A DNA stretch of 64,000 nt from Cinnamomum chago (lineage: Eukaryota; Streptophyta; Magnoliopsida; Laurales; Lauraceae): NCBI GenBank assembly GCA_038049695.1, contig CP142452.1, forward strand, positions 94,991,501 to 95,055,500. The letters are read 5' to 3'. The position numbers and the translations under genes were made by a program. This document shows, one piece after another, positions 1-64,000 of the stretch (position 1 is the stretch's first letter; each line of letters opens with the position of its first letter). The notes under the pieces are model-generated. The model saw only the letters and a list, made by a program, of their open reading frames with translations, ran no database searches and was not told the origin of the DNA.

Positions 1-625
1 TGAAATATCACATAATCCTTATCATAGATTATAGTGTTAGTTTAATTAGCTCCATTTGCTGAGCTTGATGTAGAAATAAGACATAATCCAACCAGTCTTC
101 GCTCCCGGAACATAAAAGAAAAGGGCAAAAAAGAGTTAATATTAGATCAGTTTCCATAGTTGGTTAGATTGGGGCTTGGGCGTCGTCATGGTTCTCTACT
201 CGAACCGACACCATATGAAGGACTACTCTATTTTCCATAGACGGCGTGTGTTGGGAGACCCTGTATTAATCCATAATATATAGATGGAAAGCAGACTAAT
301 GGCCTGCAAAGTTGGGATCTAATTAAAGACGTGGTATGGTGAGTGATACAAAAGAGTTTTAATACATGGAGAGACTCTGCAAATCATGAAACAGCATCTA
401 TTAATACATTTTCTGAATCCAGTCCCCTGAGATAGAAGACGATGATTATTCTATATCCTAATACACAGTTTCATAACAGTTATTGTAAATAAAATCTGTG
501 TATTGTACAACTAGGATTTACCTAATTCTGGCAGGGAAAACATACATATAGCCAGCCGACTGGGTGAGTGAATTTGGAAGGGATGAAAACCACAGGAGGG
601 GCAGCTCTATCCCTCCAAACAGATA
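1..625. other. 3' flank of the AR791-like gene
   Basis: AT-rich sequence beyond the stop codon of the minus-strand gene. It should hold that gene's 3' UTR. I see no clear poly(A) signal, RNA gene or repeat in it. Confidence 0.4.
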
Positions 626-2499
626 TCAAAAGGAAGCAAAGGATGCCGATCTCCGGCGGCTTTTTGGGTTGCCGTGAGAACCACTCAAGGCTCGCGCATA
701 TTTCTTCAATTCCAGCTTCTCAGGGGTGTTCTCATGCTCGCAATCAAGTTGATTGTCATGAACCAATTCCATGACACCACCCTCCCCCAAAACCGTTCTC
801 TCATACCCAAACAAAGACCCCAAATCACTATGTTCCCTGCTGCTGCCCCTTTCTTTGATTTCTTCCAGGCTCAGTTTCCTTAGTCTTTGTATATCCAAAG
901 AAAACTTTGCCATCCTATGCCCGCGGCTAATACTGCTCTGTTGGCCCTCAGTTCTAGATTCTGTTCCCTTCAGAGGAGTCACCAAAATACTCGACTCATA
1001 TAAGGGTTTTGTTTCCATCATCGATAGATCAGATGTGGCATGTTGTACTTTGGTGCATGAAGAAGCATTATCATATGAACATGTTCCAATCATATCATTG
1101 AAGGAACCTATTGAAGCCGGTCTTTCTGAAGTAGCACAGCTTGTAGGAGTTCTGTCTACAGATGCAACTTTGTTATTGTTGTGATTGTCTTTTCCTAAAA
1201 CCAGTCTCTTCAGCTTACTTATGAATTTTGATTTGTTCAATGTGCTCTTTCTTGTAGTGGATGAAGGTTCGAAAGAAATATCGTCCATTTCACTCTCGGT
1301 GAGGGTAGATTCTTGAGATGATGAGCAACACTCTGAATCAAAGTCTGCCAGATCAAGGCCACTCCCTTCAAAGCCTGAATTCGCATACTCAAGTATGAGC
1401 TGTTTTGCTTTCTCCTCAGATTTGGGACTCAAGGTCCTGCCTAGATCCCTTGCCACTGGTTTCCCTGGAGTTGGCTGGTAGTTTCTCAGCTCATATCGTA
1501 AGCAAGCATTCACCCACCTCAGATAAACCAGCTCTTCTATTTCTGTGCATCGATCTGTTTGGATCCCCTCAATTTTCTTCTCTAGATCCTCATTTGCTTC
1601 TCTCAAATGGTTAGCTTCCTCCATCACTTGGGCCTGCAACAGAGGCTTATGTTTTAACTGAAGAAGGCAACATAATTTGCTGCTGTAATTCACAAGGGAT
1701 TCAGTTTTATTACCTTTGTACTCTCCAGAGCAGAATACATGAGTATTGACGACTCCAATTTTGAAGCTAGCTCTGAGTTTTCACTCTGCAATCTCGAATT
1801 TGCCCTTCTGATATCCATCAGTTCATCGTCCAAATCCTTTAACCTCTGAAGCTTCTTTTGACTGTCGGTATCATTTGCTGCAGCCCTGTGTTCCTGATCA
1901 TGCAATGCAGTTACCCTCTGATGAAGAGCAGAGAGCTGTTCCTTGGCCTGCTCCCCATCAAATCTCATCTTCCTCTGCAGCTGGTTGATCTTCGTTCTAG
2001 CAGATTCAAGCTCAGCTATGACTTTTGAGTAATCAGACACCTGAGCCTCAAGCCTCCTATTTTCAGCCTGCAGCGACTCAATTTTGAGAGTGAATAGCTG
2101 GGTCTCCATCATGTTTACCTTTAAGCGGTTCTGCAGCTCCCTCACAATTGTGTCTTGTTCTTTGAGACCATAGTACTCAAGCAATTGGGCCTCTAGGTTT
2201 CTCTCCTTATCTTGGAGCTCTTGGACCATATTCCGCAACTCCATAATTTCTTGCTCCATCAATCTTGTATCCTCATCAGTTCTTTTGGGTTCAACGCTCT
2301 CCATCTCTCTCACCAGCGGTGAAACCGCACCCATCACATCACTTGTTGGAGAGCACCCAACCTCATCAAATTCTTTTTGTATCAGTTCATTAAACTCTGG
2401 CAAGAGGAGAGCCTCTTCATCAGTGAAACTTTTGCTGGTTGGGGAGAATCCAACAGCAGCTCTATCGATGGCCTTCTGGGGAGTTTGGGGCATTTCTTC
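626..2499 (-). CDS. AR791/CHUP1-like actin-associated coiled-coil protein, exons 3 and 4
   Basis: These are the two large 3' exons of a four-exon gene; exons 1-2 lie at 15262-15570. Exon 3 is 1714-2499 and exon 4 is 626-1633, joined across an 80-bp intron (donor GTAATA, acceptor TTGCAG). The whole protein would be about 671 residues. Exon 3 opens after a clear TTTTCACAG acceptor and reads EEMPQTPQKAID. It carries an acidic LLPEFNELIQKEFDEV block and then about 200 residues of heptad-rich coiled coil. Exon 4 holds the family signature ELVYLRWVNACLRYELRNY followed by an ARDL...SP(K/R)S.EKAKQL segment, as in CHUP1 and Arabidopsis AR791. The tail is serine-rich and basic (SRRRSASFASF). It lacks the long proline-rich stretch and C-terminal domain of true CHUP1, so the AR791 branch fits better. 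CHUP1 links chloroplasts to actin; a similar actin-linked membrane role is inferred here. Confidence 0.88.
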
Positions 2500-3102
2500 C
2501 TGTGAAAACTGAACAATCAGAAGATGGTAACTGTCTCAGTACTCAATCCTAGAAATAAATAAAATAATTCAACCTTATAAAACAGAATAGGAAACACCCA
2601 GTGAAAGACAATGAATTATTAACTCTCCATTATATAAGTTCCTTGAAAATCAATGAACTCCCTGCAGTTGAAAAAGGATTATTTAACAAAGTAAATTAAA
2701 CAAACAGAACATAGAAACAGGAAATGACAGATTCTAAGTACAAGTTGAAGAGAAAAGTATGTATTAAAGAAAGTGTAATATGTAACGAACAGAAAATTCA
2801 CCATCATCCATTAGAACAGGTTCAAGGACTTGCAACACCCAATAATGAGATAATAATAAAAAAAAAAAAAAAAAAAAAAGAGCAACCAAGAAAAAGAGAA
2901 GGAGAAACCCAAGCGGCTTCTGGCAACCATACAGAAGAAGAAGAAGAAGAAGAAGAAGAAGAAGAAGAAGAAGAAGAAATTCATATTGTTTGTTTGACCA
3001 GATCTGAAGAATTCCAAGACTTGTTACATCCATAATTTTGATATAGCAGAAAAAATCAAAGCAACCTAGAAAGAAAATGAAGGCAGTTAGTTAGTCTGGA
3101 AG
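2500..3102 (-). other. Intron 2 of the AR791-like gene, 3' part
   Basis: This is the acceptor-side remnant of the host intron, between exon 3 and the retrotransposon. It holds an A-run (2858-2879) and an AAG microsatellite. The long lysine/glutamate and leucine/phenylalanine open frames here are products of those simple repeats, not genes. Confidence 0.7.
2933..2979 (+). repeat. (AAG)n microsatellite
   Basis: About 15 uninterrupted AAG units inside intron 2 of the AR791-like gene, just upstream of the retrotransposon insertion point. Confidence 0.95.
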
Positions 3103-3107
3103 GAACC

Positions 3108-3794
3108 TGTAAGTGCCTAAAAATTACGGACTTAAGTAATGGAGGATTAAGCTCCTGATGCAAGGTTTTGAGGGAGGTAAGAGGAATGGATCGAGCCTCC
3201 AATGACCTGAAAGGAAAAGAACAACGGTCAGAGACCCTGGCTGTGGGTAGCCGAAGGCCCTCCGACGGTCAAGTTAGTGCAGGGACTGAGAGGGATGGAG
3301 AGAAAGAGTTCTGGGAGGGAGAGATTATGCGTTTGCGTTTGCGTACCTTTCATGGATTCTCTCATGCAATATATAGGTGGAGAAGTCATCATTGGACTGT
3401 CTTCCTGAGGAGACGGGAGTCCCATCTGAGCGTACTCTCATCTCCTGAGTGGGGGTAGGTAAAAAGGGGACGTCCAATCGGACCAGCCCTCCTCGCCTAT
3501 GGATATGACTGTAGATATGGCGTGCCCCTCGCGTAGGTCCGGAGCCCATTCTGTTGTCAGACCGCCGATCCTGTTTTGGCAGTGCATTAATGGCGGCATT
3601 TATGATTGAATGAAAGGAGGCCGAGCTCGGTCGAGGCTGAGGCCGAAGTTGGGACTCGTGACGTAATCACTGGGGCCCGCTCCATAATTGCCCGAGACGG
3701 CGATGCAGCCGAACTTGGCGGCACCGAGATCACGGGTTACCGAGACTGGGTGGTGGCCCCGTTTAATTCCATGATCACGGAATGACCCCACACA
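3108..3794 (-). repeat. 3' LTR of the Retand-like element
   Basis: 687 bp. It is the same length as the copy at 13906-14592, and a read-through by eye finds one difference. It is the 3' LTR because gag-pol runs on the minus strand and the polypurine tract abuts it at 3795. Confidence 0.95.
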
Positions 3795-3812
3795 ATTGCC
3801 CCCTAGCTCCCT
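3795..3812 (-). promoter_or_regulatory. Polypurine tract of the Retand-like element
   Basis: Read on the minus strand, a G-rich purine tract (GGGAGCTAGGGGGCAAT) ends exactly where the 3' LTR begins, as expected for the plus-strand primer of an LTR element. The related element has a matching tract (AGCTAGGGGTAAT) just before 58517. Confidence 0.75.
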
Positions 3813-4113
3813 GACCTCGGGCTTTCTCCGAGGTCGGGAGCTAAGACTTGGATGTGACGGGGCTGTCTTTTCGTATCCCGCCTTAGGAATATCCTCATTA
3901 TGGCGCCTCTTCACCTGCCCTAGGCAATAAATAGGGCGTCATGATTGCCCTGCCACAGCGGATACGGAGAGCGCCGTTTCGCATACCCGAGGCGATTAAT
4001 GTCGTACCAGAGGCATGGCGGAATACTTATCGTCTCTGCCACGTGGAGCCTTCTGTCTGGTAGGACACCGAAGTCGAAGCGACGCGACGTGCGGTAATCA
4101 AGAGGGGGCGCTT

Positions 4114-4125
4114 CTTTATAAAAAG
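4114..4125 (+). promoter_or_regulatory. TATA box of the antisense accessory gene
   Basis: TTTATAAAAAGG lies on the plus strand about 300 bp before the accessory gene's ATG. A pyrimidine-rich leader follows it. It sits outside the LTR, which suggests the antisense gene has its own promoter. This is inferred from sequence only. Confidence 0.5.
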
Positions 4126-4422
4126 GGGCCCGCTCCTCTTTCTTCCTCTTTTACCCTAGCTGTTAGTTTGAAGGAGACTCTGCTGCAACTTTGTTCAACC
4201 CAGAAGACCGCCGAACTCGGAGACTCTTCGCCCTCTGCTTCCCGTTCCTTGCCCTTCCGTCTTCTGCAGTCCTCTTTGCTTTTTCTGTGAGTTATGCTTC
4301 TTGCCTTCATCTCCTCTCTGTATTTCTCCTTCTTCTGCGATTTCTGAGATTCCTAATCCCTTAGGCCCTCCCAGCCTTCGTTCCCTTTCTTCTATTTCTT
4401 CCTTCTCTTCTGTTTCAAGAAA

Positions 4423-6890
4423 ATGGGAATATACAGCCACTGGGTAGAGGGCCCTGCAGCCCTAGAGGCTTTTAGGGAGAACTTTAGGATCCCAGAGGAT
4501 GTCCTGGTGAAACCCTTTGTCTTCCAGGGCTCCGTCAAGGGTTTCGTCACCTATAAGGAATGGATGCCCTTCCCTTTGCTGGCTGTGTGCGAAGGGGGGG
4601 GGGTAAGATTCCCCATCCACCCACTCCTCCGGTCCTGTCTCCACGCGTGGAACCTCTGCCCCTTCCAGCTAATGCCGAACGGCTTCAAAATAATAATGGG
4701 CGTGGCCCAGCTGAACTGGATCTTGGACATCGGTCTCGGCGTACATGATTTAGAAGATGTCTACGATATCTGCAAGGCCGCGGGGGTCGAGGACGCTTAC
4801 TACCTTCGGGTCAAGGCCAGGCGCCGTCCCTTGGTGAATGCCCTGGAGGACTCCACCAAATACGCCGGAGATGACCGCTTTTTGATCTCGGGAAACTGGG
4901 AGTTCAGGGGGACCGAGACCGAGGAGGACCGGAGGATCCAGGTCCCACGAAAACCTGGGACACCCCCTAGTAAATGCCCACCCTTCTAGGTTTAAGCTTA
5001 TCTTGCCTTTGCCTGCTATTATGCCGAACTGATGTCCTTGCCCATTTTTCCGTGTAGGCATTCAGAAGAGGAGGAGAGAGGCCGGTTTCGACAAGTGGAA
5101 GCGCAACGACGCGTGGCTAGAGAGGATTGAGCGCTACCACGGTCATTACGACCGAGCCGCTTTCTCCTTGCTGGGGTACAAACCTCGGTATCAGTCTTAC
5201 ACCAGGAAGGCTGCCGAGATTCCTCTTGCTCCACCGGGGGAAGTCGGACCCGACCCTGCCGAGACAGACGGTCAAGCCACGGATCCTCGGGACCCGATAG
5301 TCATCGGCGACAGTCCTCCCCGAGACCGAGGAGAAGCAGAGGAAGAGGAAATGGAGAGGCCGCGCCCGCCCTTGAAGAACCTGGGGGCCCTGATTTTTGG
5401 AGGTATGGCCCCGGAAGCCCTCAAGAACGTCCCCAGCGGTGCAGGTGCCGCCCAGGGATCCGCCCCCGCCGCCTTTTCTAGCTCGTCGGGCGCGGCAGGC
5501 GCTTCTTCGGCCAAGCCTTCGAAGGGGAAGTCGGGGGAGTCTTCCGTGGCCGCTCGGCAGGCGAAGGACCCTCGTCCGCTCCGAGAAAGCAGGCGCGGGT
5601 GGTGGACCCCGGGAAGGAGACTCCACCTCCTCCGCCGCAGAAGGAAGCCCGGCCTCGGTCCGCCACTGCCGGAAAGGAGGGCGAGAGGCCCCCTCCCGAG
5701 AAGAGGCCCCGTCTGTCGAGCGCGGAGGGGAGGCATCCGTCGGCGGAACCGCAGTCCCAGCAGTCCACGCCAGCTCCTTGGAGGCCCAACTTCGACCTCA
5801 ACCCCAACGAGCCGATGACGGTGGGGGTGCAGCTGGGGACGAGCTGGGAGTCGGTCATGGCTCTCGCCCGGGGATGCGCCCTCCCCCAGGATATGGAGAA
5901 GCACAGGAAAATCCGGTCTCCGAACTTAATCCATCATACCTTGAGGGCGTCGCTCGAGGTAGCTTTTCTCCCCTATTTCTAAAATTTTCACTTCTTAGTC
6001 ACCCGATCCAACCTACTCACCGTTTCTATTCTTTTCACAGAACGCGCAGAGGCTCCAAGTACTGATGGAGAGGGAGGCGGAAAGAGCTGCCCAGATCGAT
6101 GGGCTAGAGAAGGAGAAGAGGAAGCTGGGGAGTGCGCTGGAGGCCAGCGCGGCCGAACTCAAGAAGGTGGGGGAGAAAATCGCCCAACACGCAACGGATC
6201 AGCAAGCAGCGAAGGCTGAGATCATTAAGTTGCGGGGCGAGAACAACAACCTGAGGAGCGCCGCGGACGAGAAGGCGAGGAGGGCGTCCCGGCTGGAGGT
6301 TGAGCTCGTCGAGAGGGGGGCCGAGCTCGCGAAGAAAGATGCTGAGGTTGCCGAGAAGCAAGGCGAGCTGGCCAAGAAAGAGGCTGAGCTTGAGGCCTCC
6401 AAGAAGGAGAGATCTGAGGCCGAATCCATCCTGCGAGATCGGGCTACAAAGGCTTACCAGGACGGGGTGGATTGGGCCTCGGAGGATTACGCGGCTCAGA
6501 TCACAAATCTGAGCTCAGTGCTGTACGAGATGGGGTGCAAGGCGGCCCTGCTCAAATATGGGGTCTCTGAGGACCATCCCATCTTCTCGGATCTTCCTCA
6601 GTTCCGACCTGCAGCAGTGGGTTCAGAGCCAGAGCCAGGCTCCAACCCTTCTGAGGCTCCGGCCGATGCCCCCATCGCTCCTCCTCCGCCCCCGACCTCT
6701 GCCGAAGTCCAAGGCACTCCTCTTCCTCCTCTGACTCCTGCTGAAGCTGAAGGTGCTCTTCTTCTTTCTCCGACTCCTGCCGTCGTCCCGGTGGCCGAGA
6801 CTCTTGCTGCTGCTCCTTCATCTGCTTGTGATCCCCCCATTTCCTCTGCACCTCCAGAGTCGGAGACCCATAAGGAGGTGTCCAAGGAGT

Positions 6891-6892
<2 letters not shown>
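4423..6892 (+). CDS. Antisense accessory gene of the Retand-like element (gypsy-type plant 'transposase_28'-like)
   Basis: The gene runs opposite to gag-pol, between pol and the 3' LTR. Three coding blocks are visible: about 4423-4969, 5058-5958 and 6041-6892. Two short intron-like gaps of 88 and 82 bp (GTAAAT..GTGTAG and GTAGCT..TCACAG) separate them. Block 1 starts MGIYSHWVEGP and resembles the N-terminal domain of proteins often labelled 'putative gypsy type transposon' (PF04195), including a conserved PHPLL-like motif (here IHPLL) and an NGFKI segment. Block 2 is a proline/arginine-rich linker ending in an APWRP...PMTV motif. Block 3 is an alanine/glutamate-rich coiled coil with a proline-rich tail. 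It has about one break. Additional antisense ORFs are known from Tat-clade elements; their role is not known, and no function is claimed. The other element in this window (minus strand, 62408-64000) carries a diverged version of all three blocks. Confidence 0.7.

Positions 6893-6894
<2 letters not shown>

Positions 6895-6931
<37 letters not shown>
6895..6931 (+). repeat. T homopolymer (37 bp)
   Basis: An uninterrupted T-run two bases after the accessory gene's stop codon. Read on the minus strand it is a 37-bp A-run. It may reflect slippage or an old poly(A) scar. Confidence 0.9.
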
Positions 6932-6933
<2 letters not shown>

Positions 6934-7429
6934 GAATTTTCTCTATTCTTCGATGTAATTTTTCTTCTTTAAGTGCACAGAGATCATGTAATCGTACTTC
7001 CTGATTAATGAAAAGAAGTTCTTTTTCCATCCTGCTGTTTCCCTTCTTTGCTTCTTCTTTTGTAATGGTCTGTGGATGCTCTGATGTGAGGTGATGTCCA
7101 AAATTTTTGCCAAGTGGATGAGGTCGGTAGGAAGGGCCTGCCTCGGACAGACCTTTTCCAGTCTCGGAAGACTAGGTTGTCCCTTTCCTACTTTTGAATT
7201 TTAGCAAGCAAGCGAGTCATGCTGCCGTCTGACCAAAGGTTAGGCCTTAATGGCATATTTTTGAGGGGGAGGTTCCCAGGGCGAAATGGTGGCGAGCCCC
7301 CGACTCACATGCCGGGGTTTAGCTGAGGCCGTGCTCCCACGGTCTAGGTGAGACTCTAGGGTAGGCCGAGTTTCGCGACTTAGGATCATTAGCTTTACAG
7401 ACGCCCCAGAGGACGTCTCTTGGTCAGTT

Positions 7430-7864
7430 GGCCCTGCGACCGAACTCAAGGAGGATGGCTCGAGGGCCGGATCCTTGCGGAGTTGGTCCTACGACCGAAC
7501 TCAAAGAGGATGGCGCGAGGGCCGGATCCTTGCGGAGCTGGTCCTACGACCGAACTCAAAGAGGATGGCGCGAGGGCCGGATCCTTGCGGAGCTGGTCCT
7601 ACGACCGAACTCAAAGAGGATGGCGCGAGGGCCGGATCCTTGCGGAGCTGGTCCTACGACCGAACTCAAAGAGCATGGCGCGAGGGCCGGATCCTTGCGG
7701 AGCTGGTCCTACGACCGAACTCAAAGAGGATGGCGCGAGGGCCGGATCCTTGCGGAGTTGGTCCTACGACCGAACTCAAAGAGGATGGCGCGAGGGCCGG
7801 ATCCTTGCGGAGTTGGTCCTACGACCGAACTCAAAGAGGATGGCGCGAGGGCCGGATCCTTGCG
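7430..7864. repeat. Tandem array, 55-bp unit, eight copies
   Basis: Each unit contains CGACCGAACTCAAAGAGGAT and a GGCCGGATCCTTGCGGAG block. The spacing is exactly 55 bp, and only scattered substitutions separate the copies. The unit length is not a multiple of three and the unit has no stop in any plus-strand frame, so open frames appear in all three plus frames. The array lies between the end of pol and the accessory gene, a common site of tandem repeats in Tat-clade elements. Confidence 0.95.
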
Positions 7865-7935
7865 GGGATCGAAGAAATACAAGGCAAATCTGTGTCAAAA
7901 GGTTCTTCTTTATTGATCAATTGTCTTGAATACAG

Positions 7936-10900
7936 CTAGAAATAATATTTCTTTAGGTGGGCAGCGTTCCATGGCCGTGGCAATTCCTTGCCATCCATCC
8001 CTTCAAGCCTGTAGGCCGACCTTCCTGAGACAGAGACCACCTTGTAGGGGCCGAGCCAGTTCGGCGCAAGTTTGCCCTCATTAGGATCTTTATCTGCTGG
8101 GAGTGCTTTTTTTAAGACTAGTTCTCCAACCGAGAACCTCCTTTCTTTGACCTTCCGGTTATACCCTCGGGAAAGCTGCTGCTGATAGGCGGCCAGGCGC
8201 ACGGATGCTGCTTCCCTTCGTTCCTCGGCAAGGTCGAGTTCTCTGGCGAGGTTCATCTCGTTCTGCCCTTGATCGAAGAGATTGGTTCTCAAGGTCGGGA
8301 GGCCGACCTCAAGAGGAATTACTGCCTCCATTCCGTAGGCCAACGAAAAAGGGGTGGCCGAAGTGGATCGTCTCGGGGTGGTTCTGTATGCCCAGAGGAC
8401 ACTTGGTAATTCCTCCGTCCATCTGCCTTTAGCTTTATCAAGCCTTTTCTTCAGCCCCTCCAGAACTACTTTGTTCGAGATCTCTGCTTGCCCATTGCTC
8501 TGCGGATAGGCCGGAGTCGCATAGAGGTTTCTGATGCCGAGCTCCTGACAAAAGCTTTTGAAGAATTTTGAATCGAATTGGGTTCCGTTGTCCGAGACCA
8601 GAGCTCTGGGGATTCCAAACCGTGTGACGATGTTTTTCCACACAAAATTCTTTGTGTCAAGCTCGGTGATGGAGGATAAGGCCTCTGCCTCAATCCATTT
8701 TGTGAAGTAATCGGTGCCCACCATTAGCCATCTTTTGTTTCCCGGGGTTCGGTGGAGAGGTCCGACGATGTCCAGCCCCCACTGAGCAAAGGGCCATGGA
8801 CTGGAGATCGGGCTCAGGTCCTGAGCTGGCTGGTGGAGGGAATGGGAAAACTTTTGGCATTTCTCACATTTCCTGGCGTAGATCTGGGCATCTTTCTGCA
8901 TGTAGGGCCACCAGTAGCCCTGGCTAATAGCTCTGTAGGCCAGCGATCTTCCACCGATGTGGCTACCGCAGATCCCTTCATGAATTTCAAATAGAAAATC
9001 CTCTACCTTGCTCAGATGGACGCATTGGAGATATGGTCTAGAGTAGGATTTCCTGTAAAGCTTTTCATCTGGAGATAGCCAGAAGTGAGCTGCTTTTACT
9101 CTGACCTTGTGGGCTTCGCTCTTGTCTTCTGGGAGCTTGTCCTCTCTCAGGAACGTCATGATTGGGTCCATCCAGCTCGGACCAAGGTCAGTGCACAGAA
9201 CTGGCCGAACTGGGAGGAGCTCTATGCTCGGCTTCTCCAACGTCCCCACATCAACTGTTCTTTTTCCAGCTTCTACAGCCGAGGCCAAGCTTGCCAGGGC
9301 GTCTGCATGGCGATTGGACTCCCTACCAACTTGCCTGACTTCAACCTTTTCAAACTGGGAGAGGAGCTGCCTGGTATGGGCTAGATAGGCCACCATTCTT
9401 TCGTCTCTGGCTTGGTAGTCCCCGCTCAGCTGGCTCGTCACCAACTGGGAGTCGCTGAAGACCACCACCCTCCCTGCCCCCAGTATTCTCGCACTGCCGA
9501 GGCCAGCGATCAGTGCTTCATATTCTGCTTCATTGTTTGATGCTTTGAAGTTGAGGGTTAGTGCTTGCTCTATGACTAACCCTTCTGGGGATTGGAGGAC
9601 GACGCCGGCGCCTGCCCTCTTGGATGTAGACGATCCGTCAACGAAGATTTTCCAGGCTGACTCCAGAAATTTTTCCCAGGATTGGTCTTCCTCAGTCTTG
9701 GTGTTACCTTCGTTGCTGCCCTTGGAGTCCCCCAGTTCGGTATCGAGCGCGGTCGGTGCCGAACTAGGAGAGGTGAATTCGACGACGAAGTCCGCCAGGA
9801 CCTGTGCCTTGATTGCCGTTCTGGGCTGATACTTGATGTCGAACTGACCCAATTCCACGGCCCACTTGGAGATTCGGCCAGAAAAGTCCGCCTTGCGGAA
9901 GAGGGACTTGAGCGGGAATTCCGTGATGACTACCACCGTGTGAGTCTGGAAGTAATGGGAGAGCTTGCGAGAGGCGCTGAGCAGTGCTAGTGCTAGCTTT
10001 TCAAGAGGTAGATATCTGGTCTCGGCATCGAGCAGGGTTTTGCTGGTGTAATAGATGGGGTACTGTTGCTTGTCGCTTTCTCGAACCAGCACCGAGCTCA
10101 CCGCATGGTCCGAGACTGCAAGATAGAGATAGAGAAAATCGTCTTGCGACGGGGTGGACAGTAGAGGTGGTGAGGAGAGGTACCTTTTGAGCGTCTCTAG
10201 TGCCAAATCGCATTCTGGAGTCCATTGGAACTTGGAACTCTTCTTCAGTAGCTGAAAGAATGGACGGCACTTGTCTGAGGCGCGGCTGATGAAGCGATTG
10301 AGTGCAGCGGCCATCCCCGTCAGTCTCTGGACCTGCTTGGCCGAGGTGGGGCTTTGGATAGCCTGTATGGCCGCGATTTGCTCCGGATTGGCCTCAATCC
10401 CTCTCCGTGTCACCAGGCTCCCCAGGAATTTGCCGGAGCCGACACCAAATGCACACTTCGAGGCATTGAGTTTGAGCTGGAACTTTCGGAGGATGGCAAA
10501 TGTTTGGCGCAGGTCTGGTAGGTGGCTCTGCGACTCCTTGGACTTGACTACCATGTCGTCAATATAGACCTCCATCGTCTTTCCGAGCTGATCTCGGAAC
10601 ATCCTAGTGACCAGCCTCTGATATGTCGCTCCGGCGTTCTTCAGCCCGAAGGGCATCACCTTGTAACAGTAGATGCCCCGAGGTGTGATAAACGCAGTTT
10701 TTTCCTCATCAGCTCTGTGCAGGGGGATCTGATGGTAACCTCGGTAGGCGTCCAAGAAGCTCATTCTGTCATGCCCCGAGGTGGCGTCGATCATCTGGTC
10801 GATCTTCGGGAGCGGGAAGCTATCTTTGGGGCAAGCTTTGTTAAGGTCGGTGAAGTCTACACAGACCCTCCACTTGCCGCTCTTCTTCTTTACAACCACT

Positions 10901-13854
10901 GTGTTGGCTAACCACTGGGGATAGTGCACCTCGCAGATTGCCCCAGCCTCGAGGAGCTTCTCCACCTCCTCTATAATCGCCTCTGTCTGTGGGATCCCCG
11001 TTCTGCGAGCCTTCTGCACTACGGGCTTGTGTCCGGGGTCCACATTTAGCTTGTGACATATGACCTCGGGGTCAATCCCGGGCATCTCGTAAGGAGTCCA
11101 CGCGAAGATATCTTTGTTCAGGAGTAGGAAGTCCAGCAATTCGGCCTTTTCAGCGTCAGGGAGCTGGCTACCCAGCAGGAAGTAGCGCTCCGGATCTTCA
11201 GGATTGATCCTGACCTCGGTGAGATCTTCTATGCTTTTCTGCCCTGCTGTCCGCCCGACATCCTCGATCTCGGCTTCGAGCTCGGCCATGTGCACTCGTC
11301 TCGGTTCCTCTTCTCCAGGTGCTACGACCACGAGACATTCTCGGGCCATCTGTTGGTTTCCGCACACAGTCACTATTTCGACCGTTCCTCCAGGCTTCTC
11401 CAATGGAAACTTGAGTTTTTGATGAAGGGTGGATGACACTGCCTCCATGGCGTGCAGCCAACTTCGTCCCAATATCACATTGTAGGGGGACGGCGCGTCT
11501 ATCACCATAAAGTCTGCTACCTTTGCTGCGCCTCCGATCCGGACTTCAAGTGAGATCCTGCCCTTGGGGTATACTGGCTGGGCACTAAACCCTATCAAGG
11601 GGACGTGGGCCTCCCGCAGGGCGGATTCGGGCAGGCCGAGCTGTTTGAAACAGCTATAGTATACAATCTCGGTGGAGCTCCCTGGGTCCACAAGGACGCG
11701 CTTGGTAGTGTAATTGTTCAGCCGCAGGGTGAGGATGAGGGCGTCATTGTGGGGGAGCTCGACTTCCTTCAGATCCTCATCCGAGAACCAAATCTTGGGC
11801 TTTTCTCTCTTACGCCTCTTCGAGGCGCTTTCCCACTCTGCCGACATCACCTGCTTGCCATGGGCAGCTCTCCTGGCGTCTGACCGAGCCTGGGCGCTTC
11901 CCCTGCCTGGGGCGGGTGCTAGGTGGATGACATTGATGGTACCCGCCGGCTCATCGCTCTCATGGTCATCACTGGGTCGAGTGCGCTGCTGTGCTCGGTG
12001 GACCCTTTCCTCCTGTTTGATATACTCCTGGAGGTGTCCGTCATGGACGAGCTTTTCGAGATGGGACTTCAACGCAAAGCAGTCTTCGGTCATGTGCCCG
12101 TGCTGCTTGTGATAGGAGCAGCGCTTGTTCTGGTCTCGGATGGATGGGTCGCCTGTCATCGGCCGAGGCCACTGGAAGTATGGCTCTGCCTTGATTTTGT
12201 TCAGGAGTCTATAAATAGGCTCCTTAAACACAACACTGATAGCCCTGTAAGGATCGTTGGCAGGCTTGGCGGACTGTGACCTCGGCCTCTTGCTGCTGTC
12301 CAAGGCGATCGAGAAAGAGCGGGCGGGCTTCCTTTTATCCGACCTCGGTCGGGGGAATGTTTCTTCCTTGGTGGAGGCCTGGTGTTTCTTCGGGAATCCG
12401 AACCGCTCTGTGCCATGGGCCTCGTCTTCTTCCTGCTCAATGTACTGTTTTACCCTTGCCATCAGTGCTTTCATCGTGGCCACGGGGTTTCGGACTAGAT
12501 CTCTGCGGAGTTCATTTCCTGGGAGTAACCCCTCCCTGAAGCACATGATGGCGACTTCGTCATTGGCGTCGGTAATCTGGCTGTATATCGTCCAGAATCT
12601 TCTGGCGAAGGCAGTGATACCCTCACCGTCTTTCATCCGGATCGCCATGAGATTGCTACCTGTCTTCGGGATGACGCGGTGCGCTTGAAACTTTTCAAGG
12701 AAAGAACTCCGGAGCTGCCGCCAGCTTGAGACCGACCCGGGAGGGAGTGCGCAGAACCACCGGAGAGGGAGGTCTCCCAGACTGGATGAGAAAACCCTGC
12801 AGTTTAAAAGACCAACGTCCCCCCAGACCGACATCCGCTGAGTGAAGTGCCGCAGATGCGCCTCTGGGTCTGAGGCCCCGTCGTAAAGTACGAACCTTGG
12901 GACGTTAAATCTCTCGGGGAGAGAGAAATTTTTAATTTCCTGCGAAAAGGGGGGCATGCCCTGATCGTCCTCTTCATGCTCATCAGCCTGGTCTCGGGCG
13001 AGACCGATCTCGGCCAAACGGGCCTGGACCTCCTGCTTGATATAGTGGTCCAACTGCGCCCTGAGGTCCGTCTGGTCATCGAGTCTCGGGGATTCCGGCT
13101 CACGCCGTGCTCCCCCGAGACCACTAGGCAGATGACTGCTGCTCGAGCCTTCCTCCTCGCGGTGAGACCTCCTTCTGTGGTTGAGGGCATGCCTCAGATC
13201 TTGGTTACCCGGGTGGGTCCGCTTCCGCCGGGGAGGCGGACCACGAGACTTCCTCTCATTCATCTCGAGTCGCTCCTCTAGACGACGAATCACCTCGTCT
13301 TTATCTTGGAGAGCCTGGTCCTGGGCATCGAGCTCTTTAAGCAGGGGGTCGTCATTTCTCGTTTCACGGATATGATGGAGAGATTGGCCGTCGTCGCGAG
13401 AGTGACGGTGGGACTGATGGGACGTCGCCCTGATAGGGGTTTTGCCCCTTCGCCGAAGATCCGACGTGGGGGCGTTCTGCTCCGGACCCCTTTGTGATCG
13501 ACCATCAGGATGGAGAGGGACCCCTCGACGGTCATCGTGGTGGGGGCGCGCAGTCGTGGGCCGAGACGAAGAGGCCGATTGGACTATGCCCTCCACGCAC
13601 GCGGCTCCCGACCTCCCCCCAGACCTCCTCTGGCGCGGGGCCTCTGGTTCCTCCTGCCTGACGGGAGGAGCCGCAATCGGCCCCGGAGGGGGAAGAAGAG
13701 CGGAACGAAGGTCGGGGGGTGGTTCCGGAACAACCGACTGGGCTGGTTGCGACGGCAAGAATGGTGGGAACGCAGGTTCCTCCCGTAGCGGGAAGGACGA
13801 TGCTTTTTTAGACGTCGATGGTCCTCCGCCACCGTTTCTGGTTTTTGGAGGCAT
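7936..13854 (-). CDS. Gag-Pol polyprotein of the Retand-like element
   Basis: A single open frame of 1972 codons that looks whole. Rough order in residues: a basic, proline-rich N-terminus; the capsid-like retrotransposon gag domain (about 310-430); a Cys/His knuckle (about 575); an aspartic protease (about 720); reverse transcriptase (about 990-1170, YIDD near 1096); a first, divergent RNase H-like region (about 1260-1380); a second RNase H (about 1400-1530); integrase with zinc-binding head and catalytic core (about 1600-1800); and a C-terminal tail. The duplicated RNase H region is the hallmark used to place the element in the Tat clade. No stop separates gag from pol, so a fused polyprotein is the natural reading. 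The first residues, MPPKTRNG, recur at the start of gag in the second element (59316). Confidence 0.95.
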   Translation of the reverse strand: MPPKTRNGGGGPSTSKKASSFPLREEPAFPPFLPSQPAQSVVPEPPPDLRSALLPPPGPIAAPPVRQEEPEAPRQRRSGGRSGAACVEGIVQSASSSRPTTARPHHDDRRGVPLHPDGRSQRGPEQNAPTSDLRRRGKTPIRATSHQSHRHSRDDGQSLHHIRETRNDDPLLKELDAQDQALQDKDEVIRRLEERLEMNERKSRGPPPRRKRTHPGNQDLRHALNHRRRSHREEEGSSSSHLPSGLGGARREPESPRLDDQTDLRAQLDHYIKQEVQARLAEIGLARDQADEHEEDDQGMPPFSQEIKNFSLPERFNVPRFVLYDGASDPEAHLRHFTQRMSVWGDVGLLNCRVFSSSLGDLPLRWFCALPPGSVSSWRQLRSSFLEKFQAHRVIPKTGSNLMAIRMKDGEGITAFARRFWTIYSQITDANDEVAIMCFREGLLPGNELRRDLVRNPVATMKALMARVKQYIEQEEDEAHGTERFGFPKKHQASTKEETFPRPRSDKRKPARSFSIALDSSKRPRSQSAKPANDPYRAISVVFKEPIYRLLNKIKAEPYFQWPRPMTGDPSIRDQNKRCSYHKQHGHMTEDCFALKSHLEKLVHDGHLQEYIKQEERVHRAQQRTRPSDDHESDEPAGTINVIHLAPAPGRGSAQARSDARRAAHGKQVMSAEWESASKRRKREKPKIWFSDEDLKEVELPHNDALILTLRLNNYTTKRVLVDPGSSTEIVYYSCFKQLGLPESALREAHVPLIGFSAQPVYPKGRISLEVRIGGAAKVADFMVIDAPSPYNVILGRSWLHAMEAVSSTLHQKLKFPLEKPGGTVEIVTVCGNQQMARECLVVVAPGEEEPRRVHMAELEAEIEDVGRTAGQKSIEDLTEVRINPEDPERYFLLGSQLPDAEKAELLDFLLLNKDIFAWTPYEMPGIDPEVICHKLNVDPGHKPVVQKARRTGIPQTEAIIEEVEKLLEAGAICEVHYPQWLANTVVVKKKSGKWRVCVDFTDLNKACPKDSFPLPKIDQMIDATSGHDRMSFLDAYRGYHQIPLHRADEEKTAFITPRGIYCYKVMPFGLKNAGATYQRLVTRMFRDQLGKTMEVYIDDMVVKSKESQSHLPDLRQTFAILRKFQLKLNASKCAFGVGSGKFLGSLVTRRGIEANPEQIAAIQAIQSPTSAKQVQRLTGMAAALNRFISRASDKCRPFFQLLKKSSKFQWTPECDLALETLKRYLSSPPLLSTPSQDDFLYLYLAVSDHAVSSVLVRESDKQQYPIYYTSKTLLDAETRYLPLEKLALALLSASRKLSHYFQTHTVVVITEFPLKSLFRKADFSGRISKWAVELGQFDIKYQPRTAIKAQVLADFVVEFTSPSSAPTALDTELGDSKGSNEGNTKTEEDQSWEKFLESAWKIFVDGSSTSKRAGAGVVLQSPEGLVIEQALTLNFKASNNEAEYEALIAGLGSARILGAGRVVVFSDSQLVTSQLSGDYQARDERMVAYLAHTRQLLSQFEKVEVRQVGRESNRHADALASLASAVEAGKRTVDVGTLEKPSIELLPVRPVLCTDLGPSWMDPIMTFLREDKLPEDKSEAHKVRVKAAHFWLSPDEKLYRKSYSRPYLQCVHLSKVEDFLFEIHEGICGSHIGGRSLAYRAISQGYWWPYMQKDAQIYARKCEKCQKFSHSLHQPAQDLSPISSPWPFAQWGLDIVGPLHRTPGNKRWLMVGTDYFTKWIEAEALSSITELDTKNFVWKNIVTRFGIPRALVSDNGTQFDSKFFKSFCQELGIRNLYATPAYPQSNGQAEISNKVVLEGLKKRLDKAKGRWTEELPSVLWAYRTTPRRSTSATPFSLAYGMEAVIPLEVGLPTLRTNLFDQGQNEMNLARELDLAEERREAASVRLAAYQQQLSRGYNRKVKERRFSVGELVLKKALPADKDPNEGKLAPNWLGPYKVVSVSGRSAYRLEGMDGKELPRPWNAAHLKKYYF

Positions 13855-13886
13855 GACTTCTGTAGAGGCTTTGGCACAGATCCTAT

Positions 13887-13903
13887 TCCCACAGACGGCG
13901 CCA
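13887..13903 (-). promoter_or_regulatory. Primer-binding site
   Basis: Two bases inside the 5' LTR the minus strand reads TGGCGCCGTCTGTGGG. The first ten or so bases match the 3' end of a plant tRNA-Asp (TGGCGCCGT...), the primer reported for several Tat and Athila elements. The tRNA assignment is from memory. Confidence 0.6.
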
Positions 13904-13905
13904 AC

Positions 13906-14592
13906 TGTAAGTGCCTAAAAATTACGGACTTAAGTAATGGAGGATTAAGCTCCTGATGCAAGGTTTTGAGGGAGGTAAGAGGAATGGATCGAGCCTCCAA
14001 TGACCTGAAAGGAAAAGAACAACGGTCAGAGACCCTGGCTGTGGGTAGCCGAAGGCCCTCCGACGGTCAAGTTAGTGCAGGGACTGAGAGGGATGGAGAG
14101 AAAGAGTTCTGGGAGGGAGAGATTATGCGTTTGCGTTTGCGTACCTTTCATGGATTCTCTCATGCAATATATAGGTGGAGAAGTCATCATTGGACTGTCT
14201 TCCTGAGGAGACGGGAGTCCCATCTGAGCGTACTCTCATCTCCTGAGTGGGGGTAGGTAAAAAGGGGACGTCCCATCGGACCAGCCCTCCTCGCCTATGG
14301 ATATGACTGTAGATATGGCGTGCCCCTCGCGTAGGTCCGGAGCCCATTCTGTTGTCAGACCGCCGATCCTGTTTTGGCAGTGCATTAATGGCGGCATTTA
14401 TGATTGAATGAAAGGAGGCCGAGCTCGGTCGAGGCTGAGGCCGAAGTTGGGACTCGTGACGTAATCACTGGGGCCCGCTCCATAATTGCCCGAGACGGCG
14501 ATGCAGCCGAACTTGGCGGCACCGAGATCACGGGTTACCGAGACTGGGTGGTGGCCCCGTTTAATTCCATGATCACGGAATGACCCCACACA
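13906..14592 (-). repeat. 5' LTR of the Retand-like element
   Basis: 687 bp, matching 3108-3794 except for one visible base. It starts TGTGTGGGGTC and ends CTTACA on the minus strand. The duplicated GAACC follows at 14593-14597. Confidence 0.95.
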
Positions 14593-14597
14593 GAACC

Positions 14598-15261
14598 ATT
14601 GCTAGGAAATGATCAAATACAGAAAAAATGGAACACTAAAAAAAATGATAAAGCCAATTTGCAAAACAACGTGGTCTCCTATTATCATAAATAGGAAAAC
14701 CCCATAATTGAATCAGCGGAGATTAATTACCAACCAAAACTTGGCCCTTGATACATAGAAAATCATTTAATTTTCATACCTAGTAACAAAAAAGACCATC
14801 AGTGGAAATTTGTTTCTTTTACTGATGAGTGAAAATCATTGGATTCTAGAGAATTCATCAATATTTTTTAGTCATCTGCAACTACTGCAGACATGCAGTA
14901 GGATAACTAGGAAGGGATGAGAAAAAAAACCCAGAAAAGTAAAGAGGATTACAAGTATATGCGAAGATCATCTCCCAGAAAAACCCAAATTGTAAATAAG
15001 CAGAAAATAATTAGGTTTAAGTGAATCCATAAACACTTTTCATCACACCATCGAATAACCAACACGAATTCAAGCAAACCCAGAAAGCATAAATAACATG
15101 TAAAGCGAAAATCATAGCAAGGGCGAATTCAAACAACCCACAAAAGGGGAGAAATAGGAAACAAACTACAGCTCTTCACAGTAATCTATTCCAGAAAAAG
15201 AGAAGAAACCCAAATTCAAAATAAGCACACAATCGATGGGTTTTAGAGAGTTCATGCATAC
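14598..15261 (-). other. Intron 2 of the AR791-like gene, 5' part
   Basis: This is the donor-side part of the interrupted intron (donor GTATGC). It is A-rich and contains no recognisable gene. Without the retrotransposon the intron would be about 1.27 kb; with it, it is about 12.8 kb. Confidence 0.7.
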
Positions 15262-15570
15262 AATTTCCGGTGCCGATTGTTTCACGCCTTCTTCATTTTT
15301 GAGCTCTGATCTTCCATCAATACCATATTTCCCACCTGAATCCACCACCCCATATCATAAAAACCATCACTAAAAAAAAAACCAAAAACCCAGAAAGAGA
15401 AAGAGGGGGAAGAGATTCATACCAGGAGATTGAGAAGGATTGGGACGGATCCTTTTGTTTCTGAACTGGGAATACAGATACCCAGAAAATGTTAGAACAA
15501 AAGCTACACCCAATCTCAAAATCAGAGGTTTGATAGCATCCTTCTTGCCCTTCATCAGCATCACCTCCAT
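15262..15570 (-). CDS. AR791/CHUP1-like protein, exons 1 and 2 (membrane anchor)
   Basis: Exon 1 (15423-15570) encodes MEVMLMKGKKDAIKPL followed by a hydrophobic segment at about residues 16-36 and then a basic patch RNKRIRP. This is the N-terminal membrane anchor typical of CHUP1 and AR791 proteins. Its donor is CCTG|GTATG. Exon 2 (15262-15335, 74 bp) reads GGKYGIDGRSELKNEEG...SAPEI between acceptor ATTCAG and donor GTATGC. The two exons total 222 bp, so exon 2 ends in phase 0, which fits the phase-0 start of exon 3 at 2499. The first ATG is used; later in-frame ATGs (codons 4 and 6) are alternatives. The exons lie 12.8 kb from the rest of the gene because of the retrotransposon, so automated annotation may miss or split them. 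Confidence 0.8.
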
Positions 15571-16210
15571 CTATTCTACCTCTCTCTCTGTTTTTTCCTC
15601 TAGCTTTTTATCAATATTCAAACTTCTTACCGCTATTTCTGTTCCTAGTCAAAGGAAACAATGGTTAAAAAAAAAAAGCCGACTTCTGTATATTTTTTCT
15701 TTTGGCACTTTAGCAACCCCTTCTCTCTATCTTCTTCTTCTTCCATCTACATAGGCAGCAAAGAAGAGCAGTCCTTGTTACGACTCATGTAAAACAAAAA
15801 AGGAACCCATTGCTTGGATTCAAATTCCCCAAATGGGGACGGTTTGCAAATAAAGTATGAGAGATTGGACAGCATCGAGAAAGAGGGGGGCATTGATATA
15901 GAGAGGGGAAGATTACTAGAAAAGTATGTGGGGGAGCACTGGTCCTGTTAAATGCCACGTTTTGATTCGCTTTTTTTTTTTTCTCTCCCTCTCATTCTCT
16001 CTCTCTCTGGGTTTGATGTACAGTTTGCGTTTCTCAATTTTCAGCAATGAGAGCGGAAAAGGAAAGTTTCATTCTTTATTTTTTCTCATTTTGTTTGTTC
16101 TCAAATAGGTGTATTTGAAAGATCCCACCAATCAATGTGATTTAGGAGTGAGACAACCGAACAAAATTCTTTTTTTTTTTTTTGTTTTCTCTCGAAAGGT
16201 GATTTTTTTA
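15571..16210 (-). promoter_or_regulatory. 5' UTR and promoter region of the AR791-like gene
   Basis: The plus strand has CT-rich stretches and the minus strand is correspondingly GA-rich, as is common in plant leaders. I could not find a convincing TATA box, so the start site is not assigned. Confidence 0.4.
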
Positions 16211-17026
16211 GGGGAAGATTTCAAAAGGCACCCTTTGTCTTTTTGGGGTTTTCAAAAATAGACAGAAGAAATTTATAATTTTTCAAATTAGGGTGTAAGT
16301 TAGAGTAGATCTTTCAATTAAGAACACCTGCGTGAATCAACCCGTTGCCGGCAACTTCTCAGACATCTCTCCCGTTTTTTTTCCTAAAATGGAAAATGCC
16401 CCTAAGGATTAGGGCTTTTCATAACCACAACCGGCCCTCTTTTCTTTATTCCCCCTTGCCTTCATCCTCATCTCTTTCCCTTCAATGTTTACCCTAGTGA
16501 ACCAATGGTAAATTTTTTTCCTTCAATGTTTGCCCCTAGTGAACCCATGGTAATTTTGTTTTTTCTCCCTCTTCTTTTCCTGTGGTCACTGGTGGTTGCC
16601 AGTGATGGAGAAGGCAAAGATGAAAACATAAAGGTCCTATTGGGGGTTTTGAAAAGCCCTTGCTATTTTCTTTCAATGAGAACATCTAGTTGCTTAACTG
16701 GTTAGCAATTACGTTTCTCACCTGGCTGTCCACCCTTTTTTAATGTATGCTGGTTTTTATTCTATATTTTTGGACTTCTTTCCAACGTGAATGGGCTGCC
16801 TTCTTGTTTGTGCGGGCTCTTTCTAAGAACCCCTTAGTTGGAGAAAAAGAATCTTTGATTTCATCAAGGGCATTGTAGTAAGTTTAAAAAATAAAGAAGA
16901 GAGGTGGTCGGCTGCGGTCCTCAAGCCATATGCAAGAAAACGTACACCCTAATTTGAAAATGTAGATTTTTTTGTCTTTTTTAAAAATTTGTGAAAAATA
17001 TAGGGAGTTTTTTGAAAGTTCTCTGG
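16211..17026. mobile_element. MULE-like non-autonomous element with long TIRs
   Basis: The ends are inverted repeats of about 85 bp. The left arm starts GGGGAAGATTTCAAAAGG and the right arm, reverse-complemented, starts CCAGAGAACTTTCAAAAAAC. The arms stay alignable to a shared TTTTCAAATTAGGGTGTA. Long TIRs without transposase suggest a Mutator-like element. The interior has a roughly 50-bp direct duplication around 16480-16555 (CCCTAGTGAACC..ATGGTAA). No clear 9-bp target duplication was found, so the exact ends are uncertain by a few bases. Confidence 0.6.
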
Positions 17027-19407
17027 ATAATAATTAATGTTGATGATAATAATAACAGAAATGATCTTATCTTGATGACCACATCAGACCCATTTTTGTT
17101 TATTCACCCGTGTGGGGCCTACTTTGCTTAATCCAAATCAATCATATGAGAGGCCTCAATGATTAGGTATTGGACCAAATGTCCTTTTGGTCCAAAATAC
17201 ACTGTGATCAAAAGAGGAAAACTGAGTTTTGAAGCATTTTCCTTTTTTTTTTTCCTTATAACACATTCATTCGGAAGAGGATTGCAAAATATATATGATG
17301 TCTTAATGATACATACGGTGAATGACTTGGATCAAGCAAAAAGAGCCCCTATATGCTTGATAGGTGACATGAGGTGTGGGGTTGATCACCGCAAACAAAA
17401 AGGGGTCCCAGTATTAGGGCAATTTGGATTGTATAAGGTTGGACTGGACCCCATTGGGTTTCCTGTGTCGATGATATTGCTCTTTAAAAATAAAATAAAA
17501 TAAAATAAAATAATAATAAAAATAACATGATTCTTTTGAACAGGACCAATTTTCCTCCAGGGTAATTAGAGTTGTCTATTTTCGTCACCTTAAAAAAAAT
17601 CTTGCCGTGTAAGGGCCATCTACAAAGGAGAGCATCACGTCAAATGATATAGGTGAGTTTTTATTAGCCATTTAGTTTTTACTTGCACAACCAAACAGGC
17701 CCATAACTAATTTTGTATCTAACTGAGCCTTTTCATTTCATCGTGACTTTTATTAGTTTGTTTAGGTTGGTTACACATCAAGTAACAATGAATTTGTCCA
17801 TTGTTGCAAAAGTAGTTTATAAGGGGAACTTCATCTTTTGAATTCCATCCATTTCAGATTTCAACAGCTTTCAGTAATATAGTTTCATTACTTGATAAGC
17901 TTTGGAGGAATTATTGAACCCCAACTTTGGATGAGACCCATAAGTATCTCTTCATTGGAAGTTTTGTTGCTCCACCCTCCACTGAAGATGGACTACTAAT
18001 CCATAGTAAAATTTTGAACTTCCAAACGAAACAAGAGTATAGAGAATGGTGCGACACCACTCAACCATGAGTATGATTTATTATAATAAGGTGGAATTGG
18101 CTTTTTTTAATCTGATTCTTGTAAATTTATATTTGCTCTTTCACATCCAATATCTCCTAAGTATGCCTGTGAATCTGGGATATGTGATATCGATTCAAAG
18201 CCATAATATATATGGTCAACTTCTATCGATTTGCATTTTATAACTTCTAATAATAAGTTTCTAATGAGTTGTAAAAGAGCGACACCAGTTAGGGTGGCCA
18301 TAAGCCAATTCCACCTTTAGATCGCCTCTTTTGATGGGGGTCCATTTTTTTTTTGTTCATATAGAGCGCACATATGATCAATTCAATCCACTCACACACC
18401 TATGAGTGTTGACAAAAGATGGTCTTAGTTTGACATTGATTTAAAATTCTTTGATAAATAAATAAATAAATAAATAATTGCATGATGTATAACCACTAAT
18501 TTTGATGACCTAAAACCATGGTGAATTGATTATCTTGATATTGTGCCCACTCCTAGTCCATCTCTTATATTATTTTTACATTCATTTTTCTTAATTGTCA
18601 TACATTCAAATGAGCCTACAAGAAAATAAGAACCCAAGCACATTATGCCAAGCACAATCTATATATCCAAACTTGTCTTGAACATATCAAAACCACATCT
18701 AAACCCACACCTATATAAGGGTGGTTTTAGAATCATGACCTAAAAATGGGTCTAAAATGAATTGCGTTGCCTGAGACTTAATGTTCCATTTTTTCACTCC
18801 GATGCTTAAATGAATCCGGCCTCTTCTCTCACCAACTTTATGTTATTTTATTTTTTCATTTAAATCTAAAGCACTCTAATTCTCTAAAAGTACATAAAAT
18901 GAAGATTAACAAAGAAAATCTCGATCTTATGACTGACTCTGACAAATAATTCTTGAATTGTAATTGTAAGAGTGAAACTCTACAGTGGGACTGTGTCCTG
19001 AAAATCCGAGTTGTTCAAAATTAATGCCTTCACTTGTTTATGAGAGTGCTCTGCCTTTTCTAATCTTCTATAGAAATTAAAATGCCTTTTCATGTGATCA
19101 CAAACCAATCAAAGAAAAAAAAAAAATATTTCCATGAGAATTTATCCTCATCAAAGACAGGAAGCACAGCCCGCACAAAACCAACACATCTTCCCATCCC
19201 TCTCTTACACAAAAAAGGTTGTACAAACATGCCATCCTCTAATGTGTTGCACATTCCCATTTACACATCCATGATCTACAACTTCAAACAATTGAAAATC
19301 CCAACTGTCAAGTGTTATATAGCATTTTTTTTATTACAAATTACATGCTGGTTGATGTAGCACCTCCTGATTGGAAGCTTCGCTCATCTAGTTAGTCCAT
19401 CTCTAGG
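17027..19407. other. Intergenic, AT-rich
   Basis: No gene recognised. It holds an AAAAT-type simple repeat (about 17486-17512) and an AAAT repeat (about 18455-18476). Short open frames here show no codon or domain signal. Confidence 0.6.
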
Positions 19408-19918
19408 TAGGGTAGCAAATGGAACAGTTTCGGGTTGGTACCATGCTGGATCCAAATCCGTTTCTAAATAATGGTTCCGGTTTTAGATTCGATTTTAACT
19501 TGAACCTATTTCAGTTCCGATAGAAAAACTTGGACCTGGTTTCGGAACCGGGCCCACTTAGATGATTGGATCTAGTTTCAAAATTGGTTTTAACTTTTCT
19601 TTATTTTTTCTTAAACTAAATATATCATTCAATTTATAACAATGCATCAAGTCTACTACATCCAATATTATACATAAAAATGTCAAAATTTTTATTTTAA
19701 GGTACGGTTTGCAATATCAAAGACTCATATGCTGGGTTCACAGGTCAGAACCTATATGAATCCAGAACTAGACTTGTTTATCAATCGGAACCTAAATTGG
19801 ATTATAGATTTGGACCCGTTTATGAATCGAAACCTAAAATATGTTCCAGATCCACACTTTCTTTTTCAAGAAAAAATTTTTGGATAATAAAAAAATCAGA
19901 TACCCATTTGCAATCCTA
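19408..19918 (-). mobile_element. hAT-like non-autonomous element, copy 1 (511 bp)
   Basis: The ends are TAGGGTAGCAAATGG and, reverse-complemented, TAGGATTGCAAATGGGTA. The flanking 8-mers TCTCTAGG and TCACAAGG agree at 6 of 8 positions, which fits an aged hAT target duplication. It is the same family as 38383-38895 in inverted orientation: both share the internal block ATATCATTCAATTTATAACA and have nearly the same length. No transposase is encoded. Confidence 0.7.
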
Positions 19919-21680
19919 TCACAAGGTAATCCAAACTATCTCTCCCCATTCAATGCCATTTTCTTTATTAAAGAAGAGAAAAACTGTAGTTCCCTGTTGG
20001 AAAGAAAAATCAAGCTGAAAACTTTCTATGAGTATTATGATAGACCTTTGTGCTGTGTGCTTTAGCACTGTGTGCTTTAGCACTCTGTTTAAGAATGTTG
20101 GGTCTAGTCATGGGAGATGGTAGTTTTTGGCGAGTGTCCTGTCATGACTCATGAGACACATGAGACAACGATTCTTCGCACTTCTTTCACGATAAAAATC
20201 CAACCTGTACAGACACGGTTATCATATCCAAGTCAATTTAATATGTGGGGTATCTTCTTCGCTAGTGCTTTCTTTGTTGGTGACTCGCTGTGCAGATAGG
20301 CAGTTCCTTTTTTTTTTTTTAATTCATCCGCATCTGGGCTTTGACCTCATGGTGGACCAGGGGTCGGTGCCCAACTAAAAACAGCCTGGTAAAATAAAAC
20401 TTTTACTTCTGTGTGAATCTCGTGAGTGTCTCTCCCACAATTCATGTGGGTGGAAGGAACCATAACTCCAAAGTGGAGTCCACCTATTGACAATTTGAAT
20501 TCATTAAAATGAATGCCTTTTTTAAAATATTGGATATGTATAAATTATATCCCAAAAAGACTTGGATCCATTCTGAGGATGGAGTATATGATTAAGGAGG
20601 CCTTATCCTATGTGCGAGGCGTGAATGGAAGCTTCCATGTGCACCTCGCCATGGAGCTCACATGGGTTTGGATAGGAGGGGTGGGGCCCACATGGGTTTG
20701 GATGGGTTTTTTTTTCAAAGGCTTGGGTGGGCTTACTAGTGTATGGTGATGGGGATTCATTTTGAAAAAAAAAAAAAAAGAGTCCCATCAGTAACCCCTT
20801 CCACCATCTTTTGGCAATCAGCCAAGAGGCTAAGACCAAAAAGAGCCCGCATAAGTGAGAAGTGCAAGTCTACACAAGTGAAAAGAAGAACCCACAAAGT
20901 GTAAATAGTGGCATACCCAAGAGTCAATCCTCGGGTAGCTAGATCATAATCGGAGTTTCCAACCAACTAGGGTGTCTCAAGGTCTTTTATCTTGAGCAAC
21001 CCTTACTAATCATAACTCATAACCTTTCCTCGCTTGACCTTGAACAGTAATTACATCGATAACACGTTTTTGTAATATTATTAGTTAATATCTCTGTGTG
21101 TATGTGTAAGACCTGAAGCCCTGAACAAAAAGAAATCAAATGAGTGGTAACGAGACAAGCCATGCCATATGGTACAGATATATACCTGTGAGTCTGCGAC
21201 TGTAGAGACAGCCACGCGGTGGCGTAATGTTCTCTAACTGATCGACTTCGCAAGTACTTAAAAATTGATTACTAGATACTGATGGCTACCTGTATCTCTT
21301 ATCTGTAATATTGGCTAATAAATGCACCACCAGATCATCTAAATCTTCCAATTAGTTGTGGCTTGCAAATGAAACTTCGTGGTCACATGCCAAACCACCT
21401 AACAAGTAACAATAGAGTCATTGCAGGGGCCCCATCAGAGGGCCAATCAATTTGAGGTGGATATTCAGACAATCAGACCTTCGATATGATACGGCCAACC
21501 ATACGATTATGGGGATGTAAAAGGTTCGGTTCAGGTTGGGTATATATTGCACCCGAGTCTGACCTGATTGCTATTGTTGGAACTCGAACCACTTGATTTT
21601 GGATATGTATTGTTATTAGTTACTCTTTTGGCTCATTATTTTTGGTCTAAAACAATTAGCTCAAGCCACGTGAAGATAAC
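19919..21680. other. Intergenic, repeat fragments
   Basis: No gene recognised. A block around 20462 (ACTCCAAAGTGGAGTCCAC) recurs near 24865. A 17-bp motif, CACATGGGTTTGGAT with neighbours, is tandemly doubled at about 20658-20710. A- and T-runs occur at 20308 and 20766. Confidence 0.5.
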
Positions 21681-21967
21681 GGCCTGTTTCTTTTTTAGAA
21701 TTTAAGAAATTCTTATTTGAAAATTTCTGAATTTCCAGACATTATGGAATTCCTGTATACTCCCTTGGACCTGAGCATCCATGATCTACAAAAATACGAA
21801 GAGGGTGAAATCCCTGAATTTTCAAAGGTCATTTAGGACCTTTCATGTGGTTGAGATTTCTATATGCTAGGTAAGAAATATGAGATTTGCAAATGTTAGG
21901 GGACACCATGTCTCAAAAAGCCCAACATCTAGAATTCATGTCAGAAATTCTAGTAAAGAAATAGGCC
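21681..21967. mobile_element. Tourist-like MITE (287 bp)
   Basis: Inverted ends GGCCTGTTTCTTT and, from the right, GGCCTATTTCTTTAC. The arms continue into AGAATTT on both sides. TAA and TTA trinucleotides lie next to the ends, as expected for PIF/Harbinger-type insertions. It has no coding capacity. Confidence 0.55.
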
Positions 21968-24900
21968 TTATGGCTCTTTCAAAACATTTGAGAGCTAGGT
22001 CATTAGGAATGACGCTAACCCAACCTAAATTAAAACTCTATGGATCTCAATGTATGTGAATCCAGAGGATATTAAGTGCAAAAGGCAGAAATGCACCCGA
22101 TTTTTTTTTTTGGGTAGAGGCCCTAGCTAAGTGGGTCAGAGAATTTAAAGATAATGCATTCTCCCTAAGGACGACAAAGGATTAATCTCCGGTTGTGGTC
22201 CTGTAGTGTGTGAGCATTTACGAGAGCTATATATATAATCCTTAATCACTCGTTTTGGTACTATTAGTTTGAAGTGGTCCTATAATTAGTGATATGAGAT
22301 TTCAAGATATTTGTATGATTAGGGGTCCAAATCTCGATTCACTGCTGATTTAAACTCTAGATTCTGAACATCCAGGCCAAGATTTAACCCATTACCCAAT
22401 GCAATCCTAAACCAAATTGTCGTTTTTCCAATAATGTAATCCACAGGAAACTGACCCACAAGCAAGACGGTTGCCATTCTGATCATTGTTGCATGAGGGC
22501 TCCGGCGCTGGAACTTCATCTGATTAATAAACCCAATGAGATGGATTTTTTCTACTGGAAATGATATTTATTAGTAAAAAAAAAAAACAGGAAGAAAACA
22601 AAACGACTCAATAATGCAGGTCAAAAGAACATTTATGATTGAGAGTGGTGTTGGTACCTCGATATCACACACATGCCCCAGAGAGTTTCAATCCTTTTAG
22701 GCCTTCAGTTGGCGGTACCCGTGGCCAATAGATCAATCTTAGGAAAAACAAAACAACAGAACAGCTTCAAACACCAGGCAGATTATCTTTCTCCTCCCAG
22801 TTACATGGATTTGTGCGCGCATATAAGAGGAGATTGTAGCCTTTAAATTTCAATATTTTACCTCTGTTCGATGTGAATGGTAGGACTTGGATCCAGAAGG
22901 CTAGCCATAGAAATCTGCCAATGGAGCCCATCTACAAAACCGGACGGCTAAAAATCACTTTGCCCCATATATATTGGTGCCATACCAAATTTCACTCCTA
23001 TGTGATGGCGGGCTCAAAATCTGACTGAAATTTGGCCCAACATCAGTATAATGCTGACAATAAGTTTGAACAATTTGGGTTTTGATAGAAGACCTCATTA
23101 ATGAATTTGACGATAGCCCATAGGGCGTTGACTTAGTGGATCTGAATTCGAATTGGTGATGGTTTAGCTATAGCTGCCAGGGTGGACAGGTTCGGACGAT
23201 AAATCCCAAATCCATAGTCCGAGTCAAGCCCATTTGCTAATCAAGAATTCAAGCCCTGAATCAGTGTAACGGCCTAGAAGTCAAAATCAGGGACAATCTT
23301 TTGGCATGTTTGTTTGCATCAGAATACATGAGAATAGAATATGTAAGGTGGTTAAAAATATAAAACAAAGGTGAGTTTTCCTAAAAAAAAGATTATGAAA
23401 TATATATATATATATATATTGGATTGTTGAGGTCCGAGGGATGAGGGCCAGGCCGGCCCGGCACACTAAAGCCACATGTCACATCTCTAGTTTTAATGAG
23501 TGCACATTAACACACGAGGCATCTGCTGATTTGAGGATTCCACCCTTAGAGTAGAGATTCTTTGATGAGGATTTGTATAATATTAGTGTGTATCGATGCA
23601 TATAACTGAGAAAAAGTAGTTTTGATAACTAAATCCATAAAAGTGAAAAAGTGAGGATTCCCATTGGTCTAAATTTTTAGAGATTTATAATTGCTAATTG
23701 AATTTTCCATGACTTTGTGGATAGGAAAAAAAAAAAAAAAAATCTTTGCTCTAAGAATTTGGTTGCTAAACATGACCCAGTTTTCTTAGAATGGACTGGA
23801 AGGTGAACTAATAGAGTGGGTGGTTGGGCCCAACCATTTCGATCATCTAAACAAATAAACAATATTCGAAAATAATTAAAGCTGGTTCCAACCAGTTCAA
23901 CTGTCCCCTTTTACTTATGTTGACACTAACAGAAACAATGAAAGGTACCAATTTCAATTAAACATAGTTTGATTGGAGGATCAGGTTAGATTTAAAGAGA
24001 ACTGGTAGTCTTGAACCAAACCAATACAGGTGAACTGACATTTCAAATTTGAATAAGAATTTTATCAATTCCAAGTTCAAGCACAGCGTTTATAATTAGA
24101 ATCTGGACTTGGATTATCTGAAGTACTTTTATGGAGAAAATGGAGACCATATGGACCCACACATGCGTAGCACGCTGCACTCCAGGCCCACCTCAGTGAC
24201 ACCAAGACCCCGCTGTTGACCGTTTCAAACACGCTCGAGGACCCGCGGACTACCCACTACCTAAGAAGATTAGACTTTAAACTCTCAGTGGTGGAATATG
24301 GTGCGCCCCCCCCGCCCCCCCCCCACATTTTGTACGTCATTTGCCTAGGATCACGGCTTAATTTTTGGAGGCCGAAAATTGAAAGCTCTACTACCACACT
24401 ACGGCTACAAGAGATTTACAAGGCACTTAGGCCCAAAGGGATTAATGTGGCTACTTTGGGACACTCTCCAATGTACAAAATCTTCTTTCTGTAGTATGCT
24501 ACGTACCATTTATACCCATCCTGTGCGTGGAAGTAATTCGTAGGGAGAAGAGAGACACCAATACAGCATTACAGTTCTGGTCCATATGATCATGTGGTGT
24601 CCCCACACTTTGTTGTACCTTTGATGATTGGACAAAGAATAGTTACATATAGATTGTGGTATCGGTGAAAGAATTATCCAGCAGACTGCCAAATTGCTGG
24701 ATTGACTGGATCCAACTGTACTTTTTTTAAAAATATTTTTTTGGTCCATAGAAATATGCATATGCACTTGCACGCTTGATGGAAGTGGGGAAGAAGAATC
24801 AAAGTCACCTTCCTATATAAATTAGTCGGGATCACGCACAATTTTAGAAATGAGAGAAGTTAAACTCCAAAGTGGAGCCCACTATTAAATCGTTAAAAAT

Positions 24901-26126
24901 AAATAGCTCCTCAACTATAGTGTATGGCTTAATTTTACTCCAATATAAATAAGTCCCAGCGTAAGAAAGACGTGAATTTCTTATACTTATATTTCTTTAT
25001 ATAGGCTTAATCTTTCAACAGGATTACTATCCTATTATAGTAAAACTTGACCCTATCCTATTAAGAAAAGGGCTTGTATTTTAAGCGGCTTAGATTCTTT
25101 TATAGATTAGGGCAATAAATTTTTTTACATGTTGACTTATAGAAAGTGTGAGTAGGATTTAAGAGTCTTGCCAATAACGTGTGACATTCATAGGGAAGAC
25201 GCAAAACATGAATGGCCATAAGCCATTTATCCTCGCAACACTCTTTTCATTCATAACAATTCACCATGAATCCAAATTCCAAGTAGTTGCAGTGGTCTCC
25301 AGTATGTAGGTTGAATTGCTGTCGTCATCATTCAACAGAGAAGACTTGGTAATTTGACTAATTTCTCATCAAGGAATCAACACTTGCTACATAAAGTAAA
25401 AGCTTTGACTTGACCGAAATTTTCCATTGACTTTGAATACAATTGGCAGATAACTACATAAGCATATTTCATTAATCTACACCATTAATTGCTAAACTTC
25501 CACAAAGCAAGGTGAACAATTCATCCACTTTAAACAAATCTAAACCGTCCAATTCATCCACTATGTCGAGTCTAGTTAGTTGTCAGGCCTGCTATCCTGG
25601 CCTCGATGCAGTCCAGTCCTAAAACTCAAATCTCAGCCTAGCCAATTTGCAAAATATGTATGTTTTTTTTTTTACTAATGTCTGGCCTGGCTGAGCTTGT
25701 AAGTGTAGGAAGGCAAAGGCCTAGCCCAAATAGCCCAAAACCAGACAATTCATGCCTGACCTTACAATAAAACTTACTGCCTGGCCCATGAGCACAGTGG
25801 GATCCTTTGCAGATTATATAGCGAAAAGCTCCCACTAAAAGCACAATTTTAATTCACAACTATGTAATTGTCATCTAATGGTCACCTATTGAACAGTTAT
25901 AATGATCTTATCAAAGTCAATCTTGGGTCACAATGCATCGAAAATTCTGGCCCATAACTTTTGGACGATCTGATTTGGCCACATGTATGCAAGCAATCTG
26001 CTGGTTGGATGGTTACCACCAATTAAGTTCTGCCGTGTAAAAACTTCTTCTTCTTCTTCTTCTTCTTTTTTTGGTAGATAAATGTGAAAAGACTAACTTG
26101 GTAATCTAATTATGACCTCTGCAGTC
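21968..26126. other. Intergenic, degraded repeats
   Basis: No gene recognised. It holds part of a SINE-like repeat (about 22105-22140), a (TA)n run (about 23400-23420) and a C-rich run (about 24307-24325). A partial Tourist-like end (GTTTGTTTGCAT) occurs near 23307. GGCC-rich hAT-type remnants lie near 23440-23465 and 25585-25790, and a TTC repeat lies at 26043-26066. Confidence 0.5.
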
Positions 26127-26134
26127 TATAAATA
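26127..26134 (+). promoter_or_regulatory. TATA box of the cysteine-rich peptide gene
   Basis: TATAAATA lies 82 bp before the start codon at 26209. That is a normal plant core promoter position, with a predicted leader of about 50 bp. Confidence 0.65.
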
Positions 26135-26208
26135 CTTGAAGAGCAAACCATCCTCGTCCACTCCATAGCTACAACTCCACATAAGTTGTATTTTACTCTT
26201 CTCAGGAG

Positions 26209-26548
26209 ATGGCAATGAAACCTATAATCTCTGCTATGGCTGTTTTACTTCTTTTTGCCGTCTTCTCTCCAACGCTCATATGCGAGGGAGCTCGTTCGAC
26301 TCCAGGTCATTAATTATATCACAGTCTTTTTTCTTTTCTTTTTTTTTGTTGTTTTTAATTTTTCATTGCTTGGTGTAATGACTGAGAGACGTTGTATTTT
26401 GATTGGTATTGCAGGATTGGGTAGAGGAAGTGGAGAAGGGATTATCTGCCCACATGCTGTGTGCTGCACTGGTCCACCACGACAAAGAAGTTGCAAATGT
26501 TGCAATTCTCTTGTTACTACTGCTGGAACACAAGCCAACCATCCATGA
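26209..26548 (+). CDS. Small secreted cysteine-rich peptide, two exons
   Basis: Exon 1 is 26209-26305 and exon 2 is 26415-26548, separated by a 109-bp T-rich intron (donor GTCATT, acceptor TATTGCAG). Together they encode 76 residues. The N-terminus, MAMKPIISAMAVLLLFAVFS, is a clear signal peptide, with cleavage likely near residue 26-28 (ICEGA). The predicted mature part has six cysteines spaced C-x4-CC-x8-C-x-CC (CPHAVCC...SCKCC), enough for three disulfides. A TATA box upstream and an AATAAA downstream support a real transcription unit. I do not recognise the family: it is not an obvious defensin, thionin, RALF or GASA peptide. An apoplastic defence or signalling role is a guess from size and cysteines. 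The donor is not a strong consensus, so transcript evidence would settle the exon joint. Confidence 0.72.
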
Positions 26549-26774
26549 GGCCCATGACACAAGAACATACACAGTAATAGTAATAATATTAAATAATGAT
26601 GGTGGTGATGGTGATATTAATAATAATAATAAGACGATGACTTAAGTGTAAGAAGGTGTATCAACTATCATACTAGTTAAGTTTTTGTTGAATGATGGAA
26701 CATGTAGCTGTTTGTACTCAGGAATGACTCTGTGAGAGCTTGCGTTGGTGCAGGAATGTTCCAATCAATAAGTA

Positions 26775-26780
26775 AATAAA
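26775..26780 (+). terminator. Poly(A) signal of the cysteine-rich peptide gene
   Basis: AATAAA lies about 227 bp after the stop codon, within CAATAAGTAAATAAACG, and is followed by a T-rich stretch. Confidence 0.5.
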
Positions 26781-28110
26781 CGTTTTGCCTTGTTGGCTTC
26801 TCTCTCGATTGATTTTTTCATATGCAAATCTCTTTATGACTTGCCAAAGGCGAGACCCCCTTTCCTCTCCCACAATTTTTATCCTATGAAAATGTTGTTG
26901 TGACTTTCTGTGTAGGACTTATTTTTCTCTTTTTAATGAGGGTAAAGTCTCTAGTGCGCAGTGCTATGTGAGACTGCATGACAGGAGTCCTCAAAGCTAG
27001 GACCCCCAGAATTTCATTGGTCCCTTGTGACAGGAGGCACCCACACATGAGAAAACATGATGTCCATCGTGTGTGTATATATATATATATAGAGAGAGAG
27101 AGAAATTTTTAGGTGAGCACATTCGCTTCTACCTTAAATGTGCACAAGGGTGCACAAAACAGCCACCTAAATATCATCGATCCCATGTTTTTTACATGAA
27201 TCCGAATAGGACTTGACCATAGGATTGGAATTTTATAAAAGATATATTCTAATACTAACATTATTAGTTAAATTTGAGGGTGATAGAACAAGGGGTTAAA
27301 ATGATATGATAAGCTTGAGTTTTACATAAACGTGGGTCACATCTAGATCTTTTGAACTTAACCTCTTCATGAATTAGAATCAGGATCCTCTGAGGCTTTT
27401 CCGCATAATGATGTGGCGGACCGTGATTGGTTCACTCACGGTTTACTATAAAGAAAAGGTGAAAAGCCTCGGACTAGTAGAACTCCATGAATTAACGTGG
27501 CCTACATGTGCCCAACAAGGGTATGTGCAAAATCCTTAGTGGTACATACAACCTAGCACACTCAAACTACCGAAGTCCCTTAAGAACTTGGGGACATGTT
27601 GGTGGCATTGTTGAACATCCAAGGCAATTTTAATGAACAAAATTCTTTCCAGTAAGATCAGAGAGAGCTCAAACATGCGTGAGAAATGGGCTCATAACCG
27701 AATGAGCTGGTCCATCCAGTCAAGTTTCACATAAAGCAAATCAATTTTCTTGAAGATTGGCTGTTAAAATTAATGAAATGCAGACAAATAACATACGCAA
27801 AGTCCCCACACAACAAGGAATAATATAAGAAAACACACAAAGTCTTAAAGTTGCTATATTAAGGAACTATATAAGACCACTACAGTCGCCAACGAGTTGA
27901 AAGTAGACTGGTAGCAAACAATCGTCCTCTGGAAGACTTGAAAAAAAATGCAGAAAAAAAGAACTTTCAAGTAGGATACAAAGAGATGAGCCAAATATTT
28001 AGAGGACAGTAATTTGTCCTTATGATATAAATATTTAGACAAGAGCTTACCCGAGATAGATCAAGGGTTCGATCATAATTAACAACAACGAGGATTTGTA
28101 TATATATAAC
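26781..28110. other. Intergenic between the peptide gene and the GDSL gene
   Basis: No gene recognised. A compound (TA)n(GA)n microsatellite lies at about 27075-27104. The part nearest 28110 should contain the 3' UTR of the GDSL gene on the minus strand. Confidence 0.5.
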
Positions 28111-31100
28111 TTATCCAATGAGGGAGATGCCCTGGAGAATGAGCGCATCAGCGAGTACTTGATTTGCAGCCTGAGTTGGGTGGACGCTGTCGAAGAAGAC
28201 GTAAGAGGAAGCATTAGAACATGTACCGGGCGCCTTCGAGTTACAAAGAATCGATGTCTCGACAATCCCCGTTCCACAGCATCCTTTCCTAACCTCAGTA
28301 AAACCTAACGCAAACGATGAATAACGTTAGCAGAAGTAAGAAATCAATTTGCCAGACAGACCACACATATGTATTACTTTACAAGTTTCTTTTATGGATG
28401 TTAACGCAAAACCTTGGCCCGTTTGCTTCATGAAATGAATCCTTAGGCATTCTAAGAACCATGTACATCTATAGATGGTAAAAAAAAAATAAAAAAATAA
28501 AAGAATCAAAGGTGAATAAAAAAAAAAAACCCCATTAAATAGACACTTCTATAAAGAACATTGAAACAATGGAAGATGAAAAATGAATACTCAACTATTT
28601 GCCTAGTAATTCAAATTCTAAGAAAGTCAAAACGTCTTATATGCATTCCGACCTCACATCTTCACCCTTCATCTCTTTAATAAACTTTTAGTGGAGCTCA
28701 TTTGACCATGAATTCCTATATATTTTATGCAAACAAACAAGTCCTAAGCAAAAGTAGTGAAGGCCCAAAGAAGTAAGGAAATTAGTGATCTATTTGTGTA
28801 TTTTTTCAATCATAGCCACTTATTGAGTACTGGTTGTGATTTATGAAGTTTAACTGTGCCTTAACCCTCTACAAATTCATACTTTATCTTTGTTCAAACG
28901 AAAAACTATTGATGCAACGAAAGATTCATGAGTAACGAACTAATCAGACTATTCTAGCAAATTGTGGTTTATAGCCTACGTATGAATCAAGAAATTTCAG
29001 TAGTTACATCATGCCCATTTTGAACATGCCCTTGATTTTCTTGAAATACATGTGAGAGATTTTGTAGTCAGCATATATGAATTGACCATTACTAATTAAT
29101 AGTACTTACCATGATCTGAAGGTTTACTGACAAGGTCATAGAGGGGTTTGTAAATGTCAAAGACAGCAATCTTTAGGCCAGAAAGCTGCTTCTGGAGATT
29201 GCTCACCGCTGCGTTCACCTTTTTATTGAACCCCTGCGCATCATTGTTCAGTCTGGAAACACAGCCGTTGTTCCCAAACCCAAATAGAGTGATGGATGCA
29301 GGCAAGCAACCCAATGGAGGGAGGGAGGTCACTCCGATCCTTCTAGCCCCCATCCCATACAGGTCCTATGTTACACCAGAATAATATAATAATCAGATTT
29401 AAGTTCTATTCAACTAGTCTAGGGATGTAACTGCAAATAAAATTGATCATTTCCCACCTTGACAAAACTGGAGAAGATCTGAACAAGAATGCTAGAGAAT
29501 TCATCTGGTGTGTAGAACTTGTATAGGTAAGGATTGATGTAGTAATTCTGTATAAAATCGCTGCTTCCTGCGCTAATGATATAAAGGGCCCCTGAGATGA
29601 TTGTCTTTGCCTGGCTGCTTCCAGCCACCTTCACTAATTTGGACTGATATTCTTTGTAATACTTGAACTGTTGCGATAATGGGATTGCGTGCTGCCCATG
29701 ACAAATATTACAGAGTCAACATTGCAAGAAACAGAGTAACCAGTTTTTAAGTTTTTAAACAGATTATCCATGTATCTAAAGATTATTTCTGTCACCACTG
29801 ATAATTCAATTATGAATTATATGTAGGGCTTGTTTAGGGAACAAGGCGATCAATATGATTGAGTCACACTCACATCCCTCCCCCAAAAATTACCCCATGA
29901 TTGCCATGCAATTGGGTGCGAATGAATGACAATCACGAAAACATGCTAGCAAAGCACAGAAGAGGACACACACAAGAGCAAACACTTTCTAAGATACAAT
30001 TTACACAAACACTCACTTCATCAAAGAGCCAAAAGTTACCTAACCAGAGACACTTGAATCTGTAGAAATTAAGGACTACTTGCCAAATTCTCTATATATT
30101 TTATTTTAGATAGCCAATGACTATTTTTTAGAGTATAATTAAAATACCCAATCTTAAAATGATTCTGATCACAAACTCTAGGATAGCATTTTTTTTATCC
30201 GGCTAAGGTGCTGGACCCTATGAAACTCGCACATGCAAGGAAACACCACTCATAAATGCGAGGTGATGAGAATTCTCACATGCAAGGCGGCACAACTCAC
30301 ACATCTGAGGTAGCGGCAACTCACATATGGGAGGAGGGGGCCGGCGAGTCCAAAGCCCAGACCTCCCAATGAGAACCACCGCTCCTCGTATTCATACTGT
30401 AGCTCTGATCTATTCTAATCATAATCACATCATTAATCAAATATAACTTAATCATAATCTGAGTTGAACTCATCCTTATAAATCACATTCTACCTTCTCT
30501 TCAATATTCTCTGTCAAAATCAAGGATTATAACATTTGAGAGAATCTTGGATGACCGGGTCTATTGGATTCTTGCAAGTCCCGGAAGATTGTGAGTCAAT
30601 CACTTTGGAAGAGTCCTTGTGTTGATTGACTCTATCACCTGATACGCCATCACTCTCTAGAAATAAAAAGAAAAAAAAAAAAACCCTCATGATTGAGATG
30701 CATCCAAGTGGGGTCCATCCGACGAGATCAACTGCAACGGACAAAACACTGTGTTGGCCATGCTGGGTACTGGTACCTCAATGGCACCGTGTTGGGTGTC
30801 TCAAAGCTTTCTATTCCGAACAGTTTTATGATTAGTAAAATAGTTAGGGAAGATATGAGTGATTACATACATATAGGAGGGCTGTTTTTTCGTAGTAACC
30901 AGATCCAGCTGAAGCGAAATTGGCACCAATAAGAAGGTTCTTCCCCGAGGCCTGGGGGCTAAGATACGCCGGTGGAAATGAAGTGAAGCCTAGAGTCTCA
31001 GCTGCAGGAATATAGTCGAAAAAAAAGAGGAAGGTTAAAACAGATTCAGTTGAACAAGAAGAGTAATCACATTTACCATATAAAAATTATCACTGACCCG

Positions 31101-31353
31101 TGATATCTGTTGCCAGTTTTCCATTGCAAAACCTTCCAGTGGGCTTGTGAGTGACAAAATCTCTTCCATATGGAGGAAAATCAGCCTTTATCACTGTTGC
31201 GAGATGGTTGTTGTTGCCTACATCCACAGCAGAGTCTCCAAATGTAATAATGGCAGGAACGAGAGTCGTCGATGACTGCGCATTTGCACAGATGACTAGT
31301 GCAGAGAAGAAGAGGAATGTGGCTACTCTCACGTCCAACTCGGTCTTCATCAT
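28111..31353 (-). CDS. GDSL esterase/lipase (APG-like), five exons
   Basis: Secreted SGNH hydrolase of the plant GDSL family. The exons are 31098-31353, 30871-31001, 29458-29691, 29110-29365 and 28111-28304. All junctions are GT..AG, phases agree, and the protein is 356 residues, the usual length. A signal peptide ends near CANAQ. Block I is [15 protein letters not shown] with the nucleophile serine. Block II is [11 protein letters not shown]. Block III reads [13 protein letters not shown]; serine where classical members have asparagine is normal for the APG subgroup. The C-terminal FDSVHPT supplies the catalytic Asp and His. Cysteines are conserved in GCCGTG and LCN...GTC. Intron 2 is long (1179 bp) and holds a repeat; intron 4 holds a Tourist-like MITE. 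The substrate is not predictable; relatives act on lipids or cell-wall esters. The gene looks intact. Confidence 0.92.
28416..28744. mobile_element. Tourist-like MITE in GDSL intron 4 (329 bp)
   Basis: Left end GGCCCGTTTGCTTCATGAAA and right end, reverse-complemented, GGACTTGTTTGTTTGCATAA. It shares internal blocks (for example TTGACCATGAA and GGAGCTCATTTGA-like) and length with the copy at 46167-46493. Target bases are not clearly TTA on both sides. Confidence 0.55.
30190..30370 (-). repeat. SINE-like repeat remnant in GDSL intron 2
   Basis: After a T-run, the sequence GGCTAAGGTGCTGGACCCT and repeated CTCACACAT-type blocks resemble the SINE-like family at 35400, 38972, 40855 and 53893, but with more divergence. 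The assignment is tentative. Confidence 0.3.
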
Positions 31354-31479
31354 CTCTTCTTAGTTGTTTATCACTCAAATGATGTTTTAGCTTAGAAGAA
31401 GTGGAAGAGAGGATTAAAGAGACCAAAAGGAGAGCTTCTTCCTTGGGTCTCTGAAGTTGTCAAACCATTCAAAAGCATG

Positions 31480-31489
31480 CATATATAAA
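31480..31489 (-). promoter_or_regulatory. TATA box of the GDSL gene
   Basis: On the minus strand GTTTATATATGC lies about 127 bp upstream of the ATG. A long CT microsatellite on the same strand sits just upstream of it. Confidence 0.55.
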
Positions 31490-31497
31490 CAGCACAT

Positions 31498-31499
<2 letters not shown>

Positions 31500-31544
<45 letters not shown>
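31500..31544. repeat. (GA)n microsatellite in the GDSL promoter
   Basis: 45 bp of uninterrupted GA, which is CT on the gene's strand, directly upstream of the TATA box. Such tracts can act as GAGA-type promoter elements; that role is inference. Confidence 0.9.
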
Positions 31545-31546
<2 letters not shown>

Positions 31547-33815
31547 ATTGCATGCAACTACTCACACATAACAACTGCTTACCATTATTTATTCCGTATT
31601 TATTACGTCAAAAGAGGTCAAAAAAATTGGCGTGGCCCACCCATGAGCAACTGCAGCAATGGATAATCCGAATGGTATCGTACTAAGGCCCACGAGCAAC
31701 TGCATGAATGGATAATCCGAATGTTATCAATCACACAGACGCACACACCACTCGGGATTGAAATCCACTTTGCTATCATGTAATAAATTATATACCATCC
31801 TAAAAGCTTAAGCTATAACGTAAAAGGCCCATACAAGTATATTAATATATTACTTAGGTGATGTGGGATGTGGGACTTTCCAGCACCATTATCTATCATT
31901 GTCCTTCACATGTACAGTTGATGGTCTTTTTCTTGCATGGCCACCATTCATTGTATGGCCCATCAAATGGACATGGATGATCATCTAATCATGAGGCTAC
32001 ATGGGCCCATCGTGAGTTATCCTAAATTGCAACAAAAAAAAGAGGTGATTATAGCTTTTAAGTGAGGTGGGTGTGGTGTATACATACAAGTGGTTGGGAA
32101 GGTTGGATGGTGTAAAGTAATTAAGGGAAACTGCATTACATGAATCCCTCCATCTGGATGTGGAAGGGAAGAGAGACCGCTTTTTATTACATTAAAGGAC
32201 TCTCAGCTGCCATCTTGCTGGCAATTAAATGCCCCTCTCTAATATCTCTATCAATCAATATCTCAATTGATAGTTCAGTTAGTGGCCTCTGCAACTGAAA
32301 TGTAGATGTTCCTTTTCTCTGGATACCATAAAGAAATCTTTAAGAACCTATTGAAGATGATCCTCCACAAAGGGCAACTATACCATCTGTGAAAATTACT
32401 ATACATTCAATTTCAACAGTACATATTTACTAAAAATGAAAATCAACAATACTTGTCAAAGGGAAGGGTGGATCCCAACAAAATTAACAGTTTATTTGTA
32501 ATGTCAACTGGCTTGGTTTATTTCGGATCCATCATGTGTCGGGAGTTTTAGATCCGTTTAGTTTTTAAGGGGAGGATCCAGATCTGAATCCAACATGGAT
32601 CCCTATTTGGTCAATAAAAGGCAAGAGAAGATTCTAGCTCAAATTCAGTCAGGAGGTAGAAATCCTAGCCTAAAGAGGTATTTAAGGCTAAATTCAACTT
32701 ACAACATTTGGGCTGGGTCAGCAATGGTCCTTTGGTCTGGAGTCTGGACATGTATGGATCTAAATTTGGATTCAAAAAAATATTAGAAACCTATATATTG
32801 GATCAATATCCTAATTTGAATCTTATGTTGGATCTACAATTGGTTCAATATCTGTGTTTTTTCTTATTTTCTTTTCTTTTTTCTTTCCAGATGGGCATGG
32901 GCCCCTTCTTACCTATATACAATATCTCTATGGACATTTCAAGTGGTTGAGTAATAATATGGCACTAGACTTTCAATTTAATTGATGAAGAAATAGTAGA
33001 CCAATCTGCTTCAATTAGTAAAATGAATCAAGGAAACTGCACTCAGGACAGAGCATCTGGTTTCTGGTTTTGCAGTGGATTTCCCTACATTATGAGGGTT
33101 ACCAGAGCCTGTTTGAATAGGCAATTGCTTATATTTTGATAAATCTGAGTGAAAATGAAAACTCAAAAACCTGACCTCAACTAGAAGGCACAAAATAGAC
33201 TAGAGCCTCTTGCGCAGGGGAAGGTGCTTGCTTTTACAACCTTGAGGTTGTTGTGGGTTTGAATCATATTAAAATTACAATGGACTTGGGGATGCTGATT
33301 ATTGTGACAGGTATGCAATGTGCATACATTGGTATGACATCAGTACACGATACAGGGTGCCATTCAATGATTCAATGTTGGAGGATGGAGCAAATGGCTC
33401 ATCTGTACACTCGTAACAGTGAGTAGAGTGCCAAGAATCGCTCTCATCTACTGCCTTAAATGAACCTCTGCATTTGCTACACATATAAAGAGGATGGAAG
33501 AGATGGAGCCTAGCCTTTTACATATAGATTGCAGAGTTCTCAAACTAATGATGTGGAGACCTATTTAGCAGTCTTGACTTGGGACAGATACATGTGTCTC
33601 AAAGCACTCTGAATTTTGCTTTCCTGCATGGTGTTATCCTTTGAAATTCAGGTAATATATTGTTCTTAAATCCTTGGAAGAGCCTCGATTTTTATGTTCA
33701 GGGATGTAGTTTATGGAAGGCCTTTCAAACCCCTACCCCATATTACCTGCATATCCTGTGAGGTTGTCATTTTCTAGCTCCAAAATGACAAAGTCACTTC
33801 AGAATAAATAAAAAA
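31545..33815. other. Intergenic, upstream of the GDSL gene
   Basis: No gene recognised. About 32520-32850 is rich in GGATCC/GATCT motifs, as in degraded hAT-type repeats. A short minus-strand frame at 33299-33484 contains two C-x2-C pairs but has no homologue I know. Confidence 0.45.
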
Positions 33816-34754
33816 AGAATTTTTACGAAAGAGGCCTCAAATATCCGTATATCTTGAAATCGGTTCTACATGTATTGCCCAAATCAATCCTCCCTCGTAT
33901 CGCCCTCGTTTTTTGAGACCAAATTGCCCTTTAGTTGTTTTTTCGAGAGTTTGTGAGTAATGTCTCAAGCTTGCAAGTGTCAACAAAATTGCCTTATTTT
34001 TTCGCAAGTGTGCAAGCAATATATTAGGGCTCATGATTAGGTCCACGTAGTGATTAGAACTGTTGAACTTGTTTTTTCCCTTTACTTCCTATAAGGCCTA
34101 TGCCGGTTTTCCCCTTTTTTCCTTTTTTTTTTTGAACTTATAGGCGTTCAATTTCTTGAGAATCAGCTCCAAAGCTATTCAATTTTTATATTACTTTTCT
34201 CAGCTTAGAATATGGGAATAACCAAAACATGATTCAATCGAGAGCTCGGGAGTTTATTCTCGATCTAGAGAGTATGCATGAGAGTTAAACTTTCACCAAA
34301 TAAGATGGTCTAAGTTACACCATATCATATAATTCTTTTTTAAAATTAAGCTACAATTTATATGACAGTATTAGTTGAAGATACTCGCTGTGTTTGTTAT
34401 ATAGTTTGACGTAAAGGAATGAACTGTGTATTTTTTAGACGATCTAAGATATATATGTTGCCAGTGATAACTATAGTTATTGGCATTCATATGAGTTTAT
34501 AGGATTTAAAAATCTAGAAAGATAATTTAGCATAGCCTCACTTGATATTCTCGAAAGGAGATAATTCGTGATTTTGAAAATGACACTTACGAGCTCAAGC
34601 CATAACTCTCAAACTCGCAAAAATACAAGCGAAATGCAATTTGGTCCAGAAAAAAAGTGATTCTACGTTATAGGGTGGTTTTAGACATTATATGTATCTA
34701 AAGACTATTTTGGTAGTATGGGGACCATTTGAGACTTTTTTTCATGAATGCCCT
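33816..34754. mobile_element. MULE-like element with long diverged TIRs (about 939 bp)
   Basis: The left arm (CGAAAGAGGCCTCAAATATC..., then GAGACCAAATTGCC...) aligns to the reverse complement of the right arm (TGAAAAAAAGTCTCAAATGG..., then GGACCAAATTGCA...) over about 165 bp. The alignment includes a shared CGAGAGTTTG/GCGAGTTTGAGAG region and a common AAGTGTCA. Flanks are A-rich, so the target duplication is ambiguous. No transposase is present. Confidence 0.6.
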
Positions 34755-37700
34755 AAAAAAAATGTAAATGTAATTGCAAAATTATTGTGTAAGCAGATAT
34801 TAGCGAGGCAATAAAATAGGAAGTCAAGTAAAGAGAAAACTGCCCCTACTACCTGCAATCAAACATTTGGTATTATGATCATATGCGAAATAGAAATAAT
34901 AATACATGAACATAATGAAAATAACATAATTAACTACTCTGATGTAATGGGTTGTTGAGTATGAGAATATACCTTTTTTTTTTTGCTAGTCTTTCTCCTG
35001 ACAATGTAATTAAAACCCATGATGCCGGCAATTAAAAAGCAAAGTACTCTCTCTGTTTTCCCAAATTAACTGTCCAAAGTACTATTTCTTATACCTTATT
35101 GAAGGAATTTCAAATCGGACTGCCCCTCCTTAATTGTAGAACATTTGCAGACCCTCTGGAGCCTACATTTGGGGCCTACATATTCCCCATCCTAATAAGT
35201 GAGGCCTACATAATGTACTAAAAGGGAAAATATTTTGTGGGGCTCTAGTTTTATAGAGTTCCTACTCCTTTTAGTTAGGATATCTCTTAGTCAAAGCCCT
35301 CATCCTATGTATCTCAACTCATGATTATTGAAGGATATATATATAAGCTCAAGTTGGCTAGTAACTTCTGATTGATTGCTGGATGAATGGTTGGATTTCT
35401 TTTTTTTGGTACCTCAACTAAGGGGGTTGGGACCGATGAGATAACCCACAAATATTGCAACCCACACGTGAGAGGAGGGTAGTATATTCAGAAATCACAC
35501 CCAAAATAGCTACGTGAAAGATTGGGTTACTAATCAACTAAGTAACCCTTCATTCTCATAAATTTAAATGAAAAAACAATACGGTCACAAGTGAACTGGT
35601 ATGGATCAATATTTGACTTTTAATTGCTATGATGTTTACCATTAGATGAAAAATATGATTAGTTTCTACCATGTTTTACTAGTTGGCATGGTAAACGAAA
35701 CTCTTAACAATAGTGACATCATGATCTATATATTATTATTCATAGAGAGTACTACAAATTCTTATTTTCCTATTTTACTTATTGGTTACTTTTACGTGGA
35801 AATTACTCTGATTTGGTTACCTCTACAACGAAGTTAATTTAATTTTTTCAAAACTTAAGTCATTGAAAAGGGTAAGTAAATTCTACAAGCTCTATTAAAA
35901 CTCCAAAATGCACTTGTCTTTCATTAAATTTGATCAAGTGAAGTTCTAATTTAACTAATTTCACATTTCTTCTCTTTATATTGATTTCACATTTGCCAGT
36001 TGAAATAAAAGAAAATTAAAGAGTTGAAGATCAAAGGAGACATGATCGAGATCTCGATAGTGACCCTGATCCTAACCTATTTTGTAAGGGATTTTGTTTA
36101 GTGTATATTGGTTAGACAATCATTTTCTGTTAATAATTGAATATTTGATGGTAATTTGTAGATTTCCATTCCCTGTTTCAATCTAACTCTTTTAACACCG
36201 ACAAATTTCGTGGCGTCTAAAAATTCAATGACACCACAAACAAGTGGACGCTTGCCGTCTCTCACTTACTTGATAAATGAGTGAGGGTGACAGATTTCAT
36301 GCACAGGCCACCAGCATAGTACAAACTGCACATGCACAAGATGCAAAAACTCTTCATTGGAAAAGGCCCCACTATGAATGAGTCAGTACTCAGGACTAAA
36401 AAATATCTTATATAGTTTTTTTCCCGGCAGGTGGGTCACAATTTAAAGCTGAATTTAGACAGTTGGGAGTTGGTCGGACTGGGACCCACAAGATCAAGTC
36501 AAAGGCACATCTTCATCATAGTTATGACTGGCAACCTGCCACCACATGGCTGTGCCACAAAGTCTATCATCGGTGAACTGGCTCCATGTTCATGGTATGT
36601 TGAAATGAGTTGAATCATATACAGGAAAAATCACAGGTTTTTCACTTGGTAGATACTCTCAGTCACGGGCTTCCTGACATGATATTAGCCTTCATAGACA
36701 CAGCAAATTCCATCTCTAAGCCCGTTTGGATGAAGGGAATTTGTATAGGAGGAAAGAAACTTTTCTACAAAGAATCTACTTTCACTAGATTTCTTTTAGA
36801 TTAGTAAAATAGTTTTTTTTTTTTAAATTAGAAATACTTTTTTCTCAATGGGAAAAGAAAACTTAATTTTTTATGGGATTTTTATGAAGAAATTTACCTT
36901 AAACTCTTATTAAATGAATTTATAGAGAAAGATAATAAAATTATAGTAGAGTTGTTTGTATGTTTTGAAAAAACTAAATTACCCACGTTGACAATGTCGG
37001 CAAGTGATTTCTTACTTAAAGAGCATTCAAATAGTAAATCAATTGATCTTTTTTCAAGAAAAAAAATAAGTTGAAATGGCATTCTATCTATTTTCCCTTT
37101 CTTTTGGCCTAATTATTTAAGAGTCTCCATGTACTACAATTATATTTCAATCCATCCCCCTCCGGCCACTCCACATATGTAAAACTCGGCAGAATCACTC
37201 AATCATGACTGTGTTCGCCTTTATAAATGCCCTTTCATAATATAAGCCTAGTCCTTTTTAGAATACTCTTGACTTTTAAAATTATACATATAATTTTTGC
37301 TCTCGTAGATACTCACATACCCACTTAGACCTATAAAAAAAATATAAATATAAATAAAACCACTTAGATCCGTCCCTCACCATCAACACTATAACCAAAA
37401 ATCAATCCCTATTTGTTGTTGTGGAGGGGAGATGCATCACCACCAAGGTACCATTAGATTGGCAAAATCATAGTTTTTGAGTGTTTAGTTTGGGTGGCCA
37501 ATTCCTAGTCTGAGTCGCCAACCCAACCCAATAATAAAGCTTGTGATCGACCCATTTTCCTCTTCTTTTTTTTTTTACTTGGTTTCAAGTTGTCAAGTTT
37601 CACTAAATCAACACATAGGCTGAGTTAGCATTGGGCCCGTTCTAGCTATTGACCTGCCGACATGATCAGGACAACAGAACTCGACAACCAGTCCCTGACT

Positions 37701-38382
37701 CATCAACAGAACTCTAATTTGACTTGGAAGTAATTGGGTTAACCACTTCAACGTCAGAGGGATGGATACATTCCACCCGACTAATCAAGTTGAAAAATGT
37801 CAAACTCAATGCAATTTGGAAATTCCGAATCCTATAATTGACAAGTTGCAAGTCATAGTTATATTTGTAGGGATAAGTTGGGTTTGTAGGTCAAGGATCA
37901 AGAGCAGCCTTAACCAAATCCAAATCCAGCCCACTTATTGATCGAGCAATACTTTCAACCTAACATGCACAACCTTGGGCCATGAAATCCTACATCTTGG
38001 ATTGGCCCATTTCAACGGCCCCACAAAGTAAGGATGGCAATTGGTCAGGGTAACACCTAACTTGAACCGTGATGGGAAAGAGAGTGGTCAGGATTGATAT
38101 GGGTCACTTTAAACTTCTGCTATTTAATTGAAATATAATTATTTATTTAACAAAAGAATTCATTTTTTAATATAATACAATGTGAAAAAGTAATAAACCA
38201 TAGGTCACAGAAGCCGAAAGTCAAACTCAAAAAGGCCCCAAACCCAGACTAGGTTTTCAATCTTTTAACCTGTAGCCGCTTAACCCCATGGGAAACACTA
38301 CCAAACCCACCCCTGGTAGAGGGAGGGTGGAACCCAGACTAGGTCTTCTATCTTATAACTTGTACCCGCCTAACCCCATAGA
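34755..38382. other. Intergenic, AT-rich
   Basis: No gene recognised; it contains one SINE-like repeat (35400-35550). A direct duplication of about 60 bp (AACCCAGACTAGGT.TTC... to the ACCCCAT block) occurs at 38240-38392. The second copy is the one interrupted by the hAT-like element at 38383. Confidence 0.5.
35400..35550 (-). repeat. SINE-like repeat
   Basis: On the minus strand a tRNA-like head (TTAGTTGATTAGTAACCC, similar to an A box) is followed by a body and ends GGTTGGGACC-complement...GAGGTACC plus an A-tail (T-run at 35398 on plus). It belongs to the same family as 38972, 40855 and 53893. Confidence 0.4.
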
Positions 38383-38895
38383 TAGGGTTGCAAATGGGTA
38401 TCCAGATCTCTCTTTACACGGAAGCCCTGACCCGTAAAAAAGCGGGGTCTAGAACCTATTGTATGTTCTAATTCATAAATGGGTTTGGGCCCGGAACCCA
38501 AATTAGGTTCTGATTGATAAACGGGTCCAGATTTGGGCCCATATAGGTTCTAACATGCGGGCCCAGGACTCGACATATGATCCTTTGATATTGCACACTA
38601 TACCTCAAAATTAACTTTTTTAAGGGTATTTTTATGTATAATACTAGATGTAGCAGATTTGATGCATTGTTATAAATTGAATGATATGCTTATTTTAAGA
38701 AAAAAAATAAAGAGAAATTAGAACCGATTTTGGAACTATATTCCAATCCTTTAGGTGGACCTGATTCTAGAATCGGGTCTGGAACCAACAAAATAGATTC
38801 CGAGTCAAAACTGGACCCGAAACCGGAATCGTTATTTAGAAACGGGTCCGGGTCCAGTTTGATTTTGACCCGGAACCGTTCCGTTTGCAACTCTA
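38383..38895 (+). mobile_element. hAT-like non-autonomous element, copy 2 (513 bp)
   Basis: Ends TAGGGTTGCAAATGGG and, reverse-complemented, TAGAGTTGCAAACGG. The flanking 8-mers are CCCATAGA and CCCATGGG. A neighbouring duplicate of the insertion region, at about 38276-38300, keeps an uninterrupted ACCCCATGGGAAACACTACC. That acts as an internal empty site and confirms the insertion point. Same family as 19408-19918, opposite orientation. Confidence 0.8.
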
Positions 38896-38971
38896 CCCAT
38901 GGGAAACACTACCAAACCCCACTCCTAATTTGAGAGGGATGGAACGGGTTGCTGGTTTAACCAATCTATTA

Positions 38972-39160
38972 TCGTTTTTTTGGGTACCCTAGTTAAGGGG
39001 TCTGAGGGTTGGGACCAAGGTAGCCTACACAAATGGGAAGGAGAGCCCACACATGTGGGAAGAGGAGGCCTAACAGGTGAGAGGATAGCCTACATATGTG
39101 GGAAGAGGAACCCAAAAATGTGGGAGTGGCATATTATCCCTGGCTAGCCAAGTGACAACT
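38972..39160 (-). repeat. SINE-like repeat
   Basis: On the plus strand a T-run leads into GGGTACCCTAGTTAAGGGG, then repeated CACA..GTGGGAAG blocks, ending near CTGGCTAGCCAAGTG. Read on minus it would have a head at 39160 and an A-tail at 38972. It directly abuts the hAT-like element at 39164. Confidence 0.45.
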
Positions 39161-39163
39161 AGG

Positions 39164-39750
39164 AAGGGATGTAAAATGGGCTTGTAGGCACATGGGTCAA
39201 TGTGTCGTGCCTGGCTTGTACAAGCTTCATTATGGTATTTATTGCCTTATACAAAAAGTGGGATCCGGATCTCTGTTTGGTCCAAACAGGAGGTGCCACA
39301 TGGGAAATTTTTTACTTTAGGGAGATGGGATTTTTTTTTAGAGTTGAGATGAGACATCTCAACCTCATGTGGCACCCCCTGATTGGTCCAAACAAGGTGA
39401 TACTTATGGCCCATCATCATACAAGCTTCGATATGGTATTTACTTTAAGTTCATTGTTTTTTACAATTTTTCAAATCCTCTTTCAATTAAAAAATAATCA
39501 GAAAATGGGTCGGCCCAATTTCTTCAAGTCCTTTTTCAATTTAAAAATAATCAAGAAATGGGTTGGCCCATATGGCAAGTGGGCCGGCATGACCCAGCAT
39601 GACATGAGCCTAGCCATGCCTGTGGGCTGTGCTGTGCCAGCCTGGGCATTGCCCGATACGGCCGGTGAGATTTCGCGGGCTGGTACGATACGACATGGAC
39701 CAGGCATAATGGGCCGGCCATTTGCCGGCACCACCTATTTTACATCCCTA
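39164..39750. mobile_element. hAT-like element with a nested foldback insert (587 bp)
   Basis: Ends AAGGGATGTAAAATGGG and, reverse-complemented, TAGGGATGTAAAATAGG. Flanking 8-mers CAACTAGG and CATCTTGG agree at 6 of 8 positions. The internal GGGCCGGC-rich right half is typical of plant hAT MITEs. The 216-codon open frame here is transposon sequence with no domain. A foldback of about 130 bp (39270-39400) appears nested inside. Confidence 0.65.
39270..39400. repeat. Foldback MITE nested in the hAT-like element
   Basis: The arms GTTTGGTCCAAACAGGAGGT and, from the right, GTTTGGACCAATCAGGGGGT continue into a shared GTGCCACATG. A duplicated ACAAGCTTC..TATGGTATTTA brackets the region (near 39219 and 39421), which may be a target or recombination duplication. 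A related palindrome lies at 57364. Confidence 0.5.
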
Positions 39751-41133
39751 CATCTTGGGTTGACAACCGATCGAGCAACCCCTAATTATCTTGTTATGAA
39801 TATTTTGAGAATGTCCACGGGCTTCTTAATTATTTATATGGCTCTCCACTAGCTATTTATTACTCGCCCTTTCATTAATACTTACTGCCCTTCTAAATTC
39901 CGGTAGTGCTTAGGCATTCACAATGAGCAAATAGATACCTTTCAAAAAATAAGTTTCAAAAAGAAGAAAACTTGAAAAGAATTAGATATATGGGCCCAGT
40001 TTGGGCCAAGGATAGACTCAGTCTCATACTGAGGCCTGCATCTTGTTTCAATTTGGCACCAATTTTTTTGGTTAGAAACCTTTTCAAAAGGAAGGGAAGA
40101 AGGTCTCCTCGAGAGAGAAATAAAAAATAAATGAGAGAATTTATAGGAACCTGGGACTTAAGTTGTCAATATATTTACTGCATTTCCAGTTATTCCCTCT
40201 CCTTCTTACACCCTTCTAAACAACATTTGTGTAAGTGATCTATGCTATAGGCCCTTTTAATTGAAAAACTGAACCATTCCAAAGTATATTATCCTTTAAT
40301 TTTTATGGGATGTGACAAAATATAAGTTGATCCTTCTATAAGATTAAATTTGTGTGAAAAAATATAAGTTACCAAGTATTAACCTATTTCAATCGAGAAT
40401 GTTGAAATCATGAGCCGAAACTATAATGACAAAAAACTTCCAAAATAATGTATTTAAAAAAAAATAACTCTTGTACCTTTTTGTTGAAAAAAATACAAAA
40501 CACTTTAGCTTTTGACTACTAGATGTGGTTTATCTCTTGTGGTCAATCAAACATTATATTCGAACTTGCAAACTAAATTTTTATTCATATAATCGGAATT
40601 AAAATTAGTTTAATTGGTCAAAAATGTAATTTTGAAGGGTTATTTTTATTCAAACTTAAATGTTTTTTTTTTTTCAAATCAGATAACCAATTCAGATTGC
40701 GTAAAAATATTGGACATTAACCTGGTTTTTTTGAACTCATTTTATTTATAATTAATGAAAGGCAATGCATGTATAAATTATGGTCATAACATAAAAAAGA
40801 TTGTATCTTTTATTTTAATTGAGAAGTATAAGATTAGAAGAAAAATATATATTTTTAGTTTTTTATTACCCTAGCCAATGGGGTTGGGACCCAATAGAGA
40901 ACCCGCATACACATGTAAAAACGGCTCGCTCAAGTGGGAAGGAAGCCTACACACGCAGGAAGAAAGCCCATACAAATGTGACATGAGCCTGTATAAGTAG
41001 GAAGAGGTGACGTACACCAATATAAATTAGACTTCTCAATTAAAATCTATGTTGCACAATTTGAACATATTAGATCAAAATGAACTATAAGCATAAAGCA
41101 GCCTCCAATGTATAAAAAATACATGTTTTATAC
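39751..41133. other. Intergenic, AT-rich
   Basis: No gene recognised. It contains one SINE-like repeat (40855-41015). Confidence 0.5.
40855..41015 (-). repeat. SINE-like repeat
   Basis: T-rich start, ACCCTAGCCAATGGGGTTGG, then repeated AAGTGGGAAGGAAGCC-type blocks as in the copies at 38972 and 53893. The head is less clear. Confidence 0.4.
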
Positions 41134-42083
41134 TAGGACTGTACAAAAAATCCGGTATCACCGCAAAACTGAACCGAACTGACCGAACCGGACGGTTTGG
41201 ATCGGTTTGGTTAACGGTTTGAAAATCATAAAAACCGTTTACATCGGCCGGTTATCGGTTTGAGCCCACGGTTAACCGTTTAAACCGAACCGACCGTATG
41301 TAGTAACTTAAGTGTTGCTTTTTTACTATTTTAGCCTTAGGGTTATGTTTTTTTTATTACTTTCAAAGTTATATTCCACAACTCCATTCTCACATGAACT
41401 TAATCGTTTAACATTGCCTCAATACATCTCTTCTAATCTTTCAAATGCTTTTTGATATTTCATTGCAGATGGAGGGAATACTGTACATGGTGTTTTCCTT
41501 CCATCATAATTCATATATCGTTTTAATGAAGTTTTTATCAAAAGACTACACTCTTGAAAATGCTAGAAAAGCCAGTAGAGCCTAGCCTTTTGATAGTTGG
41601 TTTTGGTCTCACATAACCAATGTGTTAAGAAACCTTCATTTTCGAAAAATACAGTGGGTTCTAATACAGATTCCGTTTGTGTGTGGCTTTTATTGACATG
41701 AACTATTATTCTATTGTAATTCCAAACGGTATCATGTGGAATGAATGTTTCACTGCAAGTTTTTTTTCTTTTTTGTGCGCTTGCGTTTAGTCCAAAATCT
41801 CTTTTTGGAGTAGAATTATTTTTTATATGCATTTAGTCCAGTCTGGAATGTTGGATTTTTATGTTTACACTAAACATTTGAATAAATGCAAAGGACGGGG
41901 TATCATCATTTTGAAATTTTCAATGTTTGATTTAAAAAAAAAACAAAAAAAAAAACAACGGTTCAGTTCGGTTTAAGCCCTCTCTATTGGTCGGATCGGG
42001 TCGGTCAATTAAAAAACCGATAGATTCGATTTGATTATTGATTTTAATGTTAAACCGATCTGAACTGCTCACGTGCAGCCCTA
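41134..42083. mobile_element. hAT-like non-autonomous element with perfect 8-bp target duplication
   Basis: 950 bp. Perfect flanking duplication TTTTATAC at 41126-41133 and 42084-42091. Ends TAGGACTGTACA and, reverse-complemented, TAGGGCTGCACG. Subterminal regions are packed with ACCG/CGGT motifs (for example AACCGAACTGACCGAACC), as in hAT transposase-binding ends. The 600-bp interior is AT-rich with no transposase. A preserved duplication suggests this is the youngest hAT-type insertion in the window. Confidence 0.85.
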
Positions 42084-42507
42084 TTTTATACTTGTACTGG
42101 AGTAAAATTGGGCCAAAGTTCTCTCCAAGAGGCTCTCAATTTTTAATAGGTGAGGTGGGGGTTGCTATTAGAATGTTTGTTGTTAAAGAGACGGACAGAG
42201 ATAAAAGGTGAACTTGGAAAGAGAGTAAAAAAGGTCACCTTCCGGTTTATTCTCTCAAAGAATCTGTGTGTAAATCTTATCTTACAATAAAAGGAGTACC
42301 GAACAGTTCTTTGTTATTTTTGTTTTATATCATGCATAGTCTCCCTATAGCACTACTCTTTTGGTAAAATGGCTGAGTTAGACCTGAGTTTTACTCAGTT
42401 TTAAAAGCTTGGAAACTCAACTCTCTTGGAAAATTGAGTGCAGTAACTCGAGCAATTCGTAGACACAGATTGAGTATTTAGTCCATTAATAATTCCTGCC
42501 AGAGGGC

Positions 42508-42902
42508 CATAATTATTAATTTCGTTTCGTTTCGACTGAAATAACCGAAATTCTTTGTTTCGGTTAAGTGGCCGAAATTTCTTTTAGGTTTGAATTTCGG
42601 TCAAATTCGGGATCTCGGCTGAAATGTGACTTTTCGGCCGAAATGGAATTTTACATAATTATTTTTTATTTTTTACTTTTTTTTACAGATATATATTTTG
42701 TATATCTTATAATTCCAAAAAAATTACTATAATGGATTAAATCTATATTTATTAGTTTTTCTATTTTTTTACTTATATATATTATGTTGTATTTTCCCCA
42801 AAATGTAATTCCGAAAAGTTTCGCAGAAATCTCTAATCGGCCGAAACTTTTCATTTTACAGGCCATAGCGAAATGAGGTCCAAAAAGATATTAACAACTA
42901 TG
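42508..42902. mobile_element. Small TIR element with CGAAAT-rich ends (about 395 bp)
   Basis: Ends CATAATTATTAATTTC and, reverse-complemented, CATAGTTGTTAATATC. Subterminal regions repeat TTTCGG/CCGAAA motifs on both sides. A related partial copy starts near 55869 (GCATGATTGTTAATTTTG). No convincing target duplication, so the superfamily is open. Confidence 0.45.
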
Positions 42903-43559
42903 CTGAGCACAGTTTGTTCATGTGAAAGGAGTATAAAGAAAGTGGTTTGAAATGTGACAAAAGGATTTTGGAAATCCTGAAGACTTTGACAGGCTTTAGG
43001 CCAGGCCCATCACACCGACAGTCCATTGAAACAACCCTCTCTCGTCTCCTAATGTGACGCTCCACTTTCTACAGTTCTTGTTGATGCTGATCATAATAGG
43101 CAAGTGGGCAACAACCCAGAAATCCTGCTGATTAGGACTGATTATCTTTTGCTTGAATCATGCCAACTGATTACTTACATCATTAATCCATATATGCAAA
43201 AAAGCCCATGCGTTTCACAGGTTAATGTCTAAATTAAGAAGGAATGGGTCCCCACAAATAAGAACAATAGCAATAGTACTAATAATATTATTTTGGGGTT
43301 TGATATTCATACTATACGGATCATATGATTTTGGGGTATAAAAATTAGGGGGATTCGGCGAAAGGTCCCTGAACATTTTACTTTATTGCCTTAGGTCCAC
43401 AATCTCTTTTTATAGTGTGAAAGGTCCTTTTTCCAAATTTGAAAACCTAAAGTATCTAATTTACCCTTTCTTCAAATCATATCCCATGATTGGTGGGATA
43501 AGCCATTAATAATGGTCAACTACCATTAAATTAGTCATGATTAATAAAATTCCACTAAT

Positions 43560-44280
43560 GAGATTTTCAAATAAAGTTAAAAAAACAGGAAATAAATTTC
43601 AAATAAATTTCTAAAAATGAAATAAATTTCAAAAATGCAAATAAATTTCAAAAAATCCAAATAAATTTCAAAAGACGAAAATAAATTTCAAAAGATCCAA
43701 ATAAATTTCAAAAGACGAAAATAAATTTCAAAAGATGTAAATAAAATTAAACTCTAAAAAAACAAAAAAAATTCAAAAAATACAAATAAATTTGAAATAA
43801 CGCAAATAAATTTCAAAAAATGCTATAATATCAAAAGAACATAGAGAAATTTAAAAGGACGCAAATAATTTTCAAAAGAACCAAATAAATTTCAAAAGAT
43901 GAAAATCAATTTTAAAAGATCCAAATAAATTTCAAAAGATCCAAATAAATTTCAAAAAAATATAAATAAATTTAGAAAAACGCAAATACATTTGCCACAA
44001 ACTCGGATAAATTTGTCCAAACTCAGATAAATTTGTCCCATAACTCAGATAAATTAGCCAAAACTCAGATAGATTTGTACAGAACGTAAAGAAATTTATT
44101 TCAAAACTCAGATAAATTTGCAAAATACTCAGATAGATTTGTTAAGAATTCAGATAAATTTGCTAAAAACTCAGCTAAATTTGTCCAGAACTCAGATAAA
44201 TTTGTTCCAGAATTCAAATAAATTTGTGCAAAACTCAAAACTCCAAACTCCGTTAAACTTGATAAAAACTTAGATAAATT
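43560..44280. repeat. Irregular short repeat array in element A
   Basis: Two interspersed units with about 17-26 bp spacing: first AAATAAATTTCAAAAGATCC-like, then CTCAGATAAATTTGTCC-like. Both contain ATAAATTTG/C. The open frames here (runs of LSEF) are repeat translations. Confidence 0.85.
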
Positions 44281-44289
44281 TATCATCTC

Positions 44290-45040
44290 TCCTTTCTCTC
44301 TTCTCTCTCTTCCTCCCCTTCACCTCTTCCAACCCAACACTCATCTCTCTATCTCTCCACCCATTCCCCCAAAGCCCATCTCTAGACCCATTACAGAAAC
44401 TCACGCAACTTGTCTCTGTCTCACTAACCAGAGCCAAACACCTTAAAAAACACCCAAATTCCAAATCCCCCTTCAATTCCAAGACCCCCCTTTTCCCGCA
44501 CAGCTATGGAGCATACTCAATCTCTGTCAATTTTGGTACCCCACCTCAGAAATCCTCTGTAATCATGGACACATGAAGCAGCCTTGTTTGGATCCCCTGC
44601 ACTCACTCCTACCTCTGCAAGAACTGCTCTTTTCCTAGTCAACCCTCTCTCCAAAACCCCCCTTTCATTGCCAAATTCTCCTCTTCTTCCAAGCTTGTCG
44701 GATGCGCCAACCCGAAATGCAGCTGGCTCTCGGATTCAGACTCTCTCCAATCCAATTGCCAGCTCGGACTCAGCGGATTCGCTTACTGCCTCCTCTTGCA
44801 CCGATCTGATGACACCACCAACAGCAGTTCATTGGTTTTGGACGGCGGGTCGGGTTCGGGTGAGAAAGGAGTAGGGTACACCCCATTTCTGCAAAACCCG
44901 ACGGCCGGAAATCCATCGTTCTCGGAATATTACTATGTCGGGTTGAGGAAAATAACCGTTGGGGGCAAAAGTGTAAAAATTCCATACCATTACCTCAGAC
45001 CCAGACCCGATGGTAATGGTGGGACGATTGTAGATTCCGG
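44290..45040 (+). pseudogene. Captured fragment of a nepenthesin-like aspartic protease
   Basis: A piece of a host A1-type aspartic protease gene inside TIR element A. One frame reads a propeptide (LHPFPQSPSLDPLQKLTQLV, then SLTRAKHLKK), then YGAYSISVNFGTPPQKSSVI. The first catalytic motif follows, but its DTGS is interrupted by a TGA at 44574-44576 (MDT-stop-SSLVW). It continues YLCKNCSFPS and GCANPKCSW, then jumps to LGLSGFAYCLLLHRSDDTTN, so roughly 100 residues of the usual protein are missing. It resumes with GYTPFLQNP, FSEYYYVGLRKITVGGKSVK and stops at GNGGTIVDSG, the second catalytic motif. The C-terminal third is absent. It cannot make an active protease. The source gene is not in this window. 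Confidence 0.82.
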
Positions 45041-45360
45041 ACGATGGTAATGGTGGATCTGTTTTCTCATCGACTGCTTCTCCGGCAATGGCGGCTGAGA
45101 ACAGGAACTGCTTTTTGAAGCGGGTTTCGGTCTTCTTCTGTGATGGCCGAACTTCTGCAAATCAGATCGTCCAGGTCCTCTACAAATTACCGGTGTTGAG
45201 ATCGAAGCAGAGAAGAAGGCCACGATCCAAGTTTCTCTGCAACCGATCGTCCGGATCCTCTTCAAACTGCCGATGGCCCAGCAGAGATCAACGATGTCCT
45301 TCTCTGCAAACTCCCACACGCTGTGTGCTGCTGCTCGTCGCTGGTGCTGGTTGAGATCTC
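45041..45360. other. GC-rich cargo of unknown origin in element A
   Basis: It follows the protease fragment directly. The coding-like composition (repeated CGATCGTCC and TTCTCTGCAA motifs) contrasts with the AT-rich element ends. No domain recognised. It may come from a second captured gene. Confidence 0.45.
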
Positions 45361-45616
45361 AATAGTCAAGATCGATCTCCGAAGAAGAAAATCCCTGTCC
45401 GGTTTAAAGTAATGAGGGGGAATGAAAGATTTGAAATTTAAAATTTCAAAATTAGATGCCTAAACAGTTGGAAGAGGGCAAATTAGTCATGTAAATTGTA
45501 TATAGGGACTTCTGGCTGCAAACAGTCTAACTGCTTGGACCAGAGCCCTTAAAAAGAATTTACCTGGATTGGAGGCTTGATAGATTTAATTCTAGGGACC
45601 TTTCGCTAATTATCTC

Positions 45617-47100
45617 TATACACAATGAAATCAATTGTTAAACAGTAAACCTACGACGACAATGAGATTACTATGAAAATATTCAATAGTATGATCTTCT
45701 ATGGTGGTGCTCCACACAATCAATGATTTATTTGGATGCAATACAGTAAGCAATGCCTTTGGTTAAAACTGAAGTAAAGGTGGTGATGATCCACAAATAT
45801 TGATACTCGCCCATTTCCAATTTTGACCCAATCAACTGCTACCGTTGGATTAAGTCAAAGTTAGATATATTGGCTTAAAAAGAAAGTTGTCACATCCCTA
45901 ATCCATATTATACCTTCATTATTCCAATTATCCTTGTGATTGACATCCATCTAGATGGACCCCATGTAAATTAAGGCATTTGCGGTTTTATTTGCAGTCA
46001 ATGCAAAAAAAAAAAAAAAAAAAACACTGATGACTTAAAGATATAACTACTGGTATGTTGACATTGTAAGAAAATCAAAATATACTCAAAAGTAAGTGAA
46101 TTGAAATAGAACGTAATAATATATGTTGATGGCTGGCATTGTTGCCATGGATCACATAACTAATTAGGGCCAGTTTGTTTGCATAATGCATAGGAATTAA
46201 TGCCAAAAGTGGTTAAAAATAAAGATTTCCGATGAATATACAAAAAATGGGCATCAATTAACCCGCCCTATGATGAAAGTGAATCAAGGGAAGGTAAGAA
46301 ATGAATACTCAACCACCATCCTAGTAATTCTATTTATAAAAAGTCAAGGTTCCATCTAAATTGCTATCTTGCATCGTTTATTCCTCATCTCATATCATTC
46401 GTACTTAGCCTCTATATTAAATCTTTGGAAGAACTCATTTGATCATGAACTATATATTCAAGTCCTAAGATTTTATCACAAACAAATAGACCCTAAGGCA
46501 TGTTCGTTTACTAGTGAAACTGATATTTGTGATGCAATGGGGGAAAATTCATAAATATGATGTGATGGCTTGTACCCTTGGCATATGTAGAGGTCACGTT
46601 TTGTTACAAGAATTTCAAATTTCAACCACTTAAAAAGTCTAGAATAGCCTTTGAAATTCTCAGAATCCCGACTTTCTTAGCATTTGCAAATCATCTACCC
46701 ATTTAGAGGATCCGAGAATTCCACATAGGGGACAACCCTCTTCACTTGGGCATCGAGTAATGCCAAAGAAGTTAAAATACTAAGAATTTTAAAGACTACT
46801 TTTGACTTTTCAGGTGGATTTAATTCAGAATTCCAATTAAAAAACACAACATCCAAAAATTAAGTGACAATCATCACATCATTGTCTTTGAATTCCCAAC
46901 AACAGAAACTTCAGTAAGAAATATTGGTAAATAAACAGGTTCTAAGTGATGCATGTGATCTACTCTGGCGAAGGGCCCATAAACAGACAGTAGATATATT
47001 ATGGCGTTCCAATTTCATATAATCCAATATTTTAACTGTATATTTATTTTAGACATGGACAGCAATTTTTGACTTAAGACCCAGCTCTTTGTTTGTCTCT

Positions 47101-47136
<36 letters not shown>

Positions 47137-47504
47137 ACTAGTGGGAATATATTCTATTTCGATGATTTCAATTTTGAACGCATGGCTTTATAGAGCTACT
47201 TGCAGGTTTGGAAAACTGCGAGTCTGTCTAGGAACTGCCACAAGTTATTTATTTATTTATTTTGTTAATTTTGGAAGCACTGCAAATTGGTAAAGAATTC
47301 TTTACTTCGGTAGACAATTATATGATTTACCAACCATATATATCAAATTCCACTACCCATCAGGAAAAATAAATAAATAAATCTGATACAGAGGTTATCT
47401 CAAGTGTGATTTTTATGTCAGCAATTTTGGGCTAATTGAGTTATCTAAGTTTTAGAATATAGAATTCTCTCTCTCTCTCTCTAATCTCTCTATAATTTTA
47501 CTTA
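45617..47504. other. Spacer between Pack-type elements A and B
   Basis: No gene recognised. It contains a Tourist-like MITE, an A-run (46006-46023) and GA (47103-47131) and CT (47466-47482) microsatellites. Confidence 0.5.
46167..46493. mobile_element. Tourist-like MITE (327 bp)
   Basis: Left end GGGCCAGTTTGTTTGCATAA and right end, reverse-complemented, GGGTCTATTTGTTTGTGATA. It is flanked by TTA and TAA, near the PIF/Harbinger TWA target. Same family and length as the MITE in GDSL intron 4. Confidence 0.65.
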
Positions 47505-47729
47505 GGGGGATTCGGTGAGAGGTTTCTTAAAGTATTACTTTGTTGCAAACAGTGCACACAAAAAAGTCATGCAACCAAAGGTCTTCTAACACATTCTTAT
47601 ACTTGATATGTCTAATTTACTCATTCTTTAAATCATATCCCATGATTGGTGGAATATCCTATTAATAATAGTTAACTACCATTTTAATGGGCTATGATTA
47701 AATGAATCTCATTAATGAGATTTTCAAAT

Positions 47730-48500
47730 CAATTCTAAAAAGACATAAATAAATTTTAAAATAATGCAAATAAATTTCAAAAAACGTAAATAAACTTAAA
47801 AAAAGCAATAAATTTCAAAAGAACGTAGATAAATTTAAAAAGACACAAATAAATTTAAAAAGATCCAAAATAAATTTCAAAAGATCCAAATAAATTTAAA
47901 AAAATATATAAATTAATTTCAAAAGACGTAAATAAAATTAAAAAGTGCAAAGGAATTAAAAAAAAATGCAAATACATTTGCCAAAAATAAGATAACCCAA
48001 TTTTCCAAATTAGCGAACAATGTGGCAAAAAACTCAAGTCTTTTTTTGTCAAAAACTTAGTTAAATTTATTTAAAAAAATACAAATAAAAATAAAATTAA
48101 AAAATACAAATAGATCTGAGAAAATATAAATAAATTTACCAAAAACACAAAAAGATTTGTTCAAAAACTCAATTAAATTTTTTTTAAAATGGAGATAAAT
48201 TTGTCAAATACTACCTATATTTTTCAAAAACTCAAATAAATTTGCAAAAAACTCAAATAGATTTGTTCCAAAATTCAGATAAATAGCAAAAAACACGGAT
48301 AGATTTATTCAGAACTCAAATAAATTTGTCCTAAAAGTCAAATAAATAAAAAATTCAAATAAATTTGTTCATAACTCAGATAAATTTGTCTAGAACTTAA
48401 ATAAGTTTGTTCTAGAAGTCAGTTAAATAGCTAAAAACTCAGAAAGATTTGGCTAAAATTAAAATAAATTTGACAAAAATTACAGAACTTAGATAAATTT
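47730..48500. repeat. Irregular short repeat array in element B
   Basis: The same AAATAAATTTCAAAA-like and ACTCAGATAAATTTGT-like units as in element A, with similar order (first type left, second type right). Confidence 0.8.
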
Positions 48501-48539
48501 GACTTTTACTGAAATATGGATGGACTTTTGGATTGGGCC

Positions 48540-48990
48540 AGGTCGAACCTAACCTGCAACCAACCCGCCCAAATTGACACGAACATAACCCGGAACTAAA
48601 CCCAAATCGATCTTCTTCCCCAAACAGAACTGGTTCTTCTTCCTTAGGTTTCTATAACCAGAAATGATGAAAACGCTGCTCCTTCCTTCTTCGACCACGG
48701 TGCAACAGCTGCAGTAGTGGACGGCGGAGTCTCCGGCGATGATCGTCACGGCGGTCCACTCCTTCGGCGAAGGGAAGTGCGGCAAACCCAAGAATCTTCT
48801 CTGTTCTTTTACTGGTTTCGGTGATGATGACAACGATCATGGCAGCCTTTTGTGCTTCAAATCTGGTCCGCAATTTGGAATCAAGAATCCCTCTTCGACG
48901 ATGGCGATGGACACTAGATCTACTCTGGTGGTCTGCAGCCTTCAAAACCGATCCTAGACTTGTTTGCTAAGCGTTTGCAACTTTGGATTT
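48540..48990. other. GC-rich cargo of element B, unidentified
   Basis: The GC content jumps here, with coding-like sequence in both orientations (for example GCGGAGTCTCCGGCGATGAT). I could not recognise the source gene. It does not resemble the protease fragment of element A. Confidence 0.45.
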
Positions 48991-50372
48991 CTGCACAATT
49001 CCGATTAGTGTGGCCCCTGAAAACCCTAGGATCTCTCCATGTTTGGATTGAGGAAGAAAAAGAGGGAGAATGAAAGATTTAAATTTAAAATTTTAATTTT
49101 TTTATGCCTAATCAATTAAAAGGGCAAATCAGTCATTAAAATGTATGAGGTGACGTGTTTAGGGACTTCTCTCCATGAGGTGATGTGTGTAGGGATCTCT
49201 TACCGAAATTGTTCAAGCTATATGTACTTTAGACCTTAGAGAAAAAGTTGATACACTAGATGCCTTACAAATCCTATACGGAGACTGATCATCTCCTTTA
49301 CTTTATGAGGGGCAGCATTCAGATTCTCCAGACGGGATGTTAACAAATGCTTGTAACATTCTATAAAACAAAATGCCTGTACCCGACCTAAAAAGTGGTT
49401 CCCAGATTTGTGAACGACCTAAGTCCTGTCTTCTTTTTTTTTTCCTTTTCTTTTGGTCAAGTGGTAAAGAAGCCCAGTCTTAATACATAATGAAATAGGA
49501 ATATTGTCTTGGCCATGATAAGACGACAGGGTCAAGTAGGGGCATGTGGTGAGGCAGCTGAGCTGACCAAGCTATAAGAGCATGCTGAATTTGTGGTATT
49601 TACCCACTTCGAAAAAAGACGTACGCCAAGGAAGCTATATTGTTTCTGTCTAGAGATTGGCCTACGAGACAACATTTCACTATCAAGAATAAAAAGGCCT
49701 TAGGTCCCACCTGTTGCCTCCTTTCTCATGCAAGCATTATTGGGAATCTGTATACTTATATCCCACTTTTTCCCCTATGCAATATTACATACCATCCAAA
49801 AGCATATTTACTTTTACTTTTGATATGTCTTACTTCTATTTTTTCTTGGAACATCTACTCTACCTTTATTACTATTAATCAATAAAAATTATATGATCGA
49901 ATTAAGTGATTTTTTTATTAGATCATATAAAACATGGAAACAATCTTAAAAGTTTGAATCAATAGTAGACAGTTTCATGTTCAGCAGAGTGGGGATGGCT
50001 GGTATTGGTTTCTACTCTTCTGTGTTGGGCAAATTGCTTGCGGTTTAAAACAACTAGGATTAGCTGAAAGATTATAATTGGTTGAAAACACCATTCTGTT
50101 GTCAGTGCTCCATACCCAAGCTCTCAGTGCTGAAGGATAACATGGGTAACAAAAGTCCATATCTCTGATCCTTAGAATTGCGTGCCTCTCTTGTCTCCTG
50201 TAAATTTCTGCTGCTCACATGAATGATGTCTCTTTTCCTCCATCTTCTCTAAGACAAATGTCCCTTAAATGCATTTCAGAAATCTCCAATCAGTCAAGAT
50301 TTGGGCGGTGGAACGTGGATGATGGAACTATATATGAAGATACTATCTATAGAAAACCTAACCAATCAAATA

Positions 50373-50405
<33 letters not shown>

Positions 50406-50410
50406 TGTGT

Positions 50411-50503
50411 GAGATGCTCTTATAAGAAATATTTCTCACTTTATTATGAGAGATAAGATGTGAGGGCACTATCTTATCTTTCATAATAAGGTGAGAGCAT
50501 CTC
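50411..50503. repeat. Perfectly nested hairpin, 93 bp
   Basis: Outer arms GAGATGCTC and GAGCATCTC. Inner arms CTCACTTTATTATGAGAGAT... and ATCTTATCTTTCATAATAAG..., about 25 bp with few mismatches, around an 11-nt loop (50460-50470). It could be a tiny MITE or a precursor of small RNA. Confidence 0.7.
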
Positions 50504-51664
50504 TCGTAGGAGGATCTCCTTATATACATATATTCTGATCAATATAAAGTTGTCAAGATTTTACTTTATTTAAAGATTTTTTTTTTCAAATTCCTCATTT
50601 GCAAACAACAATTTTATTTACTAATGAAATGGTAACTTTTTATATAAGCAACACTGTTTGAAAAGAATTTGCTATTAATTAGATTCCCACTTTCTACAAA
50701 ATGAGACAGGGTGAAAGCTCCCAGGAGTAGTGGAGAGAGGGCCAACACTCGAGTGGGGTAGAGGATGGAAATGCTCAAATAATAAGAACGTGTTAGATAC
50801 TTTTAGTCAAACAAGGGATAGAGAGGGATTCTCCTTGGAAGGGACTTATTTTGTAGGTTGAGTTCCTGTGACTCTTTGTTTTCTTCTGGTTTGTGTTTCC
50901 CGCATCTTTTAATGGACATTCTTGTTACCATCTGCCTTTTTTTTTTAAAGAAATTTGCCATGTAAGAAATCTAAAAGGACGAGAGCTTTTTATATATACC
51001 CCTAAGATTTGTAGGATTTGTAAATAGACCACTGTATTTTTATTTTTAATACCTTCTGCGTCCCATAGTCTTCCAACCGCCATAGGTTTTTTTTGTCTAT
51101 CTCTTTTATCCATATATGCATAATTTTTGAAGCTTGGACTCAAATTCTTTTCAAGAAAGCATATAACAATAACAATTGCACTTAAATATTGGGGGTGTTG
51201 TTTGGCTCTATGTAAACGAAATATTGGAGAGAGGTTCAAATGTCAAAAAAAAAAAAAAAACATATTAATTTTTAGAATGCGCAGGGGGAAGGGAAATTTT
51301 AAACTTTCCTCAAATACAGGTAAAGGCTTTAGTCTCCAGGTCCTTGTATCTGGGTCCACGGTTTAGTTATGTGCATGAAAGAGTTATTATTGAAAGAAAT
51401 CATTGAAACTTGAGATAAGATAATGATATTTTTGTGAATAGAAATATACTCATTTTATTTAATAGATGTACGAGTAAAGTTGTCATTTTATAAAAATCAA
51501 ACACAAATCTCTTTACTGCTGTTCTTTCTTGCTAGAAACAAAAAGAAAAGATAAAACCTTATTTATAAATACTAAAACCTCAAAAGACATATTTATGAAT
51601 GGAACAAATCTTTACAATGGGGATATACAAAAAAGGTGACAGGACAAATCTTTCAACAGTAGTG

Positions 51665-51722
51665 CTATGGACCCCGACTGGAGTCGGGCTCCCATCCGGG
51701 GTCCCCCAGTCGGGGTCCGTAG
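51665..51722. repeat. GC-rich 58-bp inverted repeat
   Basis: Arms of 17 bp, CTATGGACCCCGACTGG and CCAGTCGGGGTCCGTAG, with one mismatch around a 24-nt loop that itself repeats GTCGGG/GGGGTCC. It is isolated in AT-rich DNA. Confidence 0.8.
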
Positions 51723-52995
51723 ACATAATCATCTTTCAAAAGGAATATACATAGATATGTTGTGATTGCATGATGTACTCAATTATTAATGACGTGCGAT
51801 ACCAATACTACTTAAGATTGCGACCCAATACAGATAACAATGAGATGATGAGTCTTTGGTGTAAAGGCATTAAAAAATAACCAGGGTGAATTTTGAATAC
51901 TCGACATAGTTACGGAAAGCTTGCATGTGACCATTGATCCACTATACTGCCACAGCTTTTGGATCTATGCATCAAAGTCTAATAATACCTTACTGCAAAC
52001 CTTATTCCAAAAGTTGCAATCCAGCACCGAAAAATGGATTAGGTTGACCCACTATAGGACAAGGCTAGTTGATTGATTTGACACATGTAATCATTAAATT
52101 TGTCCAACAACTTATAATAGAAGTGGGGCACAAACATTTATGCTTGTGGAGCTTTTTCAAGGAAAATGGTCAGGTGCCTCAACCAAGCTGCAATGCTAAC
52201 TCTCTACCAAAGATAAAAAAAAAGTCGTCCTGCCAAACGATTGTGCACTTATGGCAAGGGAAAAAAACTATGGGTTTAAAGCTGGGTTTTTACTTTGAGC
52301 AGGCCCACGTTACAAGTATAGATGTGGACCACCTTTTTTGGAGAATTTAAACGGCTCTACAATCCTAAGATCCATTGTATACTCTGTATTTGATTATTTA
52401 ATGTCTATCTCAATGGGTTAAACGATAGATTGATCTCCATATTCTATACATAAGAGGCTCCTTCCGATTCCGCTCATGAAAAAGAGAAAAGTACAGAAAG
52501 TTAATCACATATTTTAAATTAAGTTGATCCAACGGTGGTCATCTCACTAATTTAAATAAGAATTTATCATTTGATCACTATAATGGTGTAGGGCTAATAA
52601 GAGGTTTGGATTTTCTAAAGGTAGGCCTAAGGCAGACCTAAAAAATGGTAATAGGAGGGGCAAAATGAAAATTATTAAAAGAAAATCTTAAAATTGTAAG
52701 GGGCAAAATAAAAAATTACAAAAGTTTTAGTGGTTAAAAACAACATTTTGAAAACTTAAGGGGACCATGGACCCCCTTTGGCCAACACATAGGCCCGTCT
52801 GTGGGCCCAACTAATATTTTTAACCTCGCGCTGCACCATACTACCATGCATCTCCCAAGATGAAATTACAGCAAGACATGTTTCCAATTACTAGTCGAAG
52901 AATAAGATCTCTTATGTTATGTTACGTTATCAGTGTTTATGAAATTTCCAAAACCTGTTAGACATGAGTGGTCTTCATGACCACATGTGCAACAC

Positions 52996-53434
52996 TGTTG
53001 GGATCCACGATTTAAGTCCACTAATTTAAGTTACTTTCACTTTATTAGTTTTTTGTTTTATTAAGTTTATCTTGGATTCAATTTTAGTAAGCTCAATCCA
53101 GTAGGACTTTTGTTGGCTAATTTGAGGGAATTAAGGAAACTTACTTTTATTAGATTTCTTTGATGGAAAAAATCTTTTTAGGACTAATCTATATATACGG
53201 TTTTTTGGTTCTCTCCCTTAACCTATGAGATCTGAAAAGTAACCATCAACTTCACGCATATTGGAGTAGGTGATAAGGAAGATAGGAGTAAACCCTATTT
53301 GAGAAAAGAGATCCGTTAATCATCAAAATATCATTGCGCAATGTGTGCTTTTAGTCTTTTAGATTATCGGTTGTGAATGCATAGATCAAGATTCATATGT
53401 TTGATTTGTATTGCAAACCATATTAGATCTAACA
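52996..53434. mobile_element. Possible solo LTR (439 bp)
   Basis: It starts TGTTGGGATC and ends GATCTAACA, the inverted ends seen in Ty1/copia-type LTRs, and has an internal TATATATA. No matching 5-bp flanks and no adjoining internal region were seen. It would be an old fossil; weakly supported. Confidence 0.3.
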
Positions 53435-53892
53435 AAACCTCCTACGCGAGTGGCAATTTGCAACTCATAGTCATAGTTTGAGTGCAAGTTCTTTCGGATC
53501 CCTAATGAACATTTTAGAACCTTTTACCTTATTTCAGTGTACTGTAAAATCCTCTTTTTTTTTTTTCCCTTTCTCTAAAGGCCAGGGATTTTTATTTTTT
53601 ATTTTTGCTGTTGAAAAAGATTCATTTTTTCAGACCCATTTTTTTCGATTTAATGCAATGCTTTTTCGTGAAAAAAAAATCTCCTAGAGTTCATTGAAAA
53701 ACATTCTTAATAAAGAGTTAAAAAAAGTGGTGGGTTGGCCAGGGTCAATACAGCTTTTCTCAATGCATCAAAAGATGGTAGTATCTCATCTCACACGGGT
53801 ACCCAAGTATAAGTCCGGGAGTGGATAGGTAGTTTCACAAGTTCTGCATCTTGTCCCAACTTATTGTTACACAATCACGGCTTTAGAATTAA

Positions 53893-54070
53893 TTTTTGGT
53901 ACCACAATCAAAGGGGATAAGACCCAAGAGAGAGCCTGCCTGTACACTAGAAGGTAGCCCTATCAAGCGGGAAGGAAGTCCACACAAGCAGGAAGAAAGC
54001 CTACATAAGTGGAAAATGAGCCCGCACAAGAGGAAAGAGGTTCCGGGGTTCGAACCTGGGCCCTAAAATT
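53893..54070 (-). repeat. SINE-like repeat with B-box
   Basis: On the minus strand AGGTTCGAACCCCGG at about 54045-54062 matches a tRNA-type B box. The body and a GGTACCAAAAA end follow. It is the best-preserved head of the family in this window. Confidence 0.5.
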
Positions 54071-57000
54071 TGTTTGTACAAGAATGTGGATCATAATGTT
54101 GAACATGCCCCCACATCAATTTATATCCACGAGAGGGGAATCCTCCTTCCAAACGAAAATTTCTCACAATGAAAAAATGTACACATTAGTAGAATTGCTT
54201 TATTGATTTCATGCACCTCTAAATACGTGGAAAATTTTGAACTTTTCTGTTTATGCGCCGTGCCATACACAAATGGGCCTTCAAAGTTCAAAGCCCACAT
54301 TTTTTATAATAAAAGAATCATATAATTAAAATAAACAAAAAGAAACAGCATCATAGAAACCATATCATACGACCAAACCGAAAAGTTACTCTCTCCCACT
54401 CAACATCAACGAGACGAGAGCTCCCAATCTTAGCAAAAGATGAGCTGCCCAATTAAATGTATTATATATATATATATATATATATGTATACATCAACAAG
54501 ATGAGAGCTCCCACTGTTTTCAGAATACATCATTATTATTAAAGCCTTGTCCCAACTATGTTGGGCTCGACAATATCTTCATAATCATAAACAAAAAAAT
54601 AATAATGTGGACTCCAGAGTTTCAAAAGTAATAATAGCACTAGTGGACCATTCTTTGCATCGGCTAATGACATTTAACACATCAAGGTTCACTAAAGCTT
54701 CTTTTGGAGAGAACATTATTAGTCCATTGAACAACACCAATGCGCCAATGAAATAGCCATTACAAATCATAATCAAGCCAAATGCGAAGGTATCAGTACA
54801 GATAATGGAGAGAATCGTCATTCATCATCATTCTAAAGCACTTGTCAACAGCATTGACCTTTAGAAGGTATCAGTAAATTGATCACTAGCAAGTAGCAAA
54901 GACTCAACCTTTTTTCATTCAGGAACCTCAAATGTATTCTCTTACTAAGTGCTACATTAAATTTAAATTTATGTACCAAATTGTTAGCTAATGTATTACA
55001 AAAAATAGAATGCCTTAAATTTTTAATTTTTTTTATTAGATGTGGGGCCCATGTGAATTTTTTTATTAGGAACCTCACCACTTGTGCACGAGATTTTGGA
55101 GGTCTTGTCTTGGATTAGCTGATGAGCCCCACATTAGCATGCAATGATGATCATAACCATTTAATTAAGAGCCATAAAAAATGCTTTATAAGTGCGTATA
55201 TATATGTTAAAGTTTTGTGCCCTTCATGTTTGCAATCAATTAAGTGCGATAATGCTTGGTTGTTCTTGGCATCTCCCAGAATGATGTATTTAGGTCGACT
55301 TATTCATAGCCAAATATTCCTAGAAGTTAGAACTTAGAATGCATTGTGTTACATTGAAGAGTCTCTGATTTTTTGAGCTTCCACTTCTTAAGGAATGGGT
55401 TAGGGATCGCTTCTATATATGCACCACCACCTTGTGTCCTCCAAGGTGTTCATCATAAGTAGCACAAGACAAATAGTAGACTCTAGCATAGTTTGAAACA
55501 TCTATGCATGGATTAACAAAAATATAAACTTGTGGGATTATACAAAATGCCCTTTTAATCGTGTGATGGCTTGAGGGTTATGACTCACCTTTTTAAGCCC
55601 ATCATATCTTTTCATATACACCACCTCCCATGAATTTGCACAAGTTCCAACTTTATTTAACCGATTTCATAATGAGAAAATCGCATAGAAAAAAACCTCA
55701 TTTTTTTTATTTATCTGGACTTAGTTTTAATCTCAACTGTGAAGAAAATGGGATTATATGAGTCTCAAGCCCTTGTGTCCTTTATCTCCACCCTTCTTGT
55801 CCAACTTAAGACTCCAATTAGGGCATCAAGGACCATTAAAGTCTGTCTACACCCCAACCATATAGCATGATTGTTAATTTTGTTTCAAACTTCATTTCGG
55901 TCAAGCCTCCAAAATAAAATGTTTCGGCCGACTCGAAAATTCGGTATAAAATTTCGGAGTCATGTTTTGCATAAATAAATAAAATCAAAATATACATATA
56001 TACTAGAAAAAAAAATACGAAATAAATAAAACTTAAGCACATTCTTACCACTATAAAGTTTAAAAAGAATTTTCATAACCAAAAAGTTAATAACCTTTAA
56101 AATTGAATATTGGTATTTCAGCCATTTCGGTTGTCCATGTATTCTCTTTTGCTGAAATTGGCATTGGGAAAATGAATATTCCAAAAGCAGTGGCAGTAGG
56201 ATCACAGACATGGATCACTCATCAAGCATTGACCTTTTGCCTTAGCCTTGCCTCCTTTGATCTTTCGCACCCAAATCGTTTTCGCCTGCACTCGGGCCGA
56301 CGTGCGTGCTCCTCTTCCTCTTCCAGCCAGTATCTCAGTGAGGCCCACCAACGTCCCCCATCAGATTGTCCCTATGACACTGTAGGTGGTAACCACATAT
56401 AGTTTCCAGACACCCGTAATCCACTACAATGAGTGGCTTGTCTTGTGCTGTGTCCCATCGAAGGATTCCACTTTGTGGGACCCATCGTAAGATTTTCTCC
56501 ATCATGCACACAATTCACAAAGCTGTGAGCACTAGTTGGGGAGTGAGAGTACATGTGGGCTAACCAAACTCTCTTTTCATGGTCCATTCCTGCAAATGGT
56601 TAGGATCGATGGAGAGTGGCAAGCTGACGTGGGAGTTCTTGCCACTCCCACCTCTCAATTACTGTGGTAAGTGGTAACCAGTGCTGACTCCATGGTCCAA
56701 AGGACTACTAGTTCACGTGGTTAGACTCATCTAATGAGCCCGGATACCCTCGCGTTTCTCTTACGCCCTTCGAGTGATGGGATGTCTGGAACCCGATTAC
56801 AGGGCCAGGTATCTTCAAAATATTTTTGTATTCAGTTTTTCTTACACATCTACTCACTTTAAATTTGCAGTCACCTTCATTAGATATTGATTTTGATATC
56901 GAAATTTAGTGAAACCTCATATTATGAAGTTGAAGTATCTAAAATCAAGGTTATAATCAATTTTTTACTCCATCTAAAGCCTTTTTGGTACTTCTAATTA

Positions 57001-58148
57001 ACGTTCTAACTTCTTCATTGCCCAATCTTCAATAACTTCATGCATCTAGTTGAGTTTACGAGTTGAACATTTTTTTAAAGAAAAATATAGAGGTGATATT
57101 CGGTAATATAAAGAAGTCTAGCAAATTTTTTTTTTTTTCAAATGTAAAGTTGGCCGCCACTAATGAGGCGTATTTTTTTTTCTATTTTGAACCTAAATTT
57201 GGTTGTAATTTCTTCGTACTAATATAATATTTTTGTTCGTAAACAAGTAGAAGAAGAAAAAACATTTGACTAGTAACGTTTTTGGTTGTTTCGGCGGTGG
57301 CTTTTCGATGAAAGTTGTGTAGGCCAACCCTCTTAAGGCCTCGTCATGAGTTTGGATCGCCTATTTGGACCAATGAGTCATTGGTCCAAACAAGCTTCCC
57401 TGTTTCGTCCAAACAGGGGATCCAGATTCCCTCCTCATTTATACTTATTTTCCTTTTTGAGATAATATGCGCCTTTGATGGCACAGAAAAGGATAAAATA
57501 AACAAGAGAAAACTACTTAAAAAAGGACCTTATATGGCCACTAATAAAAAAAAAAAAGGCCACTAGTTCATATTGCACGGAAGTGGTTCCCTGTGACCAC
57601 TTCCTTTTTTTTTTTTTTTTAATTAAAAATTTAAACATGTGACGATGTCGTCGCTTAATATCACATTTAAACGTGTGACGACGTCGTCGCTTAATCGCCT
57701 TAAACCTCATTTTCTCCATTTTCCCCTTCTTCCTCCCATCGTTTCCCTCCTTTCTGGCGATTTCCTTCTGCCCCTCCTCACACTCTCCCATCAAGAACCT
57801 CACTCACTTATCCAATTCCTTAGCACTAACCCACTTATCTTTCTCATAATCCATCCGCAATGCGAAATTGTTTTCCCTTTCCATTTCTCAATTTCTTGCC
57901 ATGACATCCTCAATCACATACTGTTAGAACACCTACATAAAAAAAAGTAATGAATCATCAACAAAATGATCAGGTTACAATAATCTACTACAGCAATTTC
58001 TGGAGCTAAATCCCCATGCAACAACAGTAAGTGAAAACAAATAGAACAATCTCGTTTATCTTTCACTAGTTCATTGGTCCGTGTCCCAGTCGAAGCTCTA
58101 AATCCAGCTAATCCTCATTGTTGGTGATGTTCTTAGTTCTTACAGTCA
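54071..58148. other. Intergenic, mixed repeats
   Basis: No gene recognised. It holds a (TA)n run (about 54463-54485), a partial copy of the CGAAAT-rich TIR family (from about 55868), a 27-bp palindrome (57364-57390) and a direct repeat containing GTGACGA.GTCGTCGCTTAA at about 57629-57690. Confidence 0.45.
57364..57390. repeat. 27-bp palindrome
   Basis: TTTGGACCAATGA and its exact reverse complement around a single G. A further CTGTTTCGTCCAAACAGGGG follows at about 57403. Similar motifs occur in the foldback at 39270-39400. Confidence 0.8.
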
Positions 58149-58516
58149 ATGGGTGCACGCGTGCGAGGCATCACCTCGAGCGCTGTACGCGTCGCTTCGA
58201 ATTCGTTGGACGACCAACCAGATGGAGACACGTGGTATTGCCAGTTCTTTTCCCGCAATGATTCAGACGGTCTATTAATTACCTCGAGCAGACGAAGCAA
58301 CAACAGTGCGATATTTATCGCCTCGGGCAGAGGAAACGACACCGACGTGCTATTAATTGTCTCGGGTAGATGAACAGACATCATGATAGAGATCAGACGT
58401 CATCAGCTGACACAGAGATGAAGTTCGAATTGGTACCCAAGACTCTCCTAACATAGTACTCAGCTCCCGACCTCAAAGAGTTAGAGAACTGTAAGAGGTC
58501 ACGAGCTAGGGGTAAT

Positions 58517-59267
58517 TGTGTGGGACGTTTTCCTAATTAGCAGGATTGAGCTAGTCTCGGTAATAGTGCCGACTTGGCTTATCTCGATCTCAGTGTCCAA
58601 GCTTGGCAATAGTGCCAAGATACATCCAGTTCGGCAACAGTGCCAACTAGCACCGAGCTTGAGCTAGCTTCGGTAAGAGTACCGGCTAGGTTCACCTCGG
58701 TCTCGACTTAAAGCACCTCGGCAACAGTGCCAAGATGCGTTCATATCTGGTCTCTGTATCATCTTCAGTTCAGCACGACCAACTGAGATGAATACTAGGC
58801 CATGATTGTACTCCCATAAAATTACAGCTACGTTGCAGAACGTACTATATATAAGATGGGCGCCGGATAATGATAAAGGGTTGTTCTTATCAGATGATCA
58901 CATCCACATTAATACAACAAGTTGGCGCATGATCCGTTTGGACAATATCTCCACCTACCCCTACTAAGGGAGTACCGGATGAGACTTCCACCTATACATA
59001 TATGAGGGTAAGAATCTAGAAAGGTAGACCACATAATGCAATACAATACAAGTATACTGGCATTTCTTCTCCATTCACCCTTTGTTCAGTGATAGCACTA
59101 ACTCAGGCATCGGAGAGTCTTCGGCTGACTGCAGGCAGGGTCTCTGACCTTTCTTTTCTCCTTCCCTTTCAAGTTTTAAGGCAATCCATCATTGCCAAAG
59201 AAGTTTAACAGCATTATTATGAGTTTTATACTCACCTAATCAAGTCCGTAGGATTTAGGCACTTACA
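58517..59267 (+). repeat. LTR of the second Retand-like element (751 bp)
   Basis: It starts TGTGTGGGACG and ends CACTTACA, the same termini as the first element's LTR. A polypurine tract (GAGCTAGGGGTAAT) precedes it and a primer-binding site follows. The body is largely unlike the first LTR. It contains five or so copies of a CTCGG.AA.AGTGCC motif at about 58555-58735. Confidence 0.85.
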
Positions 59268-59269
59268 AT

Positions 59270-59286
59270 TGGTGCCGTCTGTGGGA
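59270..59286 (+). promoter_or_regulatory. Primer-binding site of the second element
   Basis: TGGTGCCGTCTGTGGGA begins two bases after the LTR. It aligns with TGGCGCCGTCTGTGGGA of the first element, with one difference. Confidence 0.65.
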
Positions 59287-59315
59287 AGATTGATCAAACG
59301 ACATTCACAAAAATC

Positions 59316-60886
59316 ATGCCTCCAAAAACCAGAAATGGCGAAGGACGATCTAAAGCCCTGTCACTACCACCAACGGTCTCCCGTCAGAGGAGATCCGGGG
59401 GAAAGTCTGGTGCAGAAAGTGTAGAAGAACCTGTAACTCAGCCAGGTTCGTCATCAAAGGGGGTGACAACACCTCCCCAGCAGAGTGTTACCTTGTTGGA
59501 GCCTCCCCCACGGAGCAAAGCTCTAGTAGCAGCAAGATCTCGTCAGTCCCCTCACCAGGTGGACTGCGATGACGATAATGACGAAGACCCGTTCCTTGTG
59601 GATATCAGGGCCCAAAACCTTGTCATCCAGGAGCAAGATGAGCTGATTCATCAACTTAAAAAGCAGCTCGAGGAGAAGAAGAAAGCCTGGGTTCCGTCCC
59701 CCAAAACAAAACCGGGCTCCTTCGGTCGAGCGGGACTTGAGGCAAGTCCTGACCAACAAGACAAGAGACCAAGATTACGAAGACCAGAGAAAATGGCTTG
59801 ACCGCCAAGTCAAGCAGACGGTCCGACGCAATATGGAAGTGGTCAGCTTCACTCAAGATCGGCTAAACGCCTATGATGCCGAGGACCAAGGTGTCTCCCT
59901 TCTCTTAGGGGATAAAAGATTTCTCCCTCCTTGATATATTTAGCATCCCGAGGTTCGTCCTCTATGACGAAAACTCGGACCCTACTGTACATCTCCGACA
60001 TTTCACCTAGGGGATGACAGTATGGGGCGACGTTGGTCACCTAAACTGTAGAGTCTTCCTTTCCAGTTTAGGGGATCTCCCCCTAAGGTGGTTCTGCGCA
60101 CTCCTAGACGAATCGATTTCGAGCTGGCGGCAGCTTTGAAACTCCTTCGTGGAAAAGTTCCGAGCGCATGGAGTAATCACAAAAACAAACGACGACCCCA
60201 TGACGATCAGAATGAGGCGGGCTGAAAATATTACTCAGTTCTCCAAAAGATTTTGGACCTTCCACAACCAAGTGGAAGATGCCACTGACAAAGTGGCCCT
60301 CACGTCTGTCAAACAAGCTCTACCGCCAGGCAACGAGCGTCGAAATGACCTAGTTCTGTTCCCCGTGGTCACGGTGAAAGCAATGGTGGCCAGGGTGAAC
60401 CAGTTCATCGAACAAGAAGAGGACGAGGCTCGAGCTCAAGAAAACTTTTGCCTCTGGTCGGACAGACCCTCCAAAAAAGGAAAGGCATCTCGAAAACAGG
60501 ACGCGGACCGAAACGAAATCCTACTGAGCTCGGCAACGACCTCAGAAAGCGGTAAAAAGTCCAAGTCAGTTGTTGCGTCTTACAAGGCTGTCAACACGGT
60601 TTTCCAGGAGCTCATCTACAAGCCCCTCGATAAGATCAACTCACAGCCGTTCTTCAAGTGGCCACAGCTGATGAGGGGTGACCCTTCTACCCGAGATCCA
60701 AGCAAGTTCTGTGCCTATCACAAGCAAAATGGACACAGGACCGAAAACTGTAAGGCCTTGAAATCTCACCGCGATGAACTTGTCAAGGACAGGCACTTAA
60801 AGGACTACATCAAAGAGGACCGAACTCATCGGCGCCAAACTAATGATGGCCACGACCACGATGAACTGGAAAACATTATCAACTAG
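59316..60886 (+). pseudogene. Gag region of the second Retand-like element
   Basis: It begins MPPKTRNG like the first element's polyprotein. The gag domain and a Cys/His knuckle (CAYHKQNGHRTENC) are recognisable, in the same order and at similar spacing. It is broken, with about two or three breaks. The region where protease and pol would follow is replaced by non-coding repeats, so this copy could only have moved with help from another element. Confidence 0.75.
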
Positions 60887-61129
60887 CTCCCCCATCGCAC
60901 CCTGTGAAACAACACCTAGGCGCACATAGGCAAGCTCGTCGAGGAAACGTAGTGTTTGTTACGGAACATCCACTAAAAGGCCCTTGTTACTATACAAAGC
61001 CGGTTCGATACCAGATTAGAGGGCAAATGGGTAGAGGACAAAGTCATCAGGACAGAAGAAAAGCAATCTTGGAAACAATTCCTTGACTCCCTATACAAGG
61101 TCTTCACCCGTGAGTCCCAGCTCGGTGAC

Positions 61130-62110
61130 AGCATCAACCTCAGCCCGCTCCCTTCAATCTTGATAGCTTCAGCAGTGGCCTCGGTGGCAGTACCAGCCTC
61201 GGCTGCACAGCTTAAGCAATGGCCTCAATGGCAGCACCAGCCTCGGTTGCACAGCTTCAGCATTGGCTTCGGTGGCAGCACCAACCTCGACTTTTAAAGC
61301 TCCAATAGTGGCCTCGGTGATAGCACCAGCAACAGCTCAGACAGTTTTAATCGTGACAACTCCAGTAGTGGCCTTGGTGATAGCACCAGCCACGACTATG
61401 ATAGTTTCAGTCACGGCAACTCCAATTCTTGCCAAGTTGTGGAACTCGGCAATTACCTGCCCACCTAACTGCTATAGAGCATTAGAGAAATGAAGAACTT
61501 AAACGGTTAAGGCACACATTATTATAGAACTCGGTGGCTTCAGCTCGGTTGCAGAACCAGTTATATACAACACCTTGTTACCGAACTCGGTGGCTTCAGC
61601 TCGGTTGCTGAACCAGCTATATACAACACCTTGTTATAAAACTCGGTAGCTTTAGCTCGGTTACAGAACCAGCCATGTAAAACGCAAGTTATAGAACTCG
61701 GCGAAAATCTCAGCTCGATAACGGAACCAACTAGCTCGGTCACAATACCGAATGTACAAAGCACCAAGTTACAGAACTTGGCAATGACTCCAGTTCGGTT
61801 GCAGAACCAACTATGCAGTTAGAGAACTCGATGGCTTCCTTCGAGAATCAAGTTTGGTTACGGAACCAACTAAAGTTTTCTATCTCCAAGGATATAAGTA
61901 TTTCTTGAGTTACAGAAGTTACGAACAATTGAGATTCCGGTTATTGGACCGAATTCGATTAAGCTAAGTCACTTTTGGTTATGGAACTAAAGTCAATTGT
62001 CTAATGGTTACTTAGTAGTTCAGGTTATCAAACCGAATTCAACTATTTGGCCAGAATCAGACATTTATGCTAAAGGCCCGGTTATGGAACCGAGGTCAAA
62101 CACACGGATG
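61130..62110. repeat. Tandem repeats of the second element
   Basis: Two blocks. About 61150-61420 repeats a CTCGGTGGCAGCACCAGC-type unit. About 61500-62100 repeats a roughly 57-bp unit with GAACTCGGTGGCTTCAGCTC and a GTTGCAGAACCA motif, decaying to the right into GGTTATGGAACCGA blocks. They occupy the same site as the 55-bp array of the first element but have unrelated sequence. Confidence 0.8.
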
Positions 62111-62407
62111 TAATTTTCAAAAGAAAGATTGAAGGCAAGTATATGAAAGAAATTGTATTAATTGATTGATAAAGAAATTACAAAATTCTTTACATTTTCC
62201 ACCAATACAAAAAAGAGAAATACATCAGAAAGGACTTTAAGGAGCAAGAGCCTCGACATTGGCCTTTGGAGGGTCGATCATAGGAGGCTCAGTCGCAGTA
62301 GGTTGGGGAGTAACCTCGGGCAGAGGAGTCGAAATGGCTTCCGGAGCGGCTTCAGGAGTGGGGGCAAGACTCGGCTCAGGCTCGGAGCTAGAAAACTTGG
62401 GCAGGTT

Positions 62408-64000
62408 CTAATAAACAGGGAGATCCTCTAGGATCCCTGCCTTTTTCAATGTAGTCCGGGACCCAAGTTTAAACAAAACCGAGCTTATCTTCTCGACTTG
62501 GGCCTTATATTTCTTTGTTGCCGCATCGACCCCATCCTTGAAAGCTTCGTCAACTTCAACTTGGACTGAGGCTTGGAGTTCGGCCTTTTCCTTGTACGCT
62601 AATTCGAGCTCGACATTCTGTTTCGCCAGCTCGGCCTCAAGCTCGAGTACCCTCTTCGCCTTGACTTCGGCCGCCCCCTTCAGCTCATGGGTCTCGACCT
62701 TCAGCTTGCAGATTTCGTTAAGTGCAAACTCAAGCTCTGCCCCTTGGTTGTTGTTCTTCTCCTCCGCCTCTTTTAGCTTCTGACTACTCCCCTCCAAGGC
62801 AGTCGCAAGTTTCTTCTTCTCTGCTTCCAGCTTTTCGACCTTGGAGCTACTTTGCTGGGTCCTGTCCAGGACCGCCTAGACCTTCTGCACAATTTGAGGA
62901 AAGAATCAAGTGTCAGAGAAAAGCAAGCGAGATCAAACACTACATAGGATCAATGATGAAGACTTATCGAGAAGGCCGACTGCAGAGAGGAAATCAGCAG
63001 CGATGTATCATCTGCTCCCTTATGCCTCTACATGTCGGGTGGAAGAGCGCAGGTATTGGCAAGAGCAGTGATAATGAGGGGGCTGCTGGATAGACGGTCC
63101 TCCACCGTCATTGGCCTCTCAGGCTCGAATAGGAGGCCTGGCCTCCATGGGGCCGGCCCCGTAGGCTGAGGAGTTGATACTTGACCAGGGCCCTTTTCCG
63201 TCGAACCCTCGGCCCTGGACCTCTTCTCCGTCGGAGCCCTCGCCCCTTCGGTAGAACACTGCCGAGTTCCTGTGCCTTGGCCCTCGGGCCGAGGTCTTTT
63301 CTCCGGCCGACCTCCTTCCCTTATGGTGTCGGCGGAGCGCTGCCAAATTGCACCCAAAGCAACAGAAGGACGAGCTCCGACGCCACCTGAGGCCGCAGAG
63401 GCAGGAGTGGGGTCGGTAGCAGGAGGCGTGGAAGAAGGAGCTCGGCTAGAAGAGTTTAGCCCCAAGATCCTTCGTCTTCAAGACGGGGTGTCGTCGCTCC
63501 ATATCCTCTCCCCTTTCTTCTTCTCGGTTGGATGAGGACGAATAGGCTTCGACGAGTTGGGATAGGTCAGCGGACTCCAAGCCGGCGAGCGATTTGGATG
63601 CCTCAGGACCTGAAGCTCTTGGCGTTCGGCGTCGATCAGGGCAAGTACGAGCTCCTTCTTCTTGATGTACGTATGGTACCTCGGCTAGTACCCAAGCAAG
63701 GCCCAAGCAGCTTGCTCGTGATGACCCTGGTAGTCACACACGGCCTTCAGCCAACTATCGTTTCTTTTCCAACCAGCACGCTCGGCCCCCTGCCTTCTTT
63801 GATTGACCTTGCATGACAAGAGAAAAGCGTCAGCTCGACAAAACAAGAGCACTCAGAGGAGATCGATATTTACTTGGGGGAACCCCGAAGTGACGAGGGA
63901 TCCTATATAATCTCTCCACCTCGGTCTCGGCCTCGTCGAACTCCCAATTATTGGAGATGAGCAGACGATCGTCCTCGGCATGTCTATTTGAGTCCTCCAA
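62408..64000 (-). pseudogene. Antisense accessory gene of the second element (partial, runs off window)
   Basis: The same three blocks as in the first element, diverged. The coiled-coil block (about 62408-62880) keeps AFKDGVD and KAQVEKISSVLFKLG, matching AYQDGVDWA and AAQITNLSSVLYEMG. The linker block (about 63028-63850) keeps GPAPWRP...ERPMTV, CALPPDM and KRNDSWL...LLGY. The first block (63874 to the window edge) keeps DDRLLISNNWEF and GVPPSK. GTAAAT lies at the same codon position where the first element has its donor, and a pyrimidine-rich stretch ending GTGCAG precedes the coiled-coil block. It is broken, with several breaks. Confidence 0.7.

Follow-up and report, generated by a model that had tools for sequence, protein, structure and literature searches.

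A conserved three-exon TRP28-like gene runs antisense to gag-pol in a young Retand-type element of Cinnamomum chago and in a pol-less family

A gene of three exons and two short introns lies opposite to gag-pol in an LTR retrotransposon (element A) of the Cinnamomum chago genome, within the 64,000-nt stretch of DNA analyzed here (the window). Comparison with further copies of this gene in the genome confirmed that it is real, beyond chance, and showed that its reading frame is under purifying selection. It is probable, judging from sequence comparison, that element A is a young Retand-type element carrying the antisense accessory gene of its lineage; for the product, the reading that we prefer is a putative nuclear, self-assembling protein that might act on the nucleic acid of the element. 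The conserved introns, together with the survival of the gene under selection in relatives that have no copying enzymes, form the informative part of these results.

Element A belongs to the Ty3/gypsy group, and its features, together with those of a second, decayed element (element B), are listed in Table 1. The two LTRs of element A differ at a single base, and the element is flanked by a 5-bp target duplication (GAACC, at 3103-3107 and 14593-14597); it is therefore young. Searches with Pfam profiles recovered from its gag-pol, in this order, gag, a protease (22.7 bits, slightly under the Pfam cut-off), RT, RNase H, a second RNase H and integrase, with RT_RNaseH at residues 1242-1339, RVT_3 at 1406-1524 and rve at 1689-1785. 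The placement of a second RNase H (aRH) between RNase H and integrase is the Ogre/Retand order according to PMC6317226, a feature that alone does not set Retand apart from Ogre. The region between pol and the 3' LTR is 4.1 kb long (7936 to 3794), inside the range of 2.9-6.6 kb used to define Retand, and it carries the TRP28-like gene in antisense orientation beside the 3' LTR, as expected of this lineage. Directly after the antisense stop there is a run of 37 T (6895-6931), which is a poly-A on the sense strand.

Table 1. Features of elements A and B and of the antisense gene, in window coordinates
Feature	Position	Strand	Remarks
Element A (Ty3/gypsy, Retand-type)	3108-14592	-	sense = minus strand
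Element A 3' LTR	3108..3794	-	687 nt; ends set by TG..CA and target duplication
Block between polypurine tract/3' LTR and antisense TATA	3795..4116		more conserved than either the preceding LTR end or the following leader
Copy of motif ATTWATYGCCTCGGGYAG	3915..3932	-	one mismatch
Copy of motif ATTWATYGCCTCGGGYAG	3983..4000	-	one mismatch
TATAAAAAG, candidate antisense TATA box	4117..4125	+	~320 nt outside the LTR (LTR end 3794)
Antisense exon 1	4423..4969	+	TRP28-like domain, most constrained part
Antisense intron 1	4970..5057	+	GTAAAT..TAG, 88 nt, phase 1
Antisense exon 2	5058..5958	+	constrained part ends, followed by a proline-rich linker carrying the basic motif KR[PS]R; window copy frameshifted
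Antisense intron 2	5959..6040	+	GTAGCT..CAG, 82 nt, phase 0
Antisense exon 3	6041..6892	+	coiled-coil-like region with DGVD, then fast-evolving tail and stop
Tandem array between pol and antisense gene	7429..7865		55-nt unit, 7.9 copies
Element A gag-pol, single open frame	7936..13854	-	start 13854, end 7936
Element A 5' LTR	13906..14592	-	687 nt
Three copies of motif ATTWATYGCCTCGGGYAG before B's 5' LTR	58274..58369	+	39-nt spacing; internal-region-like stretch
Element B 5' LTR (gag-only, decayed element)	~58517..59267	+	
Element B gag with stops	59316..60886	+	pol missing save a short remnant after it
Element B antisense exon 3, pseudogene	62237..62893	-	
Element B antisense exon 2, pseudogene	62968..63808	-	5' edge approximate
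Element B antisense exon 1, 3' part	63874..64000	-	runs past the window to ~64393 (L009)

An earlier sequence-only reading of this DNA had proposed three coding blocks, separated by two short GT..AG gaps and antisense to gag-pol, and this structure was confirmed by aligning 26 other copies from the genome (L040-L065; 26 of 80 loci, spanning the identity range, from the 150 matches listed) to the window. Although the compared copies are ~74-99% identical, all 26 retain the ATG together with the GT and AG of each intron. When spliced as three exons, half of these copies (13/26) reach the common stop in an open frame, and the intact ones have a plus-strand frame of ~765-782 codons; the other 13 contain a stop or a frameshift or, in the most diverged cases, an uncertain alignment at the 3' end. 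Exon 1 measures 544 nt in 24 of the 26 copies and exon 2 measures 902 nt in 20, while intron 2 can be 81, 82, 83 or 84 nt long, as expected of non-coding sequence.

The conservation of introns and frame across copies thus supports an intron-containing accessory gene, but the copy in the window is itself broken, since its exon 2 has 901 nt and the resulting frameshift leads to a first stop at codon 436. In a survey of 48 loci (L011-L058; seven places were fetched twice, and one locus with a partial exon 2 was set aside), exon 2 was 902 nt long in 42 of the 47 other loci with a whole exon, which represent 40 different places, and the gap pattern of the window was absent from all 47. A frameshift common to the window and its relatives, which would have pointed to mobilisation of a broken copy, was sought and was absent from these loci: one locus, L048, has the same exon length but a different gap pattern.

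A dN/dS near 1 among copies had been named as a result that would count against a gene. The median that we obtained for the true frame was 0.22 (range 0.18-0.39; 44 of 45 pairs among 10 copies, some of them not intact, with dS over 0.05 required), so that this objection does not hold. Four of the five other frames gave values above 1 (1.38 and 1.19 on the plus strand, 1.38 and 1.36 on the minus strand); the remaining minus-strand frame, at 0.31, shares the wobble positions of the true frame and contains a median of 25 stops. An overlapping gene on the sense strand was rejected on this frame-specific dN/dS. The constraint is unevenly distributed along the gene, with medians of 0.10 in exon 1 (42 pairs, range 0.05-0.63), 0.25 in exon 2 and 0.32 in exon 3. 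In 40-codon windows, comparing L041 with seven diverged copies, dN/dS was 0.05-0.15 over codons 1-240, 0.25-0.39 over codons 241-520 and 0.17-0.23 over codons 521-680, and then rose to 0.46 at codons 681-720 and to 0.89-1.23 over the last 46 codons.

Among 18 young copies (153 pairs) dN/dS was 0.40, higher as expected from the inclusion of fresh, unselected changes. When only changes shared between copies were counted, exons 1 to 3 gave 0.09, 0.27 and 0.39 in 8 diverged copies of the A type and 0.29, 0.32 and 0.52 in 19 young ones, with exon 3 of the young copies showing shared changes that are not lower than singletons (0.52 vs 0.40).

A profile search of the first block against PF04195 (Transposase_28/TRP28) had also been suggested. 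The window's exon 1 matched this profile weakly, at 16.5 bits against a cut-off of 26.2, while a profile-profile comparison supported a relationship. Nine of ten exon-1 proteins matched PF04195 at E up to 1 (best 6.2e-4), and hhalign aligned the exon-1 profile with seven TRP28 domains, taken from loci of the same genome that pass the PF04195 cut-off, with a probability of 92.3% and an E of 5.6e-7 over 127 columns. Since the curated cut-off was not reached, we call the domain "TRP28-like" and do not file it as a member of PF04195. A search of the PDB with a profile (A1) returned no matches at E up to 1, and a structure of exon 1 predicted from a single sequence was uninformative (pLDDT 35).

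Distant TRP28 families in this genome have a GT donor just after the domain and in the same phase as intron 1, with the split codon 20 residues after a conserved Trp, as compared to 24 residues here (a visual reading of L001 and L004-L008; L002 and L003 have a different frame at this point). This agreement in phase, and nearly in place, makes it probable that intron 1 predates the divergence of these TRP28 families. Further along the protein, the basic motif PEKR[PS]R is found in 24 of the 26 copies and in the window; read by eye, it may represent a nuclear signal, and exon 3 may form a coiled coil.

Element B, at the other end of the window, had been described as an older element with the same block order, and indeed the motifs APWRP..PMTV, DGVD and NWEF are present and a GTAAAT stands at the same exon edge. 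It had been taken to begin at 58149; its 5' LTR lies further on (Table 1), so that this position is not its start. Parts of 58149-58516 resemble the region beside A's 3' LTR. This internal-like stretch, which contains a polypurine tract, abuts B's 5' LTR, as might be seen if the same LTR had also closed an earlier neighbour at its 3' end, in a tandem or recombinant element. The 3' LTR of B survives as a 264-nt remnant, 90.5% identical to the 5' LTR. As for pol, which had been called gone, nearly all of it is lost, and what stays is a short remnant matching the RNase H/aRH linker only (E 1.9e-5). As in element A, tandem arrays are present, here between the pol remnant and the antisense gene. 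The antisense gene of B contains several in-frame stops, and both the donor and the acceptor of its intron 2 are lost.

This architecture is not limited to one copy. Among 40 places (including B) listed for the end of B's gag and the sequence following it, matches reach across both sides in 34, one of which is split into two pieces, and are confined to gag in the other 6; antisense exon 3 lies within 1.6 kb in at least 17 of the 40, all of them among the 34. Four of five further relatives have gag but no pol beside the antisense gene, and the fifth has neither in the stretch examined. B is thus a member of a pol-less, gag-only family and not a lone deletion. In B and eight gag-only relatives, intron 1 begins with GTAAAT in all seven copies that have exon 1 and ends with AG in six of the seven, and intron 2 has its GT in 6/9 and its AG in 8/9.

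In this gag-only family, changes shared by at least two copies gave dN/dS values of 0.19 in exon 3 (9 copies) and 0.15 in exon 1 (7 copies, L069 and L072 being left out for want of an alignment there), as compared to 0.48 and 0.57, respectively, for singletons; shifted frames gave 0.92-1.3 for shared and 0.76-1.0 for single changes. Each exon tested has one stop that is common to at least two copies. The lower values of the shared changes therefore indicate that the antisense gene stayed under constraint during the spread of the pol-less lineage and degenerates once inserted, although recombination with pol-bearing elements could blur this signal. These results favour a role that would be needed by the element even without a pol of its own. 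The sequence-only reading had proposed such a separate role from the persistence of the gene in a gag-only element; selection in a pol-less family makes a stronger case than the one put forward, while the accompanying idea of silencing escape found no support.

A TATA box belonging to the antisense gene and lying outside the LTR had likewise been proposed, and conservation supports it: TATAAA is kept in 22 of 22 sequences (the window and L040-L060), and element B has TATAAATA ~250 nt before the antisense ATG. The block that separates the box from the LTR is also well conserved. Against L059, whose gene region is 82.7% identical overall to that of the window, 30-nt blocks over 3773-4132 are 83-100% identical, as compared to 43-80% in the LTR stretch at 3623-3772 and 50-87% in the leader. 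These observations are consistent with an antisense promoter between the 3' LTR and exon 1; since the block adjoins the polypurine tract, needs of the sense strand could also conserve it.

Within this block we found two copies, 68 nt apart, of an 18-nt motif, ATTWATYGCCTCGGGYAG, which recurs before the 5' LTR of B and is thus common to two diverged families. All five copies are in element-sense orientation and, with up to 3 mismatches allowed, they are the only places in the 64 kb, while five shuffles yielded none. In 50 loci (L010-L059, of which L010 is the window itself and some represent the same place twice), two copies are present in 49 and one in L059; a scan of L001-L008 and L060-L078 gave no match, and L060-L078 hold little or nothing of the block. 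A 23-nt version of the motif has 561 matches in the genome at up to 1 mismatch, as compared to 0 for the reversed control. Among the 85 exact 23-nt places listed, at least 20 are followed by antisense exon 3, within 4 kb and arranged as expected, and no place shows any other arrangement; the count of 20 is a lower bound, with pairing based on 150 exon-3 places among the matches listed.

That antisense extra ORFs occur in the Tat clade, as the sequence-only reading stated, is borne out by the literature, where they are a hallmark of the Retand lineage. Antisense TRP28 ORFs were reported in 97% of Retand clusters, and all but two of the 63 larger clusters have TRP28 ORFs, every one of them antisense, with a product predicted to bind DNA (Vicient 2025, PMC11963269), while an earlier survey had found TRP28 in 23% of Retand elements (PMC6317226). 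Silene Retand has an ORF4 with pfam04195 and rice RIRE2 also has an antisense ORF (PMC7264820), both comparable to A's gene by their published descriptions. Gene23 of maize Grande (Gomez-Orte 2013, as described by Vicient and Casacuberta 2020, PMC7264820) is likewise an accessory gene on the antisense strand of the 3' internal region; a promoter of its own drives it, and its product is nuclear. In element A, the conserved TATA and upstream block may represent such a promoter, and the basic KR[PS]R motif may be a nuclear signal. Given these published ORFs and gene23, the gene of element A belongs to a known class and is a Retand hallmark, not a new class.

The Retand elements of Vicient 2025 resemble A in having the antisense TRP28 (PF04195) ORF between pol and the 3' LTR; about half carry tandem arrays, and some clusters without gag or pol domains keep TRP28. 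Non-autonomous Alopecurus clusters 2 and 3b, for instance, have no RNase H and integrase and retain TRP28 (Table 1 of PMC11963269), whereas in B's family gag is retained and pol is reduced to a short remnant. That study scores ORFs singly, and the word "intron" is absent from its main text, whereas the gene described here is split into three exons by conserved introns, scores weakly against PF04195 and was tested for selection. In the literature that we searched, we found no published description of a conserved exon-intron structure for the TRP28 gene, and neither selection on the antisense gene in a pol-less family nor the repeated 18-nt motif was seen in the consulted text of PMC11963269 and PMC7264820. 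The function of antisense TRP28 genes in Retand is described as an open question (PMC11963269). The many intact and decayed copies, the pol-less family, the conserved introns and the promoter-side motif make this function testable here, and the conserved introns would report antisense splicing.

In the scenario that we prefer, the antisense gene would have a promoter of its own, situated between the 3' LTR and exon 1, and its transcript would be spliced. The encoded protein would be nuclear and would carry a TRP28-like domain at the N-terminus, then a basic linker rich in proline, and a coiled coil through which it could self-assemble. The introns would persist through rounds of transposition, since the RNA that serves as the template for copying represents the other strand; there they would read CT..AC and could not be spliced. 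How the protein acts can be sketched only tentatively: it is possible, though doubtful, that after assembly through the coiled coil it targets, inside the nucleus, the nucleic acid of its own element. The likely contact point would be the conserved block with the repeated motif, beside the promoter and the polypurine tract, where the published prediction and the position of the motif point to a DNA-binding step; there the protein might adjust transcription of both strands or take part in handling the newly made DNA, and gag-carrying elements would need it even when pol comes from elsewhere. A more specific version, which we regard as quite unlikely, would make the gene a self-recognising DNA-binding regulator that binds the ATTWATYGCCTCGGGYAG repeats between its own TATA and the polypurine tract, much as a replication initiator binds iterons, so that the element marks its own DNA. 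If true, such a regulator would account for continued selection on the gene in gag-only families that have lost pol.

Several other explanations share part of this evidence. The protein might serve the integrase or reverse transcriptase of its own element as a cofactor, with B keeping a mere relic, as the stops and damaged intron 2 splice sites of B's pseudogene would suggest; we consider this unlikely, given that the contrast between shared changes and singletons in the pol-less family points to a gene that was maintained while the lineage multiplied, a result with which a cofactor of a partner element's enzymes could still be reconciled. It is also conceivable that the antisense transcript, and not a protein, is functional: by pairing with the genomic RNA it would control transposition via double-stranded RNA or small RNAs. 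Such pairing could follow from convergent transcription of this DNA, and a 2020 review puts it forward as compatible with a protein role (PMC7264820), but a regulatory RNA leaves unexplained both the low dN/dS over the first 240 codons and the values above 1 in the shifted plus-strand frames, and is in our view improbable.

Capture of a host gene, or of a gene from another mobile element, as a passenger heading to loss would account for introns that recall a cellular gene and for the naming of PF04195 as a transposase. This is very hard to reconcile with at least 150 places in the genome that match exon 1, with the presence of the same kind of gene in nearly all Retand clusters (PMC11963269) and with sustained purifying selection in many copies. 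Long open frames do occur on both strands in this GC-rich DNA, as chance frames would; the probability that chance explains the gene is nonetheless negligible, with splice sites and frame conserved in such diverged copies and a low dN/dS that is specific to one frame.

Additional features were seen in the window and the genome. Near element A, two long minus-strand frames (629-2535) may be exons of a host coiled-coil gene; they matched no Pfam family above cut-off. AT-rich tandem arrays with units of 20-21 nt (CAAATAAATTT-like) form two blocks at 43540-48410. PMD (PF10536) domains are abundant in the genome, with at least 133 matches, many of which have open frames near 300-600 aa.
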